Positions 1-64,000 of a stretch of 64,000 nt of DNA are shown here, in pieces. The notes under the pieces are model-generated. The model was not told the origin of the DNA. It did no database searches and saw nothing but the letters and a program-made list of their open reading frames with translations. The position numbers were made by a program, and so were the translations under genes. The DNA is from Gordonia terrae (lineage in GTDB: Bacteria > Actinomycetota > Actinomycetes > Mycobacteriales > Mycobacteriaceae). The stretch spans positions 3,596,001 through 3,660,000 of the forward strand of contig NZ_CP016594.1 of the NCBI RefSeq assembly GCF_001698225.1, given 5' to 3'. Positions within the stretch are counted from its first letter, which is position 1; the number at the start of each line of letters is the position of its first letter.

Positions 1-400
1 ACTGCAGCGCGGCGGCATAGAACTTCGCGGCAGCCGCGTTGGCCGCCACCAGACGGGCGCGTGTCCCGCGGTCGCGCTTGATGGCGGTGCCGCCGCCCTC
101 GTAGTTGATCTGGTAACCGATCCGGTCGGCGAGCTGCTCGACCGCCTCCACGAAGCTGATGTGTTCCTGCTTCTGCAAGAAGCTGTAGACGTCGCCGCCC
201 TCACCGCAGCCGAAGCAGTGGAAGTGGCCGTGGTTGGGCCGGACGTGGAACGACGGCGATTTCTCGTCGTGGAACGGACACAGCCCCTTGAGGCTGTCGG
301 CACCGGCCCGACGCAGCGCGACGTAATCGCCGACGATGTCCTCGATCCTCGTCTGCTCACGGATCGCCGTGATGTCGCGATCGGGAATTCGGCCTGCCAC
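1..400 (-). CDS. dnaG: DNA primase, N-terminal part (runs off window)
   Basis: Synthesises RNA primers for lagging-strand replication. Only the first 133 residues are inside the window; the gene continues past position 1. The start is a GTG at 398-400. The CHC2 zinc-binding domain is complete, with Cys41, His44, Cys62 and Cys65 as ligands (motif CPFH, then CFGC), followed by the start of the toprim-linking region. It lies 66 bases downstream of dgt on the same strand, the dgt-dnaG order known from mycobacteria. The identification is secure from the zinc domain alone; the catalytic toprim domain cannot be seen here. Confidence 0.96.
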   Translation of the reverse strand, partial: MAGRIPDRDITAIREQTRIEDIVGDYVALRRAGADSLKGLCPFHDEKSPSFHVRPNHGHFHCFGCGEGGDVYSFLQKQEHISFVEAVEQLADRIGYQINYEGGGTAIKRDRGTRARLVAANAAAAKFYAAALQ

Positions 401-466
401 GCGACCAGTGTAGTGACGCCGGAGAGGCCGCCCGGCCGGGTGCTTCGACGACCCGCTCCCCCGGCG

Positions 467-1783
467 CTAACCCAGGTGCGCTTGCGCCCCCGAATTGTGC
501 TTGTCGGTGCGCTCGAGCCGGCCTTCGGTCATCGACGCGATCTGGTCGACGATGACGCGCATGCGGGCGGCGTCGTCGGACGCGGCGTTCCACCACGGCA
601 CGAAAATCGGGTCCAGACCCCCGGGCGCCGCCTCGACGAACCAGTTCGCCACGCGGTGGATGCGTTCCCGCTGACGACGTTGGGTCGCCTTGTGGCGCTC
701 GTTGGAGAAGATGAACCGCAGTGCCAGGGTCTTGAGCATCGACACCTCGGCGGCGATGAGTTCCGGTACCTCGAGGTCGGCGTCGTAGCGCGACACCGGC
801 CGGCCCCCGACCACCTCGCGGGTCCCGGTGATCGCCGCCGACGCGAAGCGCCCGATGAATTCACTGGTCAACCGTTTGAGTGCGACATAGGAGTCGAGAG
901 TTCCGTCGAAGACACCCACCGAACGCACGATGTCCATCCGGTGCAACCGCGCGGCGGCGTCGACGAGCGCCTCGGGATCGAGACCGGGGAACTCCTTGGC
1001 GCCGATGTCGGCCAGCGCCCGCTGATCCTGCGGGTCACCGAGCGTCCGCAGATCGATGCGGCCGCCGATCACGCCGTCCTCGAGGTCGTGCACGGAGTAC
1101 GCGACGTCGTCGGACCAGTCCATGATCTGGGCTTCGACGCATTGCCGGGTCCCGGGCGCATCCCGACGGATCCAGGCGAGCATCCCGGCATCGTCGTCGT
1201 AGGCCCCGAACTTCCCGCCCGGGGTACGCCGGGTCCACGGATACTTCAGGGTCGCGTCCAACGAGGCACGGGTGAGATTCAGGCCGGCACTGTGCCCGTC
1301 GGCGTCGAGCAGCTTGGGTTCCAGCCTCGTCAGGATTCGGAGGTTCTGGGCGTTGCCCTCGAAACCACCGTGATCCGCGGCCACCTCGTCGAGCGCGCGT
1401 TCGCCGTTGTGTCCGTACGGCGGATGCCCGATGTCGTGGGCGAGTCCGGCGAGTTCGACGAGGTCGGGTTCGGCGCCGAGGCCGATGGCGATGCCCCGGC
1501 CGATCTGCCCGACCTCGAGCGAATGCGTGAGCCGGGTGCGGGGCGTGTCACCTTCTCGCGGACCGACGACCTGTGTCTTGTCGGCCAGCCGGCGAAGCGC
1601 CGCGGAGTGCAGGACCCGCGCCCGATCTCGGGCGAAGTCGCTCCGATGATCGGTCCGCGTGCCGGGCAGGCTCGCGACCTTGGCTCCCTCGGGAACGAAT
1701 CGCTCGACGGCTTCGTCGCCGTACGCGGCCACCGCCGGGAGAACATGACCGACGGTCTCGGGCCCCTGGCGGGTGTCAGTCAA
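467..1783 (-). CDS. dgt: Deoxyguanosinetriphosphate triphosphohydrolase (dNTPase)
   Basis: HD-superfamily enzyme cleaving dNTPs to deoxynucleosides and tripolyphosphate. The metal-binding HD signature is present: His87 in RLTHSLEV, His116-Asp117 in [12 protein letters not shown], and a later Asp in [12 protein letters not shown] near residue 225. The 438-residue length is normal for the actinobacterial family. The start is a TTG at 1781-1783 that overlaps the last 8 bases of the upstream cold-shock-domain gene, so the two may be translationally coupled; a start further inside is possible. It precedes dnaG in the same direction. Confidence 0.95.
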
Positions 1784-2273
1784 GCACCCAGCCCCGGGCG
1801 ACGGCGAAGTCGGTGACGCGCTGCCGGATCGCCACGATCTGGCGTGCGGTGAGGGCGCCGTCGGCGTCGAGCAGCAGTTCGGTCAGCTCCTCGGTGAACG
1901 CGGCGGAGTCCAGCGAGCCGCCACCGCGCGGCCGACGGCTGCCGCGGTCGTCGTGGCGTCCGCGGTCGCCCCGATCACCGCGGTCGCCCCGATCTCGGCC
2001 GTGATGCTCGTCTCGGCGGTGAGCCCGGGCGCCCGCGGCGTCGTCGGCGGGTGCGGCCTCGGTCACCGCGACGTTGATCGCCTTGGAACCCCGATCGGTC
2101 TCCTCGACGTCGAAAGACACCTTCGCGCCGGGCTTCAACGAGTTCTCATCGATGTCGATGTCGTTGATGTGGAGGAACACATCGGCGCCGCCCGACTCCG
2201 GCGCCAAGAACCCGAATCCCCGATTCGCGTCGTAATGAACGACTTTCCCGCTGACAGACACGACTCCACTCAC
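1776..2273 (-). CDS. Cold-shock-domain protein with RGD-rich linker and C-terminal helical tail
   Basis: The first 70 residues form a cold-shock domain with RNP1 ([10 protein letters not shown], about 17-26) and RNP2 (DVFLHI, 31-36), so it should bind single-stranded nucleic acid. A low-complexity stretch rich in Arg, Gly and Asp follows, including [13 protein letters not shown], like RNA-binding RGG-type tails. The last 45 residues look like a compact helical module ([15 protein letters not shown]). About 165 residues, longer than a plain 67-residue CspA. The start is uncertain between GTG at 2273 and GTG at 2261; I chose the first. It overlaps dgt by 8 bases. Confidence 0.85.
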
Positions 2274-2397
2274 TCTCTCGTCACGCGCACGACGGACCCC
2301 ATGCCCTACTCCACGCGACAACTCGCCATCAAGTGTGACAGACATCCGCAGGTCAGGCGGAATCGTGGGCGTACGTCCCGAGGCGCCGCGACAGTTC

Positions 2398-3783
2398 TCA
2401 GGCGCCGAGCAGCTTGCCACCGAGATACTCGGCGACCTTGTCGAGCGCGACCCGCTCCTGACTCATGGTGTCCCGTTCGCGCACCGTGACGGCCTGGTCG
2501 TCGAGGGTGTCGAAGTCGACGGTCACGCAGAACGGGGTGCCGATCTCGTCCTGTCGGCGGTAGCGCTTGCCGATGCCCTGCGCGTCGTCGAACTCGACGT
2601 TCCAGTGCTTGCGGAGTTCGGCGGCGAGGTCGCGGGCCTTCGGCGAGAGCTTCTCGTTGCGCGACAGCGGCAGCACGGCGACCTTGATCGGTGCCAGCCG
2701 CCGGTCGAGCCGCAGGACGGTGCGAGTGTCGGTGCCGCCCTTCGCGTTCGGCACCTCTTCCTCGGTGTAGGCGTCGCACAGGAACGCCATCAGCGAGCGG
2801 GTCAGGCCGGCAGCCGGTTCGATGACGAACGGGGTGTAGCGCTCGCCCGATGCCTGATCGAAGAACGACAGGTCCTCGCCCGAGTGCTTGCTGTGCGTCG
2901 ACAGGTCGTAGTCGGTGCGGTTGGCGACACCTTCGAGTTCGCCCCACGGGTTACCGGTGAAGCCGAACTTGTACTCGACGTCCACGGTCCGCTTGGAGTA
3001 GTGCGACAACTTCTCCTTGGGGTGGTCGTAGAGCCGCAGGTTCTCCGGATCGATGCCCAGGTTCACGTACCAGTCGAACCGCTGGTCGATCCAGTACTGG
3101 TGCCATTCCTCGTCCTCGCCCGGCTTGACGAAGAACTCCATCTCCATCTGCTCGAACTCGCGGGTCCGGAAGATGAAGTTGCCGGGGGTGATCTCGTTGC
3201 GGAAGCTCTTGCCGATCTGCGCGATGCCGAACGGCGGCTTCTTGCGCGCGGTGGTCATCACGTTCTTGAAGTTCACGAAGATGCCCTGGGCGGTTTCGGG
3301 ACGCAGGTAGTGCAGGCCCTCCTCGTCGTCGACGGGACCGAGGAACGTCTTCATCAGACCGCTGAAGGCCTTGGGCTCGGTCCAGTTGCCGGGCTGCCCG
3401 GTCTCCGGGTCGTTGATGTCGGCCAGGCCGTTGGCCGGCGGATGCCCGTGCTTGGCCTCGTAGGCCTCGATGAGGTGGTCGGCGCGGTAGCGCTTGTGGG
3501 TGTGCAGCGACTCGACGAGGGGGTCGGTGAACACCTCGACGTGGCCGGAGGCCTCCCAGACCTGGCGCGGCAGGATGACCGACGAATCGAGACCCACGAC
3601 GTCCTCGCGGCTGATAACCATCGTGCGCCACCACTGCCGCTTGATGTTCTCCTTGAGTTCGACGCCGAGCGGGCCGTAATCCCAGGCCGACTTGGTACCG
3701 CCGTAGATCTCACCGCACTGGTAGACCAGGCCCCGACGCTTGGCGAGGTTGACGACGGATTCCACATTGGACTGGGCGGCCAC
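2398..3783 (-). CDS. glyS: Glycyl-tRNA synthetase, class II homodimeric type
   Basis: Charges tRNA-Gly. At 461 residues it has the length of the single-chain bacterial enzyme. Class II motifs are visible: [17 protein letters not shown] near the N-terminus, motif 2 ([10 protein letters not shown], about 194-203, then [14 protein letters not shown]) and the C-terminal anticodon-binding domain ([11 protein letters not shown] onward). The start GTG at 3781-3783 has a GGAGAG ribosome-binding site about 10 bases upstream; longer reading into the intergenic region is unlikely to be translated. It is divergent from the lipoprotein aminopeptidase gene. The 204-base gap between them holds no recognised operator. 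Confidence 0.97.
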
Positions 3784-3987
3784 GGTTAACTGCTCTCCAC
3801 GGGTTGAGGTGTTCGGCTGGGACGGTCGTGCTGATGCTCGGTGCTCGGCGTGCATCCACGAGATGCAGGCGGCAACCCGTACAGACTACCGAGCAGGTGT
3901 CCTGTTTCCCGAAAGCACCGGCAACTCCGGTCGTCGCCGCGAACCGTTGGGCGCACGCCGGCGTTCCGGAACTGCCACAGTGGCAGG

Positions 3988-5520
3988 GTGATCGTTCGAG
4001 TACGACGACGCGTCGGCGTCCCTGTTCCGGCGCGGCATGGCCGGCCGACGTTCCTGGCAGCGGCACTGGCACTGGTACTCGTCGCGGGGTGCGCGGACGA
4101 ACAGCCCACAGAGGTCGATCGGCCCTCCTCGGCGCCGGTGTCGACCCCCTCGCCCGCACCCCCGGTCGCCGAGGTCACCCCGAACGCGCTGGGCGAGGCG
4201 GTCACCATCGAGAACGTGATGGCCCACGTCCGCGCCTTCCAGCAGATCGCCGACAACAACGGCGGCAACCGCGCAGCCGGCACATCCGGGTATGACGCAT
4301 CGCTCGACTACGTCGCCGGGCTGCTCCACACGGCGGGCTTCGACGTGACCACGACGCCGGTCGACTACGAGCGCTTCGACGCCGGGCCGGTGAGCCTGAC
4401 GGCCGACGACCTGAAGGTCGCGACGCGCATCGTCGAGTACTCGGCAGGCACGGGTGACACCCCGGTCACCGCCGCGCCCGTGACCGTCGACGGGCTCGGA
4501 TGCGCGAGCACCGACTTCCCGGGGGCGGTGCGCGGGTCGGTCGCCGTGATCTCGCGCGGCACCTGCACCTTCGCCGACAAGGCACGTAACGCGCAGTCCG
4601 CCGGTGCGGTCGGGGCGATCATGGTCAACAACGAACCCGGCCCGCTCACGGGCGCCACGCTCGGGCCGGATGACCGCCCCACGATCCCCGTCCTCGGCGT
4701 CTCCGCCGACGACGCCGAGCGGGTGCGGTCGGCTGGATCGGTGACGCTCTCGGTCGAGGCGGAGACCACCGGCATCCGCACGCGCAACCTGATCGCCGAG
4801 ACCCGGACGGGCACCGCCGACGACGTCGTGATGGCCGGCGCGCACCTCGACAGCGTCGTCGAAGGGCCCGGCATCAACGACAACGCGAGCGGCAGCGCGG
4901 CTGTCCTCGAGACCGCGCTGCGGCTCGGCTCGTCCCCACGCGTTGCGCACCGGGTGCGGTTCGCGTTCTGGGGCGCCGAAGAGGACGGCCTGGTGGGTTC
5001 CTCGGAGTACGTCCGGGGACTCGACCCGGCCGGCCGCGCGGCGGTCGCCCTGTACTTGAACTTCGACATGCTCGCGTCGCCCAACGGCGGTTACTTCACC
5101 TACGACGGGGACGATTCCGAACGCGAGGGAGCCGGCCCCGGCCCGGACGGCTCCGGGGGCATCGAGCGGACCTTCGAGAAGTTCTACGCCGATCGGGGCA
5201 TCCCCCTCGCACCCGACGACTTCGACGGCCGCTCCGACTACGGTCCGTTCATCGCGGTGGGCATCCCCTCCGGCGGGGTGTTCACCGGCGCGGAGACCGA
5301 GAAGAACGAGGCGCAGGCCGAGCTGTGGGGCGGCCGCGCGGGAGAGCCCTTCGACCCCGACTATCACACGGCGCGCGACACCCTCGACAACATCGACACC
5401 GACCTCCTGGCCGTCAACTCCTCCGCGGTCGCGTTCGCGGTGGCGACGTACGCGCTGTCGACCGCGGGCGCGGACGGGGTTCCCCCCGTCGCCGACCGCC
5501 GTCGCGCGAACGGCGGCTGA
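3988..5520 (+). CDS. Lipoprotein M28-family aminopeptidase (LpqL-like)
   Basis: Predicted secreted lipoprotein zinc aminopeptidase, 510 residues. A signal peptide with hydrophobic core (about 21-33) ends in the lipobox LVAGC, so Cys35 should be lipidated. A Pro/Ser-rich linker, a PA (protease-associated) insert around 160-260 and the M28 peptidase domain follow. Likely zinc and catalytic residues are His286 (AGAHLDS), Asp298 (GINDNASG), Glu331-Glu332 (FWGAEED), Asp360 (LNFDM) and His460 (DYHTARDT). The start is a GTG at 3988 preceded by GGCAGG. Layout and length match mycobacterial LpqL; the symbol is left out because orthology was not tested. Confidence 0.88.
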   Translation: MIVRVRRRVGVPVPARHGRPTFLAAALALVLVAGCADEQPTEVDRPSSAPVSTPSPAPPVAEVTPNALGEAVTIENVMAHVRAFQQIADNNGGNRAAGTSGYDASLDYVAGLLHTAGFDVTTTPVDYERFDAGPVSLTADDLKVATRIVEYSAGTGDTPVTAAPVTVDGLGCASTDFPGAVRGSVAVISRGTCTFADKARNAQSAGAVGAIMVNNEPGPLTGATLGPDDRPTIPVLGVSADDAERVRSAGSVTLSVEAETTGIRTRNLIAETRTGTADDVVMAGAHLDSVVEGPGINDNASGSAAVLETALRLGSSPRVAHRVRFAFWGAEEDGLVGSSEYVRGLDPAGRAAVALYLNFDMLASPNGGYFTYDGDDSEREGAGPGPDGSGGIERTFEKFYADRGIPLAPDDFDGRSDYGPFIAVGIPSGGVFTGAETEKNEAQAELWGGRAGEPFDPDYHTARDTLDNIDTDLLAVNSSAVAFAVATYALSTAGADGVPPVADRRRANGG

Positions 5521-5544
5521 CCAGCCACGCGACCCGGGCATGGA

Positions 5545-5570
5545 TTGAAAACCATTTCCGTTAGAATGGT
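5545..5570 (+). promoter_or_regulatory. Candidate promoter and zinc-regulator operator of the smtB-zur operon
   Basis: The 15 bases at 5546-5560 (TGAAAACCATTTCCG) match the mycobacterial Zur box TGAAAATCATTTTCA, as I remember it, at 12 of 15 positions. Overlapping it is an inverted repeat, ACCATT (5551-5556) and AATGGT (5565-5570), and a -10-like TAGAAT (5562-5567). A repressor bound here would cover the -10 element. The translation start is 39 bases further on, after a GAGAGGAG ribosome-binding site. Confidence 0.6.
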
Positions 5571-5605
5571 CGGATCAGTGGCGCGAGCCAGGCGAGAGGA
5601 GCGCG

Positions 5606-5980
5606 ATGTCGACCCAACCGTTGGACGGGCCCGACCCCGTCGAGGCGGCCGATGCCGCGGCCCGGGAAGCCGCCGCCGACCTCCTGCGTGCCCTCGCCTC
5701 CCCCACCCGCGTCGCGATCGTGCTGTCCCTGCGCGAGCGGGTGCAGTGCGTCCATGAACTCGTCGGGCACCTGGGTCTGAGTCAGCCGCTGGTCAGTCAG
5801 CACCTGCGTGTCCTCAAGGACGCCGGCGTGGTCCGCGGCCAGCGCAACGGCCGCGAGATCACCTACGAACTGCTCGACGATCACGTCGCCCACATCGTCG
5901 GCGACGCCCTGATCCACGCGAACGAGACCCACGACGGCCGCGCAGTGCCGACCGACGCCTCCCGGGCGGTGAACGAATGA
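5606..5980 (+). CDS. smtB: ArsR/SmtB-family zinc-responsive repressor
   Basis: Winged-helix metal sensor of 124 residues, expected to release DNA when zinc binds. The helix-turn-helix is LSQPLVSQHLRVLKDAG (about 58-74). The alpha5 zinc site of SmtB-type sensors is intact: Asp91-x-His93, ten residues, His104-x2-Glu107. There is no alpha3N Cys cluster, so zinc rather than arsenic or cadmium is the likely signal. The stop overlaps the zur start (ATGA), so the pair is one operon, as with Rv2358-Rv2359 in M. tuberculosis. The ATG at 5606 has a strong GAGAGGAG site upstream. Probably autoregulated through the element at 5545-5570. Confidence 0.93.
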   Translation: MSTQPLDGPDPVEAADAAAREAAADLLRALASPTRVAIVLSLRERVQCVHELVGHLGLSQPLVSQHLRVLKDAGVVRGQRNGREITYELLDDHVAHIVGDALIHANETHDGRAVPTDASRAVNE

Positions 5981-6405
5981 GCGGGGTCGCCTCCGGACCG
6001 CAGCCGGTCACCGGCATCCGGTCGACGCGCCAGCGGGCCGCGATCGCCGACGCCCTGGCCGGCACCGAGGACTTCTGTTCCGCCCAGGAGTTGCACGAGA
6101 TACTCAAGGCCCGCGGTGAATCGATCGGCCTGACGACGGTCTACCGCAATCTCCAGGCGCTGAGCCAGGCCGGCCAGATCGATGTGCTGTGGGACGGTTC
6201 CGGTGAGACGCGCTACCGCCATTGTTCGTCGGGACACCACCATCACCTCGTGTGCCGCGAATGCGGAACCACCGTCGAGGTCCAGGCCGAGCCGGTCGAG
6301 CGATGGGCCGCGAAGATCGCTGCGCAGCACGGCTTCACCGACATCAACCACACCGTCGAGGTCTTCGGCCGCTGCGGTGATTGCCGGGTCGCCGAGAGCG
6401 ACTGA
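5977..6405 (+). CDS. zur: Zinc uptake regulator, Fur family
   Basis: 142-residue Fur-family repressor. The N-terminal winged helix includes GLTTVYRNLQALSQAG (about 51-66). Structural zinc is held by CREC (Cys93, Cys96) and CGDC (Cys133, Cys136). A His-rich segment, SSGHHHHLVC (84-93), supplies regulatory-site ligands. Adjacency to a SmtB-type zinc sensor with a 4-base overlap argues for Zur rather than the iron regulator Fur. Together the two proteins can read zinc excess and zinc sufficiency: Zur should repress uptake genes when zinc is bound, while SmtB leaves DNA. Confidence 0.93.
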   Translation: MSGVASGPQPVTGIRSTRQRAAIADALAGTEDFCSAQELHEILKARGESIGLTTVYRNLQALSQAGQIDVLWDGSGETRYRHCSSGHHHHLVCRECGTTVEVQAEPVERWAAKIAAQHGFTDINHTVEVFGRCGDCRVAESD

Positions 6406-6429
6406 GCAGGGAGCGGAGGGGCGGTCGCG

Positions 6430-6840
6430 TCAGGCGGAAGCCGGACCCATCAGCCGCTCGGCGGCGTCGACCCCGGCGGCGAGCACGATGTGCAACACCG
6501 TCAGCAGTGGTACGTCGTCGAGCTGGCTTGCCGGAAACGTGTAGTACTGCAACACATCCGTGGTGACCCCGGCACGATCGGAGCGTCGGAGGCTGCCGAA
6601 ACTGAGCTGGGCTGCGCACGCCTCGACATCGTCGCGCAGGCTCGGCGTGTTGGGCAGGTCCATCGCGACCATCTGAGTCATGGCCAGCACGTCGAGGCCG
6701 TCGGCCAGCGTGAGTACGCGGATCGATGCGCGCGTCGGACCGACCTGTACCACCAGCGAATCGGCGTCGGGACGGTCGACGGGCCCGAGTTCGGCGACGA
6801 TCTCGGCCGTCCGGTCGAGGAGCGTGGCGGCATCGGTCAC
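6430..6840 (-). CDS. Conserved hypothetical protein next to uppS
   Basis: 136-residue protein of unknown function, acidic, without signal peptide, membrane segment or recognised catalytic motif. The GTG start at 6838-6840 overlaps the uppS stop (GTGA), so it is translated with uppS. Its position directly after uppS matches the unannotated Rv2360c of M. tuberculosis, an inference from gene order. The N-terminal half alternates predicted helix and strand ([14 protein letters not shown], then [16 protein letters not shown]), which could fit a small alpha/beta chaperone-like or sensory fold, but nothing specific can be claimed. Confidence 0.75.
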
Positions 6841-7658
6841 GACGGCTTCACCCCGCCGAAACGCCGGTCGCGCGAAGCATATTCGAGGCAGGCGGCCCAC
6901 AGGTCACGGCGGTCGAAGTCCGGAAAGAGCTTCTCCTGGTAGACCATCTCCGCGTACGCCGACTGCCACAGCAGGAAATTCGAGATGCGCTGCTCCCCCG
7001 AGGGACGCAGGAAGAGGTCGACGTCGGGCATGTCCGGCTCGTCGAGGTATCGCGCGAACGTCGACTCCGAGATCCGCTCGGGATCGATCTCTCCCCGGGC
7101 CGCCCGGCGGGCGATCTCCCGTGCGGCGTCGGCGATCTCGGCGCGGCCGCCGTAGTTGACGCACATCGTCAGCGTCATCGCGGTGTTGTCCCTGGTCATC
7201 TCCTCGGCGATCTCGAGTTCACGGATCACGCTGCGCCACAAGCGCGGCCGGCGTCCGGCCCACCGCACGCGGACACCCATCTCGTGCATCTCGTCGCGCC
7301 GCCGACGGATGACGTCGCGATTGAAGCCCATGAGGAACCGCACCTCGTCGGGGCTGCGGGACCAGTTCTCGGTGGAGAAGGCGTAGGCCGACAACCAGCC
7401 CACACCCAATTCGATACAGCCGCACACGGTGTCCATCAGCACGGCCTCGCCGCGCTTGTGTCCTTCGGTGCGCGGGAGTCCGCGATCGGTGGCCCAGCGG
7501 CCGTTGCCGTCCATCACCAGTGCCACGTGCTTGGGTACGAACTCGGCGGGGATGGCCGGCGGGCGCGCGCCGCTCGGGTGCGGGTCGGGCGGCCGAACGT
7601 CGCCACGGGGGCTCGCGGACTTCCGCCCTCTCGCGGAACTACCCGGCCGCAACGCCAT
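6837..7658 (-). CDS. uppS: Cis-prenyltransferase (long-chain polyprenyl diphosphate synthase)
   Basis: Makes the polyprenyl diphosphate carrier used for peptidoglycan and arabinogalactan; in mycolata the product is usually decaprenyl diphosphate. The diphosphate-binding motif VMDGNGRWA (about 48-56, catalytic Asp50) and the C-terminal [15 protein letters not shown] region are intact. 273 residues with a basic, Pro-rich 40-residue N-terminal extension before the catalytic fold, as in the mycobacterial enzyme. Its N-terminal codons overlap the end of recO (7639-7658), and its stop overlaps the next gene by GTGA. Exact chain length cannot be read from sequence. Confidence 0.95.
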
Positions 7659-8442
7659 CGTCGACTCTCCTCACACCCACGTCCACACCTGTGTCCATCA
7701 GCCTATGAGGCGCGGTGCGCTCGATCAGAGGCAGGGTTCGGAGCTGCCGTTCGAGATGCCACTGCAGGTGCGCGGCGGTGAGCCCGCTGGCCTGACGGCG
7801 CAGCGACGGCGTCGAGTCGGTCACGTGATCCCACTGACCGCGGAACAACGCGTCCATGAGGTCGAGCACGCCGGGCGACGGTGTCGCCGAACCCGGCGGG
7901 CGACAGGGCAGGCACACTGCACCACCCGCGGCGACGTGGAAGGCGCGATGCGGCCCCGGCGTCGCGCATCGTGCGCACTCCTCCAGGGCCGGCATCCAGC
8001 CCGCGCTGTACATGGCGCGCAGCAGATAGGCATCGAGGATCAGTTCACGCGGTCGTCGGTCGTCGGCCAGCGCCTCCAGCGCCCCCACCGTCAGCCGGTG
8101 CAGCTGGCGGGTGGGAGCGCGCTCTTCGCCCGCCAGACGCTCCGCGGTCTCGAGGACCGCGCAGGCCGTCGTGTAGCGCCCGTAATCGGCGACGATGCGA
8201 TCGGCGAAGGCGTGCAGGCTGTGCACCTGGGTGACCACGTCGAGGCTGCGCCCCGGATACAGATGTACATCGATGTGGGCGAAGGGTTCGAGCCGGGCGC
8301 CGAACTTCGAGCGGGTCCGCCGGACGCCCTTGGCGACCGCGCGCACGAGGCCGTGTTCGGCGGTGAGCAGCGTGATGATGCGGTCGGCTTCGCCCAGCTT
8401 GTGCTGGCGCAACACGACGGCCTCATCCCGGTAGAACCTCAC
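7639..8442 (-). CDS. recO: DNA repair protein RecO
   Basis: Recombination mediator loading RecA onto SSB-coated gaps with RecR. The N-terminal OB fold is seen in [25 protein letters not shown] and the conserved [13 protein letters not shown] segment; the C-terminal region carries a CARC and CLPC zinc-binding pair. The GTG at 8440-8442 gives 267 residues with the standard N-terminus; a longer reading adds a non-homologous 17-residue stretch. It overlaps uppS by 20 bases, the recO-uppS order of mycobacteria. Confidence 0.95.
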
Positions 8443-8518
8443 CCGGGCATTCTCCCACCGGGCACCGACACGCGCGCCCCCGACATGCCACAAACAGATG
8501 GTCGAGGAGACTGCAGTC

Positions 8519-10402
8519 CTACCCCGGATCGATGTCGAAGGAGTTCAGCGGCCGGAGCAGCGACCGCTTCTTCTCCACGTGACCGCCCATCCGGTCCAGG
8601 ATGGACGTCAGTGCCTCGATCGCCTCGACGATGTACGGCCCCTTGTTGAGCATCACGCCCTCCGCGCGGCGGCTCATCGCCGCATCGGTGACCTCCGCAC
8701 GAGACGGAACGCCCGTCTTCGCCAGCCCGTCGAGCACCTGCGTCGCCCAGATGACCGGGACATGTGCGGCCTCGCACAGCCACAGGATCTCCTCCTGTAC
8801 CTCGGCGAGCCGACCGAACCCGACCTCGACGGCCAGGTCGCCGCGGGCGATCATCACCCCGACCGCATCCCAGCGCATCGCCTCGAGCAGCATCTGCGGC
8901 AGCGACTCGAAGGCCGCCCGGGTCTCGATCTTCAGCACGATCCCCACGTCCGGTGCGCCCCGACGACCCAGCTCGTCGATCAGGTCGGCCACGTCCTCCG
9001 GCGACCGGACAAAGGAGCAGTTCACCATGTCGGCGCGCGCTGCCACGAACTCCAGGTCTCGCCGGTCGGCCGCCGTGAGCGCCGGGATGTGCAGCGTCGT
9101 GTCCGGTAGGTTGATCCCCTTCTCGGCCCGGAGTTTGGTTCCACCCGGACCGGCGCGCTCGACGTCGACCACGATCTCGTCGCCGAGCTTCTCCCGGACG
9201 CGCCCGGCGATCTTGCCGTCGTCGAACAGCACCCGATGGCCCGGCATCACATCGTCGAAGGCCTCCCCGAGTTCGCAACCGATCCGATGGGGCCCGGTGC
9301 GAGTCGCCGGAGCCGGGGTGAGGTCGCGCTGTAACCGGATCTCGTCGCCGGTGCGCACCAGCAGGTGCTGGCGCTTCTCCGGCAGTTCGTCGACGACGAG
9401 ACTGCGCCGGGAGCGGGCCGCATCCCGACTGGCGTCCTCGGAACCCGCCACGCCGATCGGCATGCCCGTCTCGTAGTAGACGGTCCGATCGGTCTCTGCG
9501 TCGATACCCGCCTCGGAGACCGAGACCACCTCGAGACGTCGCCGGCGACCGCGGGCGTCACGCAGGACCAGCTGGTCTCTCTGGACGGCGTCGACGAGTG
9601 CGCGCACCGGGATGACCGCGTCGATCCCGTCGGGCAATCGTGCCCCGGGGTCGAGCGGCGTCGTACCGAGCCGCACCCGTGACCGTCGTTCGACCGTGCC
9701 GTTGTCGGCGCGGACGGGTTTCACCTTGATCACCTTCGGCCCCGGTTCGAGCGGTCCGGTGCGCAATTTCGGTCCGGCGAGGTCCATGGCCACCCGCACC
9801 CGGCCCGGCAGGGACCGGACGGACTCGATCATCCGTGACCACTCGGTCGGACCGTCGTGCGCGCAGTTCACCCGCGCGACGTCCATCCCGGCTGCACCCA
9901 TGGCGCGGACCAGGTCCGGATCGTCGGCGGCCTGGGTCGGCATCGTGACCATCACGCGGGTGGCCCGCTCGCCGTGCTCGTCCCGGGGTCCGTCGGCGGT
10001 CGCGTCGTCGCCACCACCGGGGTGTACGCGCCCGAGGAGCCGATCGCGATTGCGGGTCAGGGTTCGCACACCCCCGGCGAGATCACCCCAGATCGGATGC
10101 CGGGTACGGCCCTCGGCGAGCGCGTCCACGGTCTCGATGACCGTCTCGATCCACGAGTAGACGATCGACTCCATCCGGCCGAGACTCGACAGACCGTGCG
10201 CGGACATCGATTCCTGCAGCGGACGAAGGTCGCGGCGTCGGACCGCGACGTAGTGCACGAGGTTGCGGGCGCTGTGCCGGTGCTGATCGGCCACGGCGGC
10301 GATGAGCGACTCGGCCTGTAGCTCCGCGCGGTCGAGGTCGTCCCGCAGCTCGTGCAGAGCCGTGGACAGTTCGGGGATCGACATGACGACGGGGATACCC
10401 AT
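8519..10402 (-). CDS. Pyruvate-kinase-like protein with N-terminal extension and no C-terminal regulatory domain
   Basis: About the last 480 residues resemble the pyruvate kinase barrel: VARVNCAHD (usual RMNFSH), MDLAGPKLRTG (usual DTKGPEIRTG), LKIETRAAF (catalytic Lys and metal-binding Glu), ARGDLAVEV (metal-binding Asp), WATQVLDGL and GVMLNKGPY. The allosteric C-terminal domain is absent: the protein ends shortly after the barrel. The inserted B-domain is enlarged and Arg-rich. The first ~145 residues are a helical extension (HELRDDLDRAELQAESLIAA) I do not recognise. The Thr after the active-site Asp is Leu here, and the Ser of the NFSH motif is Ala, so substrate or ion use may differ. The start may be ATG 10402 or ATG 10384. 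Confidence 0.75.
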   Translation of the reverse strand: MGIPVVMSIPELSTALHELRDDLDRAELQAESLIAAVADQHRHSARNLVHYVAVRRRDLRPLQESMSAHGLSSLGRMESIVYSWIETVIETVDALAEGRTRHPIWGDLAGGVRTLTRNRDRLLGRVHPGGGDDATADGPRDEHGERATRVMVTMPTQAADDPDLVRAMGAAGMDVARVNCAHDGPTEWSRMIESVRSLPGRVRVAMDLAGPKLRTGPLEPGPKVIKVKPVRADNGTVERRSRVRLGTTPLDPGARLPDGIDAVIPVRALVDAVQRDQLVLRDARGRRRRLEVVSVSEAGIDAETDRTVYYETGMPIGVAGSEDASRDAARSRRSLVVDELPEKRQHLLVRTGDEIRLQRDLTPAPATRTGPHRIGCELGEAFDDVMPGHRVLFDDGKIAGRVREKLGDEIVVDVERAGPGGTKLRAEKGINLPDTTLHIPALTAADRRDLEFVAARADMVNCSFVRSPEDVADLIDELGRRGAPDVGIVLKIETRAAFESLPQMLLEAMRWDAVGVMIARGDLAVEVGFGRLAEVQEEILWLCEAAHVPVIWATQVLDGLAKTGVPSRAEVTDAAMSRRAEGVMLNKGPYIVEAIEALTSILDRMGGHVEKKRSLLRPLNSFDIDPG

Positions 10403-10453
10403 CCCGCCACGGTGTCAGACCCAGGTGAACGGTCGGGGCGGCGCGACCACGTC

Positions 10454-11866
10454 TCAGCCGGCGTTGACGATCTTGTCGAGCTTCGGCGGGAGAGTCATCC
10501 CACCCGGATACCGGTGCCAGCCCTTCCGGTCGTAGTACTTGGTGCCGAGCAGACCGAGAAGCACACCGACGAGCAGACCGATGAAACACTGGATGATCGA
10601 CCGGCCGAGGCCTGCCGACAAGTCGGCGTCGAAGTACAAGACCGCGCGCACACCCAGATAGATCACATGCATCGGCTCGATCGCGGCGACCCATTCGAAG
10701 AATCGCGGACTCGCCTCGAGTGGGAGGGTGCCGCCGGACGACGGCAATCCGAACACCACGAAGAACAGCAGGTTGAACAGCAGACCGGCGTTGCCGAACA
10801 CCGCCATCATCGCGCTCGCACTCACCCCGACCGCGAAGATGCCGAGCACCGACAGCATCCAGAGCACGAATCCGTTCGGAATCGATGTCCCGACCATCGC
10901 GCCGACGGCGATGAACAATGTCGACAGCACCACCGCGACGAGGAACATGATCGTCCACTTCGCCGCGAGGGTCGCCCACCGGCTGATCGCGAGCCGCTCG
11001 CGCAGCTGATAGAACGGCCCGTATTCGACGGGCGTCTGGCCGAGCATGCCGTCGACGACGATGCTGACCATCATCGCCCCGGTGAACCCCGCCAGGACGA
11101 GGAGCAGGGTCAGATAGAACGCCGACAGACCGTTGCCCGCGCCGTTGGGAAGCGGCGTCGGTTCGGAGACCTCGACGGCCACCGGGCTCGCGAGCGCGAG
11201 CTGTGCCGCACCGGTGAAGGTGATGTCGTTGCGGTCGAGCTGGGTGCGGACCTGCTCGGTCAGCTGTGCACCGACCTGATCGTTGACGCGCGTCCGCACC
11301 TGGTCGGCGAGGGTCGTGGTGATCGACGACGCGAACGCACCGGAACCCCGGTTGATGAAGATGTCGATGGTCGGTTTCGCCGGTTCGGCGGTGAGGACCG
11401 TGGACCGGCCCAGTGCGACAGCCCGATTGGTGAAGTTCGACCCGACGACGATGACGCCGTAGACCTTGCCGCTGTTCAGCTCGGAGAGGGCGGTCGACCG
11501 GTCGGTTCGGCGCACGACGATCCCGTTCTCCGCCGCCGAGGAGATGATGCCCTCGGCGACCTGCTCGCCGAAGTTCTGCTTCGTGGACTGTCCGTCGGCA
11601 TCCTGCACCTCACCGCCGGCGTCCTCCTGCACCAGCGCGACCGGGAAGTCGTGGAGGTGGCGCTGCGGATCGACGACCGCCGCCATGTACAGCGCGGCCA
11701 TCAGCGAGAACATCACCGCCACCAGCGCGAGCGGTGCGAGCCAGAATCGGGGCGACCCGAGCACTCCCGCGATCGTGCGTCCCGTCGGCTGGTCGGCATC
11801 CGGCGCTTCGTGCGCGCCCTTGCCGAGTGCGTCTCCCGGCTGCTCCGGCGACTCGTGCGTTCCCAT
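10454..11866 (-). CDS. YhgE/Pip-type ABC-2-like membrane protein
   Basis: 470-residue integral membrane protein. One N-terminal membrane segment (about 43-62) is followed by a ~190-residue extracytoplasmic domain with a conserved SGKVYGVIVVGSNF stretch, then about five C-terminal segments (AFYLTLLLVLAGFTGAMMV onward). This matches the YhgE/Pip or ABC-2 permease-like family, members of which occur in actinobacterial drug export and ESX-like settings; no ATPase gene is adjacent, so transport is unproven. The ATG at 11866 has a GGGAGGT site. It stands between era and the kinase-like gene, where M. tuberculosis carries amiA2, so this spot is variable. Confidence 0.8.
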   Translation of the reverse strand: MGTHESPEQPGDALGKGAHEAPDADQPTGRTIAGVLGSPRFWLAPLALVAVMFSLMAALYMAAVVDPQRHLHDFPVALVQEDAGGEVQDADGQSTKQNFGEQVAEGIISSAAENGIVVRRTDRSTALSELNSGKVYGVIVVGSNFTNRAVALGRSTVLTAEPAKPTIDIFINRGSGAFASSITTTLADQVRTRVNDQVGAQLTEQVRTQLDRNDITFTGAAQLALASPVAVEVSEPTPLPNGAGNGLSAFYLTLLLVLAGFTGAMMVSIVVDGMLGQTPVEYGPFYQLRERLAISRWATLAAKWTIMFLVAVVLSTLFIAVGAMVGTSIPNGFVLWMLSVLGIFAVGVSASAMMAVFGNAGLLFNLLFFVVFGLPSSGGTLPLEASPRFFEWVAAIEPMHVIYLGVRAVLYFDADLSAGLGRSIIQCFIGLLVGVLLGLLGTKYYDRKGWHRYPGGMTLPPKLDKIVNAG

Positions 11867-11922
11867 CGGCGTACCTCCCCGCAGGCCGCCCCCGTCGGCG
11901 TCAGGCCGCCGGGAACACGCTG

Positions 11923-12834
11923 CTAGAAACCCAATCGACGCAGCTGTTTGGGGTCGCGTTGCCAGTCCTTGGCGACCTTCACATGCAGATCCAGGTACAC
12001 CTTGGTCCCCAGCAGCCGCTCGATCTGTGCGCGGGCAACTGTACCCACCTCTTTCAGACGCGCGCCCTTGCGTCCGATGATGATGCCCTTCTGGCTGTCA
12101 CGCTCGACGAACAGCACGGCGTGGACGTCGACCATCGGCGGCAGCTCGGGATCCCGGTCCTCCCGGTCGATGACCTCTTCGATAACGACGGCCAGCGAGT
12201 GCGGCAGCTCGTCGTGCACCCCCTCGAGTGCGGCTTCGCGGATGAACTCCGCCATCAGCACCTGCTCGGGTTCGTCGGTGAGTTCACCGTCCGGATAGAA
12301 GGCGGGCCCCTCCTCCATGAGGCCGACGAGCACGTCGGACAGCACGTCGAGCTGCTTGCCCGACTTCGCCGACACCGGGACCACCTCCGACTCCGGTCCG
12401 AGGACCTCGGAGAGCGCGAGAAGCTGTTTGGCCACCTGCTCCGGACCGACCCGGTCGATCTTGGTGACCACGCCGACGATCGTCGTGCGGGGTGCCATCT
12501 CACGGACCTGCGAGATGATCCAGCGGTCGCCCGGCCCGATCGCCTCGTCGGCGGGAATGCAGACACCGATCACGTCGACCTCGGAGTAGGTGTCGCGGAC
12601 GAGGTCGTTCAGTCGCTGACCCAGCAGCGTGCGCGGTCGGTGCAGACCCGGGGTGTCGACGAGGATCAACTGGGCGTCCGGCCGGTTGACGATCCCGCGG
12701 ATGGTGTGGCGGGTGGTCTGCGGACGATTCGAGGTGATCGCGATCTTCTCGCCGACGAGGGCATTGGTGAGCGTGGACTTACCGGTGTTGGGCCGGCCGA
12801 CGAAACAGACGAAGCCCGAACGGAACTCAGGCAT
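11923..12834 (-). CDS. era: GTPase Era (30S assembly)
   Basis: Ras-like GTPase with C-terminal KH domain that binds 16S rRNA 3' end during 30S maturation. G1 is GRPNTGKST near the N-terminus, G3 is VDTPGLHRP, G4 TKID, and the KH signature GRKGARLKEVG lies near the C-terminus. 303 residues from ATG 12834. The start overlaps the preceding cytidine-deaminase-like gene by 8 bases. It forms part of a core run with ybeY, phoH, rsmE and dnaJ that concentrates ribosome maturation functions. Confidence 0.96.
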   Translation of the reverse strand: MPEFRSGFVCFVGRPNTGKSTLTNALVGEKIAITSNRPQTTRHTIRGIVNRPDAQLILVDTPGLHRPRTLLGQRLNDLVRDTYSEVDVIGVCIPADEAIGPGDRWIISQVREMAPRTTIVGVVTKIDRVGPEQVAKQLLALSEVLGPESEVVPVSAKSGKQLDVLSDVLVGLMEEGPAFYPDGELTDEPEQVLMAEFIREAALEGVHDELPHSLAVVIEEVIDREDRDPELPPMVDVHAVLFVERDSQKGIIIGRKGARLKEVGTVARAQIERLLGTKVYLDLHVKVAKDWQRDPKQLRRLGF

Positions 12835-13171
12835 CCGCGCGCCCGATGCGCCGTTGCGGTGCACCCGCGGTGTCGGTCAGGACCGCGTACGCCTCGGGGC
12901 TGAGCTCGTGCAGGGTCGCCAGGCCCGGGTCGTCGGACTCACCGTTCACGACGACCGCCGCCTCGAAGGAGCGGGCCCCACTCGAGATCGCGGACGCCAC
13001 CGCAACCTGCAGCCCGGTGAGGGTCAGGGTGCGGGTGCGCACATCGGCTCCGGCATAGGTGCGGCCGTCGCCGTCCCGGACCGCGGCACCCGACGGCGCC
13101 TCGGCGCGCGCCAGCGCGCCCCGGGCGAGCACCACGAGCTTGCGATCCTCGTCGGTGAGGGTCTCGGTCAC
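12827..13171 (-). CDS. Cytidine-deaminase-like protein lacking zinc ligands
   Basis: 114-residue protein resembling a small cytidine deaminase fold: [29 protein letters not shown] aligns in style with the deaminase entry strands, and [22 protein letters not shown] with the helix that normally carries the zinc site. The zinc signatures (C/H-A-E and P-C-x2-C) are absent; there is no Cys in the protein. It is therefore probably not an active deaminase. Overlaps both neighbours (CorC-type gene by GTGA, era by 8 bases), so it is co-translated with era. The position matches Rv2365c of M. tuberculosis. Confidence 0.8.
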
Positions 13172-14637
13172 TGATTCATCCTTGCTCTCGGGTCGTCTGC
13201 ACTGTCGCGATCGGCGGCGTCGCCCTCCGGGGCGTCGTCGCCGGTGTCTCTCGCCGCTCGCTCGGCCCGCCGTTCGTCCTCGTGGTCACGGCCCGCGGCC
13301 CGTTCAGAACGCCCCGCCGAGCGGCTCGAGTGGCCGCGGTGCTCGTCGCGCCGAGACTCCTCCTCCGCGCCGGGGACCCGGGTGACCAGCACCGTGATGA
13401 TGCGTTGGCGGCCTTGGCGATTGGGTCCGCCCTCGGCCACCAGCTGCAGTCCGTGCGATTCGACCCGGGCGCCCGGCAACGGCACACGGCCCAATTCCAG
13501 GCCGACGAGTCCGCCGACCGTCTCGACCTCCTCCTCGGCGATCTCGACGTCGAACAGCTCGCCGAGGTCTTCGACGGGCAGTCGTGCCGACACCCGATAG
13601 GACCCGTCGCCGAGGTCGTCGACCGGGGCGAGCTCGTCGGTGTCGTACTCATCGGTGATCTCGCCGACGATCTCCTCGAGAACGTCCTCGATGGTCACCA
13701 ATCCGGCGATGCCGCCGTACTCGTCGACGAGCATCGCCATGTGGTTGCGCTCGCGCTGCATGTCGGCGAGGACCCGGTCGAGCGGTTTGGAATCGGGGAT
13801 GAACTCGGCGTCACGCATCACGTCCACGACTCGGAGCGTCGAGGGGTCGATGCGCTGGGCGACCGTACGGGCCACCAGGTCCTTGAGATACACGATGCCC
13901 AGGACGTCGTCGGTGTTCTCACCGATCACCGGGATCCGCGAATGTCCGGACCGCGTCGCGAGACTCGTGGCCTGCAGCGCAGTCTTGTCGGCCTCGATCC
14001 ACACCATCTCCGGGCGCGGGACCATCACCTCGCGGGCGCTGGTGTCACCGAGGTCGAACACCGACTGGATCATGCGGCGCTCGTCGGCAGCGACCACACC
14101 CGACGCCTCGGCGAGGTCGACGACCTCACGCAGCTCGACCTCGGTCGCGAACGGACCGTTGCGGAACCCGCGACCCGGGGTCAGGGCGTTGCCGATCAGG
14201 ATCAGCAGACGGGTCAGCGGTTTGAGCAGCACTCCCAGCGCGAACAGCAGGTACGACGATGCCAGCGCGATCGTGTAGGCGTGTTGCCGGCCCAGGGTGC
14301 GGGGGCCGACGCCGACCGCGACATACGAGACGACGGTCATCGCGGCGATGGCGACCGCCAATCCTCCGCCGACGCCGATGAGTTGGGTCGCGGCGACCGC
14401 GACGAGCGCGACGGCCGCGGTCTCGCAGACCACGCGGAGCAGCACCACGAGGCCGAGATAGGTCGCGCGTGCGCCCAAGATGTCCGCCAGGCGGCGCGCA
14501 CCCGCGCGCCCCTCGCGGACCATGTCGTCGACCCGGGCGTTCGACACGGTCGACACCGCGGTGTCCACCGCCGCGAAGATCCCACCGACCCCGATCAACA
14601 CGACTGCGGCCACGATGAACCAGTAGTCAGAGGTCAC
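13168..14637 (-). CDS. CNNM/CorC-type transporter with DUF21, CBS pair and CorC_HlyC domain
   Basis: 489 residues. The N-terminal DUF21 membrane domain has about four segments ([18 protein letters not shown], then [11 protein letters not shown]). Two CBS repeats follow (from [16 protein letters not shown] to [15 protein letters not shown]), then the transporter-associated C-terminal domain and a highly charged tail rich in Arg, Glu and Asp. Family members handle magnesium or cobalt efflux or homeostasis; the ion here is not shown. The GTG start overlaps the ybeY stop. The charged tail of about 70 residues after VLVTRVPG is not part of the family core. Confidence 0.9.
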
Positions 14638-15221
14638 CCTCGGTCCTCCTCGGACCGCGTCGGGGCACCGGGGGCCGGCGTTCCGCCCTCGACACCGGTG
14701 AATCCGATGTTCGACAGCAGCCGCGAATCACGGTCGGTCTGTCGTTGCTCCTGCGCGCGGCGGTGACGTTCGGCGTAGAACGCGTCGAGGATGCGGTTCT
14801 GCAGCCCGAACATCTCGCGCTCCTCCTCCGGTTCGGCGTGGTCGTAGCCGAGCAGGTGGAGTACACCGTGGATGGTCAGCATCGCCAGCTCGTGCTCGAA
14901 GGACCGTTTCGCCTCGCGCGCCTGCTTCCGGGCGAAGTCGGGACACAGCACGATGTCACCCAGGATCGCCGGACCCGGGTCGGTGGCGTCCGGCCGTCCG
15001 CCGGGCACGAGTTCGTCCATCGGGAAACTCATCACGTCGGTCGGACCGGGCAGGTCCATCCACTGCACGTGCATGTCCGCCATGGTGTCCTCGTCGACGC
15101 ACAGCACCGACAGCAGCGCCGCGGGATTGACGTCCATCGCGTTCACCGCGAAGCGCGCGGCGTCGATGATCAGCTCGGCGGGAACCTCCACCCCGGATTC
15201 GTTCGCGAGTTCGATGCTCAT
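14634..15221 (-). CDS. ybeY: Endoribonuclease YbeY
   Basis: Zinc-dependent single-strand RNase for 16S rRNA 3' maturation and ribosome quality control. The catalytic motif [11 protein letters not shown] (three His ligands) is intact, with the conserved DVMSFPMDE segment before it. 195 residues; the last ~35 residues after the core are an extra disordered tail. The ATG at 15219-15221 overlaps the phoH stop (ATGA) and its own stop overlaps the CorC-type gene, so phoH, ybeY and that gene are translationally coupled. Confidence 0.96.
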
Positions 15222-16300
15222 GAGCGACGTCCCTGAGACGCGGCCCGCCGCGCGGCGCGGTTGCCGCCGAGCGCGGTGTTGGGCAGACCTCGCTGCGCCT
15301 CCTCGGCCCGTCCGTAGGCGTCGACGATGTCGGCGACCAACCGGTGCCGGACCACGTCCTGGCTGGTGAGCCGCGCGAAGTGGATGTCGTCGATGCCCTC
15401 GAGGATCTCCGTCGCCGCCAGCAGCCCGCTCCGGGCACCGCCGGGCAGGTCCATCTGGGTGACGTCGCCGGTGACGACGACCTTGGAACCGAAGCCGAGC
15501 CGGGTCAGGAACATCTTCATCTGTTCGCTCGTCGTGTTCTGGGCCTCGTCGAGGATGATGAACGCGTCATTCAGGGTGCGGCCGCGCATGTAGGCCAACG
15601 GTGCCACCTCGATGACCCCGGCGGCCATCAGCTTCGGGATCGCGTCCGGGTCCATCATGTCGTGCAGCGCGTCGTACAGCGGACGCAGATACGGGTCGAT
15701 CTTCTCGCTCAGCGTGCCGGGCAGGAAGCCGAGGCGCTCGCCCGCCTCGACCGCAGGCCGCGTCAAGATGATGCGGTTGACCGACTTGGACTGCAGCGCC
15801 TGGACGGCCTTGGCCATCGCGAGGTAGGTCTTGCCGGTACCGGCCGGGCCGACACCGAACACGATGGTGTGGTCGTCGATGGCATCGACGTAGTGCTTCT
15901 GGTTGAGCGTCTTCGGCCGGATCGTCTTACCGCGTCGCGACAGGATGTCGAGCGACAGCACGTCGGCAGGCGATTCCTCGGTGCCGTCGGACAACATGGA
16001 CACGCTGTGCCGGACGAGATCGGGTGTCAGCGGGGTACCCCGGCCGACGAGGTCGACGAGTTCGGCTATGACGCGCTCGGACGCCGCGACCTCGGCGGGT
16101 TCACCGGTGAGCGTGACCTGATTGCCGCGAACGTGGATGTCGGCGGGCAGCAGCTGCTCGAGCGTACGCAGGTTGACGTCACTGGCGCCGAGCAGCCCGA
16201 ACACGACTCCGGGAGAGACTTCGACAGTGGATGTGACCCCAGACCGGCGCGGCTGCGTACGGCTGGATTGCCCGCTCTGGTCGGGGTTGTCGTCACTCAC
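15218..16300 (-). CDS. phoH: PhoH-family ATPase
   Basis: P-loop ATPase of the PhoH family, tied to RNA metabolism and usually paired with ybeY. Walker A is [12 protein letters not shown] (about 150-161); Walker B lies in [14 protein letters not shown]. 360 residues from the GTG at 16298-16300, chosen because AGGAG sits about 10 bases upstream; the alternative GTG at 16312 would overlap that ribosome-binding site. The N-terminal ~100 residues hold a KH-like domain ([18 protein letters not shown]). First gene of a coupled string with ybeY. Confidence 0.95.
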
Positions 16301-16435
16301 GTATGAAATCACTCCTGGTGTTCTGTTCTGGATGCTGTTCTGTTCTGGCTCGACCCCGGCCCACCGCTACCGCGGCCCGCAGAGGTGTGGTCAGTCTATC
16401 GCGGTGCAACAGCCGATCAGCAGGCAATATTTCCG

Positions 16436-17215
16436 TCAGATCCCCAGCACCCGGATCGTCTGCCGCGTGCACGCGCTTCGCGGGTCGACGAAGGCGTCGT
16501 GCCCTTCGCCGGGGACCGCGACGAACTCCGCGGACTGTCCGCGGGCGATCGCGGCGTCGACGTACCGGCGGCTGGACTCGATCGGGATGAGATCGTCGGT
16601 GTCGCCGTGTATCGCCACGACGTGGGCGTCGACGACCGGCGCCAGCAGGGGCGAGGCATCTGCGTACCGCCGCGGCGACTCACTGAACGGCCGACCCATG
16701 AACGCCCGCACCGACTCTCGGTCGGCGGCTTCGACGGTGTCGAGTACGGCCGCCTGCGCGACGACCGTGGTGATGGTGGTCGTGGCGGTACGTGCGCCGA
16801 GTTGTCCGACCGCCCAGACTGCGAGCTGGCCACCGGCCGAGTGCCCGACGACCGCCGTCGAGGAGAAGTCGACGCCGCCCGCCGGGAGCAGGTCACGGAC
16901 GGACCCGTCGAGGGCGCCGAGTGCATCGATGACATCCCGGCCGGTGTTCGGCCATCCGCCGCCCTCTTCACCGACCCGGCGGTACTCGATGTTCCACACC
17001 GCCGCCCCGCGCTCGGCGAGCATGCGGGCGATCGCGGTCTGCGTCGTCGAGCCGAATTCGACCGACCAGGAGCCGCCGTGCACCAAGACCACGAGCCGCG
17101 CGGGCGCCGCGGCGTCGAAACCGTCGGCGGGCACGTACAGGTGCCCGAACTGCGAGGGCGCGGAGCCGTATTCGACCTTCGTACGACGCACCGAGCGGCG
17201 TCCGACGACACTCAT
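16436..17215 (-). CDS. Alpha/beta hydrolase
   Basis: 259-residue carboxylesterase/peptidase-like alpha/beta hydrolase. The oxyanion HGG motif is LVHGGSWS (about 45-52), the nucleophile elbow is GHSAGG, and the acid and base lie in HGDTDDLIP and GEGHDAF. No signal peptide. The start ATG at 17213-17215 overlaps the rsmE stop (ATGA), so it is translated after rsmE. The substrate is unknown; the fold resembles kynurenine-formamidase-like and BD-FAE esterases. Confidence 0.88.
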   Translation of the reverse strand: MSVVGRRSVRRTKVEYGSAPSQFGHLYVPADGFDAAAPARLVVLVHGGSWSVEFGSTTQTAIARMLAERGAAVWNIEYRRVGEEGGGWPNTGRDVIDALGALDGSVRDLLPAGGVDFSSTAVVGHSAGGQLAVWAVGQLGARTATTTITTVVAQAAVLDTVEAADRESVRAFMGRPFSESPRRYADASPLLAPVVDAHVVAIHGDTDDLIPIESSRRYVDAAIARGQSAEFVAVPGEGHDAFVDPRSACTRQTIRVLGI

Positions 17216-17961
17216 CGCGTCCACCGGCGGGTGAGCACCCCGATCGCGCCGAGCGCCACCGCGGCCGCCGTCGACGTGCGCAGGACCTCGGGACCGAGCA
17301 CGACCGACTGCGCCCCGAGCGCGGTCAGATCGGCGACCTCACCGGCGTCGAGACCACCCTCCGGCCCGACCACGAGCAGGATCTCGGTGGCGTCGGCGAG
17401 TGGCAGCTGCGCGAGTGGCTGCGCGGCCTCCTCGTGCAAGACGGCGACGACCCCGCCCGCGGCCACGACGTCCGCGCAGCGGGCACGGACGTCGATGGTG
17501 GTCGCGAGGTCGGTGACCTCCGGGATCCACGGACGCCGGCTCTGCTTCGCGGCCGCCGACGCCGCGGCCCGCCATTTGCCGACGCCCTTGTCCGCCTTGC
17601 CCGTCCATCGCGACACGCACCGCAGTGCCTGCCAGGGCACGATGACATCGACGCCTGCCTCGGTGGCGAGGTCGACCGCGAGCTCGGACCGTTCGGATTT
17701 CGGCAACGCCTGCACCAGGGTCACCTGCGGGGTGGGGCGCGCCTCGAACGAGAGGTCGTGGACGGTCGCCACCAGCGTGTCCTTGGCGGTGATCTCCCGG
17801 ATCTCGCAACCGCCCACCGAACCGGCGCCGTCACCGACCAGGATCCGCTCGCCCACACCGAGCCTGGCGACGGTGACCGCGTGCCGGCCCTCGGGCCCAC
17901 TCAGGGTCACCTCGGCCCCGGGTGCGGGCACGGAGTCCGCCCAGAACAGCGGTGGACTCAC
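17212..17961 (-). CDS. rsmE: 16S rRNA (uracil1498-N3)-methyltransferase
   Basis: SPOUT-class SAM-dependent methyltransferase modifying U1498 of 16S rRNA. The knotted C-terminal domain is clear: LLVVGPEGGLDAGEV and VVLGPEVLRTSTAA, with the PUA-like N-terminal domain before it (VTLSGPEGRHAVTVARLGVGE). About 249 residues from GTG 17961; GTG 17988 is also possible. It sits between dnaJ and a hydrolase gene, matching Rv2372c next to dnaJ2 in M. tuberculosis. Confidence 0.93.
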   Translation of the reverse strand: MSPPLFWADSVPAPGAEVTLSGPEGRHAVTVARLGVGERILVGDGAGSVGGCEIREITAKDTLVATVHDLSFEARPTPQVTLVQALPKSERSELAVDLATEAGVDVIVPWQALRCVSRWTGKADKGVGKWRAAASAAAKQSRRPWIPEVTDLATTIDVRARCADVVAAGGVVAVLHEEAAQPLAQLPLADATEILLVVGPEGGLDAGEVADLTALGAQSVVLGPEVLRTSTAAAVALGAIGVLTRRWTR

Positions 17962-18024
17962 CGCGCACCCGCCGCCCGGGAGGGGCACACCCGCCGAGAC
18001 CTCATCGCCACGGACACGCCGGGT

Positions 18025-19191
18025 CTACTTCCCGGCGAACGCGTTGCGCAGCCGCGAGAAGAGGCCACCCGGCGCCGCGGCGGCCGAGGTGTTGACCACC
18101 TCGATCTCGTCGGCGGCGACCTTGCGGTACTTCTTGAGCGCCTCGGTCTGCGCCGCGTCGAGTCGGGTAGGTACGACGACGTCGAGGTGGACGTGCATGG
18201 TGCCGCGCACTCCGGAACTGACGTGCGGCATGCCCTGACCCCGCAGCTTCACGATCTGCCCGGGTTGGGTTCCGGGTGCGACCGTCACCGTGACCGGGTC
18301 CCCGAGAATGGTCTCCACCTCGAACTCGGCGCCGAGCGCCGCGTCGGCCATCGGGACCTTGACCGTGCAGTGCAGGTCGTCCTTGTCGCGCAGGAACACC
18401 TCGTGGGGACGCTCGGAGACCTCGACGTACAGGTCGCCCGCGGGACCACCGCCCAGACCGACCTCGCCCTGACCGGTGAGACGCACGCGCATGCCGTTCT
18501 CGATTCCGGCCGGGATGCGCACGGTCATCGTGCGGCGCGAACGGTAGCGTCCGTCGCCGCCGCACTTGTGGCACGGGTCCGGGATGACCTCGCCGACGCC
18601 GTGGCAGGTCGGGCACTCCCGGACGGTCATGACCTGACCGAGGAACGAGCGCTGCACCGACTGGATCTCGCCGGCGCCCTTACAGATGTCGCAGGTCACC
18701 GGCTTGCTGTCACCGTTGGTGCCCGAGCCGGTACACACATCGCACAGGATCGCCGTGTCGACGGTGATCTCCTTGGCGACGCCCTTCGCACATTCGGCGA
18801 GGTCGAGGGTGAGGTTCACCAGAGCGGGCTCACCCGGCTGCACCCGCGACTTGGGCCCGCGACCCGAACCGAAGCCGCCACCACCGCCGAAGGCGCCGCC
18901 GTTGCCGAAGAACGCCTCGAAGACGTCGCCGAATCCCCCGCCACCGCCGCCGAAACCGCCGAAGCCGCCGGCACCCGCGCCGGCCAGCGGGTCGCCGCCG
19001 GCGTCGACGATGCGTCGCTTCTCCGGATCGGTCAGCACCTCGTAGGCCGTGCTGACCTCTTTGAACTCGTCTTCCTTGCCCGGGTTGACGTCCGGGTGCA
19101 GTTCGCGGGCCTTCTTGCGGTAGGCGCGCTTGAGCTCCTGGTCGCTGGCGCCCTTGGCCACACCCAGGATTTGGTAGTAGTCACGTGCCAC
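18025..19191 (-). CDS. dnaJ: Chaperone DnaJ (type I, DnaJ2-like)
   Basis: Full type I J-protein of 388 residues that stimulates DnaK. The J-domain has His32-Pro33-Asp34. A long Gly/Phe region (about 70-105) is followed by four CxxCxGxG zinc repeats ([32 protein letters not shown]) and the C-terminal substrate-binding domains. It is 138 bases downstream of hrcA in the same direction, so it is probably under the same heat-shock control. This is the copy apart from dnaK. Confidence 0.97.
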
Positions 19192-19329
19192 GGTCGTAGT
19201 GATCCTTCGGTCTCAGTTGGTGCCGGGCGGTGTGCGCTCGCACGACCGCGCAGTACGCGTATGGGGAACCATTCCGCACCGCCGACGACCGGCCGGGTCC
19301 TTGCGAGGCCGGCGTCGTCGACGCGGGCG

Positions 19330-20364
19330 TCATCGTTCGGCGAGCACCTCACCGATGTACTTGGCAACGGCTGCGACCGATGCAATGGTTCCCGGATAGT
19401 CCATCCGTGTGGGGCCGAGCACACCGACGCCGCCGAACACGGTTCCCGATGCACCGTACCCCGTCGACACCACCGAGGTACCACGCAGGTTCTCCGTCCG
19501 GGTCTCCTCGCCGATCTGCACCGTGACCTGGCCCATGTCCTGCGTCGTCGCGAGGATCTTGAGCACCACCACCTGCTCCTCCAGGGCCTCCAGGACGGTG
19601 TCCATGCCGCCGACGACCGGGGTGAAGTCGGCTGCCGAGCGCGCGAGATTCGACGTTCCGCCCAGCACCAGTCGGTCGTCACCGCGTTCGACGAGGGTCT
19701 CGACCAAGACGGTCGCGATGTTGAGGACCGCCCCGCGCAGATCCTCGGGCGCAGAGTTGGCGAGTTCGGCGACCGCCGCCGAGGCGGCTTCGAGCCGTTT
19801 GCCGTGGAGAGCGGCGGAGAACAGATCGCGCAACCGGGCGATCTCGTCCTCGTCGTGGTCCTCGTTCAGTGCCACCATGCGCTGTTCGACCCGGCCGTTG
19901 TCGACGATGACGACCAGCAGCAGACGCGACGGCGAGAGGGTGACGACCTCGAGGTGACGCACGGTCGCGGCCGAGAGCACCGGGTACTGGATGACCGCGA
20001 CCTGCCGGGTCAGCTGGGCGAGGAGTCGGACCGACCGCCGCAGCACGTCGTCGAGGTCGACGCCGGAGTCGAGCACCGACAGGATGGCGCGACGCTCGGC
20101 GGCCGACAGCGGCTTGATCTCGCTGATCCGGTCGACGAACATCCGGTAACCCTTGTCGGTGGGCACCCGGCCGGAGCTGGTGTGCGGCTGGGTGATGTAG
20201 CCCTCCGCCTCCAACACCGCCATGTCGTTGCGGACGGTGGCGCTCGACACTCCCAGCTGGTGGCGCTCGACGAGCGCCTTCGAGCCGGTCGGTTCCTGCG
20301 TGTCGACGTAGTCGGTCACGATCGCACGCAAGATCTCGAAGCGACGATCATCGGTGGTAGACAC
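19330..20364 (-). CDS. hrcA: Heat-inducible transcription repressor HrcA
   Basis: Represses groE-type heat-shock genes by binding CIRCE. The N-terminal winged helix contains [35 protein letters not shown] HrcA sequence, followed by the [14 protein letters not shown] signature and the GAF-like dimer domain. 344 residues. The start is GTG at 20362-20364 with an ideal AGGAGGTG site 6 bases upstream. No CIRCE inverted repeat (TTAGCACTC-N9-GAGTGCTAA) was found upstream, so autoregulation through CIRCE is not supported. dnaJ follows. Confidence 0.96.
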
Positions 20365-20526
20365 GCGGTACACCTCCTGACTCGGATCCCTGCCATACAG
20401 TTGGGTGCGTTCCATAGTACGAAATGGGATCGCGATCACCGTGCCACGGCGTGGTGTCGTGCACTGACGGTCGACGCATCGTCGAAGGGCAGCAATCGTC
20501 GAGGCAGAGGCGTCGGAGGAGTTCGC

Positions 20527-20985
20527 ATGATCTTCAAAGGGGTGCGGGAGGGCAAGCCCTACCCCGACCACGGGTTGTCGACGCGCGGCTGGGCCAAGAT
20601 CCCGCCGCGACAGTTGCGGCTCGACCAGTTGACGCCGATCACCAAGGTCCTCGCCCTGGACAAACTCCTCAGCGAGGACTCCACGTTCTACGGCGACCTC
20701 TTCGCCCACGTCGTGCGGTGGGAGGGCGAGCTCTACCTGGAGGACGGACTGCATCGCGCCGTTCGCTCGGCGTTGCGCAACCGCCACATCATCCACGCGC
20801 GCACCCTCGACCTCGACGCCCTGGACCTGGCCGACACGGCCAAGCCGTTGGACGAGCAGCTCGAGGACACCGCCGAGATCCCCGCGCGTCGGCCCCCGAG
20901 CGCACCCGACGGGGCGGGCGCGCACCGTCGTGGTCCGCGATCGACGGGCTGGACGAGTCCGCCCCGCCCCGACCAGACCTGGTGA
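20527..20985 (+). CDS. Small conserved protein, ParB-N-like fragment (Rv2375-like position)
   Basis: 152 residues from ATG 20527 with a GGAGGAG site. The first ~105 residues look ordered: [21 protein letters not shown], then [20 protein letters not shown]. The latter resembles the DG-x-HR-x2-A turn of ParB/sulfiredoxin-type N domains, so a nucleotide- or DNA-related role is possible but unproven. The last ~40 residues are Pro/Arg-rich and likely disordered. Divergent from hrcA and convergent with hemW. The position fits the uncharacterised Rv2375 of M. tuberculosis. Confidence 0.78.
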
Positions 20986-21003
20986 CAATCGGCGTGATCC
21001 GGG

Positions 21004-22203
21004 TCAGCCCCAGAGCACGCGACGGATCACCCCGTCGGCGAGCAGCCTTCCCGCATCGGTGAGCACGTAGGCCCCGCTGGTGGCGGTCAACAGACCGTCC
21101 GCGCAGAGCTGTTCGGCGTTCGCGGTCTCGGCCTCGTCGAGGAGGTCGCGCGGCAGTCCGCTGCGGCACCTGGTGGTCAACATGACGGCCTCGAGGTGTC
21201 GGTCCGCGGGACTCAACTGCTCGGCCGATGCGATCGGCAACACCCCGTCCGCCAACGACTTCGAGTAGCGCGCAGGGTGTTTGGCATTCAGCCAGCGAAC
21301 GCCGGCGGCGTGGGAATGCGCGCCCGGACCGATGCCCCACCAGTCGTGACTGTGCCAGTAGGCGATGTTGTGGCGGCACACCGAATCGTCGCCGCGCGCC
21401 CAGTTGGACACCTCGTACCAGTCGAGGCCGTCGGCACGCAGGCGCTGGTCGAGGATCTGATACCGGTCGGCGAGGACGTCGTCGTCGGGCGCCGGCATCT
21501 CCCCGCGGCGGATTCGACGCGCGAGCGCGGTGCCGTCCTCGACGATCAGCGCGTAGGCCGACACGTGGTCCACCCCGGCCTCCAGGACGGCGTCGACGGT
21601 GGCGTGCAGGTCCGCATCGGTCTCGCCGGGCGTGCCGTAGATCAGGTCGAGGTTGACGTGGTCGAATCCGGCGGCCCGTGCCTCCCGGGCGGCAGCGACG
21701 GCCCGGCCCGGGGTGTGGGTGCGGTCGAGCAGCCTCAGCACGTGCTCGGCCGCCGACTGCATGCCGAGCGAGATCCGGGTGAATCCGGCTGACCGGAGGT
21801 CCGCGAAGAACCCGGGCGAGGTCGACTCCGGGTTCGACTCGGTGGTGATCTCCACATCGTCGGCCAGGTCGAAGTTCGTCCGCACGGAATCGAGGAGCCG
21901 CGTGAGACCGGCGCCGCCGAGGAGCGACGGCGTGCCTCCGCCGACGAAGATCGTCGAGACCGGGCGGGCCGGCGTCAGCAATCGTGCCGCGACCTCCAGT
22001 TCGCGGGCGACCGCCTCCTGCCACGAGTCCGGCGAGGACGAGGAACCCAGTTCGCCCGCGGTGTAGGTGTTGAAGTCGCAGTAGCCGCACCGGGTCGCGC
22101 AGAACGGGACGTGCAGGTAGAGCGCGAGGGGCACGTCGGGGTCGACGCCGCGGCAGGCATCCGCGACCATCCCGGCCGCGGGCGTTGCTGTCTCGACGTT
22201 CAC
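21004..22203 (-). CDS. hemW: Radical SAM heme chaperone HemW
   Basis: HemN-like protein that binds heme rather than decarboxylating coproporphyrinogen. The radical SAM cluster motif is CATRCGYCDF, near residue 35, giving Cys-x3-Cys-x2-Cys followed by Phe as in HemW. The HemN C-terminal domain follows (WWGIGPGAHSH onward). About 399 residues from GTG 22203; ATG at the following MVADACRG is an alternative. It is divergent from the sulfate assimilation operon across a 170-base control region. Confidence 0.92.
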   Translation of the reverse strand: MNVETATPAAGMVADACRGVDPDVPLALYLHVPFCATRCGYCDFNTYTAGELGSSSSPDSWQEAVARELEVAARLLTPARPVSTIFVGGGTPSLLGGAGLTRLLDSVRTNFDLADDVEITTESNPESTSPGFFADLRSAGFTRISLGMQSAAEHVLRLLDRTHTPGRAVAAAREARAAGFDHVNLDLIYGTPGETDADLHATVDAVLEAGVDHVSAYALIVEDGTALARRIRRGEMPAPDDDVLADRYQILDQRLRADGLDWYEVSNWARGDDSVCRHNIAYWHSHDWWGIGPGAHSHAAGVRWLNAKHPARYSKSLADGVLPIASAEQLSPADRHLEAVMLTTRCRSGLPRDLLDEAETANAEQLCADGLLTATSGAYVLTDAGRLLADGVIRRVLWG

Positions 22204-22313
22204 CCCTCCATCATGCCGATCGTGGCGGCAAGGGCGGAAATCGTCGACCCCGCCGGGAACAGCGTCGTCGTCCTCGGCGTTGTGCCGCGCAGGCGAGGAC
22301 CTCCCCCGCCCGG

Positions 22314-22335
22314 TTTTCATCATCATGATGGAAAA
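22314..22335. promoter_or_regulatory. Candidate operator: near-palindrome between hemW and the sulfur operon
   Basis: The sequence at 22314-22335 is an imperfect inverted repeat with arms TTTTCATCAT and ATGATGGAAAA around a perfect core CATCATGATG (22321-22330). It is AT-rich against a GC-rich background and lies about 40 bases upstream of the leader ORF, a suitable place for a repressor or activator site of the sulfur operon or of hemW. No regulator is identified. Confidence 0.4.
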
Positions 22336-22373
22336 TAACCCCAAGTAGACGAGCCGATGCGGAGCGTGGCACT

Positions 22374-22463
22374 ATGGACCGCGTGATTTTCCCCGGGGTG
22401 TGGCTCGCCGCTCGACGCCACATTGATCTCAAGCGCGTCAACAGCGCTTTCTGTCGCATCTAG
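22374..22463 (+). CDS. Putative cysteine-responsive leader peptide upstream of sir
   Basis: A 29-codon ORF (ATG 22374 to TAG 22461-22463) encoding a peptide that ends ARRHIDLKRVNSAFCRI. This fits the actinobacterial leader-peptide pattern RRHxDLxRVxSAxCR found upstream of sulfur-assimilation genes, where ribosome stalling at a late Cys codon is thought to report cysteine supply. Cys27 is the third residue from the end. A GGAG site lies 9 bases before the ATG. It ends 107 bases before the sir start. Single Cys here, versus poly-Cys in the mycobacterial cases. Identification rests on pattern memory and position. Confidence 0.72.
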   Translation: MDRVIFPGVWLAARRHIDLKRVNSAFCRI

Positions 22464-22502
22464 CGACGTCTCGGCCCCGATTTGTCCCCATTTCTCGGGG
22501 GA

Positions 22503-22559
22503 TGCCGGCACGTTTCAGCCCGCAATTCGTGCAACGAACGCCGGCCCTGTGTGCCGGCA
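22503..22559 (+). promoter_or_regulatory. Hairpin adjoining the sir ribosome-binding site
   Basis: TGCCGGCACG (22503-22512) can pair with TGTGCCGGCA (22550-22559), a 10-bp stem with one G-U pair and a 37-nt loop. The right arm ends two bases before the AGGAG ribosome-binding site of sir (22561-22565). It lies downstream of the leader peptide, so it could be the RNA switch through which leader translation affects sir translation or readthrough. No U-tract follows, so it is not a classical terminator. Confidence 0.45.
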
Positions 22560-22570
22560 CAGGAGAGTTC

Positions 22571-24346
22571 ATGACGTCCACCACCGACGCCCCCGCCGCT
22601 TCCGCCTCGGGTGCACCGAACGACGCTGCCGCCGAATCGGCCACCGCAGCACCGGCCGCCGAGAAGCCCGCGCGGCCGGCTCGCAAGGCCCGTCCGACCA
22701 AGCGCCGCGCCGAAGGACAGTGGAAGCTCGGTTACCGTGAGCCGCTGAACCCGAACGAGCAGGTCAAGAAGGACGACAACCCGCTCAACGTCCGCGCCCG
22801 CATCGAGAACATCTACTCCAAGCAGGGCTTCGACTCGATCGACAAGCAGGATCTGCGCGGCCGGATGCGCTGGTGGGGTCTCTACACCCAGCGCGCCGAG
22901 GGGTACGACGGCACGTGGACCGGCGACGAGAACATCGACATCCTCGAAGACAGCCACTTCATGATGCGCGTGCGCTGCGACGCCGGCGCGCTCAACGTCG
23001 AGCAGCTGCGCACCCTCGGTGAGATCTCCACCGAGTTCGCCCGCGACACCGCGGACCTCTCCGACCGTGAGAACGTCCAGTACCACTGGATCCGCATCGA
23101 GGACGTCCCGACGATCTGGGAGCGCCTCGAAGGTGTCGGACTCAAGACCACCGAGGCCTGCGGCGACTGCCCGCGCGTCGTGCTCGGCTCGCCGCTCGCC
23201 GGCGAATCCCTCGACGAGGTCCTCGACCCCACCCCCGCCATCGACGAGATCGTCCGCCGCTACATCGGCGACCCGAAGTACTCGAACCTGCCGCGCAAGT
23301 TCAAGACCGCGATCTCGGGCCAGCAGGACGTGGTGCACGAGATCAACGACGTCGCCTTCGTCGGCGTCGTCCATCCCGAGCACGGCCCCGGCCTCGACCT
23401 CTGGGTCGGCGGCGGACTCTCCACAAACCCGATGCTCGCCCAGCGCGTGGGCGCCTGGGTCCCGCTCGACGAGGTGCCCGACGTGTGGGAGGCCGTGGTC
23501 TCGATCTTCCGCGACTACGGCTACCGACGGCTGCGCGCCAAGGCCCGGCTGAAGTTCCTCATCAAGGACTGGGGCATCGAGAAGTTCCGTCAGGTACTCG
23601 AGGACGAGTACCTGGGCCGCAAGCTGATCGACGGCCCGGCCCCGGAGCAGCCCGAGCGGCCGATCGACCACATCGGTGTGCAGAAGCTGCGCAACGGACT
23701 CAACGCGATCGGCTTCTCCCCCATCGCCGGACGCGTCTCGGGCACGGTCCTGACCAAGGCCGCGGCGGCCGTCGCGGCGGCGGGGTCCGACCGCGTCCGG
23801 TTCACCCCGTACCAGAAGCTCATCGTCCTCGACGTCCCCGACGACAAGGTCGACTGGCTGATCGACGAGCTCAAGCCGCTCGGCCTGCACGGCCGGCCCA
23901 CGCGGTGGCGCCGGAATCTCCTGGCGTGCAGTGGTATCGAGTTCTGCAAGCTCTCGTTCACCGAGACCCGCAAGCGGTCGCAGGTCCTCGCGCCGGAGCT
24001 CGACGAGCGGCTCGCGGACATCAACTCGAAGCTCGACGTGCCGATCACGGTGAACATCAACGGGTGCCCCAACTCGTGCGGACGGTCCCAGATCGCCGAC
24101 ATCGGTTTCAAGGGACAGCTCGTCGAGGACGCCGACGGCAATCAGACCGACGGCTTCCAGGTCCACCTGGGCGGCAGCCTCGGACTGGATTCGGGTTTCG
24201 GTCGCAAGTTGCGCCAGCACAAGGTGCTGGGCACCGAATTGGGCGATTACATCGAGCGCGTGGTCCGCAACTTCGTCGACCAGCGCACCGAAGGTGAACG
24301 GTTCGCGCAGTGGGCCGTTCGTGCCGACGAGGAGGCACTGCGATGA
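22571..24346 (+). CDS. sir: Ferredoxin-dependent assimilatory sulfite reductase
   Basis: Reduces sulfite to sulfide with six electrons from ferredoxin, using coupled siroheme and [4Fe-4S]. The cluster ligands are Cys453 and Cys459 (ACSGIEFC) and Cys499 and Cys503 (GCPNSCGR). 591 residues with two ferrite-reductase repeats. The start ATG 22571 has AGGAG six bases before it; the upstream ATG at 22502 lacks a site and adds unrelated residues. The first ~45 residues are Ala/Lys-rich. Overlaps cysH by ATGA. Sulfite rather than nitrite is the substrate judged by operon context, as with Rv2391. Confidence 0.94.
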   Translation: MTSTTDAPAASASGAPNDAAAESATAAPAAEKPARPARKARPTKRRAEGQWKLGYREPLNPNEQVKKDDNPLNVRARIENIYSKQGFDSIDKQDLRGRMRWWGLYTQRAEGYDGTWTGDENIDILEDSHFMMRVRCDAGALNVEQLRTLGEISTEFARDTADLSDRENVQYHWIRIEDVPTIWERLEGVGLKTTEACGDCPRVVLGSPLAGESLDEVLDPTPAIDEIVRRYIGDPKYSNLPRKFKTAISGQQDVVHEINDVAFVGVVHPEHGPGLDLWVGGGLSTNPMLAQRVGAWVPLDEVPDVWEAVVSIFRDYGYRRLRAKARLKFLIKDWGIEKFRQVLEDEYLGRKLIDGPAPEQPERPIDHIGVQKLRNGLNAIGFSPIAGRVSGTVLTKAAAAVAAAGSDRVRFTPYQKLIVLDVPDDKVDWLIDELKPLGLHGRPTRWRRNLLACSGIEFCKLSFTETRKRSQVLAPELDERLADINSKLDVPITVNINGCPNSCGRSQIADIGFKGQLVEDADGNQTDGFQVHLGGSLGLDSGFGRKLRQHKVLGTELGDYIERVVRNFVDQRTEGERFAQWAVRADEEALR

Positions 24347-25092
24347 CCATCGAGACGACCCCCCGGACCGGGCGGCGCTTCAGCGAGGAACAACTGCGCG
24401 ACATCGCCGAGAAGGGCGCCGCGGACCTCGGTTCCGACGCCACTCCCGAAGAGCTGATCCGCTGGACCGCGCAGACCTTCGGCACCAATTTCGTCGTCGC
24501 GTCGAACATGCAGGACGCGGCGCTCGTCGATCTCTCGGTGAAGCACATCGATCGCGATCTCCTCGACGGCGACCCGGTCAAGGTGCTGTTCCTCGACACC
24601 GGATATCACTTCGCCGAGACCATCGGCACCCGTGACGCCGTCGAGCAGGTGTACGGCGTGGAGATGGTGAACCTGACTCCCGAGCACAGCGTTGCCGAGC
24701 AGGATGAGCTGTTGGGGCGCAATCTCTTCGCGCGCGACCCGGGCGAATGCTGCCGGCTGCGGAAGGTCGTGCCGCTCAAGGCCGGACTCGCCGGCTACGA
24801 CGCGTGGATCACGGGCATCCGTCGCGTGGAGGCACCGACACGGGCGAACGCCCCGCTCATCTCCTTCGACGAGGGCTTCGGGCTGGTCAAGATCAATCCG
24901 ATCGCGGCCTGGTCCGACGAGACGATGCAGGACTACATCGACACCAACGGCGTGCTCGTGAATCCGCTCGTCGACGAGGGCTACCCCTCCATCGGGTGCG
25001 CACCGTGCACCGCCAAACCCGAACCCGGATCCGATCCGCGCAGCGGCCGCTGGGCCGGACGCGCCAAGACAGAATGTGGGCTGCACGCATGA
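24343..25092 (+). CDS. cysH: Adenosine 5'-phosphosulfate (APS) reductase
   Basis: Reduces APS to sulfite with thioredoxin. The paired cysteines of the [4Fe-4S]-containing APS reductases are present: Cys136-Cys137 (ECCRLRK) and Cys219, Cys222 (CAPC), with catalytic Cys245 in the C-terminal ECGLH. This marks it as APS- rather than PAPS-specific, in line with a CysN lacking a kinase domain. 249 residues; ATG 24343 overlaps the sir stop and has GGAGG upstream; its stop overlaps cysD by ATGA. Confidence 0.95.
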   Translation: MTIETTPRTGRRFSEEQLRDIAEKGAADLGSDATPEELIRWTAQTFGTNFVVASNMQDAALVDLSVKHIDRDLLDGDPVKVLFLDTGYHFAETIGTRDAVEQVYGVEMVNLTPEHSVAEQDELLGRNLFARDPGECCRLRKVVPLKAGLAGYDAWITGIRRVEAPTRANAPLISFDEGFGLVKINPIAAWSDETMQDYIDTNGVLVNPLVDEGYPSIGCAPCTAKPEPGSDPRSGRWAGRAKTECGLHA

Positions 25093-26060
25093 CCGTGACC
25101 GAAACACCGTCCGTTCCGGAGACGCCCGGCGTCGCCGCGGCCCAGACGAGCGGCGCCGCAGAGGCCGACGAGTTCACCACACTCGACGCCCTGGAGTCCG
25201 AGGCGATCCACATCTTCCGGGAGGTCGCGGGCGAGTTCGAACGTCCGGTGATCCTGTTCTCCGGCGGCAAGGACTCCACCGTCCTCCTGCACGTCGCACT
25301 GAAGGCGTTCTGGCCTGCGCCGCTGCCCTTCTCGCTGCTGCATGTCGACACCGGGCACAACCTGCCCGAGGTGCTCGAGTTCCGCGATCAGGTCGTCGAG
25401 CGGCACAACCTGCGGCTGCACGTTGCCAAGGTCGAGGACTACCTGGCCGACGGCCGCCTCACCGAGCGTCCCGACGGTGTGCGCAACCCGCTGCAGACCA
25501 TTCCCCTGCTCGACGCCATCACCGAGAACCGTTTCGACGCGGTGTTCGGCGGCGGTCGCCGCGACGAGGAGCGGTCGCGCGCCAAGGAGCGGATCTTCTC
25601 GCTGCGCAATGCCTTCGGCCAGTGGGACCCGAAGCGTCAGCGTCCCGAGCTGTGGAACCTCTACAACGGTCGCCACGCCCCGGGCGAACACGTGCGGGTG
25701 TTCCCGCTGTCGAACTGGACCGAACTCGACATCTGGCGCTACATCGCCCGCGAGCAGGTCCTCCTCCCGTCGATCTACTACGCACACGAGCGCGAGGTCT
25801 ACCAGCGTGACGGCATGTGGATGACCTCGGGAGTCTGGGGCGGCCCGCGCGAAGGTGAAGAGCTCCAACGCCTGTCGGTGCGCTACCGCACCGTCGGGGA
25901 CGGCTCGTCGACCGGTGCGGTGCTCTCCGACGCCGCCGACAACGAGGCCGTACTCGCCGAGGTCGCCGCATCGCGGCTGACCGAGCGCGGCGCCACCCGT
26001 GGCGACGACCGGGTCTCCGAGGCCGCCATGGAAGACCGTAAGCGCGAAGGATATTTCTGA
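25089..26060 (+). CDS. cysD: Sulfate adenylyltransferase small subunit
   Basis: Catalytic subunit forming APS from ATP and sulfate, driven by CysN GTP hydrolysis. The PP-loop motif FSGGKDST (residues 57-64) and the GGGRRDEERSRAKER segment are intact. 323 residues; the N-terminal ~30 residues are an acidic, Ala-rich extension. ATG 25089 overlaps the cysH stop; the stop TGA shares one base with the cysN ATG (TGATG). Confidence 0.96.
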   Translation: MTVTETPSVPETPGVAAAQTSGAAEADEFTTLDALESEAIHIFREVAGEFERPVILFSGGKDSTVLLHVALKAFWPAPLPFSLLHVDTGHNLPEVLEFRDQVVERHNLRLHVAKVEDYLADGRLTERPDGVRNPLQTIPLLDAITENRFDAVFGGGRRDEERSRAKERIFSLRNAFGQWDPKRQRPELWNLYNGRHAPGEHVRVFPLSNWTELDIWRYIAREQVLLPSIYYAHEREVYQRDGMWMTSGVWGGPREGEELQRLSVRYRTVGDGSSTGAVLSDAADNEAVLAEVAASRLTERGATRGDDRVSEAAMEDRKREGYF

Positions 26061-27355
26061 TGAAACACGCCCCTGATCTCCTCCGCATCGCGACCGCGGG
26101 CAGCGTCGACGACGGCAAGTCGACGCTTGTCGGCCGACTGCTGTACGACACCAAATCCGTTCTGGCCGACCAGATCGACGCGGTCACCAAGGCCTCGGTG
26201 GACCGCGGACTCGACACCCCCGACCTGTCGCTGCTCGTCGACGGGCTGCGCGCCGAGCGCGAGCAGGGCATCACCATCGATGTCGCCTACCGCTACTTCG
26301 CCACGCCCGCGCGCTCGTTCGTGCTCGCCGACACCCCGGGCCATGTGCAGTACACCCGCAACACCGTGTCCGGGGCCTCCACCGCGCAGCTGGTGATCCT
26401 GCTCGTCGACGCCCGCACCGGCGTCGTCGCCCAGACCCGCCGCCACGCCGCGGTGATGGCTCTCCTCGGTGTCCCGCAGCTGGTGCTGGCCGTGAACAAG
26501 ATCGATCTCGTCGCCGATCAGGCGTCGGTGTTCGCCGAGATCTCCGCCGAGTTCGCCGAACTCACCCGGTCGCTGGGCTGGTCGGACGAGCAGGTCACCG
26601 CGATCCCGGTGTCGGCGTTGCACGGCGACAACGTCGCGAACCGTTCCGAGACCACCAGCTTCTACGACGGGCCGACCCTCATCGAGCACCTCGAGACCGT
26701 GCCCAACCTGGTGGAGCGCAACGAGGTGGGCCTGCGCTTCCCCGTGCAGTACGTCATCCGTCCGCGCACGCCGGAGCACCCCGACTATCGCGGCTACGCG
26801 GGCCAGATCGCCGCCGGCCGGGTCTCCGTCGGCGACGAGGTGGTCGTCCTGCCGTCGGGGCAGCGGACCACCGTCAGCCAGATCGACACCGCCGACGGCG
26901 AACTGCCCACCGCACACACCGGACGCAGCGTCACGATCCTGCTGGCAGACGACGTCGACATCTCCCGCGGCGATGTGATCGCAGCCGCCGCCGATGCCCC
27001 GGAACCGTTGCAACAGTTCACCGCAACGGTGTGCTGGCTCGCCGAGAAGCCGTTGCGTCCGGGCGCGCGCCTGCTCCTCAAGCACGGCACCAAGACCACC
27101 CAGGCCATCGTCGGCGCACTCGACGCGCTGTTCGACGAGCAGAACCTGGCCCTGGTGGAGGCTCCGGAATCGGTGGAGCTGAACCAGATCGTGCGGATCT
27201 CGGTGCAGACCGCCGAGCCGATCCCGGCCGACGACTACCAGGTGAACCGCGAGTCGGGGAGCTTCCTGCTCATCGACCCGCAGGGCGGCAACACGCTGGC
27301 CGCCGGGCTCGTCGGCGACGCATTGGCTCCGTTGCATCTCAAAGAGCTGGTGTGA
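26060..27355 (+). CDS. cysN: Sulfate adenylyltransferase GTPase subunit, without APS kinase domain
   Basis: EF-Tu-like GTPase partner of CysD. G1 is GSVDDGKST (14-22), G3 DTPGH (91-95), G4 NKID (146-149). At 431 residues it ends after the beta-barrel domains; the CysC (APS kinase) fusion typical of mycobacterial CysNC is missing. No separate cysC is in the window. With an APS-type CysH, assimilation here does not need PAPS. The stop overlaps the next gene by GTGA. Confidence 0.95.
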   Translation: MKHAPDLLRIATAGSVDDGKSTLVGRLLYDTKSVLADQIDAVTKASVDRGLDTPDLSLLVDGLRAEREQGITIDVAYRYFATPARSFVLADTPGHVQYTRNTVSGASTAQLVILLVDARTGVVAQTRRHAAVMALLGVPQLVLAVNKIDLVADQASVFAEISAEFAELTRSLGWSDEQVTAIPVSALHGDNVANRSETTSFYDGPTLIEHLETVPNLVERNEVGLRFPVQYVIRPRTPEHPDYRGYAGQIAAGRVSVGDEVVVLPSGQRTTVSQIDTADGELPTAHTGRSVTILLADDVDISRGDVIAAAADAPEPLQQFTATVCWLAEKPLRPGARLLLKHGTKTTQAIVGALDALFDEQNLALVEAPESVELNQIVRISVQTAEPIPADDYQVNRESGSFLLIDPQGGNTLAAGLVGDALAPLHLKELV

Positions 27356-28080
27356 CACCGAGTCTCGTCCTCGTCGCACACGGCAGTCGCGACCCGCGCT
27401 TCGGCGCGACCGCGCGCCGTGTGCGCGACGCCGTCGCCTCGAGCCTGCCCGGCGTCGACGTGGTGCTCTCCTACCTCGACCTCGACGAGCCACCGGTCGG
27501 GGATGTGCTCAGCCACATTGCCGCCGATCCGGTCGTCGTGCCGATGCTGCTCGCGGCGGGATACCACCACAAGGTCGACCTCCCGTCGATCATCGCGTCG
27601 TGCCGCCCGACGGCGCGACAGACCGACGTCATGGGCACCCGCTCGTTGACGGGCGCGCTGACCGATCGTCTGCTCGAGGCCGGCCTGGGACCGCGCGACG
27701 GGGTCATCCTGTCCGCGGTCGGGTCGTCTGACCCCGACGCCGATCGGTCGGTGCGTCTGCGCGCGATCGAGCTCTCGACACGACTGCACCGGCCCGTCGA
27801 GGTGGTCTTCGCGACCAAACTGGGCGCGGGACAGCGTGCGGTGTCCACGGCTGTGCGACGGTTGCGCGCCGGCGGCGCCGACCGAATCGCCCTCAGTCCG
27901 TATTTTCTGTCGGCCGGACTGCTCACCGAGCGGGTCGAGTCGGCGCTCGACGCACTGGTCGACGACTCACTCGTCGCCGGCCCGCTCGGCACTCACCCAG
28001 AAGTCGTCGACGCGATCAGCTCGCTCTACCGCGCGGCCGTCGACCGACGCGCGGTGCCCGCCGGTCACGCGGCTTCCTGA
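27352..28080 (+). CDS. Sirohydrochlorin chelatase (CbiX/SirB type)
   Basis: Predicted class II chelatase inserting ferrous iron into sirohydrochlorin to give siroheme, the cofactor of sulfite reductase encoded in the same operon. Two half-domains are seen: LVAHGSRDPRFGATARRVRD at the N-terminus with the metal-binding His, and a second lobe from VILSAVGSSDPDAD. AGYHHKVDLPS holds further His residues. 242 residues from the GTG that overlaps cysN. Cobalt chelation cannot be excluded from sequence, but context favours siroheme. The equivalent position is Rv2393 of M. tuberculosis. Last gene of the operon. Confidence 0.85.
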   Translation: MTPSLVLVAHGSRDPRFGATARRVRDAVASSLPGVDVVLSYLDLDEPPVGDVLSHIAADPVVVPMLLAAGYHHKVDLPSIIASCRPTARQTDVMGTRSLTGALTDRLLEAGLGPRDGVILSAVGSSDPDADRSVRLRAIELSTRLHRPVEVVFATKLGAGQRAVSTAVRRLRAGGADRIALSPYFLSAGLLTERVESALDALVDDSLVAGPLGTHPEVVDAISSLYRAAVDRRAVPAGHAAS

Positions 28081-28100
28081 CTCGGCGATCACCGCTCTGC

Positions 28101-28186
28101 CCCCTGGTCCGAAAGAACCGCATAACCCCTGGTCCCTAATCCGAGAACGCATAACCCCTGGTCCCTAATCCGAAAGAACCGCATAA
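28101..28186. repeat. Short tandem repeats after the sulfur operon
   Basis: Three head-to-tail units at 28101-28125 (25 bases), 28126-28154 (29) and 28155-28186 (32) share CCCCTGGTCC at the start and ACGCATAA or CCGCATAA at the end. They differ by the presence of CCTAAT and of AAGAACC. A partial fourth unit leads directly into the palindrome at 28191-28292. Units are too short and gapless to be a CRISPR array. Confidence 0.8.
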
Positions 28187-28190
28187 CCCC

Positions 28191-28292
28191 TGCTCCCTGA
28201 GGTGCGAGGAGCGCAAGCGACGAGCCTCGAAGGGCCTGGTGAGACACGTTCGAAACCCTTCGAGGCTCGCTTCGCTCGCACCTCAGGGAGCA
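28191..28292. repeat. Long imperfect intergenic palindrome (REP-like)
   Basis: Left arm 28191-28234 and right arm 28256-28292 are reverse complements over TGCTCCCTGAGGTGCGAG (18 bp) and GAGCCTCGAAGGG (13 bp), with an unpaired internal segment between them and a ~21-base loop. The right-arm core GAGGCTCGCTTCGCTCGCACCTC looks like dispersed intergenic palindromes of Gordonia-type genomes. It may act as a bidirectional terminator between the chelatase gene (plus) and the small membrane protein genes (minus). Confidence 0.8.
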
Positions 28293-28374
28293 GAGGGGGT
28301 CTTTCGTGGTCCACGACGGCCGCCAGGCCGCAGATACTGAGGTCCGGCGAGGTAGGTTGCAGGCCCGGCGAGGA

Positions 28375-28461
28375 TCAGCCCGTGATGAGCCAGGCGATCA
28401 CGACGAGGATCAGCAATGCCAGCAGCGCGAAGGTGACCGGCGAACGCAGTATCTTCTTCAC
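28375..28461 (-). CDS. 28-residue membrane peptide
   Basis: A GTG-started ORF encoding a single hydrophobic helix: three basic residues near the start (VKKILRSP) and then TFALLALLILVVIAWLI, ending at TGA 28375. The start overlaps the stop of the 66-residue membrane protein by GTGA, which supports translation. Positive-inside charge suggests a cytoplasmic N-terminus. Function unknown; the spot corresponds to small ORFs near Rv2401A beside the trehalase gene in M. tuberculosis. Confidence 0.55.
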   Translation of the reverse strand: MKKILRSPVTFALLALLILVVIAWLITG

Positions 28462-28658
28462 AATCCGGTCCCATCGTCGTCGGCGAAGCGGCGTCGGTCA
28501 ACCAGCGTGGCAGCGGCGTCGACCAGCAGGCTGAGTACATAGGCGATGAGGATCGCCACCGGGATGACGACGGCGACCGTCACGAGCAACTGGGGCACGA
28601 AGGACAGGCCTGTGAGCCATTCCTCCACGCTGTCCCACCAGGCGAAGAACGCCGACAC
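28458..28658 (-). CDS. 66-residue membrane protein
   Basis: Small protein with one strong membrane helix (about 22-45, PQLLVTVAVVIPVAILIAYVLSLLV) preceded by an amphipathic Trp-rich start (FFAWWDSVEEWL) and followed by a charged tail ending DRRRFADDDGTGL. GTG start at 28658. Overlaps the next tiny ORF by GTGA. Divergent from the trehalase gene across 147 bases. Function unknown. Confidence 0.6.
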   Translation of the reverse strand: MSAFFAWWDSVEEWLTGLSFVPQLLVTVAVVIPVAILIAYVLSLLVDAAATLVDRRRFADDDGTGL

Positions 28659-28805
28659 CTCATCACCCCGTCATCCGAGTTCTCGATCGCGAACAGCAAT
28701 CCGCCTGCCCGCTGCGCTGCGGTTTCGCGGTCCGTGATCACTGCCACCGCCCGGCTGCCGTGAGCCGAGTGGCGTCGGCGATCGCCCGTCGCAATGATAG
28801 GACCC

Positions 28806-30812
28806 ATGTCTGTCGCAGATGACTCCACCGTAACGTCCCTGCCGACCGCGTCGCCGCGGGCATCCGGCACTGCGGCCGACGCCCACGTCACGCCGGCGAC
28901 TCCCCCGACGCCGTCGCACACGAGCGCGTTCCCACCCATCGGCGACTACGCGTTCCTCTCCGACACCGAGACGAACTGTCTCATCGCCCGCAACGGCTCG
29001 GTGGAGTGGATGTGCGTTCCCCGTCCCGATTCGCCCAGCGTCTTCGGTGCGATCCTCGACCGCAGCGCAGGTCACTTCCGCCTCGCGCCCTACGGGGTGA
29101 ACGTCCCGGTGGATCGGCGCTATCTGCCCGGCAGCCTGATGGTCGAGACGACCTGGCAGACCGACACCGGTTGGATCATCATCCGTGACGCGTTGGTCAT
29201 GGGTCCGTGGCACGACAACGAACGTCGCTCGAAGACGCACCGCCGGACGCCCACCGATTGGGACGCCGAGCACATCCTGTTGCGCACCGTGCGCTGCGTG
29301 TCCGGCACCGTCGAACTGCACATGAGTTGCGAACCGGCCTTCGACTACCACCGTGGGACCACGAAGTGGGAGTACTCCGGCCCGGCCTACGGCGAGGCGA
29401 TCGCGACCGCCAAGGACACCGATGCCGACACGCCCACCCTCAAACTCACCACGGACCTCCGCCTGGGTCTGGAGGGTCGCGAAGCGCGGGCACGCACCCG
29501 GCTCGTCGAGGGCGACAACCGCTTCGTCGCGCTCAGCTGGTCCCGGCAGCCGGCGCCGCGGAACTTCGAAGAAGCCGCCCAGAAGATGTGGGCGACAAGC
29601 GAGTCGTGGCGCCAATGGATCAACATCGGCAGCTTCCCCGATCACCCGTGGCGCTCCCATCTGCAGCGTTCGGCGCTCACGCTGAAGGGACTCACCTACT
29701 CCCCGACCGGCGCGCTGCTGGCCGCCGCGACCACGTCGCTGCCGGAAACGCCTCAGGGCGAACGCAACTGGGACTACCGCTACGCGTGGGTGCGCGACTC
29801 CACCTTCGCCTTGTGGGGCTTGTACACGCTCGGCCTCGATCGGGAGGCCGACGACTTCTTCTCGTTCATCGCCGACGTCTCGGGCATCACCAACGGCGAA
29901 CGCCATCCGCTGCAGGTGATGTACGGCGTCGGCGGCGAGCGCACCCTCGAAGAGGAAGAGCTGACCCATCTCTCCGGATACGACGGCGCCCGGCCGGTCC
30001 GCATCGGCAACGGCGCGTATAACCAGGCGCAGCATGACATCTGGGGCACGATGCTCGACTCGGTGTACCTGAACATCAAGTCACACGAGGCGGTGCCGGA
30101 GACGCTGTGGCCGGTGTTGAAGGCACAGGTCGAGGAGGCCATCGAGCACTGGAAGGAACCCGACCGCGGAATCTGGGAGGTGCGCGGGGAGCCGCAGCAC
30201 TTCACGTCGTCGAAGGTGATGTGCTGGGTCGCCCTCGATCGCGGGTCGCGTCTGGCGACCATGCACGGCGAGCAGGCCCACGCGAATAAGTGGGCGGCGA
30301 TCGCGGAGGAGATCCGTGCCGACATCCTCGAACACGGCGTCAACGAACGCGGGGTGTTCACCCAGCGCTACGGCGACGACGCGCTCGACGCCTCGTTGCT
30401 GCTCGTCCCGCTCCTGCGGTTCCTCCCGCCTGACGACCATCGGGTGCGCGCAACGGTTCTCGCGATCGCCGACGAACTGACCGAGAACGAACTGGTGTTG
30501 CGCTACCGGGTCGAGGAGACCGACGACGGTCTCAGCGGCGAGGAGGGCACGTTCACGATCTGTTCGTTCTGGCTGGTCTCGGCGCTCGTCGAGATCGGCG
30601 AACTCCCACGGGCGAAGACGCTGTGCGAGCGCCTGCTCTCCTACTCGAGTCCGCTGAAGTTGTACGCCGAGGAGATCGACGCAAAGACGGGACAACACCT
30701 GGGCAACTTCCCCCAGGCGTTCACCCACCTCGCACTGATCAATGCGGTGATGCACGTGATCCGCGCCGAGGAGGCGGCCCACCAGGCCACCTTCCAGCCG
30801 GCGAATCACTGA
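28806..30812 (+). CDS. GH15-family trehalase
   Basis: Glycoside hydrolase family 15 protein of 668 residues, closely like the characterised mycobacterial trehalase (MSMEG_4535/Rv2402) from memory, which hydrolyses trehalose to glucose. Landmarks: N-terminal NCLIARNGSVEWMCVPRPDS, the catalytic-domain segment ERNWDYRYAWVRDSTFALW, IWEVRGEPQHFTSSKVMCW and the EEGTFTICSFWLV stretch with the probable catalytic Glu. No signal peptide, so it acts on cytosolic trehalose. ATG 28806 follows AGGA; ATG 28794 is a 4-residue longer alternative. GH15 also includes glucoamylases, but the sequence is of the trehalase branch. Confidence 0.88.
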   Translation: MSVADDSTVTSLPTASPRASGTAADAHVTPATPPTPSHTSAFPPIGDYAFLSDTETNCLIARNGSVEWMCVPRPDSPSVFGAILDRSAGHFRLAPYGVNVPVDRRYLPGSLMVETTWQTDTGWIIIRDALVMGPWHDNERRSKTHRRTPTDWDAEHILLRTVRCVSGTVELHMSCEPAFDYHRGTTKWEYSGPAYGEAIATAKDTDADTPTLKLTTDLRLGLEGREARARTRLVEGDNRFVALSWSRQPAPRNFEEAAQKMWATSESWRQWINIGSFPDHPWRSHLQRSALTLKGLTYSPTGALLAAATTSLPETPQGERNWDYRYAWVRDSTFALWGLYTLGLDREADDFFSFIADVSGITNGERHPLQVMYGVGGERTLEEEELTHLSGYDGARPVRIGNGAYNQAQHDIWGTMLDSVYLNIKSHEAVPETLWPVLKAQVEEAIEHWKEPDRGIWEVRGEPQHFTSSKVMCWVALDRGSRLATMHGEQAHANKWAAIAEEIRADILEHGVNERGVFTQRYGDDALDASLLLVPLLRFLPPDDHRVRATVLAIADELTENELVLRYRVEETDDGLSGEEGTFTICSFWLVSALVEIGELPRAKTLCERLLSYSSPLKLYAEEIDAKTGQHLGNFPQAFTHLALINAVMHVIRAEEAAHQATFQPANH

Positions 30813-30879
30813 ACGAGGCCACGTTCCGTCGTCCTGTCGGCTCGAGCCGGCAGGGACGTCTGTGCTTCGGTTGCCCAAG

Positions 30880-31698
30880 TCAGACTGTCGTGGCGCCCAA
30901 TGCGAGCATGTCGGCGACCATGGGCTGATGGGACAGCAGGCCCGCGTCGACCTTGACCTCCTGGCCGTTGATGCCGGCGGCGTCATCGGAGGCGAGGAAT
31001 GCGAATACCTTCGCCTGTTGCTCAGGGGTGGGCATCTCGGGGTTCAGGTTCTGACGGCGGAAGATGTTCTTGATCGCCTCGGGAAGCTGCTGGGCAGGGG
31101 GTGAGGACGTGGTTCCCGGGCTGACTGCGTTGCAGCGCACGCCTTCTCGGCCGTACTGGGTGGCGAGGAACTTGGTGAGCGCGATGACACCGGCCTTCGA
31201 GGCACCATATCCGCTGAGACTCGTGTCGCCTGCAGACCCGTGCGTGGATGCCGTGTTGACAATCGCTCCACCGGCTTTGCGCAGGTACGGCAGGGTGTGC
31301 TTGCTCAACAGCATCACACTTCGCAGATTCACGGCGAGGACGTCGTCCCAGGCTTCCACCGTCATCGTGGCGACGTCGCCGTCCTCAGCCGGAAAGATGC
31401 CCGCGATGTTGATGACGATCGTGGGTTCGCCGAGCTGCTCGACAGTGGCATCCACCAACCGCTTGACCTGTGATTCGTGGCGCACATCGGTTTCGATCGC
31501 GATTGCCACCTGCCTCCCGTGGCGTTGATTGAGCTGGTCGGCCAGCGCCTGCGCCCCGGCGATGTTGATGTCGGCCAGCGCGACGAGTGCTCCCCCTGCG
31601 GCCAGTTCGGTGGCTGTCGCGCCACCGATGTTGAGGCCGCCGGGCTCGACAGTCGTCGCGCCGGTCACGATGGCCACTTTGTTCTCGAAGTCGGGCAT
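30880..31698 (-). CDS. Short-chain dehydrogenase/reductase with unusual cofactor loop
   Basis: 272-residue SDR. The catalytic triad is Ser in NTASTHGSAG and Tyr-x3-Lys in SGYGASKAG. The glycine-rich cofactor loop is atypical: VTGATTVEPGGLNIGGAT in place of TGxxxGIG, an insertion of several residues. ALADINIAG after strand 2 (Asp) suggests NAD preference. First gene of the accessory island on its left edge; transcribed minus, 70 bases after an esterase gene. Likely oxidises an alcohol produced by ester hydrolysis. Start ATG 31698. Confidence 0.85.
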   Translation of the reverse strand: MPDFENKVAIVTGATTVEPGGLNIGGATATELAAGGALVALADINIAGAQALADQLNQRHGRQVAIAIETDVRHESQVKRLVDATVEQLGEPTIVINIAGIFPAEDGDVATMTVEAWDDVLAVNLRSVMLLSKHTLPYLRKAGGAIVNTASTHGSAGDTSLSGYGASKAGVIALTKFLATQYGREGVRCNAVSPGTTSSPPAQQLPEAIKNIFRRQNLNPEMPTPEQQAKVFAFLASDDAAGINGQEVKVDAGLLSHQPMVADMLALGATTV

Positions 31699-31767
31699 CT
31701 CTGTGTCTTCCTTTTTCAGATCATCATCGGGTTGGTCGCAGTGTCGTCTTGTCAACGTGCCGTCGGC

Positions 31768-32703
31768 TCACGGCGGCCGCGATGTCGAAGGCGCCGCTTC
31801 CGCGCGCCGCAGCACGTCGCCGATGAACACCCCGATCTCGGCCACCCCTTCGCGAGCGCGCGGCAGGATGTCGGTGGAGAGCGTCCAGGCGTGGAAGGTC
31901 TCGGAGTACATCGAGAGCACGCTGGACCCGTTGCTCGCCTGTACATTTCGATGAAGGCGCACCGCGTCGTCGAGCAGGATCTCGGATTCGCTGGCGAGGA
32001 CGAGGATCGGTGGTAACCCCCGCAAGTCGGCGAATACCGGAGAGGCAAGCGGGTTCTCGGCGTCGGCGTCACGGAGGTACGCGGCCCTCAGGTCGCGCAG
32101 CGAACGCTCGGTGATGACCGGGTCGGTGTGTCTGTTGCTCGCGATGCTCTCGCCGGAGGCGGTGAAATCGGCGAGCGGGGACACGACCGCGGCCGCCGCC
32201 GGCAGTTCGGCACCGCGATCCCGCGCGTGGATCAGCACCGCCACCGTGAGTCCACCGCCCGCCGAATCGCCACCGATCACCGTCCGCTCGGCGCCGAACT
32301 CGGCGATCACCGCATCGACGACCGACGCCGCATCGTCGACCGCGGCGGGAAACGGGTGTTCGGGCGCAAGTCGATAGTCGGGGACGACGACCGGCGCCCC
32401 GGTCGACCTCGACAGCGCCGCGGCGACGTGCTGATACCCACGCGCACTGCCCATCACGTATCCGCCACCGTGGAACCACACGAGCACACGGTTGTCGGCC
32501 ACAGCCCCGGCTCGCACCCGCACTGCCGGCACGCCGCCGACGATGACGTCGGTCACCGAGACATCGTCATCCAGAACGGCGTCGAGCATCATCGTGTCGA
32601 GGTCGCGCCGCAGATCGTCGAGTCGAGCCCGCCGGTTTCCCAGCACCGCGGCCAGGCGATCGCGGGCTCGGACGAGAAGGTCGTCGTCCCCTGCCCCGGT
32701 CAT
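31768..32703 (-). CDS. HSL-type alpha/beta hydrolase (esterase), copy 1
   Basis: 311-residue hormone-sensitive-lipase family carboxylesterase. Motifs: oxyanion VWFHGGGYVMGS, nucleophile GGDSAGGGL, and His in SETFHAW, with Asp/Glu in the LASESEILLDDA stretch. No signal peptide. The ATG at 32701-32703 overlaps the flavin reductase stop (ATGA). A close paralogue lies at 33253-34149, the two flanking the reductase. In this island it could open esters or lactones made by the Baeyer-Villiger enzyme. Confidence 0.9.
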   Translation of the reverse strand: MTGAGDDDLLVRARDRLAAVLGNRRARLDDLRRDLDTMMLDAVLDDDVSVTDVIVGGVPAVRVRAGAVADNRVLVWFHGGGYVMGSARGYQHVAAALSRSTGAPVVVPDYRLAPEHPFPAAVDDAASVVDAVIAEFGAERTVIGGDSAGGGLTVAVLIHARDRGAELPAAAAVVSPLADFTASGESIASNRHTDPVITERSLRDLRAAYLRDADAENPLASPVFADLRGLPPILVLASESEILLDDAVRLHRNVQASNGSSVLSMYSETFHAWTLSTDILPRAREGVAEIGVFIGDVLRRAEAAPSTSRPP

Positions 32704-33224
32704 GCGCGCTTGACGCCGTTCGTCGTACCGGCCGGCGGCAAGGCCGCGTGGGTACCGAAACTGCGCGCGTGATAGGTCAGCGGTGCGATCGTCTCGCTGG
32801 CCACGTCGACGACCCGGCCGAACACGACGATGTGGTCGGCGACCTCCGCTGTGTGCATGACCTCGGCGGCAAGCCAATGCGGCACGTCGGCGATGCGCGG
32901 TACGCCCGCATCGACTCGCCACGACACCCCGTCGAACTTGTCCGCGCCCTTCCGGGCGAACTGTCCGGCGAGCCTCGACTGCGTGCTGCCCAGGACGTTC
33001 ATCCCGAAGACCCCGGCGTCCAGCACCAGACCGAGCAGTTCAGACCCTCGATCGAGTGAGACCAGAAGCGACGGAGGCGTCATCGACAACGATGCGAAGG
33101 CACTCACTGTCGTGCCGTGTGGACGCTGTCCGTCCATGGCCGTCACCACCGCCACCGGCGTACACACCGTGGCCATGGCGTCGCGGAATCTGGCGGTCAG
33201 GTCATCGACCTGCTGAGCGATCAT
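32700..33224 (-). CDS. Flavin reductase (HpaC/HsaB-like)
   Basis: 174-residue FMN-binding split-barrel reductase supplying reduced flavin to a partner monooxygenase. Core segments: FRDAMATVCTPVAVVTAMDG, GTTVSAFASLSMTPPSLLVSL and the conserved VFGMNVLG strand. The partner is most likely the HsaA-like oxygenase at 36162-37364 in the same direction. ATG 33224 has GAAAGGA upstream. Overlaps esterase copy 1 by ATGA. Confidence 0.9.
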   Translation of the reverse strand: MIAQQVDDLTARFRDAMATVCTPVAVVTAMDGQRPHGTTVSAFASLSMTPPSLLVSLDRGSELLGLVLDAGVFGMNVLGSTQSRLAGQFARKGADKFDGVSWRVDAGVPRIADVPHWLAAEVMHTAEVADHIVVFGRVVDVASETIAPLTYHARSFGTHAALPPAGTTNGVKRA

Positions 33225-33252
33225 CCCTGGGTCCTTTCTCGTCGTGCAGCGG

Positions 33253-34149
33253 TCACACCGAGAGGTTCTTCCGAAGGAACGCGCCGGCTTCGTCAGCTGC
33301 CTGGATTCCTTCGGGCAGAATCGACGAGAAGAGGGGCCACACGTGAACCATGTCGTCGTACAGCGACACCGACGCCGATCCACCGGCTTCGACGATCTTT
33401 GCCGCCGCTCGGCGCGAATCATCGCGCAGAACCTCACCTGATCCGACCATGAACAAGGCCGGGGGCAGGTCCTTCAGCTCCGCGAACAGCGGAGATGCCT
33501 GCGGGTCGGCGGGATCGTGACCCTGCAGATACGCCGCGCTCACATTGCCGATCGAACCCCGGGACACAGCGATGTCCTTGCCGTCGAATTCGTCGATACT
33601 GTCGCCGCTTGCTGTCAGGTCGAGCAGCGGCGAGATGAACACCGCAGCGGCGGGCAGGTTTTCACCCTTGTCACGGAGGGCGACCAGCGCGCCGAGCACC
33701 AGCCCGCCGCCGGCCGAATCGCCGCCGACCGCGACATTGTGCGCACCATGACGTTCGACGAGCGCGCTGATCACCGCAACCGTGTCGTCCGAGGCTGCCG
33801 GGAACGGATGCTCGGGCGCCCGCCGGAAGTCGGCGAGTATCGCCGTCACCCCCGAGGCCCGCGACAGGTTGTGTCCGAGCTCCTGGAAGCCGCGGGCGCT
33901 GCCCATGATGTTGCCGCCACCATGGAACCAGACGAGGACCTTGTCCTCCGCCGCCCCCTCCGCCGCGACGCGCAGCACGGGAACTCCGCCGACCTCGTCC
34001 TCGGACGGTTCGACACCCTCGGGCAGTGCGAATTGCAGGAACAGTCGATCGTAGGCCTCGCGTAGGTCGTCGACCGTCGCTGTCGCGGGGTCGGGGAAGC
34101 CCTCGAGGTACATCTTCTCAACGCGTTCGAGCGCAGGTGTCCTGGCCAT
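33253..34149 (-). CDS. HSL-type alpha/beta hydrolase (esterase), copy 2
   Basis: 298 residues, same family as the gene at 31768-32703. Oxyanion motif VWFHGGGNIMGS, nucleophile GGDSAGGGL, base His in DDMVHVW. The architecture and many positions match copy 1, so they look like an old duplication with different acyl pockets. ATG 34149 has GGAGGA. The upstream 16-base tandem repeats (34156-34203) sit directly before its ribosome-binding site and may control it. Confidence 0.9.
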   Translation of the reverse strand: MARTPALERVEKMYLEGFPDPATATVDDLREAYDRLFLQFALPEGVEPSEDEVGGVPVLRVAAEGAAEDKVLVWFHGGGNIMGSARGFQELGHNLSRASGVTAILADFRRAPEHPFPAASDDTVAVISALVERHGAHNVAVGGDSAGGGLVLGALVALRDKGENLPAAAVFISPLLDLTASGDSIDEFDGKDIAVSRGSIGNVSAAYLQGHDPADPQASPLFAELKDLPPALFMVGSGEVLRDDSRRAAAKIVEAGGSASVSLYDDMVHVWPLFSSILPEGIQAADEAGAFLRKNLSV

Positions 34150-34155
34150 GATTCC

Positions 34156-34203
34156 TCCGAATGAAATTGGTTCCGAATGAGATTGGGTCCGAATGAGATT
34201 GGT
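34156..34203. repeat. Three 16-bp tandem repeats
   Basis: TCCGAATGAAATTGGT (34156-34171), TCCGAATGAGATTGGG (34172-34187) and TCCGAATGAGATTGGT (34188-34203) are contiguous with one or two differences per unit. They fill most of the gap between the acyl-CoA dehydrogenase stop and the esterase start. The first unit overlaps the TCCTCC complement of the esterase ribosome-binding site. AT-rich against the local background. Confidence 0.85.
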
Positions 34204-34220
34204 TGACATCGCGGCGGGGG

Positions 34221-36086
34221 TCACAAGGCGTCGACGGAGAGGTCCATCACCGAATCGTCGACGTCGCGGGCGATTGCGGATTCGGCGATCACCACGGGCA
34301 ACACGTTGCGAGCGAAGAACTCGGCGGCGGCCACCTTGCCCTCGTAGAACGCGCGGTCTCGGCTGCGCCCCGCCTGCGCCGTCGCGAGTGCATCTCGCGC
34401 GACGTCGGCGCCGCGGAGAAGCAACCAGGCCACCACGAGGTCACCGAGCATGAACATGAGGGGCGTGGCATTCAATCCGACGCGGTAGACGTTGGTCGCG
34501 CGGCCACCTTCGGACCGCGGATCAGAGGCCGTCAGGTCGGCGACCATTCCGATCACCACGTCGCGGACGGCCCGGGCAGCCTCCGCCAGCAAGGCGCTCT
34601 CCCCCGCCGGCCCCTGTTGTCCGTCCCGACCGGCGAAGCTGCTGATCTCGCCGAAAAGATGATCGACGGCGACACACTTGTTCCTCGCGATCTTGCGGAA
34701 GAACAGGTCTTGCGCCTGCATCGCCGTCGTGCCCTCGTACAGGGTGTCGATCTTCGCGTCGCGCACGTATTGCTCGATCGGGTGGTCCTGCAGGTAACCC
34801 GAACCTCCCAGGGTTTGCAGCGATTCGGTACCGAGGACTGTCCACGACCGTTCGGAGCCATAGCCCTTGACGATCGGGAGAAGGAGATCGTTCACCGCCT
34901 CGGCCAGTCGGGTGTCGGAGCCGTCGGCGGCACCGATCGCGATCTCGTCCTGCCACGAAGCCGCGTACAGAACCAATGACCTGAGACCCTCGGCATAGGC
35001 CTTCTGCGTGAGCAGGGAGCGTCGGATGTCCGGATGGGCGGTGATGGGAACCCGTGGGGCGCCGGGATTCGAACCCTGAGCGAGGTCTGCACCCTGCACC
35101 CTGTCCTTGGCGTACTCCAGGGCGTTGAGGTATCCCGTCGAGAGTGTCGCAATCGCTTTGCAGCCCACCATCATCCGTGTGTCCTCGAGTACGTCGAACA
35201 TCTGGTTGATCCCGTCATGGACCTCACCGAGGAGCCACCCGCGCGCCGGCCCGTCCGCGCCGAGCGTCATCTCGCAGGTCGCCGACACCTTGACCCCCAT
35301 CTTCTTCTCGATCCTGGTCGCATACACCCCATTGCGCTCACCCGTGAGTTCGCCGGTCGCGACGTCGAAGTGATACTTCGGCACCAGGAACAGGCTGAGG
35401 CCCTTGGTTCCGGGTCCACCCGCTCCCTCGACCCCGACCGGACGGGCGAGCACGAGGTGGAGGATGTTGTCGGCCAGATCGTGCTCGCCGGCGGTGATGA
35501 ACCGCTTCACCCCGACGAGGCTCCACGTACCGTCGTCGTTGCGCGTTGCGGTTGTCTTCCCGGCGCCGACGTCCGAACCCGCATCCGGTTCGGTGAGCAT
35601 CATGGTCACACCCCAGTGTCGCGAGGCGACGATCTCCGCGATCCGCTTGTCGCGCTCCGTTCCGCGTCGCCAGACCACCCGGCTCCCGGTCGGGAAGGCC
35701 AGGTAGGTCCAGAGGGTCGGATGAGCCCCGAGGACGAACTCCGCCAGCGCCCAGTTGAGCGAACTCGGTGCGGCGGTGCCGCCGAGCTCGGGAAGCACGC
35801 GAAACCGCCACCACTCGGCGTCGAGCCACGTCTTGTAGGTGGACGCGTAGGACGCCGGTACCGCAACTGTTCCCGCGGCGGGATCGAAAGTGGTCTCCGC
35901 GCGGTCGGAGTCGGCAAAGGAGTCGGCGAGGCGCTCTCGTGCCAGCTGCTCCACTTCCCGCAGAGCCATCCGCGCGGTCTCACCGTCGACTTCCCGGAAC
36001 GGTCCGACGCCGAAAACCTGGTCGCGACCGAACAACTCGAACAAATTGAACTCGACGTCGCGCAAGTTACTCCGGTAGTGCCCCAC
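34221..36086 (-). CDS. Acyl-CoA dehydrogenase, long FadE5-like form
   Basis: 621-residue flavoprotein oxidising acyl-CoA to enoyl-CoA. ACAD signatures: MLTEPDAGSDVGA (FAD/substrate region) and the catalytic-base region with Glu451 in TLYEGTTAMQAQDL. The extra ~200 residues compared with 380-residue ACADs are typical of the FadE5/AidB-like long group with a C-terminal helical extension (DVVIGMVADL onward). GTG start 36086 with AGAGGTGA. In the ACAD11/Lva scheme such an enzyme could use a 4-phosphoacyl-CoA, but ordinary beta-oxidation is equally possible. Confidence 0.92.
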   Translation of the reverse strand: MGHYRSNLRDVEFNLFELFGRDQVFGVGPFREVDGETARMALREVEQLARERLADSFADSDRAETTFDPAAGTVAVPASYASTYKTWLDAEWWRFRVLPELGGTAAPSSLNWALAEFVLGAHPTLWTYLAFPTGSRVVWRRGTERDKRIAEIVASRHWGVTMMLTEPDAGSDVGAGKTTATRNDDGTWSLVGVKRFITAGEHDLADNILHLVLARPVGVEGAGGPGTKGLSLFLVPKYHFDVATGELTGERNGVYATRIEKKMGVKVSATCEMTLGADGPARGWLLGEVHDGINQMFDVLEDTRMMVGCKAIATLSTGYLNALEYAKDRVQGADLAQGSNPGAPRVPITAHPDIRRSLLTQKAYAEGLRSLVLYAASWQDEIAIGAADGSDTRLAEAVNDLLLPIVKGYGSERSWTVLGTESLQTLGGSGYLQDHPIEQYVRDAKIDTLYEGTTAMQAQDLFFRKIARNKCVAVDHLFGEISSFAGRDGQQGPAGESALLAEAARAVRDVVIGMVADLTASDPRSEGGRATNVYRVGLNATPLMFMLGDLVVAWLLLRGADVARDALATAQAGRSRDRAFYEGKVAAAEFFARNVLPVVIAESAIARDVDDSVMDLSVDAL

Positions 36087-36161
36087 TGTCGATCACCTCT
36101 CCCTCCACCGACGCGCTCACCGGGATTCCCGTGTCAGCGGCGCCGACGCCCTCTGGTTCTG

Positions 36162-37364
36162 TCAGTCCTCGGCCCGTGCGTAGATCGGCAGGAGTACCGC
36201 CGCGGAGTCGACGAGCATCTTGGGATCGACCAGCAGGTGCTGTGTCGCGACGTGCATGTCCCGCACGTAGCGGCCGAGTGTGCTGGTGGAACCGATGCTC
36301 TTGCTCCCACCCCAGCGATGGGCGAACTCCACCGCGTCCAGGGCGACCTCGTGCACCCACGACAGCATCTGGGTGACGCGGGCGACGTGCTCGGGAGTGA
36401 TCGGCTCACCCGCGGCCACAGTATTCTCTGCCGTCGTCGTGACGTCGTAGACGTAGAGTCGGGCAGCGCGGAGATTGGCTTCCTTCCGGGCGAAGTCGAT
36501 TCGGAAGAAGTCGGCTTCGCCCACTGGGATCGTGTAGTTGGGACGCATCTTTCCCGTCGTCAGGTCGGCGACCAGTTCCAGTGCACGAGTGGCGATGCCG
36601 AGTGCGATCGAGGCGTGCGGCAGTCCACCGGCCAGTTCGTTGGTCAGTTGGTACATGACATCCGGCCGCGTCGCCGTGCCGCCGAAGGTCGGTGTCGTGT
36701 ACTCGGCCGGTACGAACTGTTTGGTCACCCGGTAGTCATGGCTGCCGGTGCCCGCGAGACCCCAGACGTCCCAGTTCTTCGTGAACTCGACCTGGTCTTT
36801 GGGCATCAGAGCGATGCGTGCCTGTGGCTGACCGTTCTCACCCAGAATCGGAGCACCGTTCTCGTCGGCGACGATGAAGCCGGCTCCGATCCAGGTCGCA
36901 TGGTCCGAACCGCTGGCGAAGGAATAGTCGCCGTCGATGATGTAGCCGCCGTCGACCTGGATGCCCATGTGCCGGGGCAGGAGCTGACCGGCCGCGATGA
37001 AGGGACGATCGGCGCTGAACACGGTCGCCGCGACCTCCGGTGCAAGGTAGCCCACGACGCCGGCAGTACCCCACTCGCTGGCCATCCAGGCCCAGCCCAC
37101 CGAGGCGTCGGCCTTGGTCACCTCCTCGAAGACGCGCATACCCTCGCTGGGCAGCAGACCCCCACCCCCCAGGTCCTCGGGGATCAACATTCCGTGCAAA
37201 CCCAACTCGACCAATGCATCGGCCACGGGCTTGGTGATGGTGCGCTCCCGTTCGATCGCCTCGGCCTCGTCGCGGATCAGCGACGCGATCGAGCGAGCAC
37301 GCTCGAGGTAGTCCGCCTCCCTCGAGGACGCTTGGGTGGCTTCGGGGCTCAGAACTTCGGTCAT
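36162..37364 (-). CDS. HsaA-like flavin-dependent monooxygenase (ACAD-fold, group D)
   Basis: 400 residues in the acyl-CoA-dehydrogenase fold of two-component oxygenases such as HsaA and DszC-like proteins. N-terminal helices (DEAEAIERERTITKPVADAL), GMLIPEDLGGGGL and ASVGWAWMASEWG resemble HsaA. The central barrel has GSDHATWIGAGFIV, and the usual ACAD catalytic Glu region is missing, in line with oxygenase rather than dehydrogenase activity. Needs reduced flavin, probably from 32700-33224. Last gene before a 299-base divergent promoter. ATG 37364 follows GGAAGG. The substrate is unknown; phenols and sulfur compounds are typical of the group. Confidence 0.82.
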   Translation of the reverse strand: MTEVLSPEATQASSREADYLERARSIASLIRDEAEAIERERTITKPVADALVELGLHGMLIPEDLGGGGLLPSEGMRVFEEVTKADASVGWAWMASEWGTAGVVGYLAPEVAATVFSADRPFIAAGQLLPRHMGIQVDGGYIIDGDYSFASGSDHATWIGAGFIVADENGAPILGENGQPQARIALMPKDQVEFTKNWDVWGLAGTGSHDYRVTKQFVPAEYTTPTFGGTATRPDVMYQLTNELAGGLPHASIALGIATRALELVADLTTGKMRPNYTIPVGEADFFRIDFARKEANLRAARLYVYDVTTTAENTVAAGEPITPEHVARVTQMLSWVHEVALDAVEFAHRWGGSKSIGSTSTLGRYVRDMHVATQHLLVDPKMLVDSAAVLLPIYARAED

Positions 37365-37489
37365 GACGATGCCTTCCGTGCAGAGATGTCCGTCCGCCGT
37401 GGCCGCTTCGATCCAGCGGGACACGACCGGCGTCGGGTGAACTCTCGGTGTTCGACGTTCCCCCGCCGAATCACCGGATGTGAGTAAGC

Positions 37490-37514
37490 TAACATAGTAA
37501 GTACTAATGTCAAT
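37490..37514. promoter_or_regulatory. Candidate operator/promoter in the divergent gap 37365-37663
   Basis: ACATAGTAAGTACTAATGT (37492-37510) is a near-palindrome (arms ACATAGTA and TACTAATGT). On the minus strand it abuts a -35-like TTGACA (37514-37509), directed toward the HsaA-like gene, with AT-rich sequence following. It is the most AT-rich stretch of the 299-base gap and resembles TetR-type operators. The rest of the gap holds no recognised feature. Confidence 0.45.
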
Positions 37515-37663
37515 ACCTGATTTTGCAGGTAGCACGGTTGTTGACCATCCGCACCAGGCATAGTAATCATTAACCAACGTTCCCAGCCTCGCGGCGAACC
37601 GAGTTTCACGGCCGCACCGAATTCGCGGTCGGGCGAATACATCGAGGAAGCAGGATTCCCGCC

Positions 37664-38704
37664 ATGCGCATCGGCACAGTTCTCGGCCACGGCCGAGATT
37701 TCGATCAGATCGCCTCCGAGACAGTGGATTACGAGTCAGTCGGGCTCGATTCGGCAACTCTCGGCGAGGCCTACACCTTCGACGCGGTGTCCCAGCTCGG
37801 ATTCCTGGCCGCGCGGACCACGTCGATCGAGCTCGCCACGGGGATTCTCGCGCTCGACGCACGAACTCCCGCAACGCTGGCGATGACCGCGGCCGGGCTC
37901 GACTACGTGTCGAAGGGGCGGTTCCGGCTCGGGATCGGCGCCTCGGGACCCCAGGTCGTGGAAGGATTCCACGGCGTCGCGTTCGAGCACGCCGTCGGGA
38001 AGACCCGCGAGACCATCGAGATCTGCCGCACGGTGTGGCGACGGGAACCGCTGCGCCACCAGGGCCGCCGATTCCAGATCCCCGTTCCGCCCGATCGTGG
38101 AACCGGTGTGGGCATACCCCTCAAACTGATCAATCATCCGGTGCGGCCGGATATCCCCATCTCCGTGGCCGCACTTGGTGAGACCATGGTCGCGCTGAGC
38201 GCCGAACTGGCACAGGGGTGGGAACCGATCTTCTTCTATCCCGGGAAGATGCAGGATGTCTGGGGCGATGCCCTGCGTCGCGGCAAGGCCAGACGCGATC
38301 CGGCCCTGGGAGATCTCGACATCATCGTCCGGTTGCCGTTCGCCATCGTCGACGATGATTCCGCGTGGCTGGATCGTGCCCGCCCCCAGCTGGCGCTCTA
38401 CATCGGAGGAATGGGGTCGCGCGAGAAGAATTTCTACAACTCGTTGGCGCGACGGTACGGGTTCGACGCGGAAGCCGCCTCGATCCAAGACCTGTTCCTG
38501 TCGGGCCGTCACGCGGAAGCTGCGGCGGCGGTACCCGATGAACTGGTTCGCGCCACATCGCTGATCGGGTCGGCCTCCTACGTTGCCGAACGTGTAGCCA
38601 TGCTCGCCGAACTCGGCGTCGGGTTGCTCAACGTCGTTCCGATGGCCGACACCCACACCGAACGCCTTGCCGCCGTCGAGTCGCTTCGAGCACTCGTCGA
38701 CTGA
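37664..38704 (+). CDS. LLM-class (F420- or FMN-dependent) oxidoreductase
   Basis: 346-residue luciferase-like barrel protein. Typical segments: LAARTTSIELATGILALDARTPATLAMTAAGLD and the FRLGIGASGPQVVEGFHG loop, followed by the long insertion (IPLKLINHPVRPDIPI). Actinobacterial members of this branch mostly use cofactor F420 for hydride transfer, some FMNH2 for oxygenation. It lies 24 bases before the Baeyer-Villiger gene, so the pair is cotranscribed; it may reduce an enone or oxidise an alcohol feeding that enzyme. Start ATG 37664. Confidence 0.87.
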   Translation: MRIGTVLGHGRDFDQIASETVDYESVGLDSATLGEAYTFDAVSQLGFLAARTTSIELATGILALDARTPATLAMTAAGLDYVSKGRFRLGIGASGPQVVEGFHGVAFEHAVGKTRETIEICRTVWRREPLRHQGRRFQIPVPPDRGTGVGIPLKLINHPVRPDIPISVAALGETMVALSAELAQGWEPIFFYPGKMQDVWGDALRRGKARRDPALGDLDIIVRLPFAIVDDDSAWLDRARPQLALYIGGMGSREKNFYNSLARRYGFDAEAASIQDLFLSGRHAEAAAAVPDELVRATSLIGSASYVAERVAMLAELGVGLLNVVPMADTHTERLAAVESLRALVD

Positions 38705-38728
38705 CCACACCCCCGGAAAGCAGGAGTT

Positions 38729-40657
38729 ATGACCCCCACGCCGAAACCCAACCCGCACCTCGACCGCGAGACTGTGCACCGCGCAGTCTCCGCGGGCAAC
38801 GTCGGCTGCCTGCTGCCGGTTCTCTATCAGCTGACCGGCGAGGAGAAGTGGCTGTCGGCCCCGTACACCCCGAAGTCGCCCAGGGGTTTCGAGGAGCTGA
38901 ACGACGGCGGTCTGCCGCCGGAGATCCTCGCCGAGATCCACGACGCGGTGACCGACGCGGTCCTGGACTGGTGCCACGGGAAGCCGCCGGCCGGCCCCAC
39001 CCCTGCCGGTGCTGAACTCGCCCGGCTGATGAGCGTCTCCATGGGTGAGCCGATCGGGGAGGATCACGCGCCGATGATCGCCGAGCAACTCGGCTTCGCC
39101 CCGTACCAGCCATCCGGCATCAGGGGCCGTATCCGGGACTCCCGCACCGACTTCGGTGTCGTGATCGTCGGTGCCGGGATCTCCGGTCTGCTGTGCGCGA
39201 TCAATCTCGAGAAGGCCGGCGTCCCGTACACCGTCTTCGACCGCAATGCCCATCTCGGTGGCACTTGGTGGGCCAATCGGTACCCCGGCGCTCGTGTTGA
39301 CATCCCGAGTGATCTCTACTCGTTCTCGTTCCACCCCAAGAACTGGTCGGAGTACTTCGCACGACGCGACGAGATCTTCGAGTACGTGTCGGACGTGGCG
39401 CGCACGCACGGGATCATCGAGCGAATCTGCCTGCAGCACAGCGTCGACTCAGCGGTGTGGGACGACGCGGACCAGCGGTGGGTTCTCGCGGTCACCGGAC
39501 CCGACGGCACCCAGCAGGAGATCAGCGCGACGGCGTTGGTGACCGCCGCTGGTCTCCACAGCACGCCGAACATCCCCGCATATCCCGGTACCGCGGAATT
39601 CACCGGGCAGATCGTCCATTCCGCGGAATGGCCCGCCGATCTGGACCTGACCGGCAAACGGGTCGCCGTGGTCGGTAGCGGAGCGAGTGCGATGCAGCTC
39701 GTCGTGGCCATCTCCGAGCAGGTCGAGTCGATGGCGATCGTTCAGCGACAACCGCAGTGGATCACACCGAACGAGCATTACTTCGCACCGTCGGATCCGA
39801 TCAAGCACTGGTTGTTCGACAACATCCCGTTCTACCGCGGCTGGTACCGATTCCGTCTCTACTGGCTCTACACCGAACGTACCTTCGCCGCGCTGCCCGT
39901 CGATCCGGACCGCGCCGCGAAGGGCAAGCTGGTCAGCTCGCTGAACGACGCGTTTCGCGCACACTTCACGGCCTACCTCGAGCGGCAACTCGACGGCAAC
40001 GCCGATCTGATCCGCCGCACGACACCCGACTACCCACCGTTCGGCAAGCGTTTGCTCATCGACAACGGCTGGTTCGCCACCCTGCGCAAGGACCATGTCG
40101 AGCTGCTCACCGACCGCGTCGACCGGCTCACCGCGACCGGGATCGTGACCGCCGACGGCGAGGCACGGGAGATCGACGTGCTGATCCTGTGCACCGGGTT
40201 CCAACAACAGCGGTTCCTGTTCCCGATGGAGATCCGTGGCCGTGAGGAAACGTTGTTGCGCGACAGTTGGTCCGACGACGACGGCCGGGCCTACCTGGGT
40301 ATCACGACGCCGGGCTTCCCGAATCTGTTCTTCCTGTACGGCCCCAACACCAATCCGCCCGGGGGCAGCTACATCACCATTGCCGAGGCCCAGGTCCGTT
40401 ATGTCGTGGAGTCGATTTCGCGGTTGGTCACCGAAGACCTGGCCTCGATCGAATGCCGGCCGGAACCGTATGAGCGGTACAACCAGGAACTTGATGCGGC
40501 CAACGATGCGATGGTCTACGCCATGGACGGGGTCGACAGTTACTATCGCAACACCAGCGGCCGCGTGGTGACCAACTCGCCGTGGCCGGTCCACGAATAC
40601 TGGTCCCGCACAGCATATCCGGACCCGATCGACTTCGTGACCACCGCGCGCACCTGA
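38729..40657 (+). CDS. Baeyer-Villiger monooxygenase (HAPMO-like, with N-terminal extension)
   Basis: 642-residue type I flavoprotein monooxygenase converting ketones to esters or lactones with NADPH and O2. FAD Rossmann motif GAGISG (148-153), BVMO fingerprint FTGQIVHSAEWP (291-302, F-x-G-x3-H-x3-W-P), NADPH motif GSGASA shortly after. The ~135-residue N-terminal extension before the FAD domain and the overall length match 4-hydroxyacetophenone monooxygenase-type enzymes. No signal peptide. With nearby esterases, its ester product could be split into an alcohol and an acid. ATG 38729. Confidence 0.93.
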   Translation: MTPTPKPNPHLDRETVHRAVSAGNVGCLLPVLYQLTGEEKWLSAPYTPKSPRGFEELNDGGLPPEILAEIHDAVTDAVLDWCHGKPPAGPTPAGAELARLMSVSMGEPIGEDHAPMIAEQLGFAPYQPSGIRGRIRDSRTDFGVVIVGAGISGLLCAINLEKAGVPYTVFDRNAHLGGTWWANRYPGARVDIPSDLYSFSFHPKNWSEYFARRDEIFEYVSDVARTHGIIERICLQHSVDSAVWDDADQRWVLAVTGPDGTQQEISATALVTAAGLHSTPNIPAYPGTAEFTGQIVHSAEWPADLDLTGKRVAVVGSGASAMQLVVAISEQVESMAIVQRQPQWITPNEHYFAPSDPIKHWLFDNIPFYRGWYRFRLYWLYTERTFAALPVDPDRAAKGKLVSSLNDAFRAHFTAYLERQLDGNADLIRRTTPDYPPFGKRLLIDNGWFATLRKDHVELLTDRVDRLTATGIVTADGEAREIDVLILCTGFQQQRFLFPMEIRGREETLLRDSWSDDDGRAYLGITTPGFPNLFFLYGPNTNPPGGSYITIAEAQVRYVVESISRLVTEDLASIECRPEPYERYNQELDAANDAMVYAMDGVDSYYRNTSGRVVTNSPWPVHEYWSRTAYPDPIDFVTTART

Positions 40658-40685
40658 TCCGGCAGATCGCCTGTCCAGGCAATTC

Positions 40686-40741
40686 GCCACCTCACCCCGC
40701 AGACGCGCCGGCCACTGCGCGCGTCTGCGGGGTGAGGTGGC
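40686..40741. terminator. Perfect 22-bp inverted repeat between convergent genes
   Basis: GCCACCTCACCCCGCAGACGCG (40686-40707) is exactly complementary to 40720-40741, with a 12-base GC-rich loop. It lies between the Baeyer-Villiger gene (plus) and the 135-residue protein gene (minus), suiting a bidirectional terminator. No U-tract on either strand, as is common in actinobacteria. Confidence 0.75.
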
Positions 40742-40798
40742 AGGTTGGTGAAATACGACCGACTCCCCTGCTCGACCGTTCTGCGACGGTCGACGAGG

Positions 40799-41206
40799 TC
40801 AGTCCGGCAAACCGTTTCGCAAGGCGGTCGAGATCTGCTCGCGGACATCGACTTCGGTGAATCGGAGCACGGCGTCGACCGTCTTCGCCGATGCGCCGTC
40901 GTTCCGATAGGTCGACGCGAGCGCGGTCGAGATCGCACGACGCCGCTGCCGCAGGCCCTCGACCCCGGCTCCTGACACATCATGACCGAGTCCCAATTGC
41001 CGGGCCAGGTCGTTCGTCTCGGCGATGCACCGCGACAGCCGTTCGGTATCCCAATCGATGCGATCGGCAAGGTTGTCGAGGGCCTCGATGACCGCGGCCA
41101 GCTCGAGCCGTGCGGTCGTGTCGGTCAGGTGGCCGGCAACGCGGTGTACCAGAGTGTCCCGGATCGTGGCGAAGAGCTGCCCCGGCTCGGTGGAGTAGAC
41201 GGTCAT
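40799..41206 (-). CDS. Small helical protein partnered with an APH-type kinase (LvaB-like candidate)
   Basis: 135 residues, predicted mostly helical: QLFATIRDTLVHRVAGHL, then ARLELAAVIEALDNLADRI. This pattern (short N-terminus, helix, then a helix ending in a conserved acidic/basic run) recalls the DUF6285-type proteins that accompany LvaA-like kinases; the match is from memory and weak in sequence. The ATG starts 3 bases after the kinase stop, so the two are co-translated. In Pseudomonas putida levulinate catabolism, LvaB is required with the kinase LvaA. Function here is inferred from context. Confidence 0.6.
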   Translation of the reverse strand: MTVYSTEPGQLFATIRDTLVHRVAGHLTDTTARLELAAVIEALDNLADRIDWDTERLSRCIAETNDLARQLGLGHDVSGAGVEGLRQRRRAISTALASTYRNDGASAKTVDAVLRFTEVDVREQISTALRNGLPD

Positions 41207-41209
41207 GGC

Positions 41210-42256
41210 TCAGTATCCCCATTCTCTGTCCCGCAGCATCTTCGACAGCCAGCCGATGCTGTAGTAGACGCTGTGCGCCATGTTCGAGTAGCGCAGTTCA
41301 TCGCGCTCACCGCACGAGTAGATGTCGACCGCCTGCAGGCATCCGACGGCCGTCTTGGTCAGCGACTGCACGGCCCACCAGGTGAGCGCTTCGGGTTGTG
41401 GGCGCCAGCCTCCCGCCGTCTCGTACTCGTCGAGGAAGGGCTCGAGATCGATCAGCTTGCACAGCAACGGCGAGCGCCCCCTCGAAGTCCGCTGCGCGAA
41501 CCAGGCGATGTCGGCGGTCGGATCGGAGAAGTGGGCGGTCTCCCAGTCGAGCACACCGGTGATGGCGCCGTCGGCGATCACCACATTGCCGACACGGAAG
41601 TCGTTGTGGACGAGCGAGACCCGTCCCGACACCGCGTCTCGGCGATGATCGAGCCAGGCGAAGGCGAGATCAAGAATCGGAATGGGGATGTCGACGACGT
41701 CGCGATAGACCTGCGCCCACTTGTCGTTCTCGTCTTTCCCGGTGTCTTCCGGCGCCGGGACCGGACCGAGCACGGTCAACCCCAGGGTCTGCGGATCGGC
41801 GGCATGGAGACGCGCCATCTCGCGGGCGACATCGCGACCGAGTTGTTCCCGCTCCGCCGGGTCCGGGACCATCCGAGAGATCGTGGGTGGCATCGGGATC
41901 TGCCCGTGCACCTTCTCCATCGCGAACCATCCGCGCGCCCCGGCGGTGGGGACAACGGAGGCGACCACCTTCGGGACGCGCATACCGATGGCGCCGGCGG
42001 CACCGAGCAGCGCGACCTCGCGGGACACGTCGTAGTCACCGGCGATGCCGCTGACGGGTTGCCGCTTCACGGCATAGGTGTCCCCCTCCGGACCTCTCGG
42101 ACCATCCCATGCGACGGTCACGAGGTAGGTCTCCCACGAGTTGCCCTCCCCACGCTTGTCGACATCGGTGAGGCGCAGGGTCCCGGCCGCGTCGAGCGCG
42201 CGATCGAGTTCGGCGGTCAGCTCGCCGAGAAAGCTCTCGGCGGTGGTGGTGGCCAT
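41210..42256 (-). CDS. APH/choline-kinase-fold phosphotransferase (LvaA / ACAD11-kinase-like)
   Basis: 348-residue kinase-fold protein. ATP-binding Lys64 (YAVKRQ), Brenner motif HNDFRVGN with catalytic Asp219 and Asn224, and metal-binding Asp237 in LDWE. Not a drug-resistance enzyme by context: it sits among acyl-CoA genes. Homologous kinases (LvaA; the N-terminal domains of human ACAD10/ACAD11) phosphorylate 4-hydroxyacyl-CoA so that an ACAD can remove phosphate. ATG 42256 shares one base with the SDR stop (TGATG); followed by the LvaB-like candidate. Substrate assignment is inference. Confidence 0.82.
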   Translation of the reverse strand: MATTTAESFLGELTAELDRALDAAGTLRLTDVDKRGEGNSWETYLVTVAWDGPRGPEGDTYAVKRQPVSGIAGDYDVSREVALLGAAGAIGMRVPKVVASVVPTAGARGWFAMEKVHGQIPMPPTISRMVPDPAEREQLGRDVAREMARLHAADPQTLGLTVLGPVPAPEDTGKDENDKWAQVYRDVVDIPIPILDLAFAWLDHRRDAVSGRVSLVHNDFRVGNVVIADGAITGVLDWETAHFSDPTADIAWFAQRTSRGRSPLLCKLIDLEPFLDEYETAGGWRPQPEALTWWAVQSLTKTAVGCLQAVDIYSCGERDELRYSNMAHSVYYSIGWLSKMLRDREWGY

Positions 42257-42714
42257 CAGAAGATCGCCGCCTTCGGCCCGCCACCGTCGACCACGAGACG
42301 TTGTCCTGTCATGTATTCCGAGTCGGCCGACACCAGGAAGGCCACGGCACCGGCGACGTCCTCCGGCCGACACACCCGCCCGGACGGCGACGAGGCGTCG
42401 AGGTCGTCGATGTCGGTACCGCGGCTGGCCGAACCGGCGTTGCTGACCAGCAGATCGACGGCGCCGAGATCGCTCGCGATGGTGTCCACCATCGACTCGA
42501 CGGCCCTCACGTCGTCGATCGACACCTGATAGGCCCGAGCTCTTCCGCCGAAGGCGCCGATCTCGTCGACGACCTCGGCGGCGGCTTGGGCCTCACGGCG
42601 GTAGGTGATCGCGACGGTTGCGCCGTCCCGGGCAAGTCTCGACGCGACCGATCGGCCGACTCCTCGCGATCCGCCGGTGACGAGAGCGACGCGACCGGTC
42701 AATGGCCCCGTCAC
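42256..42714 (-). CDS. Internally deleted short-chain dehydrogenase (probably inactive)
   Basis: 152 residues, where SDRs have about 250. The N-terminal cofactor half is normal (VTGGSRGVGRSVASRL, LVSNAGSASRG) and the C-terminal tail is normal (GRVCRPEDVAGAVAFLVSADSEYMTGQ, then VVDGGG). Everything between is missing: no catalytic Ser, no Tyr-x3-Lys. The join lies near residue 105-112 (DIDDLDASSPSGRV), about 42390-42410, and stays in frame. It is thus a decayed gene or a protein kept for a non-catalytic role. GTG start; overlaps the kinase gene by one base. Confidence 0.8.
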   Translation of the reverse strand: MTGPLTGRVALVTGGSRGVGRSVASRLARDGATVAITYRREAQAAAEVVDEIGAFGGRARAYQVSIDDVRAVESMVDTIASDLGAVDLLVSNAGSASRGTDIDDLDASSPSGRVCRPEDVAGAVAFLVSADSEYMTGQRLVVDGGGPKAAIF

Positions 42715-42833
42715 GTTGTCCCCTCGACACGGCCGGCGGGATCGTTCATCACTTCGTTCGCTCCTTCGTAGGTCTGCGGGTCCGCCTCACGCCGGATGGA
42801 GTGGGCGACACATCGCGGATCGCCGCTGCTCAC
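42711..42833 (-). CDS. Possible 40-residue ORF coupling ligase and SDR genes
   Basis: An ORF from GTG 42833 to TGA 42711 whose start overlaps the ligase stop (GTGA) and whose stop overlaps the SDR start (GTGA). The peptide contains RREADPQTYEGANEVMND and has no known motif. The double overlap would make translation continuous from ligase to SDR. It could be a real small protein, the tail of a gene lost by deletion, or chance; no homologue is known to me. Confidence 0.35.
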   Translation of the reverse strand: MSSGDPRCVAHSIRREADPQTYEGANEVMNDPAGRVEGTT

Positions 42834-44389
42834 GCGTGCGCGCCCGCGCGAGTCGGCCAGTACGCGTCCCGTAGCGGCTTCTTGTAGAGCTTTCCGGTCG
42901 GCAGCCGTGGCATCTCGGCAATGAAATCGAACGACCTCGGGCACTTGAACTTCGCCAGTTCCGCACGGCAGAACTCGGCCAGACGGAGCGCGAGCAGACC
43001 TTGATCGGCGTCGGGGTCGACCGGTTGGATCACTGCCTTGACCGCCTCGCCGAAGTCCTCGTCGGGCACGCCGAAGACCGCGGCATCGAGCACCTCGGGA
43101 TGGGTGACGAGGAGATTTTCCACCTCCTGCGGGTAGATGTTCACCCCGCCGGAGATGATGACAAACGCCTGACGGTCGGTGAGGTACAGGAATCCGTCCT
43201 CGTCCAGGTAGCCGATGTCCCCGATCTTCGACATCGTGCCGTCGGCGTCCCGAGCTTCGGCGGTCTTGCCCGGATCGTTGAAGTACTCGAACGTTGCACC
43301 GACGCCCCGGAACCAGATGGTTCCTGGTACTCGCGGCGGGCATGGGTTCCCGTCATCGTCGAGGATCACCGGCTCACCCATGAACGGACGGCCGACGGTT
43401 CCCTTGTGCGCCAGCCACTCCTCGGGTGTACAGCCGCAGATGCCGTTCGCCTCGGTGCCGCCGTAGTACTCGTAGATGACCGGGCCGAACCAGTCGATCA
43501 TCGCCTCCTTCACCGCCACCGGGCACGGTGCGGCACCGTGCACCACCACCTCCAACGACGAGAGGTCCTGCTGCCGTTCTCCTTCCGGGAGTTTGAGCAT
43601 GCGCGAGAACATGGTGGGAACAACCATGGAATGCGTGATCCGGTGTTCCTCGATGAGGTCGAGGTAGTCACGGGCATCGAACCGCTTCATCACGACGATC
43701 GTCGCGCCGAGACGGATGCCGATGGCCACCGACGACTGAGGCCCGGAGTGATACAGCGGAGCGGGCGAGAGAAAACGCATGCCCTCCCGGAGGTGGAAGA
43801 CCTTCCGACCGAAGTCCTCGATGTCCAGGATCTGTCCCGGGTGCGCGTCGGGCAGATTGCGCTTGATGGCCTTGGGCCGGCCGGTGGTGCCCGACGAGTA
43901 GAACATCGGAGTTCCCAGTCGCTCGTTCTCGCCTGGGGCGTCGCCGAACCCGGCGACAGCCTCGGCGAACGACTCGAATGGTCCGGGCAAGGATGCGAGC
44001 TGGTCGGCGTCGACGAGGAGCCAACGACCCACCGCTGGGCACAACTGCGGTAAGTCTTGTGCAACAACGAGTTTCGCCACTGTTGTGATGACCAGCTTCG
44101 ACTGCGAGTCGTTGATGATGTACGCGGCCTCGCCGGCCGACAGAAACGAGTTGACCGGCGTGTAGAACAGTCCGCTGCGTTCGGCTGCGGACATCGCCAC
44201 GATCATCTCGACGTGATTCTCCATGAACAGGGCGATGTGGTCGCCCGGCTCACATCCGTTCGCACGGAAGAGCGCGGCGAGTCTGTTGGCGCGCGAGTCG
44301 AGGTCCCCATAGGTGAGAATCGCATCGCTGCCCGCCATGATCACGGCCGGGCGGTCGGGGTGTTCGGCGGCGTGACGTCCGGGATACAT
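42830..44389 (-). CDS. Acyl-CoA ligase (AMP-forming, ANL superfamily)
   Basis: 519 residues. AMP-binding motif YSSGTTGRPKA (164-174), YYGGTEANG, the GDIGYLDEDGFLYLTDR hinge region and the C-terminal catalytic-Lys motif PTGKLYKKPLRD. Belongs to the FadD-like medium/aryl group; the chain specificity is unknown. ATG 44389 has AAGGAG seven bases upstream. It likely activates the hydroxy or carboxylic acid that emerges from ester hydrolysis. It heads the downstream gene run with SDR, kinase and small partner. Confidence 0.92.
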   Translation of the reverse strand: MYPGRHAAEHPDRPAVIMAGSDAILTYGDLDSRANRLAALFRANGCEPGDHIALFMENHVEMIVAMSAAERSGLFYTPVNSFLSAGEAAYIINDSQSKLVITTVAKLVVAQDLPQLCPAVGRWLLVDADQLASLPGPFESFAEAVAGFGDAPGENERLGTPMFYSSGTTGRPKAIKRNLPDAHPGQILDIEDFGRKVFHLREGMRFLSPAPLYHSGPQSSVAIGIRLGATIVVMKRFDARDYLDLIEEHRITHSMVVPTMFSRMLKLPEGERQQDLSSLEVVVHGAAPCPVAVKEAMIDWFGPVIYEYYGGTEANGICGCTPEEWLAHKGTVGRPFMGEPVILDDDGNPCPPRVPGTIWFRGVGATFEYFNDPGKTAEARDADGTMSKIGDIGYLDEDGFLYLTDRQAFVIISGGVNIYPQEVENLLVTHPEVLDAAVFGVPDEDFGEAVKAVIQPVDPDADQGLLALRLAEFCRAELAKFKCPRSFDFIAEMPRLPTGKLYKKPLRDAYWPTRAGAHA

Positions 44390-44400
44390 GGGAACTCCTT

Positions 44401-45390
44401 CTACGGGCGGATCGGTCGCAGGAACTCGGCGACGGCCCAGCCGCCGACGCCTTCGGCGAGATCGACGGTCATCTGCCCCATCCGCACCGCGCGGTCCTCG
44501 GTGCGCTGGGTGACCGGGACGAAGTGGCGGATCGTCCCGTCGACCACGATCGTCGGCAACCCCTCTGCCTGGACGACGCCGACGTGGCGCCCTGAGTAGG
44601 TGGATTCGCCGGCGTAATCGGTGAGGACGCGGTAGTCGGTGATCGGGTGGGCGACTCCGTCGGTGGTCAGCACGGCCCCAGCCGACACCCTGATCCCTGA
44701 CTTCTCGTATTCGCCGTAGGCACTGAATGCGGTCCCGTCGGCGAGCCAGCCGGCCACCCATTCCCCGGTGTAGGAATCCCATTCACGCGGACCCCACGAA
44801 TGGTCCCGAAACGACGTCACCTTCTCGAGCACCCAGGTCCGCGTCCCGACCCGGATGGTCCCCGAGAGATGACCGAACTGCTCGTAATGGTCGCTGGCGA
44901 AGGTCGACTCGCCGGGCGTGCAGTCGCCGCCACCGTCGCTGTTGATCACGAACATCGGACTCGATGCCTCGTAGGTGAGCGAGATCTCGCAGTCCTCGGC
45001 GGGCGCGTTCTTGAGAGCGATTCGTCCGTTCTCTGCCATCAGGGACGGATGCGTCACGCGCGCAACCGAGTTGCGGTAGGTGATCGTCGCCTTTCGAGTG
45101 GGCTCGGTGAACACGATCTCGAGGCCTTGACCGGCGAACCCGTCGTTGGTGTCCCGGGGTGTCCGACCCGCACGAAATGCGATCGCGCCGCCCGGCAGCG
45201 TCAGTTGCACCGAAGTCTCGCTGTAGCCGAGATTCGGACGGTTGCCGATGCGCACGAGACCGCCCAATTGCGAGACGGGGTCGACGAAGTTGAAGTAGAC
45301 GCTTTCGTTGAAGTTGTGGACGTCGGCGGGGTCGTGCGTCCCTTCGGCGTCGGCGCCGTACTTGCACACGGTGAACGGCTGGTTGGTCAT
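44401..45390 (-). CDS. Protein of unknown function with lipocalin/CrtC-like C-terminal half
   Basis: 329 residues with no catalytic motif I recognise. The beta-rich sequence includes DHSWGPREWDSYTGEW, reminiscent of the HSWG-x-R motif of carotenoid hydratase (CrtC)-like and DUF7064/7065-type proteins found in catabolic clusters of actinobacteria and sphingomonads; this link is from memory. The N-terminal half (NFNESVYFNFVDP, GGLVRIGNRPNLGYSE) is a separate beta domain. No signal peptide. It lies 11 bases before the ligase start in the same direction, so it shares that operon. A substrate-binding or hydratase role is possible. Confidence 0.7.
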   Translation of the reverse strand: MTNQPFTVCKYGADAEGTHDPADVHNFNESVYFNFVDPVSQLGGLVRIGNRPNLGYSETSVQLTLPGGAIAFRAGRTPRDTNDGFAGQGLEIVFTEPTRKATITYRNSVARVTHPSLMAENGRIALKNAPAEDCEISLTYEASSPMFVINSDGGGDCTPGESTFASDHYEQFGHLSGTIRVGTRTWVLEKVTSFRDHSWGPREWDSYTGEWVAGWLADGTAFSAYGEYEKSGIRVSAGAVLTTDGVAHPITDYRVLTDYAGESTYSGRHVGVVQAEGLPTIVVDGTIRHFVPVTQRTEDRAVRMGQMTVDLAEGVGGWAVAEFLRPIRP

Positions 45391-45417
45391 TGTGCTCCTC
45401 TGTCTGCGGCGATCAGC

Positions 45418-46287
45418 TCAGAAACGCTGCGCCGGCGAAGGATCGAGTGGGGGGAAGACAGCAGGTCGGCGCTCCAGAAAGGACATGACGCCCTCCCGAG
45501 CATCATCGGAGTCGACTCGACCGGCGTAGATTCGGGACTCCTGGGCCGCAGCCGGACCCGGGTGGGAGTGGAGCCACGCGCTCGAGAGCAACCTCTTGGA
45601 CAATGCCACGGACGTAGGCGAGGTGTCCCGGGCGAACAATCGCGCGTACTCATGGGCGACCGACATCACCTGATCGGCTGGGACCACCTTCGTGAGGAAG
45701 CCCGCTTCGTAAGCCTCAGCTGCATCGAAGACTCGGCCCGTCAGCAACCAATCGGCAGCACGACCCAACCCGACCAGTCGCGGGAGGAACCAGGACGACG
45801 CACCTTCGGGGACGACACCCCGCTGAGTGAACACGAACCCGAACCGGGCGTTCTCACTCGCGATGCGGATGTCCATCGCTGCGGCGATCGTCGCCCCGCC
45901 GCCGATGGCATGCCCGTTCAACGCTGCGATGACCGGCTTGCACATCGAGAACAACCGCTCGCTGATCCGGCCCGCCGGCTCACGGTAACCCGTCGGGGTG
46001 TGACCGTCGACGTCCTCGACCAGCGCTCGCGACAGCGTCTCGGGCCCGTCGAGATCGGCTCCCACGGAGAAGGATTCGCCGGCTCCGGTGACGATCACCG
46101 CGCGGACATCAGGATCGCGGTCGGCACGATCCAAGGCATGGAGGGCATCCACGAGCATCTGGACCCGCATGCCGTTGCGGCGCTGCGGAGCATCGAGTGT
46201 GATGACGGCGACGCCATCCGCGATCTCGTAATCCACCTCGTCGTACGATCTGTTCACAGCGCGTTGTGCTGCAGACGAACCCGTCAC
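45418..46287 (-). CDS. Enoyl-CoA hydratase/isomerase
   Basis: 289-residue crotonase-fold protein. The oxyanion-hole segments are FSVGADLDG and NGHAIGGGATIAAAMD; the catalytic Glu is in RGVVPEGASSWFLPRLVG, the second Glu position of hydratases. The first Glu of canonical two-Glu hydratases is replaced by a small residue (GGGATIA), so isomerase or hydrolase chemistry is possible. GTG 46287 overlaps the stop of the preceding SDR. Confidence 0.88.
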   Translation of the reverse strand: MTGSSAAQRAVNRSYDEVDYEIADGVAVITLDAPQRRNGMRVQMLVDALHALDRADRDPDVRAVIVTGAGESFSVGADLDGPETLSRALVEDVDGHTPTGYREPAGRISERLFSMCKPVIAALNGHAIGGGATIAAAMDIRIASENARFGFVFTQRGVVPEGASSWFLPRLVGLGRAADWLLTGRVFDAAEAYEAGFLTKVVPADQVMSVAHEYARLFARDTSPTSVALSKRLLSSAWLHSHPGPAAAQESRIYAGRVDSDDAREGVMSFLERRPAVFPPLDPSPAQRF

Positions 46288-47108
46288 AGCCCGCCACCGC
46301 AGACCAGGACCTGTCCGGTGATGTAACTCGACTCCGGGCTGCACAACAGATAGACGGCCCCGGCCGCCTCCTCGACCGTTCCGGCACGTCCGAGGGCGAT
46401 CCCCTTCGTCGCCGCTTCCATCACCGCCGGATCCATCCCGACCCTGATGTCGCGGTCCTCGACCTTGATCGTCTTCGCCTCAGTGGTCACCGACGTCAGA
46501 CGCGTGCTGATCACGCCGTAGGCCACCGCGTTGGAGGTCACGTTGTAGCGTCCCCACTCCTTGGCGATGGTCTTGGTGAGGCCGACCATTCCGGCTTTGG
46601 CCGACGAATAGTTCGCCTGGCCGGGGTTGCCGAGCAGACCCGAGGTCGAGGAGATGTTGACGACCTTGCGGCAGGGAACCGAACCCTGCTCGCGCTCCCG
46701 TTTGACCGCTGCGCTGATGACCGGTTGAGCGGCGCGCAGGATTCGGAACGGCGCGGTCAGATGCACATCGAGGATGTCGGCCCACTGCTTGTCGGTCATC
46801 TTCTGGATCACACTGTCCCAGGTGTAGCCGGCGTTGTTCACGATGATGTCGACACCGCCGAAGTTGTCCACCGCGGTCGTCACGAAACGGTCGGCGAATT
46901 CGGGGTCGGTGACGCTGCCGATGCAGGCGACCGCCTGCCCTCCTGCTGACTCGATCTCGGCCACAACCTCTTTCGCCGGCTCTGGATCGAGGTCGTTGAC
47001 CACCACCCGAGCTCCCTCGGAAGCGAGCTTCACGGCAACCGCACGGCCGATTCCTCGGCCCGAACCCGATACCAGCGCGACTTTGTCCTGCAGTTTCTGC
47101 ACGCTCAC
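46284..47108 (-). CDS. Short-chain dehydrogenase (3-hydroxyacyl-CoA dehydrogenase-like)
   Basis: 274-residue SDR with intact motifs: SGSGRGIGRA, NNAGYTWD, Ser in NISSTSGLLG, Tyr-x3-Lys in NYSSAKAG. VVNDLDPEP after strand 2 (Asp) favours NAD(H). Resembles FabG-like and steroid or acyl-CoA dehydrogenases in catabolic clusters. GTG 47108 follows GGGAGG. First gene left of a 226-base divergent promoter opposite the thiolase gene. Likely performs the 3-hydroxyacyl-CoA oxidation step next to the hydratase. Confidence 0.88.
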   Translation of the reverse strand: MSVQKLQDKVALVSGSGRGIGRAVAVKLASEGARVVVNDLDPEPAKEVVAEIESAGGQAVACIGSVTDPEFADRFVTTAVDNFGGVDIIVNNAGYTWDSVIQKMTDKQWADILDVHLTAPFRILRAAQPVISAAVKREREQGSVPCRKVVNISSTSGLLGNPGQANYSSAKAGMVGLTKTIAKEWGRYNVTSNAVAYGVISTRLTSVTTEAKTIKVEDRDIRVGMDPAVMEAATKGIALGRAGTVEEAAGAVYLLCSPESSYITGQVLVCGGGL

Positions 47109-47289
47109 GTGCTGCCTCCCAAGGCGTCTCGGCGTTCGTGGGGTCCGCGCGATTGCCGCGCCGCCCCACCGGTGTGGAATCTTGTGATCGTAGTCACTGG
47201 GGTGAATGCTAACTTCGGCCTATATGAAGAGTCAATAGCCCACTGACTGGTGAAATGAGCGTGTTGTTAGTGACGACTTTATGTGATTT

Positions 47290-47301
47290 GGTGATGTCAC
47301 C
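47290..47301. promoter_or_regulatory. Candidate operator: GGTGATGTCACC
   Basis: Perfect 5-bp-arm palindrome (GGTGA-TG-TCACC) 34 bases before the thiolase ATG, in the 226-base divergent region 47109-47334. The region also has AT-rich stretches (GTGTTGTTAGTGACG, CTTTATGTGATTTG) with promoter character. The nearest regulator is the double TetR protein in the same operon, which could bind here. Confidence 0.35.
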
Positions 47302-47334
47302 AGCCTCGAGAACACACCGAACGAAAGATGGACC

Positions 47335-48519
47335 ATGACGAATGTCTGCATCAGCGGTGTAGGGATAATGCCCTTCACCAAGCCGGGCAAGAGCCAGACC
47401 TATGACCAGATGGGCGCAACCGCCGCGCGCGCGGCGCTCGCCGACGCGGGACTGGACTACTCCGACGTGCAACAGGCCTATGTGGGCTATGTCTACGGCG
47501 ATTCGACATCCGGGCAGAACGCGCTGTACGAGATCGGCATGAGCGGCATCCCGGTCGTCAACGTCAACAACAACTGCTCGACCGGTTCGAGCGCCCTGTG
47601 GTTGGCTCGCCAGGCCGTCGCCGCCGGCACCGCCGACTGCGTGCTCGCTCTGGGGTTCGAGCAGATGCAGCCCGGAGCGCTGGTCAACGCCTACGGCGAT
47701 CGCCCCAGCCCCACCGAGCGTGGCGAGAAGATCGCGCAGTCGCGGCCCGACGGCGACGCGCCCGCACCCATGGCTGCCAAGATGTTCGGTGGCGCAGGCA
47801 TCGAGTACATGGACCGTCACGGAGTCACGGCAGAGGTCTTCGGCCGTGTCTCGGTGAAGGCACGGACCCACGCCGGCCGGAATCCGCTGGCGGTGTTCCG
47901 CGATCCGATCGACCTCGACACTGTGATGACGTCGAAGCAGATCTGGGGACCCTTGACCCTGCTGATGTGCTGCCCGCCGACCAACGGCGCAGCCGCAGCC
48001 ATCGTCTGCAGCGAGGAGTTCGCCCGCGCCCGGGGCATCGACGCCAGCGTCCGCCTCCGCGCGCAATCGATGGTGACCGACGTCCCCGGGACCTTCGACA
48101 CCACCGACATGATGCGTGTAGCCGGCTACGACATGACCGCCAAAGCTGCGGCCGAAGTCTACGAGCTGTCCGGCGTCGATCCGCTCGACATCCCCGTCGT
48201 CGAACTGCACGACTGCTTCTCCACCAATGAGGTCATCACCTACGAAGGTCTCGGACTCACCCCAGAGGGCACCGCGGAGAAGTTCGTCCTCGACGGCGAC
48301 AACACCTACGGCGGTCGCGTCGTGACCAACCCGTCCGGCGGCCTGTTGTCCAAGGGGCATCCACTCGGAGCCACGGGCCTCGCCCAGTGCGCCGAGTTGG
48401 TGTGGCAGTTGCGCGGCCAGGCCGGCGATCGCCAGGTCGAGGGCGCTCGTCTCGCCCTGCAGCACAATCTCGGACTGGGCGGTGCATGCGTCGTGAGTCT
48501 GTACGAGAAGGTGTCATGA
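47335..48519 (+). CDS. Thiolase / lipid-transfer-protein-type (SCP-x) acyltransferase
   Basis: 394-residue thiolase-fold protein of the SCP2/Ltp branch. Nucleophile Cys81 lies in NNNCSTGSSALW; HDCFSTNE and SKGHPLGATG are the other active-site loops. Ltp members in actinobacterial steroid and cholate clusters act as thiolases or, with MaoC-like DUF35 partners, as retro-aldolases. No DUF35 partner is present. The ATG follows GAAAGATGG. Overlaps the first MaoC gene by ATGA, forming one operon with both MaoC genes, the TetR and an SDR. Confidence 0.88.
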   Translation: MTNVCISGVGIMPFTKPGKSQTYDQMGATAARAALADAGLDYSDVQQAYVGYVYGDSTSGQNALYEIGMSGIPVVNVNNNCSTGSSALWLARQAVAAGTADCVLALGFEQMQPGALVNAYGDRPSPTERGEKIAQSRPDGDAPAPMAAKMFGGAGIEYMDRHGVTAEVFGRVSVKARTHAGRNPLAVFRDPIDLDTVMTSKQIWGPLTLLMCCPPTNGAAAAIVCSEEFARARGIDASVRLRAQSMVTDVPGTFDTTDMMRVAGYDMTAKAAAEVYELSGVDPLDIPVVELHDCFSTNEVITYEGLGLTPEGTAEKFVLDGDNTYGGRVVTNPSGGLLSKGHPLGATGLAQCAELVWQLRGQAGDRQVEGARLALQHNLGLGGACVVSLYEKVS

Positions 48520-48974
48520 TGCCTCTCGACCGAGCGATTCTCGACGTCGAGTCCCCTACCGTCGTCGCCGACATAGAACGCGGCCGTATCCGCCAGTTCG
48601 CCACCGCCATCGGCGAATGCGATCCGATCCATCACGACCGTGACGCCGCGGTCGCCGCCGGCCATCCCGACGTCCTCGCGCCGCCGACCTTCCTCTTCGG
48701 TCTCGAGCTGGAGAACTCCGACGTATTCGGCGACCTCGCGGCACACGGGGTCGACCTGGGTACGGTTCTCCACGGCGAACAGCGGTTCAGATACTTCGCC
48801 GACGTGCACGCAGGCGACACCGTCGGCTTCGCCACCCGTTACGTCGACGCCTACTCGAAAGCCGGGGGCGCCCTGGACTTCCTGGTGCGACGTACGACGG
48901 TGAGCCGCGGCGACGAGGTGGTCGCAGAACTCGAGAGCGTCAGCGTGATCAGAAATCCACAGGAACCGACATGA
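48516..48974 (+). CDS. MaoC-like N-terminal dehydratase-domain protein (FAS1_DH type)
   Basis: 152 residues with the hot-dog fold lacking the usual hydratase-2 His-Asp motif in the first half: QFATAIGECDPIHHDRDAAVAAGHPD resembles the FAS1 dehydratase-N form. Such halves pair with a catalytic MaoC half to make a heteromeric enoyl-CoA hydratase, as in cholesterol degradation (ChsH1/ChsH2). ATG 48516 overlaps the thiolase stop; the stop overlaps the second MaoC gene (ATGA). Confidence 0.86.
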   Translation: MMPLDRAILDVESPTVVADIERGRIRQFATAIGECDPIHHDRDAAVAAGHPDVLAPPTFLFGLELENSDVFGDLAAHGVDLGTVLHGEQRFRYFADVHAGDTVGFATRYVDAYSKAGGALDFLVRRTTVSRGDEVVAELESVSVIRNPQEPT

Positions 48975-49411
48975 GCGCACCAGCCCCCGGCGACGTGGTC
49001 GCCGAATTGAGACCCGGCGCGGTGACCCGCACCACGCTCGCGCTCTTCGCCGGAGCATCAGGCGATCACAACCCCATCCACATCGACATCGATTCGGCCC
49101 GCGCCTCGGGCATGGACGACGTGTTCGCCCACGGGATGCTGTCCATGGCTTACCTGGGACGCCTGTTGACCCAGCGCTTTCCGCAGAGCAGTATCCGGGA
49201 GCTGTCGACGCGATTCACCGCGATCACACCGGTCCTCGCCGAGCCGGTCCTCACCGCCACCGTGAAAGAGCTGGTGAGCGTCGACGACGAGCAGCGCGTC
49301 GTGCTCGATCTCGACGTCCGGCTGGCGGATGGCACCCGAACGCTTGCCGGCACCGCCGTCGTGGCTTGGTCCGGTCCTGATCGGGACGCGAATGCGACAC
49401 TTGCTCCATGA
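48971..49411 (+). CDS. MaoC-like enoyl-CoA hydratase
   Basis: 146 residues with the hydratase-2 motif intact: FAGASGDHNPIHID (catalytic Asp and His), then FAHGMLSMAYLG. Together with the preceding half it should hydrate an enoyl-CoA. Overlaps both neighbours by ATGA. The small size and tight coupling support a heterodimer. Confidence 0.9.
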   Translation: MSAPAPGDVVAELRPGAVTRTTLALFAGASGDHNPIHIDIDSARASGMDDVFAHGMLSMAYLGRLLTQRFPQSSIRELSTRFTAITPVLAEPVLTATVKELVSVDDEQRVVLDLDVRLADGTRTLAGTAVVAWSGPDRDANATLAP

Positions 49412-50625
49412 CCGACACCACCCACGTCGCGCCCACCTCCCTCACCCGGGGTGAACATCGAGCCGAACAGATCGTGCGAGCCGCGACCCTACTGTTCCAG
49501 GATCTGGGATATCAGAACGTCAGCATCGACCAGATCGGCTCGGCGGTCGGCCTCACCGGCCCGGCCATGTACCGGCATTTCAAAGGGAAGTACGCAATCC
49601 TGGTGCAGGCGTTGCGCAGCCAGGTCGCCCTGGTCGAAAACCTGACCGACCGGGCGGATCGACAAGGCACGACCCCGCAGGAGCGTCTCGATCTGTTTCT
49701 CGACGGCCTTTCCGACATCACCGCCAACGGCGACGAAGCCACCCTGTGGCGTCGAGAACAGCGACACCTGCGCGACGCCGATCGGGCCGAGTTCGAGGAC
49801 GACTTCCGCAAGAACCGCGACCGCATCGCATCGAAGATCGCCGCAGTCAGACCGGAGACCCGCAAGCAGGACCGAGAATTGCTCGGGTTCGCGGTGTTGA
49901 CCATGTACTCCAACACCCCCAGTGTTCGAGGCAATCTGACGCCCGAACGCCTGATCAGCGTCCAGCAGGCGATCGCTCGAGAAATCATCAACTGCCGACT
50001 CCCCGCTGTCGACACCGACGTCGTCACGGCCCCCACGCCGGCACTTCGTCGGCCCGCCGGTCGCCGGGAGCGAATCCTCACGGCCTCGACCGCCTTGTTC
50101 GACGAGCGAGGCTTCTACGACGTGCGTATCGATGACATCGCGAAGGCGTCGGAGATGTCGGTGGCGACTCTGTATCAGCATGTGACCGGCAAGACCCAGG
50201 TGCTGAGCGCGATCCTGGAGCGTGGTGCCGAAGGTCTGCTCTACGTCACCGCCGAAGCCCTGGCACACGCGACGACGCCGGCGGAAGTTCTCCGGACGCT
50301 CATCGACACCTATGTTCGCCAGGCACTCGGCGTTCATGGACGCATCATGCACATTCTCGCCGCGGACCTTCTCTATCTCTCCGACGACGAACAGCTCCGC
50401 CTGCGCGAAACCCAGCGCGAATACATCGCCGAGTGGATGGAGGCGATCTCCGCGCTGTCCGACGAGGTGACCGGCGACGACGCGCGCGCACTCGCGCAGG
50501 CGGCGATCGCCGTCATCACCGACGTCTGCCAGAACCCCGAACTCAAGTCCCGTCCGGGCCTCGCCGAGCAACTGTCGGCGCTCGCACACGCAATGGTCAT
50601 TCCCAGGGGTCTCGAACCCTCGTGA
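49408..50625 (+). CDS. Double-headed TetR-family regulator (two HTH domains in one chain)
   Basis: 405 residues containing two complete TetR units. HTH1 is about 17-63 (IDQIGSAVGLTGPAMYRHFKGK) and HTH2 about 218-264 (IDDIAKASEMSVATLYQHVTGK); each is followed by its own ligand-type helical domain. The two halves are diverged, so this is an old fusion, not a recent duplication. Typical TetR proteins are ~200 residues and dimerise; this one could act as a pseudodimer. The last 4 bases of the MaoC gene overlap its start. Likely regulates this operon and the divergent one. Confidence 0.88.
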   Translation: MTDTTHVAPTSLTRGEHRAEQIVRAATLLFQDLGYQNVSIDQIGSAVGLTGPAMYRHFKGKYAILVQALRSQVALVENLTDRADRQGTTPQERLDLFLDGLSDITANGDEATLWRREQRHLRDADRAEFEDDFRKNRDRIASKIAAVRPETRKQDRELLGFAVLTMYSNTPSVRGNLTPERLISVQQAIAREIINCRLPAVDTDVVTAPTPALRRPAGRRERILTASTALFDERGFYDVRIDDIAKASEMSVATLYQHVTGKTQVLSAILERGAEGLLYVTAEALAHATTPAEVLRTLIDTYVRQALGVHGRIMHILAADLLYLSDDEQLRLRETQREYIAEWMEAISALSDEVTGDDARALAQAAIAVITDVCQNPELKSRPGLAEQLSALAHAMVIPRGLEPS

Positions 50626-50653
50626 TGTCCCACATTCCGAAGGAACGCACGCC

Positions 50654-51430
50654 ATGTCCTCTTCCGAACCCCGCAGCGCCGTCGTCATAGGAGGTGCCTC
50701 CGGAATCGGAGCCGCGATCGCACGCGCGCTGGCCGCCGACGGAGCGGTGGTCACCGTCGCCGACCGCAATCTCGACCTCGCCGAATCCATTGCCGCCGAG
50801 CTGGGTTCGCCGCATGATGCCGCAGCGGTCGACGTCGTCGACGAAGACTCGGTCCGCGAACTGTTCCACTCCGTTCGAGCGCACCGCGGGCACGTGGACG
50901 TCGTCGTGAACAGCGCCGGACTCAGCGTCGCCGGAGCGGTCACGGACTTGGCCATCGAGAAGTTCCGCCGCGTTGTCGATGTCTGTCTCACCGGAGCGTT
51001 CGCGGTCATCAAGCAGGCGGCGCGGGCAATGGACGACGGCGGGGTCATCATCTCGCTGTCGTCGCTGAACGCGCGGCAGCCGGGAACCGGGATGAGCGCC
51101 TACTGCTCGGCGAAGGCCGGCCTGGCCATGCTCACCCAGGTGGCCGCACTCGAGCTCGCCGAGCGGAAGATCCGCGTCAATGCGATCGCGCCCGGAATCG
51201 TGATGACTCCCCTCACGACACCGTCGATGTCGGTGCCGGGCCTCGAGGAGGACTACCTGGCCAACACCCCGCTGGGGCGGTCGGGAACTCCCGAGGAGGT
51301 CGCCGAAGCCGCCGTCTACATGACGCACGCGTCATGGCTCACCGGAGAGAGCCTCGACCTCAACGGCGGCGCACACCTGGCCCGCTACCCGGATCTGCTG
51401 GGCCACTTCCAGCGCGCCTCGGCCGGGTGA
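50654..51430 (+). CDS. Short-chain dehydrogenase
   Basis: 258-residue SDR with intact IGGASGIGAAIAR cofactor loop, NSAGLSVAG, catalytic Ser in SLSSLNARQ and Tyr-x3-Lys in SAYCSAKAG. Asp in VADRNLD suggests NAD. 28 bases after the TetR gene; last gene of the island's plus-strand operon and convergent with the CDF transporter gene. Substrate unknown. Confidence 0.88.
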   Translation: MSSSEPRSAVVIGGASGIGAAIARALAADGAVVTVADRNLDLAESIAAELGSPHDAAAVDVVDEDSVRELFHSVRAHRGHVDVVVNSAGLSVAGAVTDLAIEKFRRVVDVCLTGAFAVIKQAARAMDDGGVIISLSSLNARQPGTGMSAYCSAKAGLAMLTQVAALELAERKIRVNAIAPGIVMTPLTTPSMSVPGLEEDYLANTPLGRSGTPEEVAEAAVYMTHASWLTGESLDLNGGAHLARYPDLLGHFQRASAG

Positions 51431-51447
51431 CCGACGCCTGACGCCAC

Positions 51448-52362
51448 TCAGTCGAGCCGCCAGTCCTCGTACGCGCGTGGGTCGTTGATCGGTTCGACGT
51501 GCATCGTCACGTTCAGTCCGTCGACCGCGCTGCGCAGTTCGTCCTCGACCCGCTCGGCGAGGTCGTGTGCGCGCTGCACCGACCAGTCGCCGGGCACCAG
51601 CATGTGCATCTGCACGAATCGCTCATGACCCGCCTCGCGCGTGCGGATGTCGTGGAAGTCGATTCGATCGGCGCGGTGCGCGGCGAGGACCCGGTCGATG
51701 GTGGCCCGCTCGTCGTCGGGCAGTGCCGCGTCCATCAGCCCCGCACCGGATCGCCACACCAGCCGGCCGCCCACGACCAGGATGTTGACCGCCACCGCGA
51801 TGGCGATCAGGGGATCGAGCGGCAGCCAGCCCGTGGCGGCCACCAGGAAGACGCCGACGACCACCCCGATGGTCGTCCACACGTCGGTCATGAGGTGTTT
51901 GCCGTCGGCTTCGAGTGTCAGTGACCGATGGCGGCGCCCGGCTCGGATGAGCACCCAGCCGACGACCGCATTGACGGCGGTCGCACCGATCGAGATCGCC
52001 AGTCCGACACCGACTTCCTCGAGCTCCTGCGGATGGAACAGACGGTCGGCGGCCGTGACGATGATGACGACCGCCGCGACGACGATCATCACGCCCTCGA
52101 ACACCGCCGAGAAGTACTCGGCCTTCGTGTGTCCGAAGTTGTGACTCCGGTCGGCAGGCTTCGCCGCCACCCGCAGAGCGACGAAGGCTCCCACCGCCGC
52201 AACGAGATTGACCACCGACTCCAGCGCGTCGGAGAGCAGACCGACCGAACCGGTGATCCGCCACGCGATCAGCTTGAGACCGATCACGACGATCGCGGTC
52301 GCGATGCTCAGTACCGCGAACGCCGACAGATCACGGCGTGGGGTGCGCGTCGTCACGGCCAT
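51448..52362 (-). CDS. Cation diffusion facilitator (CDF) transporter
   Basis: 304 residues, six predicted membrane segments and a ~90-residue cytoplasmic domain. Metal-site residues: Asp45 in LLSDALESVV (second helix) and His-x3-Asp in KHLMTDVWTTIGVV (fifth helix); the C-terminal domain holds HDIRTREAG. Exports Zn, Fe or Co/Mn by proton antiport; the ion is not decided. ATG 52362 is 9 bases after the peptidase stop, so it is cotranscribed with that gene. Marks the right edge of the catabolic island. Confidence 0.9.
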   Translation of the reverse strand: MAVTTRTPRRDLSAFAVLSIATAIVVIGLKLIAWRITGSVGLLSDALESVVNLVAAVGAFVALRVAAKPADRSHNFGHTKAEYFSAVFEGVMIVVAAVVIIVTAADRLFHPQELEEVGVGLAISIGATAVNAVVGWVLIRAGRRHRSLTLEADGKHLMTDVWTTIGVVVGVFLVAATGWLPLDPLIAIAVAVNILVVGGRLVWRSGAGLMDAALPDDERATIDRVLAAHRADRIDFHDIRTREAGHERFVQMHMLVPGDWSVQRAHDLAERVEDELRSAVDGLNVTMHVEPINDPRAYEDWRLD

Positions 52363-52370
52363 GCCCCCGG

Positions 52371-54445
52371 TCAGGCCGCGAGCCCCCGGCGCCGCAGCAA
52401 CGGGTCTATCCGCGGTCGGCGACCGATCAGGCCTTCGTGCGCGACAAGCGGATCGACGCTGTCGCCGCGGGACAGAGTGGCGTCGGCGAATCGCCGGCCG
52501 TTCTCGCGCTGCAGCCCGCCCTCGGCGAGGAACCACTGCTCGGTCTCGGCGTCGAGCACCTCCGACCAGATGTAGCTGTAGTACCCGGCGGAGTAGCCGC
52601 CGCCGAAGATGTGGTTGAAGTACGCACTCCGGTAGCGCGGCGGGATCAGCTCGGTGTGGAGTCCCGCGTCGGCGAGCGCCTGCGACTCGAAGGTCTCGAC
52701 ATCGGCGATCGCCTCGGCCTCCGACACGGACAGCCGATGCCAGGCGAGGTCCAGGGAGGACGCGGCGAGGTATTCGATGGTCCCGTGTGCAGATTCGGTT
52801 CCGGCCGATTCCCGTGCCGCCTCGGCCAGTTCGGCCGGGATGGGCTCGCCGGTCTCGTGGTGCCGGGCGTAGTTGGCCAGCACTTCGGGGTGCAGCGCCC
52901 ACATCTCGTTCACCTGCGACGGAAACTCGACGAAGTCCCGCGGGACCGACGTACCGGACTGCGACGGGTACTCGACCGACGACAACAGCCCGTGCAGCGC
53001 GTGTCCGAACTCGTGGAAGAGGGTGGTGAGCTGATCCATCGTGAGCAGACACGGCTGTCCGGCATCGGGCTTGGTCAGGTTCAGCACGTTCACGATGATC
53101 GGATGGGTCTGCAGCACCGACGACTGGTCGACGATGTTGTTCATCCATGCGCCACCGCGTTTCGACGGTCGGGCATAGAAGTCGCCGAGGAACAGGCCGA
53201 TGCCGACGCCCGTGTCGTCGCGCACCTCCCACGCGCGTACGTCCGGGTGATACAGCGGCAGATCGGTCAGCTCGACGAAGCGCAGTCCGTACAACGTGTT
53301 CGCGGCGTGGAAGACGCCCCGGGTCAGCACCGTGTCGAGTTCGCAGTAGTCCGCGAACCCGTCGAGTGGCACCGACGCCTGCGACCGCTTCTCGCGGTCG
53401 AGCCAGTACGTGAGATCGGCGGGACCGATCGGCACATCGCCCGCGAATTCGGTGAGACGGGTGAGTTCGCGGCCGCCGGCACGCATGGCCGACGCGTTGA
53501 GTTCCCGGAGCATGTCGTCGACCGCCGCCGGGTTCGGTGCGGTCTGCTCGGCGATGACGAACTCGGCATGGTCGCGGTAACCGAGCAATTCGGCGCGCCG
53601 CGCCCGCAAGCGGACGATCTCGAGGACCAGGTCGCGGGTGTCGTGCTCGTTGCCTCGAGCGCACCGGTTCACCGATGCTTCGAACACCCGTTGCCGCACA
53701 TCGGCGTTCGCCAGTTCGGTCAGCACCGACTGGCTCGTCGGCAACTCGAGCGTGATGAGGTGCCCGTTCTCGTGTCCCGCCTCGATCGCGGCGCGTCGCG
53801 CGGCCGCGATCTGCCCGGCGGACAGGCCGTCGAGGTCGGTTGCGTCGCCGACGAGAACCGCCGATTCGTTGGTGTCGTCGAGGATCTTCTGGGAGAACGT
53901 CGTAGTGAGATAGGCCAGCCGGGAGGCGATCTCGCGCATCTCCTGCTGCGCGTCGGCCGGGAGTCCGGCGCCGGCGCGAACGGATTCCCGGTACCGCTTG
54001 TCGAGCAGCCGACGCTGCGGCTCGGTGAGGCCGAGATCGTCGGCGCGCGCGTGGAGGTCGGAGATGCGCTCGAACAGAACCTGATTCATCGCGATCGTGT
54101 TCGCGTGATCGGTGAGGAGCGTCGAGAGCTCCTGGGAGATCTCGTTCCGCTTCGGGTTCGTGTCCGGTCCCACGAGGTTGAAGAAGATGCCCGACGCCCG
54201 GGCCAGATCGCGACCCGAGAGCTCGAGCGCCTCGATCGTGTTGACGAACGTGGGCGCTGCGACCTCGGCCGCGATCGCTTCCACCTCGGCGACATGTGAC
54301 GCCATGGCCGAGGTGAACGCCGGCAGGAAGTCGTCGTCGGAGATCGACCTGAAGTCGGGGAGATCGTAGGGCAGACCGCTGTGTACCAGTACCGGATTCA
54401 CGCTCGTGGCGCCCTGCCCTGCAGCCATCGTCTCCCCTTCGGTCA

Positions 54446-54449
<4 letters not shown>
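52371..54449 (-). CDS. M3-family metallopeptidase (dipeptidyl carboxypeptidase/oligopeptidase-like)
   Basis: 692-residue cytosolic zinc peptidase of the thimet oligopeptidase family (Dcp/PrlC-like). The zinc motif HEFGH starts at about His479, with [10 protein letters not shown] and [18 protein letters not shown] further along. No signal peptide. Degrades short peptides left by ATP-dependent proteases. The start overlaps the lepA stop; GTG 54449, ATG 54446 or ATG 54428 (after GGGGAG) are all possible. The CDF gene follows. Confidence 0.92.
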
Positions 54450-56302
<1,853 letters not shown>

Positions 56303-56440
56303 GGGAACTACTCCTCGAACGAGAACTGCGGTAGAGAACGGATGCGGATACAGGTTGTGGTCCAGTTTCTCATGACCGGCCGACGCACCGCGCCCGGCCA
56401 CGTTTCCATCAGGCCCGCGAACACGCGGCGAGGCGCTACC

Positions 56441-57130
56441 GTGGCAGCCGTGTCCGCGTCCACCGTCACCACCATCGAGTCCGACGACGTCGCCGCCGAG
56501 GTCCACCGTCCGGGCACCCCGGGTCGGGCCACGTTCGTCCTCGCGCACGGCGCGGGCGGTAATCGCGACGCCGTGATCCTCCGCGCCCTGGCCGACGAGC
56601 TGTGCGACCGCGGGTTCGTCGTCGCCCGCATCGACCTGCCGTACCGGCGACGTCGCCCCAAGGGACCGCCCAGCCCGTCGACCTCACCCGCCGACCGGGA
56701 CGGGATCCGTGCGGCGTGTGCCACGTTCCGCGGCGAGTCCGACGGGCCGCTGTTCGTCGGCGGACACTCCTATGGTGGCCGGCAGGCCTCGATGGCCGTC
56801 GCCGACGACGGGCGGGCCCTGGCCGACGGTCTGCTGCTGACGTCCTATCCGCTGCATCCCCCCGGCAAACCCGACCGGCTGCGCACCGAGCACCTGCCGT
56901 CGATCACCGTGCCCACGCTCGTGGTCCACGGCAGCACCGACCCGTTCGGCACCACCGACGAGATGAGCCGGGCCATCGCTCTCATCGATGCGCCGACGCA
57001 CATCGTCGAACTGGAGAAGGTCGGACACGACCTCAATCCGAAGCGGAAGCCGACCGCGTCTCTCACCGCCGACGCGGTACGCGACTTCCTGTTGCCCCTG
57101 TTCCCGGATACCGAGGAGACACACCAGTGA
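56441..57130 (+). CDS. Alpha/beta hydrolase (KANL3/Tex30-like)
   Basis: About 229 residues with [13 protein letters not shown], nucleophile [11 protein letters not shown], acid in HGSTDPFG and base His in KVGHDLNP. Fits the Tex30/KANL3-type hydrolase family; no substrate known. Starts GTG 56441 or GTG 56450 are both possible, neither with a strong ribosome-binding site; the first is preceded by GAGGCG. Divergent from lepA. Its stop overlaps the PemK-like gene (GTGA). Confidence 0.85.
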
Positions 57131-57552
57131 CCAGCCGCGACGTCCGGCCCGATCTCAGGCCGACCGGCGACCTCGCCCGCACCATCAGCTACTCCCCCGA
57201 CCTCGACGGCGACGCCGATCCGGGCGAGATCGTGTGGACCTGGGTCGCCTACGAGGACGATCCGAGCCAGGGGAAGGACCGGCCGGTACTGGTCGTCGGC
57301 CGCGACGCCCGTGCCGAACAGGCCGACACCGTGCTCGGCCTCATGCTGTCGAGCAAGGACCACCGGTCCGACGGCAATTGGCTTCCCGTGGGATCGGGCC
57401 CATGGGACTCCCAGGGCCGGCCCAGCTTCGTCCGCCTCGACCGCGTGCTCGTCGTCGACGATGACGGAATCCGCCGGGAGGGAGCGATTCTCGGTCGTCC
57501 GACGTTCGACGCCATCGCGAACGAACTGCGCGAACACCACGGCTGGCGGTGA
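57127..57552 (+). CDS. PemK/MazF-like fold protein without antitoxin
   Basis: 141 residues. DPGEIVWTWVAYEDDPSQGKDRPVLVVGRD is the PemK-like strand entry, with GLMLSSKDHR and a conserved C-terminal RREGAILGRPTFDAIANEL. Often labelled a type II toxin, but no antitoxin gene is beside it and it is coupled by GTGA to a hydrolase gene. Same position as Rv2405 beside lepA. A housekeeping role fits as well as a toxin role. Confidence 0.75.
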   Translation: MTSRDVRPDLRPTGDLARTISYSPDLDGDADPGEIVWTWVAYEDDPSQGKDRPVLVVGRDARAEQADTVLGLMLSSKDHRSDGNWLPVGSGPWDSQGRPSFVRLDRVLVVDDDGIRREGAILGRPTFDAIANELREHHGWR

Positions 57553-57565
57553 CCGGCGTGAATCC

Positions 57566-58414
57566 TCAGGCGAGCCTGGTGATCTCGACGATGACGTCAA
57601 GATCGGTGGCACCCCCGCCGGTGTAGATGCCTTTCAGCGGCGACACGTCGGCGTAGTCACGGCCCACCCCGACCGACACATGCTGTTCGGTGATCGGTGT
57701 GTCGTTGGTGGGGTCGTAACCCCACCAGCCACCGGTCCACGCCTCGATCCAGGCGTGGCTCTGCCCCTGCACCGTCTTGTCGATCTCGGCGTCGGGTTCG
57801 GGATGGAGATAGCCGGATACGTACCGAGCAGGGATGCCGAGACCGCGGAGCATCAACAGGGTCAGGTGCGCATAGTCCTGACACACGCCTTTACGATCGG
57901 TCCACGCATCGACGGCCGTCGTGTGCACCCCGGTGGTCCCCGGCACGTACTCCATCTCGGTGTGGACGAACCGGCTCACCTCTTCGACCGCCTCCTGCGG
58001 CGTCAGGCCCTTGGTCACTCTCTTGGCTGTCGACAACAGCTGCCTGTTTCTCGCCACGAATTCTGTGTACGAGAGCATTTCGTCGTACCGGTCTTTCACG
58101 GCGTCGCCGTTGATGTCATCCCACGAGGCCTCGTCGTCCTCGGACGGACGATGTCCGCGCTCGGTCTCGACGACCGACAGTCCCGAGACCTCGAGTTCGT
58201 GGTGCGGGGCATGCAGATCGAATGCGGTGACCGCCGTGCCCCAGTAATCCGTGTAGCGGTAGGACCTCGTCGCGGGGATGGTCTCGACGCGGTTCACGAT
58301 GACGTTCTGCCTGGTGTCACTGCGGGGAGTGAGCCGGGCTTCGTTGTACGACGAGGTGACCGGGCTGTGGTAGGCGAAACCGGTGGAATGGACGACACGC
58401 AGGCGCCAGCTCAC
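57566..58414 (-). CDS. Transglutaminase-like cysteine protease-fold protein
   Basis: 282 residues with an N-terminal beta domain (VVHSTGFAYHSPVTSSYNEARLTP) and the transglutaminase core: Cys178 (GVCQDYAH), His220 (QSHAW), Asp234 (GYDPTND). Paired with alpha-E and circularly permuted ATP-grasp genes in a conserved operon (Rv2409c-Rv2411c order), thought to handle peptides. GTG 58414 overlaps the alpha-E stop. The substrate is unknown. Confidence 0.93.
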   Translation of the reverse strand: MSWRLRVVHSTGFAYHSPVTSSYNEARLTPRSDTRQNVIVNRVETIPATRSYRYTDYWGTAVTAFDLHAPHHELEVSGLSVVETERGHRPSEDDEASWDDINGDAVKDRYDEMLSYTEFVARNRQLLSTAKRVTKGLTPQEAVEEVSRFVHTEMEYVPGTTGVHTTAVDAWTDRKGVCQDYAHLTLLMLRGLGIPARYVSGYLHPEPDAEIDKTVQGQSHAWIEAWTGGWWGYDPTNDTPITEQHVSVGVGRDYADVSPLKGIYTGGGATDLDVIVEITRLA

Positions 58415-59388
58415 AGTTCACTCTCCTCGATGACGTGCGAGTCGCTGACCCGGGCGTCGGCCCACGAGACATAGGGCGACACATGGAAATACTGTTTCGT
58501 GACGGCTTCGTTCACGGCCTGGCAGGTGTCCTGCAGGTCGACGAGGCGGTCCTGCAGATCGTCGAGCAACTTCCCCGGCTCGAGGAACTCCAGCGAACTG
58601 CGCGCACGACCGAGGAGCAGTTGCGCCTCCGCCTGGGCGCCGACCCTGCTGGGCCCCTTCTCGAGCTGGCCCAGATTGTGCTCGGCGACGCTGAGCGCGT
58701 GGAAGATCGACCGCGGGAACAGTCGGTCGAGGAGCATGAACTCGACGATGTTCTCCGCGTCCAGGACACCGCGGTAGGTGCGCAGGTAGGTGTCGTGCCC
58801 GCCGGCGGACACGAGCACGTTGACCCATGCCGGCGACGACGTCCGATCACCGGCGCGGGACAACAACATCCGGATCGTCATGTCGACCCGCTCCACCGAC
58901 CGGCCCAGCAACAGGTACCGGTAGCCGTCGTCGTGGCTGAGGGTCGCATCGGCGAGGCCGGCGAACATCGCCGCCCGGTTCTTCACATACGACAGGAACT
59001 CGTGCGGACCGAGACGACGTGACCGACGCTCGGCGGCGTCGAGCCCGTTGTAGGTGGTGTTCAAGCACTCCCACAACTCGCTCGAGGTGACCTCGCGCGC
59101 GCCGCGGGCATTCTCCCGCGCCGCGCGGATGAGGTCGACGATCGATCCCACCGCATCGGCGTCGTAGGCGACGCGCTCGGTCAGCGACCAGACATCGAGT
59201 TCGTCGTCGTCCTCCGGCGCCGTGAGACCGAGCACCTGGATGATCAGTCGCGCCTGCCGGTCGACGTCGACCGTGGTGTCCTCGAGGATCTGGTGGATCG
59301 CGACGTCGAGGATTCGCGCCATGTCATCGGCGCGCTCGACGTACCTGCCGATCCAGTACAGCGACTCCGCGTTCCGGGCCAGCATCAT
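58411..59388 (-). CDS. Alpha-E domain protein (DUF403)
   Basis: 325-residue all-helical protein, starting MMLARNAESLYWIGRYVERADDMAR as usual for the family. Function unproven; always linked with the permuted ATP-grasp protein, suggesting it binds or presents that enzyme's product. Overlaps the ATP-grasp stop by ATGA and the transglutaminase start by GTGA. Confidence 0.93.
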   Translation of the reverse strand: MMLARNAESLYWIGRYVERADDMARILDVAIHQILEDTTVDVDRQARLIIQVLGLTAPEDDDELDVWSLTERVAYDADAVGSIVDLIRAARENARGAREVTSSELWECLNTTYNGLDAAERRSRRLGPHEFLSYVKNRAAMFAGLADATLSHDDGYRYLLLGRSVERVDMTIRMLLSRAGDRTSSPAWVNVLVSAGGHDTYLRTYRGVLDAENIVEFMLLDRLFPRSIFHALSVAEHNLGQLEKGPSRVGAQAEAQLLLGRARSSLEFLEPGKLLDDLQDRLVDLQDTCQAVNEAVTKQYFHVSPYVSWADARVSDSHVIEESEL

Positions 59389-61247
59389 CGGACGTCACCG
59401 CCCTGCCGCTGCGACATCGTGCCGGACCGGGTTGCCCTGCCGGGCAGAGACATCGAATCCAGTTGCTGCGTCATGTCACCCAGCTGCTGGGTCATCGAAC
59501 CCTGCTGTTGCTGCTGGGTCTGCGTGTGTACCGGATCGGGGGCGCTCTCGGCGGGGCGGGCGGCGGCGACGCCGCTCGTCGTGACGACTTTCGCACCCGA
59601 CAGCTCGCGATCCCCCTCCGAGGTGCGCGAGGCGAGCACCCAGGTGTCCTTGGAACCGCCGCCCTGGCTCGAGTTCACGACCAGCGATCCCTCGGGGAGC
59701 GCGACCCGGGTGAGACCGCCGGGCAGGACCCACACGGACTCACCGTCGTTGACCGCGAACGGACGCAGGTCGACGTGGCGCGGACGGATGTCGTCGCCGA
59801 TCTTGGTCGGCACCGTCGACAGCTGCACCACCGGCTGCGCGATCCACCCGCGCGGGTCGTTGCGGACCTTGCGCGCCAGGGCGTCCAATTCGGCCCCGGT
59901 CGCGTCGGGTCCGAAGACGATGCCGTATCCACCCGACCCCTCAACGGGTTTGACGACGAGTTCGTCGATGCGGTCGAGCACCTCCTCGCACTCGTCGGGC
60001 AGCCAGCAGCGCAACGTGTCCACGTTCTGCAGGCTCGGCTTCTCGCCGAGGTAGTACTGGATGATCTCCGGGACGTAGGTGTAGATCAGCTTGTCGTCGC
60101 CGACGCCGTTGCCGACGGCGCTGGAGATCACGACGTTGCCCGCGCGGGCCGCGTTGAGCAGGCCGGCCACACCGAGCATCGAATCCGGGCGGAACTGCAT
60201 GGGGTCGAGGTAGTCGTCGTCGATGCGTCGGTAGATGACGTCGACCCGCTGCTCGCCCTCGGTGGTGCGCATGTACACGACGTTGTCGCGGCAGAAGAGG
60301 TCTCGACCCTCCACCAGCTCGACGCCCATCAGCCGCGCCAGCAGCGAGTGCTCGAAGTAAGCGGAGTTCGCCACACCGGGGGTGAGCACGACGATGTTCG
60401 GGTCGGCCTCGTTGAACGCTGCCGATGCACGCAGGGCGCGGAGCAGGTGACTCGGATAGTCGGCGACCGCGCGGACCTTGTGCTTGGAGAACAGGTCTGG
60501 GAACACGCGCGCCATGGCCCGCCGGTTCTCGAGCACATAGGACACGCCCGACGGCGACCGCAGGTTGTCCTCGAGGACGCGGAAGTCACCGTTCTCGTCG
60601 CGGATGAGGTCGATACCCGCGACGTGGATGCGAACACCGTTGGGCGGGCGGATGTTTGCGGCCTGCCGGTGAAAGTGCTCGCAGGAGTGGACGAGCCGCT
60701 TGGGCAACACCCCGTCGCGCAGGATCTCCTGCTCGCCGTAGATGTCGTCGAGGAAGAGTTCGAGGGCCTGCACGCGCTGGGTGATGCCGGCCTCGAGCTT
60801 GTTCCATTCCGCCGCCGAGATCACCCGCGGCACAACATCCAACGGGAACGGACGCTCCTTGCCCGAGAGCGAGAACGTCACCCCCTGGTCGAGGTAGGCG
60901 CGCCCGAGTGCTTCCACCCGGGCCTCGACGAGGTCGGACTGATCCTCGTCGGCCATCGCCTTGTAGATGCCGCGGTAGGGCGTGCGCACCTCGCCGGCGG
61001 CGTCGAACATCTCGTCATAAGCCTTGCCGTACGGGCCTTTTGCGTACCCGCCGAAGTTGCCGGTGAAGTTGTCCCCGGACGCGTTGTCGCCCGCACCCTT
61101 CGACGATCGGCCGCCGGAACCAGAACCCTTGGTCGAGCCGGATCGTCCGGCGGCCGGCCGCCCGGACGAGGTGGACGACGCCGCTTTCGCGGCTGCGGAC
61201 TTACGCGCCGCCTTCTTGGCTGGCGCACTTGTCGATGCGGGGGTCAT
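59385..61247 (-). CDS. Circularly permuted ATP-grasp protein
   Basis: 620 residues. Core includes EDNLRSPSGVSYVLENRRAM, VGNGVGDDKLIYTYVPEII and VKPVEGSGGYGIVFGP (ATP-grasp loop). A ~50-residue Ala/Lys/Ser/Gly-rich N-terminus (histone-like) and a Gln-rich tail (QTQQQQQGSMTQQLGDMTQQ) extend the core. Ligase chemistry, probably peptide bond formation with ATP, is predicted; acceptor unknown. ATG 61247 begins the operon with alpha-E and transglutaminase. Confidence 0.93.
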   Translation of the reverse strand: MTPASTSAPAKKAARKSAAAKAASSTSSGRPAAGRSGSTKGSGSGGRSSKGAGDNASGDNFTGNFGGYAKGPYGKAYDEMFDAAGEVRTPYRGIYKAMADEDQSDLVEARVEALGRAYLDQGVTFSLSGKERPFPLDVVPRVISAAEWNKLEAGITQRVQALELFLDDIYGEQEILRDGVLPKRLVHSCEHFHRQAANIRPPNGVRIHVAGIDLIRDENGDFRVLEDNLRSPSGVSYVLENRRAMARVFPDLFSKHKVRAVADYPSHLLRALRASAAFNEADPNIVVLTPGVANSAYFEHSLLARLMGVELVEGRDLFCRDNVVYMRTTEGEQRVDVIYRRIDDDYLDPMQFRPDSMLGVAGLLNAARAGNVVISSAVGNGVGDDKLIYTYVPEIIQYYLGEKPSLQNVDTLRCWLPDECEEVLDRIDELVVKPVEGSGGYGIVFGPDATGAELDALARKVRNDPRGWIAQPVVQLSTVPTKIGDDIRPRHVDLRPFAVNDGESVWVLPGGLTRVALPEGSLVVNSSQGGGSKDTWVLASRTSEGDRELSGAKVVTTSGVAAARPAESAPDPVHTQTQQQQQGSMTQQLGDMTQQLDSMSLPGRATRSGTMSQRQGGDVR

Positions 61248-61313
61248 AAACTGCCATGGTGCTACAGAATGTCGAAATCGGCAGGACGTCGACCGGCCGT
61301 GTCACCGTCGAAG

Positions 61314-61358
61314 CCGGACCGCCGTCCGGCGCGCGTCGATCACGATGATCGACGCGCG
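61314..61358 (-). terminator. Two consecutive hairpins at the sulfotransferase 3' end
   Basis: The first, read on the minus strand, pairs 61347-61358 with 61330-61341 (12 bp, 5-base loop) and spans the stop codon. The second pairs CCGGAC (61314-61319) with GTCCGG (61324-61329) around a 4-base loop. Compact, GC-rich, no U-tract; suited to ending the sulfotransferase transcript ahead of the ATP-grasp gene. Confidence 0.6.
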
Positions 61359-62497
61359 GCGATCACCCGCCGCTTGACCCTGCGCAACACATTCGCCGCT
61401 CGCGTCCGCGCACGCGGACCCACCTTGGGCAGCGGCGCCGCCAACACCATCGCCGCGATGGTGTCGAGCGCGACGTCGAGCACCTCGCCGTCCGAGGGCG
61501 ACGGTACGTCGCCGGCGTCGTGCTGGGGCGACACCACCAGATCGTCGAGATCGCCGGCGACGTCGTAGCCGGCCGCACGGACCGCCGTGACCATCCGCCG
61601 CGACTCCCCCGCCGCCCATTCCCGACTCTTGTCCGAGAGCCCCTGCGGCGGACCGGAGGGCGCCTCGAACAGGATCTCCCCGATCAGCTGTCCCTTGATG
61701 ATCCGCTCGTACCGGCGCCATTCGATGGTCTCGGGCTGCAGGCGGCGGTTGAGGCCGCGCAGGAACTCGGCCTGCGGTGCGGACAGCGAACTGTTCAGGC
61801 TGGGGACGGGAATGCGTAGCGGGGTGGGGTCGATGTCCATCACCCGCAGGAACCGATCCCACAACGTGTCACCCCGCGCGGCCCCACGCCCCGGCACGGT
61901 GACGACGTGTACGCGCTCGGGTCCGACGAATCGCGACCAGCGTTCCAGGATGCCGATGTAGTCCTGGAACTCCCAGAACGGTTCCTCGTCCATGTCGACG
62001 GCCGGGGATTCGAGCGCGACGGCCCCATCGTTGCGGCGCCCCTCGGATGCGAACGCCACCGAGTCGACGAACTCGTCGAACGACGCCCGACGCTGGTTCT
62101 TGACGTTCTCCTGCCAGACCGACGGGAGCTGACGGCCCAGGTCCCGCACGGTCGCGATCACATGCACCTCGTCGGCGAAGGACAGATCGGCCAGCAGCCG
62201 CTCGATCTGCTCGACGGTCGCGGTGCTGTAGAGCTCGTGCGAGAGCAGCGACGCCTGCGGCCAGGCCCGGATCTGACCGAGCAGCTTCGGCCAGGTGCCC
62301 GCGAACGCGGGATCGACCCAGTCGAGGTAGCGGTCCGGCTGCAGGTGCACTGCGGCATGGAAGTGATCGGAGATCACGTTGCCCGGATACAACAGCCCGG
62401 ACGACTGCAATGCCAGGTCTCGGTTTCGCCAGAGGCGATCCTGGAGGTGGGTGGTCCCGGTCTTGGGAAGGCCGATGTGCACATAAACGACGGACAT
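61340..62497 (-). CDS. Sulfotransferase-like P-loop protein
   Basis: 385 residues. The N-terminal GLPKTGTTHLQ (about 9-19) is the PAPS-binding loop of sulfotransferases, preceded by a hydrophobic strand (VVYVHI). A second region, VIATVRDLGRQLPSVWQ, resembles the 3'-phosphate-binding segment. The last ~90 residues are basic and differ from the core. Acceptor unknown. PAPS would be needed, yet no APS kinase is in this window. ATG 62497. Divergent from rpsT. Confidence 0.8.
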   Translation of the reverse strand: MSVVYVHIGLPKTGTTHLQDRLWRNRDLALQSSGLLYPGNVISDHFHAAVHLQPDRYLDWVDPAFAGTWPKLLGQIRAWPQASLLSHELYSTATVEQIERLLADLSFADEVHVIATVRDLGRQLPSVWQENVKNQRRASFDEFVDSVAFASEGRRNDGAVALESPAVDMDEEPFWEFQDYIGILERWSRFVGPERVHVVTVPGRGAARGDTLWDRFLRVMDIDPTPLRIPVPSLNSSLSAPQAEFLRGLNRRLQPETIEWRRYERIIKGQLIGEILFEAPSGPPQGLSDKSREWAAGESRRMVTAVRAAGYDVAGDLDDLVVSPQHDAGDVPSPSDGEVLDVALDTIAAMVLAAPLPKVGPRARTRAANVLRRVKRRVIAARRSS

Positions 62498-62576
62498 GAT
62501 GAGTCCACCGTAGACTTGAACTCACGATGATTCTTATTGCCCGGCGTGGCGGCCGGGTGTGTCTGCGGCGCGGATT

Positions 62577-62604
62577 TTGGCGGGCCGAACCCGACTGGTA
62601 ATGT
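62577..62604 (+). promoter_or_regulatory. Candidate sigma-70-type promoter for rpsT
   Basis: TTGGCG (62577-62582), 16-base spacer, TAATGT (62599-62604), with TGG just before the -10 (extended -10). Transcription would start about 125 bases before the rpsT GTG, leaving a long 5' leader, as is usual for ribosomal protein genes. A feedback element is not recognised in that leader. Confidence 0.5.
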
Positions 62605-62736
62605 TGTGCGCTGTTGCGGTGACGCCGCGGAGATCCTCCGCGCGCCGACGCCGCCAGGTGCGAGTTCGGCCCCCGCGGCCGACCGCCCGACCCGAACAGA
62701 CAGACATATCCACCAGCAACGACAGAGGTAACACGC

Positions 62737-62997
62737 GTGGCAAACATCAAGTCTCAGATCAAGCGCAATCGCACCAACGAAGCGAACCGCCAGCGCAACC
62801 AGTCGGTGAAGTCGGCCCTTCGTACCGCGATCCGCAGCTTCCGTGAGGCTGTCGAGTCCGGCGACAAGGCGAAGGCTGCCGAGCTCGGCCAGACCGCCAG
62901 CCGCAAGCTCGACAAGGCTGCCAGCAAGGGTGTCATCCACGCCAACCAGGCCGCCAACAAGAAGTCGGCCATCGCCCTCGCGGTCAACAAGCTCTGA
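62737..62997 (+). CDS. rpsT: 30S ribosomal protein S20
   Basis: 86-residue basic helical protein of the small subunit: [20 protein letters not shown] at the N-terminus and [17 protein letters not shown] near the end. GTG start at 62737 preceded by AGAGG. Single gene between divergent sulfotransferase and convergent holA, as in M. tuberculosis (Rv2412). Confidence 0.98.
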
Positions 62998-63055
62998 TCT
63001 GACACCGACCCCGGTCGGTCCGACGGTTCGTCCGTCGCCACATCTTCATACCTTC

Positions 63056-63094
63056 GCTCACCCCGGCAGCATCCACGCGGTTGCCGGGGTGAGC
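63056..63094 (+). terminator. rpsT terminator-like hairpin
   Basis: GCTCACCCCGGCA (63056-63068) pairs perfectly with TGCCGGGGTGAGC (63082-63094), 13 bp with a 13-base loop, 59 bases after the rpsT stop. Short T-rich stretch (GCGTTTCTC) follows. An additional small hairpin ACCGACC/GGTCGGT lies at 63004-63019. Confidence 0.7.
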
Positions 63095-63128
63095 GGCGTT
63101 TCTCAACCCTTAACGAGTGAGCCAGCCC

Positions 63129-63205
63129 TTGCTGGTCGAGGCGCCCACGTCGCCCCACTGCTGGTTGAGCCGGCCCCGAGCGGAGCGAGGCGCCGAGTCG
63201 AAGCC
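63129..63205. repeat. REP-like intergenic element between rpsT and holA
   Basis: Contains TTGCTGGTCGAGGCGCC (63129-63145) and a related longer copy CTGCTGGTTGAGCCGGCC with GAGCGGAGCGAGGCGCC downstream (63158-63205). The GAGCGGAGCGAG core resembles the GAGCGAAGCGAG core of the palindrome at 28191-28292 (reverse complement), suggesting one dispersed family. Confidence 0.55.
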
Positions 63206-63244
63206 ACTCCCCGCGCCCACCTCTCGGAGTCGACCGAACGACGC

Positions 63245-64000
63245 TCAGCTCCGTCGGCGCCCGTCGGGCCGGAGTTCCGCGACGGTCGCGACCGCATGGG
63301 TCAAGCTGTAATCGGGGTCGGCCGCCTGCCCCTTCACATCGGCGTTGAGCGCGGCGACCACGCCGACCGCCCGGGCGATCGACTCCGAATCCCACGCCTT
63401 GGCCTTCGCCTGGACGTTCTTGACCCGGTTGGGCGGCATGCCGAGCTCTCGGGCCGCATCGAAGTGGTTGATCGATCCCATCGGCCGGATGCGGGCGATC
63501 GCGTGCACGGCCTCGGCGAGTGCGTCGGCGAGCAGCACCCTCGGCACCCCGTGGTGCAGAGCCCAGGCCAGCGACTCCAGCGCACCCGCCCGATCGCCCG
63601 TCACCGCGCGGTCGGCCACCTCGAAACCGGTCACCTCGGGACGGCCCTGGTAGTACAGCCGCACGGTCTCGCGGTCCACCTTTCCGCCGGTGTCGGCGAC
63701 GAGTTGCGCACACGCGGCCGCCAGTTCACGCAGTTCCGAGCCGACGCCTTCGACGACCTGCTCGACGACGTCCGCGCCGACCTTGACACCCAGCGAACGG
63801 AATTCGTTGCGCACGAACGTCATCCGCTCCGACGGCCACTTTGGGGCCGTGGTCTCGTGCTCGACGGCGCCGGCCTTCTTGAGCGCCGGGACCATCGACT
63901 TTGCCCGCCCGCCGCCGTGGTGCACGACCATCAGCGTGATGCCCTCGGGCAGTGACGACGCCGTGGCGGCGATCAGTGCGGCCGGCTCCTTGCCCGCCTC
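63245..64000 (-). CDS. holA: DNA polymerase III delta subunit, C-terminal 251 residues (runs off window)
   Basis: Clamp-loader delta subunit, which opens the sliding clamp. The visible part has the AAA+ lid and C-terminal collar domain, with VVHHGGGRAKSMVPALKKAG, GSELRELAAACAQLVADTGG and RVLLADALAEAVHAIARIRPMG. The reading frame stays open through position 64000, so the N-terminus lies beyond the window. Convergent with rpsT; same order as Rv2413c. Confidence 0.93.
   Translation of the reverse strand, partial: EAGKEPAALIAATASSLPEGITLMVVHHGGGRAKSMVPALKKAGAVEHETTAPKWPSERMTFVRNEFRSLGVKVGADVVEQVVEGVGSELRELAAACAQLVADTGGKVDRETVRLYYQGRPEVTGFEVADRAVTGDRAGALESLAWALHHGVPRVLLADALAEAVHAIARIRPMGSINHFDAARELGMPPNRVKNVQAKAKAWDSESIARAVGVVAALNADVKGQAADPDYSLTHAVATVAELRPDGRRRS

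Follow-up and report, generated by a model that had tools for sequence, protein, structure and literature searches.

A possible ATP-dependent dehydration module in a degradation gene run of Gordonia terrae

What is the task of an APH-family kinase that is encoded together with a small helical protein among beta-oxidation and monooxygenase genes of Gordonia terrae? For the window, i.e. the whole analysed stretch of 64,000 nucleotides, the initial annotation proposed the gene set of levulinate catabolism (lva) and the logic of human ACAD10/ACAD11. Phosphorylation followed by elimination is described, in the available parts of the respective papers, for levulinate and 4-hydroxy fatty acids with an unusual acyl-CoA dehydrogenase (ACAD; PMC6692424, PMC11342911, PMC12440821), and also, with a lyase as the eliminating enzyme, for the anaerobic degradation of sterols (PMC8449060, PMC11061730). 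The open reading frames exist where they had been placed, and the locus contains the following features.

31768..32703 (-), alpha/beta-hydrolase-3 esterase
32700..33224 (-), flavin reductase
33253..34113 (-), alpha/beta-hydrolase-3 esterase
34221..36086 (-), FadE5-type ACAD, not LvaC-type (6kpt, E 2.4e-204; 6kse, named FadE5, E 1.4e-199)
36162..37424 (-), flavin monooxygenase of the ACAD type 2 fold, Rv3094c-like
37664..38704 (+), luciferase-like monooxygenase (PF00296)
38729..40657 (+), type I Baeyer-Villiger monooxygenase (BVMO) with N-terminal extension, carrying FTGQIVHSAEWP, which we take to be the type I BVMO fingerprint (steroid monooxygenase 4ap3, E 6.5e-63)
40799..41206 (-), small helical protein of 135 aa, probable divergent DUF6285/LvaB-type kinase partner (kinase adjacency, remote DUF6285 homology)
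41210..42256 (-), APH-family kinase with intact catalytic motifs (PF01636, E 1.5e-28; motifs; tree)
42256..42714 (-), SDR remnant with an in-frame deletion of 111 codons, catalytic Tyr-Lys gone (comparison with L010)
42729..42797 (-), C-terminal remnant, about 23 codons, of a deleted LCAD-type ACAD (tblastn, synteny)
42830..44389 (-), FadD4-like acyl-CoA ligase (83% to Rhodococcus sp. CH91)
44401..45390 (-), DUF7065+DUF7064 protein (Pfam, E 2.4e-14 / 3.6e-6), put forward as a phosphate-eliminating lyase from the 25-PSL superfamily
45418..46344 (-), enoyl-CoA hydratase (ECH), start uncertain, 308 or 279 aa (PF00378, 8e-49)
46284..47108 (-), further SDR of the run, full length (domain search)
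47368..48519 (+), thiolase-like protein, divergently oriented neighbour; the L130 gene at the counterpart position is annotated 'lipid-transfer protein'

Gene losses in the run

The kinase run with ligase and SDR, as initially annotated, stood only in part: the FadD4-like ligase is present, but the SDR beside the kinase lacks, compared to L010, 111 codons between two SASRG-type repeats. The missing stretch includes YTMAK (YxxxK, the catalytic Tyr-Lys), which is intact in 14/16 named relatives, and as judged from its sequence this protein is not a working SDR. Moreover, an ACAD remnant is located between ligase and SDR; its tblastn match (58% over 24 aa) has an E value of only 0.14 and was accepted because of the syntenic place. 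The ACAD lost from the cluster is LCAD-type, as in intact relatives. The initial annotation had overlooked the SDR deletion and the ACAD remnant, and it likewise did not include the upstream extension of the run by the genes for the DUF7065/7064 protein, the enoyl-CoA hydratase and the other SDR.

As the window copy has lost the functions of ACAD and SDR, the pathway possibly no longer operates in this genome. It is a rather unlikely but serious alternative that the module in this genome is a decaying remnant, in which kinase and partner idle after these losses, a reading that is compatible with the others, which refer to the intact relatives. It would also agree with the absence of the small protein from 14/14 other same-genus genomes searched. 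However, the reading frames of kinase, small protein, ligase and DUF7065 protein are all open, and LCAD-type paralogues, with 53% identity or less, exist elsewhere in the genome. The dN/dS values versus L010 also speak against decay (about 0.18 for the kinase, with dN 0.155 and dS 0.88, and 0.33 for the small protein), but they mostly reflect the time before the deletion, because the SDR remnant itself still gives about 0.15.

The kinase and its probable small partner

The kinase is indeed an APH-fold protein with intact catalytic motifs, since AVK64, HND219-x-R-x-GN and LD237WE are invariant in an alignment of 6 sequences. The small ORF abuts it as described, with its start 3 nt past the kinase stop (TGA GCC ATG). 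This pair, with the small gene directly after the kinase gene, is kept in 16/16 named loci, one of them (L086) broken; hence, the pairing is more than chance.

The suspected LvaB relation of the small protein could be retained as kinase adjacency and remote DUF6285 homology, but not as a DUF6285 match in Pfam. The small protein has no Pfam match at all, and PF19802 exceeded its cut-off, at Pfam E limits of 1, 0.01 and 10, in none of the 8 small proteins from the family or its near kin, nor in the L132 fusion. An AF2 model with a mean pLDDT of 72.7 contains five helices. The profile search A3 in 396 genomes resulted in 20 non-self matches, four of them beside a kinase, namely L132, a natural fusion of kinase and small protein, and the DUF6285 proteins L133, L139 and L144. 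L133 is a genuine DUF6285 protein (PF19802, 80.5 bits), which is also encoded directly after a kinase, and scores 24.0 bits against an HMM from 19 close small proteins; the maximum among 36,000 shuffles (34,934 scored) was 14.0 bits and the 16 other DUF6285 proteins reached only 1.7-11.0 bits. It must be mentioned that L133 came from the same profile search that it then supports. The direct profile-profile alignment of the small protein with DUF6285 (hhalign) was not significant, and the homology, which is reached by intermediates, is remote only. A kinase is present in 25/25 DUF6285 loci examined, a count that leaves out L058 and L064, and 22 of these loci were located independently of the kinase. 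Furthermore, the closest paralogue of the kinase in its own genome is a kinase-DUF6285 fusion. Altogether, sequence comparison supports the assignment of the small protein as a probable divergent, remotely related DUF6285 (LvaB-type) kinase partner, whereby DUF6285-type kinase partners would now extend to sequences that Pfam misses. DUF6285 was named in no paper of one limited literature collection searched, and DUF7064 and DUF7065 were absent among the literature matches listed from the same collection.

Candidates for the elimination step

If the kinase phosphorylates a hydroxyl, which enzyme would remove the phosphate? According to a strict Lva or ACAD10/11 scheme, kinase and LvaB-like partner would generate a 4-phosphoacyl-CoA, from which an ACAD eliminates the phosphate; this could be FadE5, the LCAD-type enzyme now lost or one of LvaC type encoded elsewhere in the genome. 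The DUF6285-type partner is consistent with this scheme, as are the many relatives in which ligase, ACAD, SDR, kinase and small protein run together, the position of ACAD11 among the closest solved kinases (8v3v, E 1e-9; Rv3168, 3ats, E 1.8e-7; 25-hydroxysteroid kinase, 9fsg, phmmer E 6.7e-7) and the four ACADs of the genome in which the LvaC signature occurs as such or in variant form. However, three of these four already adjoin their own kinase. The LvaC/ACAD11 signature, defined as catalytic Asp plus R-H-R helix (R626/H634/R637/D753; RLGPGRIHHCMR / DG-EVH), is absent in 12/12 cluster ACADs of relatives and in the FadE5-type ACAD of the window, whereas the control L064 possesses it and has ACAD11 as best PDB match. 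Thus, the long ACAD noted 5 kb away is present, about 4.7 kb from the kinase module, but as a FadE5-type enzyme without the LvaC/ACAD11 active-site residues. Moreover, in a tree that left out the 25-HSK sequence and Rv3168, the kinase clade is set apart from those sampled kinases whose partner is an LvaC/ACAD11-type dehydrogenase, which argues against the proposed grouping with the lva module. With no LvaC-type ACAD in the cluster, the catalytic SDR segment lost and a separate kinase clade, the lva or ACAD10-11 gene set could not be upheld, and we regard the strict scheme as unlikely.

The DUF7065/DUF7064 protein is the likelier eliminating enzyme, and its sequence suggests a remote relative of 25-phosphosteroid lyase (25-PSL). 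This lyase is the best PDB match of profile A6 for the DUF7065 superfamily (E 1.6e-12), a strong score that is largely due to L089, without which E is 5e-6, and the DUF7064 half lies outside the alignment. By the window clade alone the match is weak (six-member HMM, E 0.13); the single window sequence gives E 0.22 with phmmer, behind an unrelated match at 0.084, and Pfam DUF7065 finds a 25-PSL fragment below its cut-off (E 0.002). DUF7065 is present in 14/16 kinase-small loci, with a contiguous ECH-DUF7065-kinase-small order in L083, and at 14 of the 22 loci of another kinase clade (four misses, four without gene calls). Furthermore, Pfam assigned kinase, DUF7065 and DUF7064 to a single chain in each of the six fused ORFs submitted, and a kinase within 1.5 kb or fused was found at 12/30 DUF7065 loci. 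Remote homology, kinase pairing and fusion were counted for the lyase reading; the genes sit among beta-oxidation genes. That the kinase serves another purpose (trapping, detoxification, regulation) and the DUF7065 protein is no lyase but a protein of lipid-binding or hydratase type appears quite improbable in view of the repeated pairing and fusion with APH-type kinases and the beta-oxidation surroundings, despite the very diverse substrates of APH-fold kinases, a weak A6 match to AttH (2ich, E 0.68), the dependence of the best 25-PSL score on L089 and the 18/30 DUF7065 loci without such a kinase.

We therefore favour, with a probability of roughly 0.5, a degradation operon at 40799-47108 (-) that contains an ATP-dependent dehydration module of kinase plus partner followed by a DUF7065 lyase. 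The run would form one transcript, and the kinase, presumably activated by its DUF6285/LvaB-type partner, would transfer the ATP phosphate to a hydroxyl refractory to beta-oxidation, carried either by an acyl-CoA or by an intermediate of terpenoid/alicyclic nature. As lyase, the DUF7065/7064 protein would then expel the phosphate to give an alkene, which could be handled by enoyl-CoA hydratase, SDRs, ACAD/FadE5 and thiolase towards beta-oxidation. Hence, the initially suggested logic of phosphorylating a hydroxyl as leaving group fits the gene set as a putative activity. The substrate may be made by BVMO and esterases. The Baeyer-Villiger island is real insofar as the BVMO and two alpha/beta-hydrolase-3 esterases are present, but its link to the module is loose: a BVMO sharing >50% identity is no further than about 9 kb away in 4/16 named relatives, several loci end at contig edges, and L084 has a BVMO at 47%.

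Relation to known systems

The kinase is related to Rv3168 and the DUF7065 protein weakly matches the NCBIfam Rv3169 family (E 4.1e-10, 39 bits, cut-off 150); both genes presumably adjoin in Mtb, judging from their numbering. With LvaAB(C) of Pseudomonas putida, where the available text reports a 12 kDa LvaB that was pulled down with LvaA (PMC6692424), the module shares kinase and small partner and, in relatives, the SDR, ligase and ACAD genes alongside, a likeness drawn from the published description and not from LvaA or LvaB sequences. In contrast, the window is without an LvaC-type ACAD, its SDR is without the catalytic segment and the small protein lies beyond Pfam DUF6285. ACAD10/ACAD11 share the related kinase domain and, according to the available parts of the papers, the same phosphorylate-then-eliminate logic (PMC12440821, PMC11342911), whereas the window cluster is without an ACAD bearing the four signature residues.

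Kinase plus C-O lyase as ATP-dependent dehydration of a tertiary alcohol is described for the 25-HSK/25-PSL pathway of Sterolibacterium denitrificans in the available text portions (PMC8449060, PMC11061730); there, no lyase candidate is mentioned near the kinase gene (PMC8449060), and the lyase gene is called unknown in 2021 (PMC8449060) and putative in 2024 (PMC11061730). By PDB molecule names, irrespective of source organism, 25-HSK corresponds to 9fsg/9ft5 and 25-PSL to 9fzn/9g4c. Both systems would have in common an APH-fold kinase, a DUF7065-superfamily protein and phosphorylation before elimination; the kinases are likened by the phmmer score only and not by clade. Among solved structures the window kinase is no nearer to 9fsg than to ACAD11. 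Different from 25-HSK/25-PSL, the window adds a DUF6285-type partner and a CoA-ester cluster with monooxygenases, and the lyase similarity is remote.

Tentatively, DUF7065/DUF7064 proteins might constitute a broad family of C-O lyases which eliminate phosphate and partner APH/EcKL-type kinases of several lineages. The proposed lineages are the kinase with DUF6285-like partner of the window, the L088-L111 kinase clade, which may include Rv3168, and the single-chain kinase-lyase fusions. The locus gives DUF7065/7064, which pairs and fuses with kinases, a direct and testable assignment. If true, ATP-dependent dehydration would be a common, so far unannotated step by which actinobacteria break down lipids, terpenoids and sterols, and the window would represent a new architecture of it, composed of kinase, LvaB-like partner and lyase.

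The kinase run, its damage and its relatives

The APH-family kinase belongs to one run of minus-strand genes. The stop codon of a damaged SDR gene overlaps the kinase start in the sequence TGATG, and 3 nt separate the kinase stop from the start of the gene for a 135-aa small protein.

Genes of the kinase run (L-numbers in the text denote loci in examined genomes)
46284-47108, minus strand, SDR
45418-46344, minus strand, enoyl-CoA hydratase
44401-45390, minus strand, DUF7065/DUF7064 protein
42830-44389, minus strand, FadD4-like ligase
42256-42714, minus strand, damaged SDR
41210-42256, minus strand, APH-family kinase
40799-41206, minus strand, 135-aa small protein

Near the run, a type I BVMO (fingerprint FTGQIVHSAEWP) is encoded together with a luciferase-like monooxygenase, a flavin monooxygenase with an ACAD type 2 fold, a flavin reductase, a FadE5-type ACAD and two esterases. 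Between 28 and 52 kb the G+C content (0.65-0.67) falls slightly below that of the left flank (0.67-0.71), and third-position G+C is likewise lower in most genes of this region. A literature search on the substrate of the island returned nothing specific.

Relatives were sought by scanning named genome contigs with the kinase alignment, which gave 41 loci. Sixteen of them (L071-L086, from Rhodococcus, Nocardia, Mycolicibacterium/Mycobacterium and Pseudonocardia) encode kinases with 45-78% identity, and in all 16 the kinase is followed by the small protein. L086 (Nocardia jinanensis) is a broken copy, with the clade kinase split over two ORFs and the small protein shortened. Within approximately 9 kb around these loci, contig ends permitting, a DUF7065 protein was found at 14/16, an SDR with the YTMAK motif at 14/16, an LCAD-type ACAD at 12/16 and a BVMO of >50% identity at 4/16. 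Rhodococcus megaplasmids carry the cluster too; there, each of 4 plasmid records holds a kinase of 60-80% identity along with the small protein. Within the family of the window, the small protein matched at E <=0.001 in 6/201 genomes, the source genome included, two of these matches being weak and lacking such a kinase nearby, and none of 14 other same-genus genomes searched has it. The cluster is therefore sporadic and accessory.

Its closest relative is found in Rhodococcus sp. CH91 (L071, sharing a contig with L010), where ligase and kinase are separated by genes for a thiolase, a FadB-type protein, an ACAD and a complete SDR. Rhodococcus sp. ZPP also has an intact cluster. In the window, 111 codons are missing from the SDR, and the junction consists of two SASRG-type repeats which are separate in the CH91 relative. 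This loss is in-frame, leaving an open but catalytically empty reading frame. The damaged SDR is preceded by a remnant of an ACAD C-terminus, which we accept despite its E value of 0.14 because of its place. Seven Mycobacteriaceae loci (L077-L082, L085) are also devoid of thiolase and FadB there, yet keep ACAD and SDR. Missing from the window copy are the ACAD of the cluster and the catalytic portion of one SDR. Since the missing segment includes the catalytic Tyr-Lys, seen as YTMAK in 14/16 relatives, the kinase-adjacent SDR has no LvaD role in this genome, contrary to the initial annotation.

The kinase groups and the small partner protein

A phmmer search ranked 3dxp (7.6e-12) first among solved kinases, before ACAD11 (1e-9), Rv3168 (1.8e-7) and 9fsg (6.7e-7); the fold search gives the title of 9fsg as 25-hydroxy steroid kinase. 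In a kinase tree of 66 rows, with LvaA, ACAD11, Rv3168 and 25-HSK not among them, the kinases paired with the small protein cluster together (98/93; 20 rows), and the L067/L068 pairs attach to this group (96/94); the DUF6285 kinases (25) form another (100/100). Split from the rest (100/98) are 18 rows, comprising 6 neighbours of LvaC-type ACADs, 11 kinases of the L088-L111 clade and one other. These 11, drawn from the 22 non-DUF6285 loci of L088-L111, were labelled DUF7065 by clade; a DUF7065 protein adjoins six of them (L089, L093, L095, L096, L097, L111), none was found beside the kinases of L088, L092 and L110, and L099 and L104 are without gene calls. The tree omits the broken or partial kinases of L086, L131 and L129 and the L012 kinase, and includes L132 with its kinase part only. 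L067 and L068, where kinase, small protein and acyl-CoA ligase lie behind an ABC-transporter-like gene, represent another kinase-partner branch.

The best own-genome paralogue of the window kinase is a kinase-DUF6285 fusion (C1:5373838-5375130; L002:6818-8269), which is a second, separate kinase-partner system, and the nearest out-of-clade kinases by HMM score in the named scan (L087, L090, L091) are such fusions as well. A kinase is present at 25/25 DUF6285 loci examined (L058 and L064 outside the count), of which 22 count, since L087, L090 and L091 were found through the kinase; L057, L062 and L063 are repeats of places counted under L139 and L061.

The small protein had been proposed to be LvaB-like, LvaB itself presumably being a DUF6285 protein. 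A Pfam search of the window small protein gave no match and NCBIfam a chance-level match only, and PF19802 was unreported in 8/8 members or near kin of its family. Profile-profile comparison with DUF6285 was weak and not significant for single pairs (P 0.0018, 0.00029 and 0.013; probability <=18%), and an enlarged set yielded a top local alignment of 23 columns, out of register (P 0.0017). We replaced it by HMM scoring against shuffles, which preserve composition only and lose the helical pattern. With an HMM of 19 close small proteins, the DUF6285 protein of L133 reached 24.0 bits against a shuffle maximum of 14.0 (36,000 made, 34,934 scored), as the only one of 18 DUF6285 proteins above the best shuffle score. 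With two more divergent members in the HMM, the L133 alignment was colinear across approximately 100 residues. Of the 16 DUF6285 proteins whose discovery did not depend on the small-protein search, 10 scored above the 99th percentile of the shuffles and 4 above the 99.9th. Against homology, it must be mentioned that L133 came from the very search which it now supports, and that those 16 other DUF6285 proteins reach just 1.7-11.0 bits.

A small-protein profile with divergent members, run over 396 genomes, gave 20 non-self matches, four of which have a kinase at the same locus. These are L132, in which kinase and small protein are naturally fused, and the DUF6285 proteins of L133, L139 and L144. 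The other 16, in whose loci no kinase was found, were taken as chance, as were the weak matches in G047 and G110, where the called genes around include no relative of the window kinase, and those of L069 and L070, kinase context aside. Altogether, homology of the small protein to DUF6285 appears very probable (about 85%). The LvaB-like designation would hold as a remote relationship to DUF6285 and fails as a PF19802 match.

Candidates for the elimination step

The signature of LvaC and ACAD11, a catalytic Asp and an R-H-R helix, was recognized in a control, the L064 ACAD, whose top match in the PDB is ACAD11 and whose sequence includes RLGPGRIHHCMR and DGADEVH. It is absent from the window FadE5-type ACAD, from 12/12 LCAD-type ACADs of the relatives and from the ACAD beside the own-genome kinase-DUF6285 fusion. 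Because it is missing from every cluster ACAD examined, we rejected the strict LvaABCDE assignment, so that the levulinate gene set of the initial annotation is not borne out in this sense; the FadE5-type ACAD 5 kb away, which had been offered as LvaC, was rejected as well. Elsewhere in the genome, four ACADs show the signature or a variant, and three of them (C1:1941332, C1:1506734, C1:5284184) each adjoin their own APH kinase; the only PF19802 match of the genome lies away from these three sites. On a plasmid of Azoarcus sp. KH32C (L122, 1205-6248), thiolase, histidine phosphatase, kinase, SDR and LvaC-type ACAD form one run, DUF6285 was not found at this locus, and the arrangement resembles the P. 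citronellolis cluster, itself without lvaB according to PMC6692424.

The DUF7065/DUF7064 protein is the better, putative, candidate for the elimination. A profile of 13 such proteins from kinase loci matched the 25-phosphosteroid lyase (9fzn, E 1.6e-12; 9g4c, 2.3e-11), the next match being AttH at 0.68, and both share the motif R-D-x-S-W-G-x-R, with R replacing W in L089; in the window protein, its arginines and aspartate are R195, D196 and R202. The L089 protein, encoded one nucleotide after a kinase, gave the strongest match (1.5e-11 alone); the profile without it reached 5e-6, and a set of seven rows from beyond the window clade, with L089 among them, 6.6e-5. The six window-clade rows scored E 0.13 (14.3 bits, against at most 7.6 in 20,000 shuffles); searched singly, the window protein gave 0.22. 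Given these weak scores, the window protein would be only a remote relative of the lyase.

The association with kinases supports this candidate independently of the profile match. Besides its frequency around the 16 relatives, where L083 has DUF7065, kinase and small protein contiguous, DUF7065 occurs at 14/22 loci of the L088-L111 clade (4 misses, 4 uncalled). In the window's family, with matches in 49/201 genomes, a kinase lies within 1.5 kb or is fused at 12/30 DUF7065 loci (L152 and 29 other best places); from the 20 APH matches across 5.7 Mb, we estimate chance neighbours at well under one of the 30. All 6 fused ORFs run through Pfam combine kinase, DUF7065 and DUF7064 in that order, with EcKL and APH matches, and the kinase tree was built without them. 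These single proteins of approximately 560-680 aa (L157, L162, L174, L178, L180, L182) can be regarded as natural kinase-lyase fusions, the lyase part being putative.

Comparison with known dehydration routes

Both the observations and the interpretation of the initial annotation hold in part, without the strict Lva assignment and the SDR role. According to PMC8449060, a sterol tertiary alcohol is dehydrated at the expense of ATP by a kinase together with a distinct C-O lyase activity, the gene for the lyase being unknown at that time. The same first step acts on 4-hydroxyacyl-CoAs in the systems outlined in PMC11342911 and PMC12440821, where an ACAD domain performs the elimination. By its lyase candidate the window cluster is closer to the sterol scheme, and by the small partner and the CoA setting it is closer to the 4-hydroxyacyl-CoA scheme; hence, we propose a combination of the two. 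For substrate and activity of the cluster enzymes we infer that kinase and LvaB-like partner would act first, the DUF7065 protein would follow as lyase, and hydration and then beta-oxidation would complete the route. What we propose as new is this putative kinase-partner-lyase architecture, whereas ATP-dependent dehydration is a process already known.
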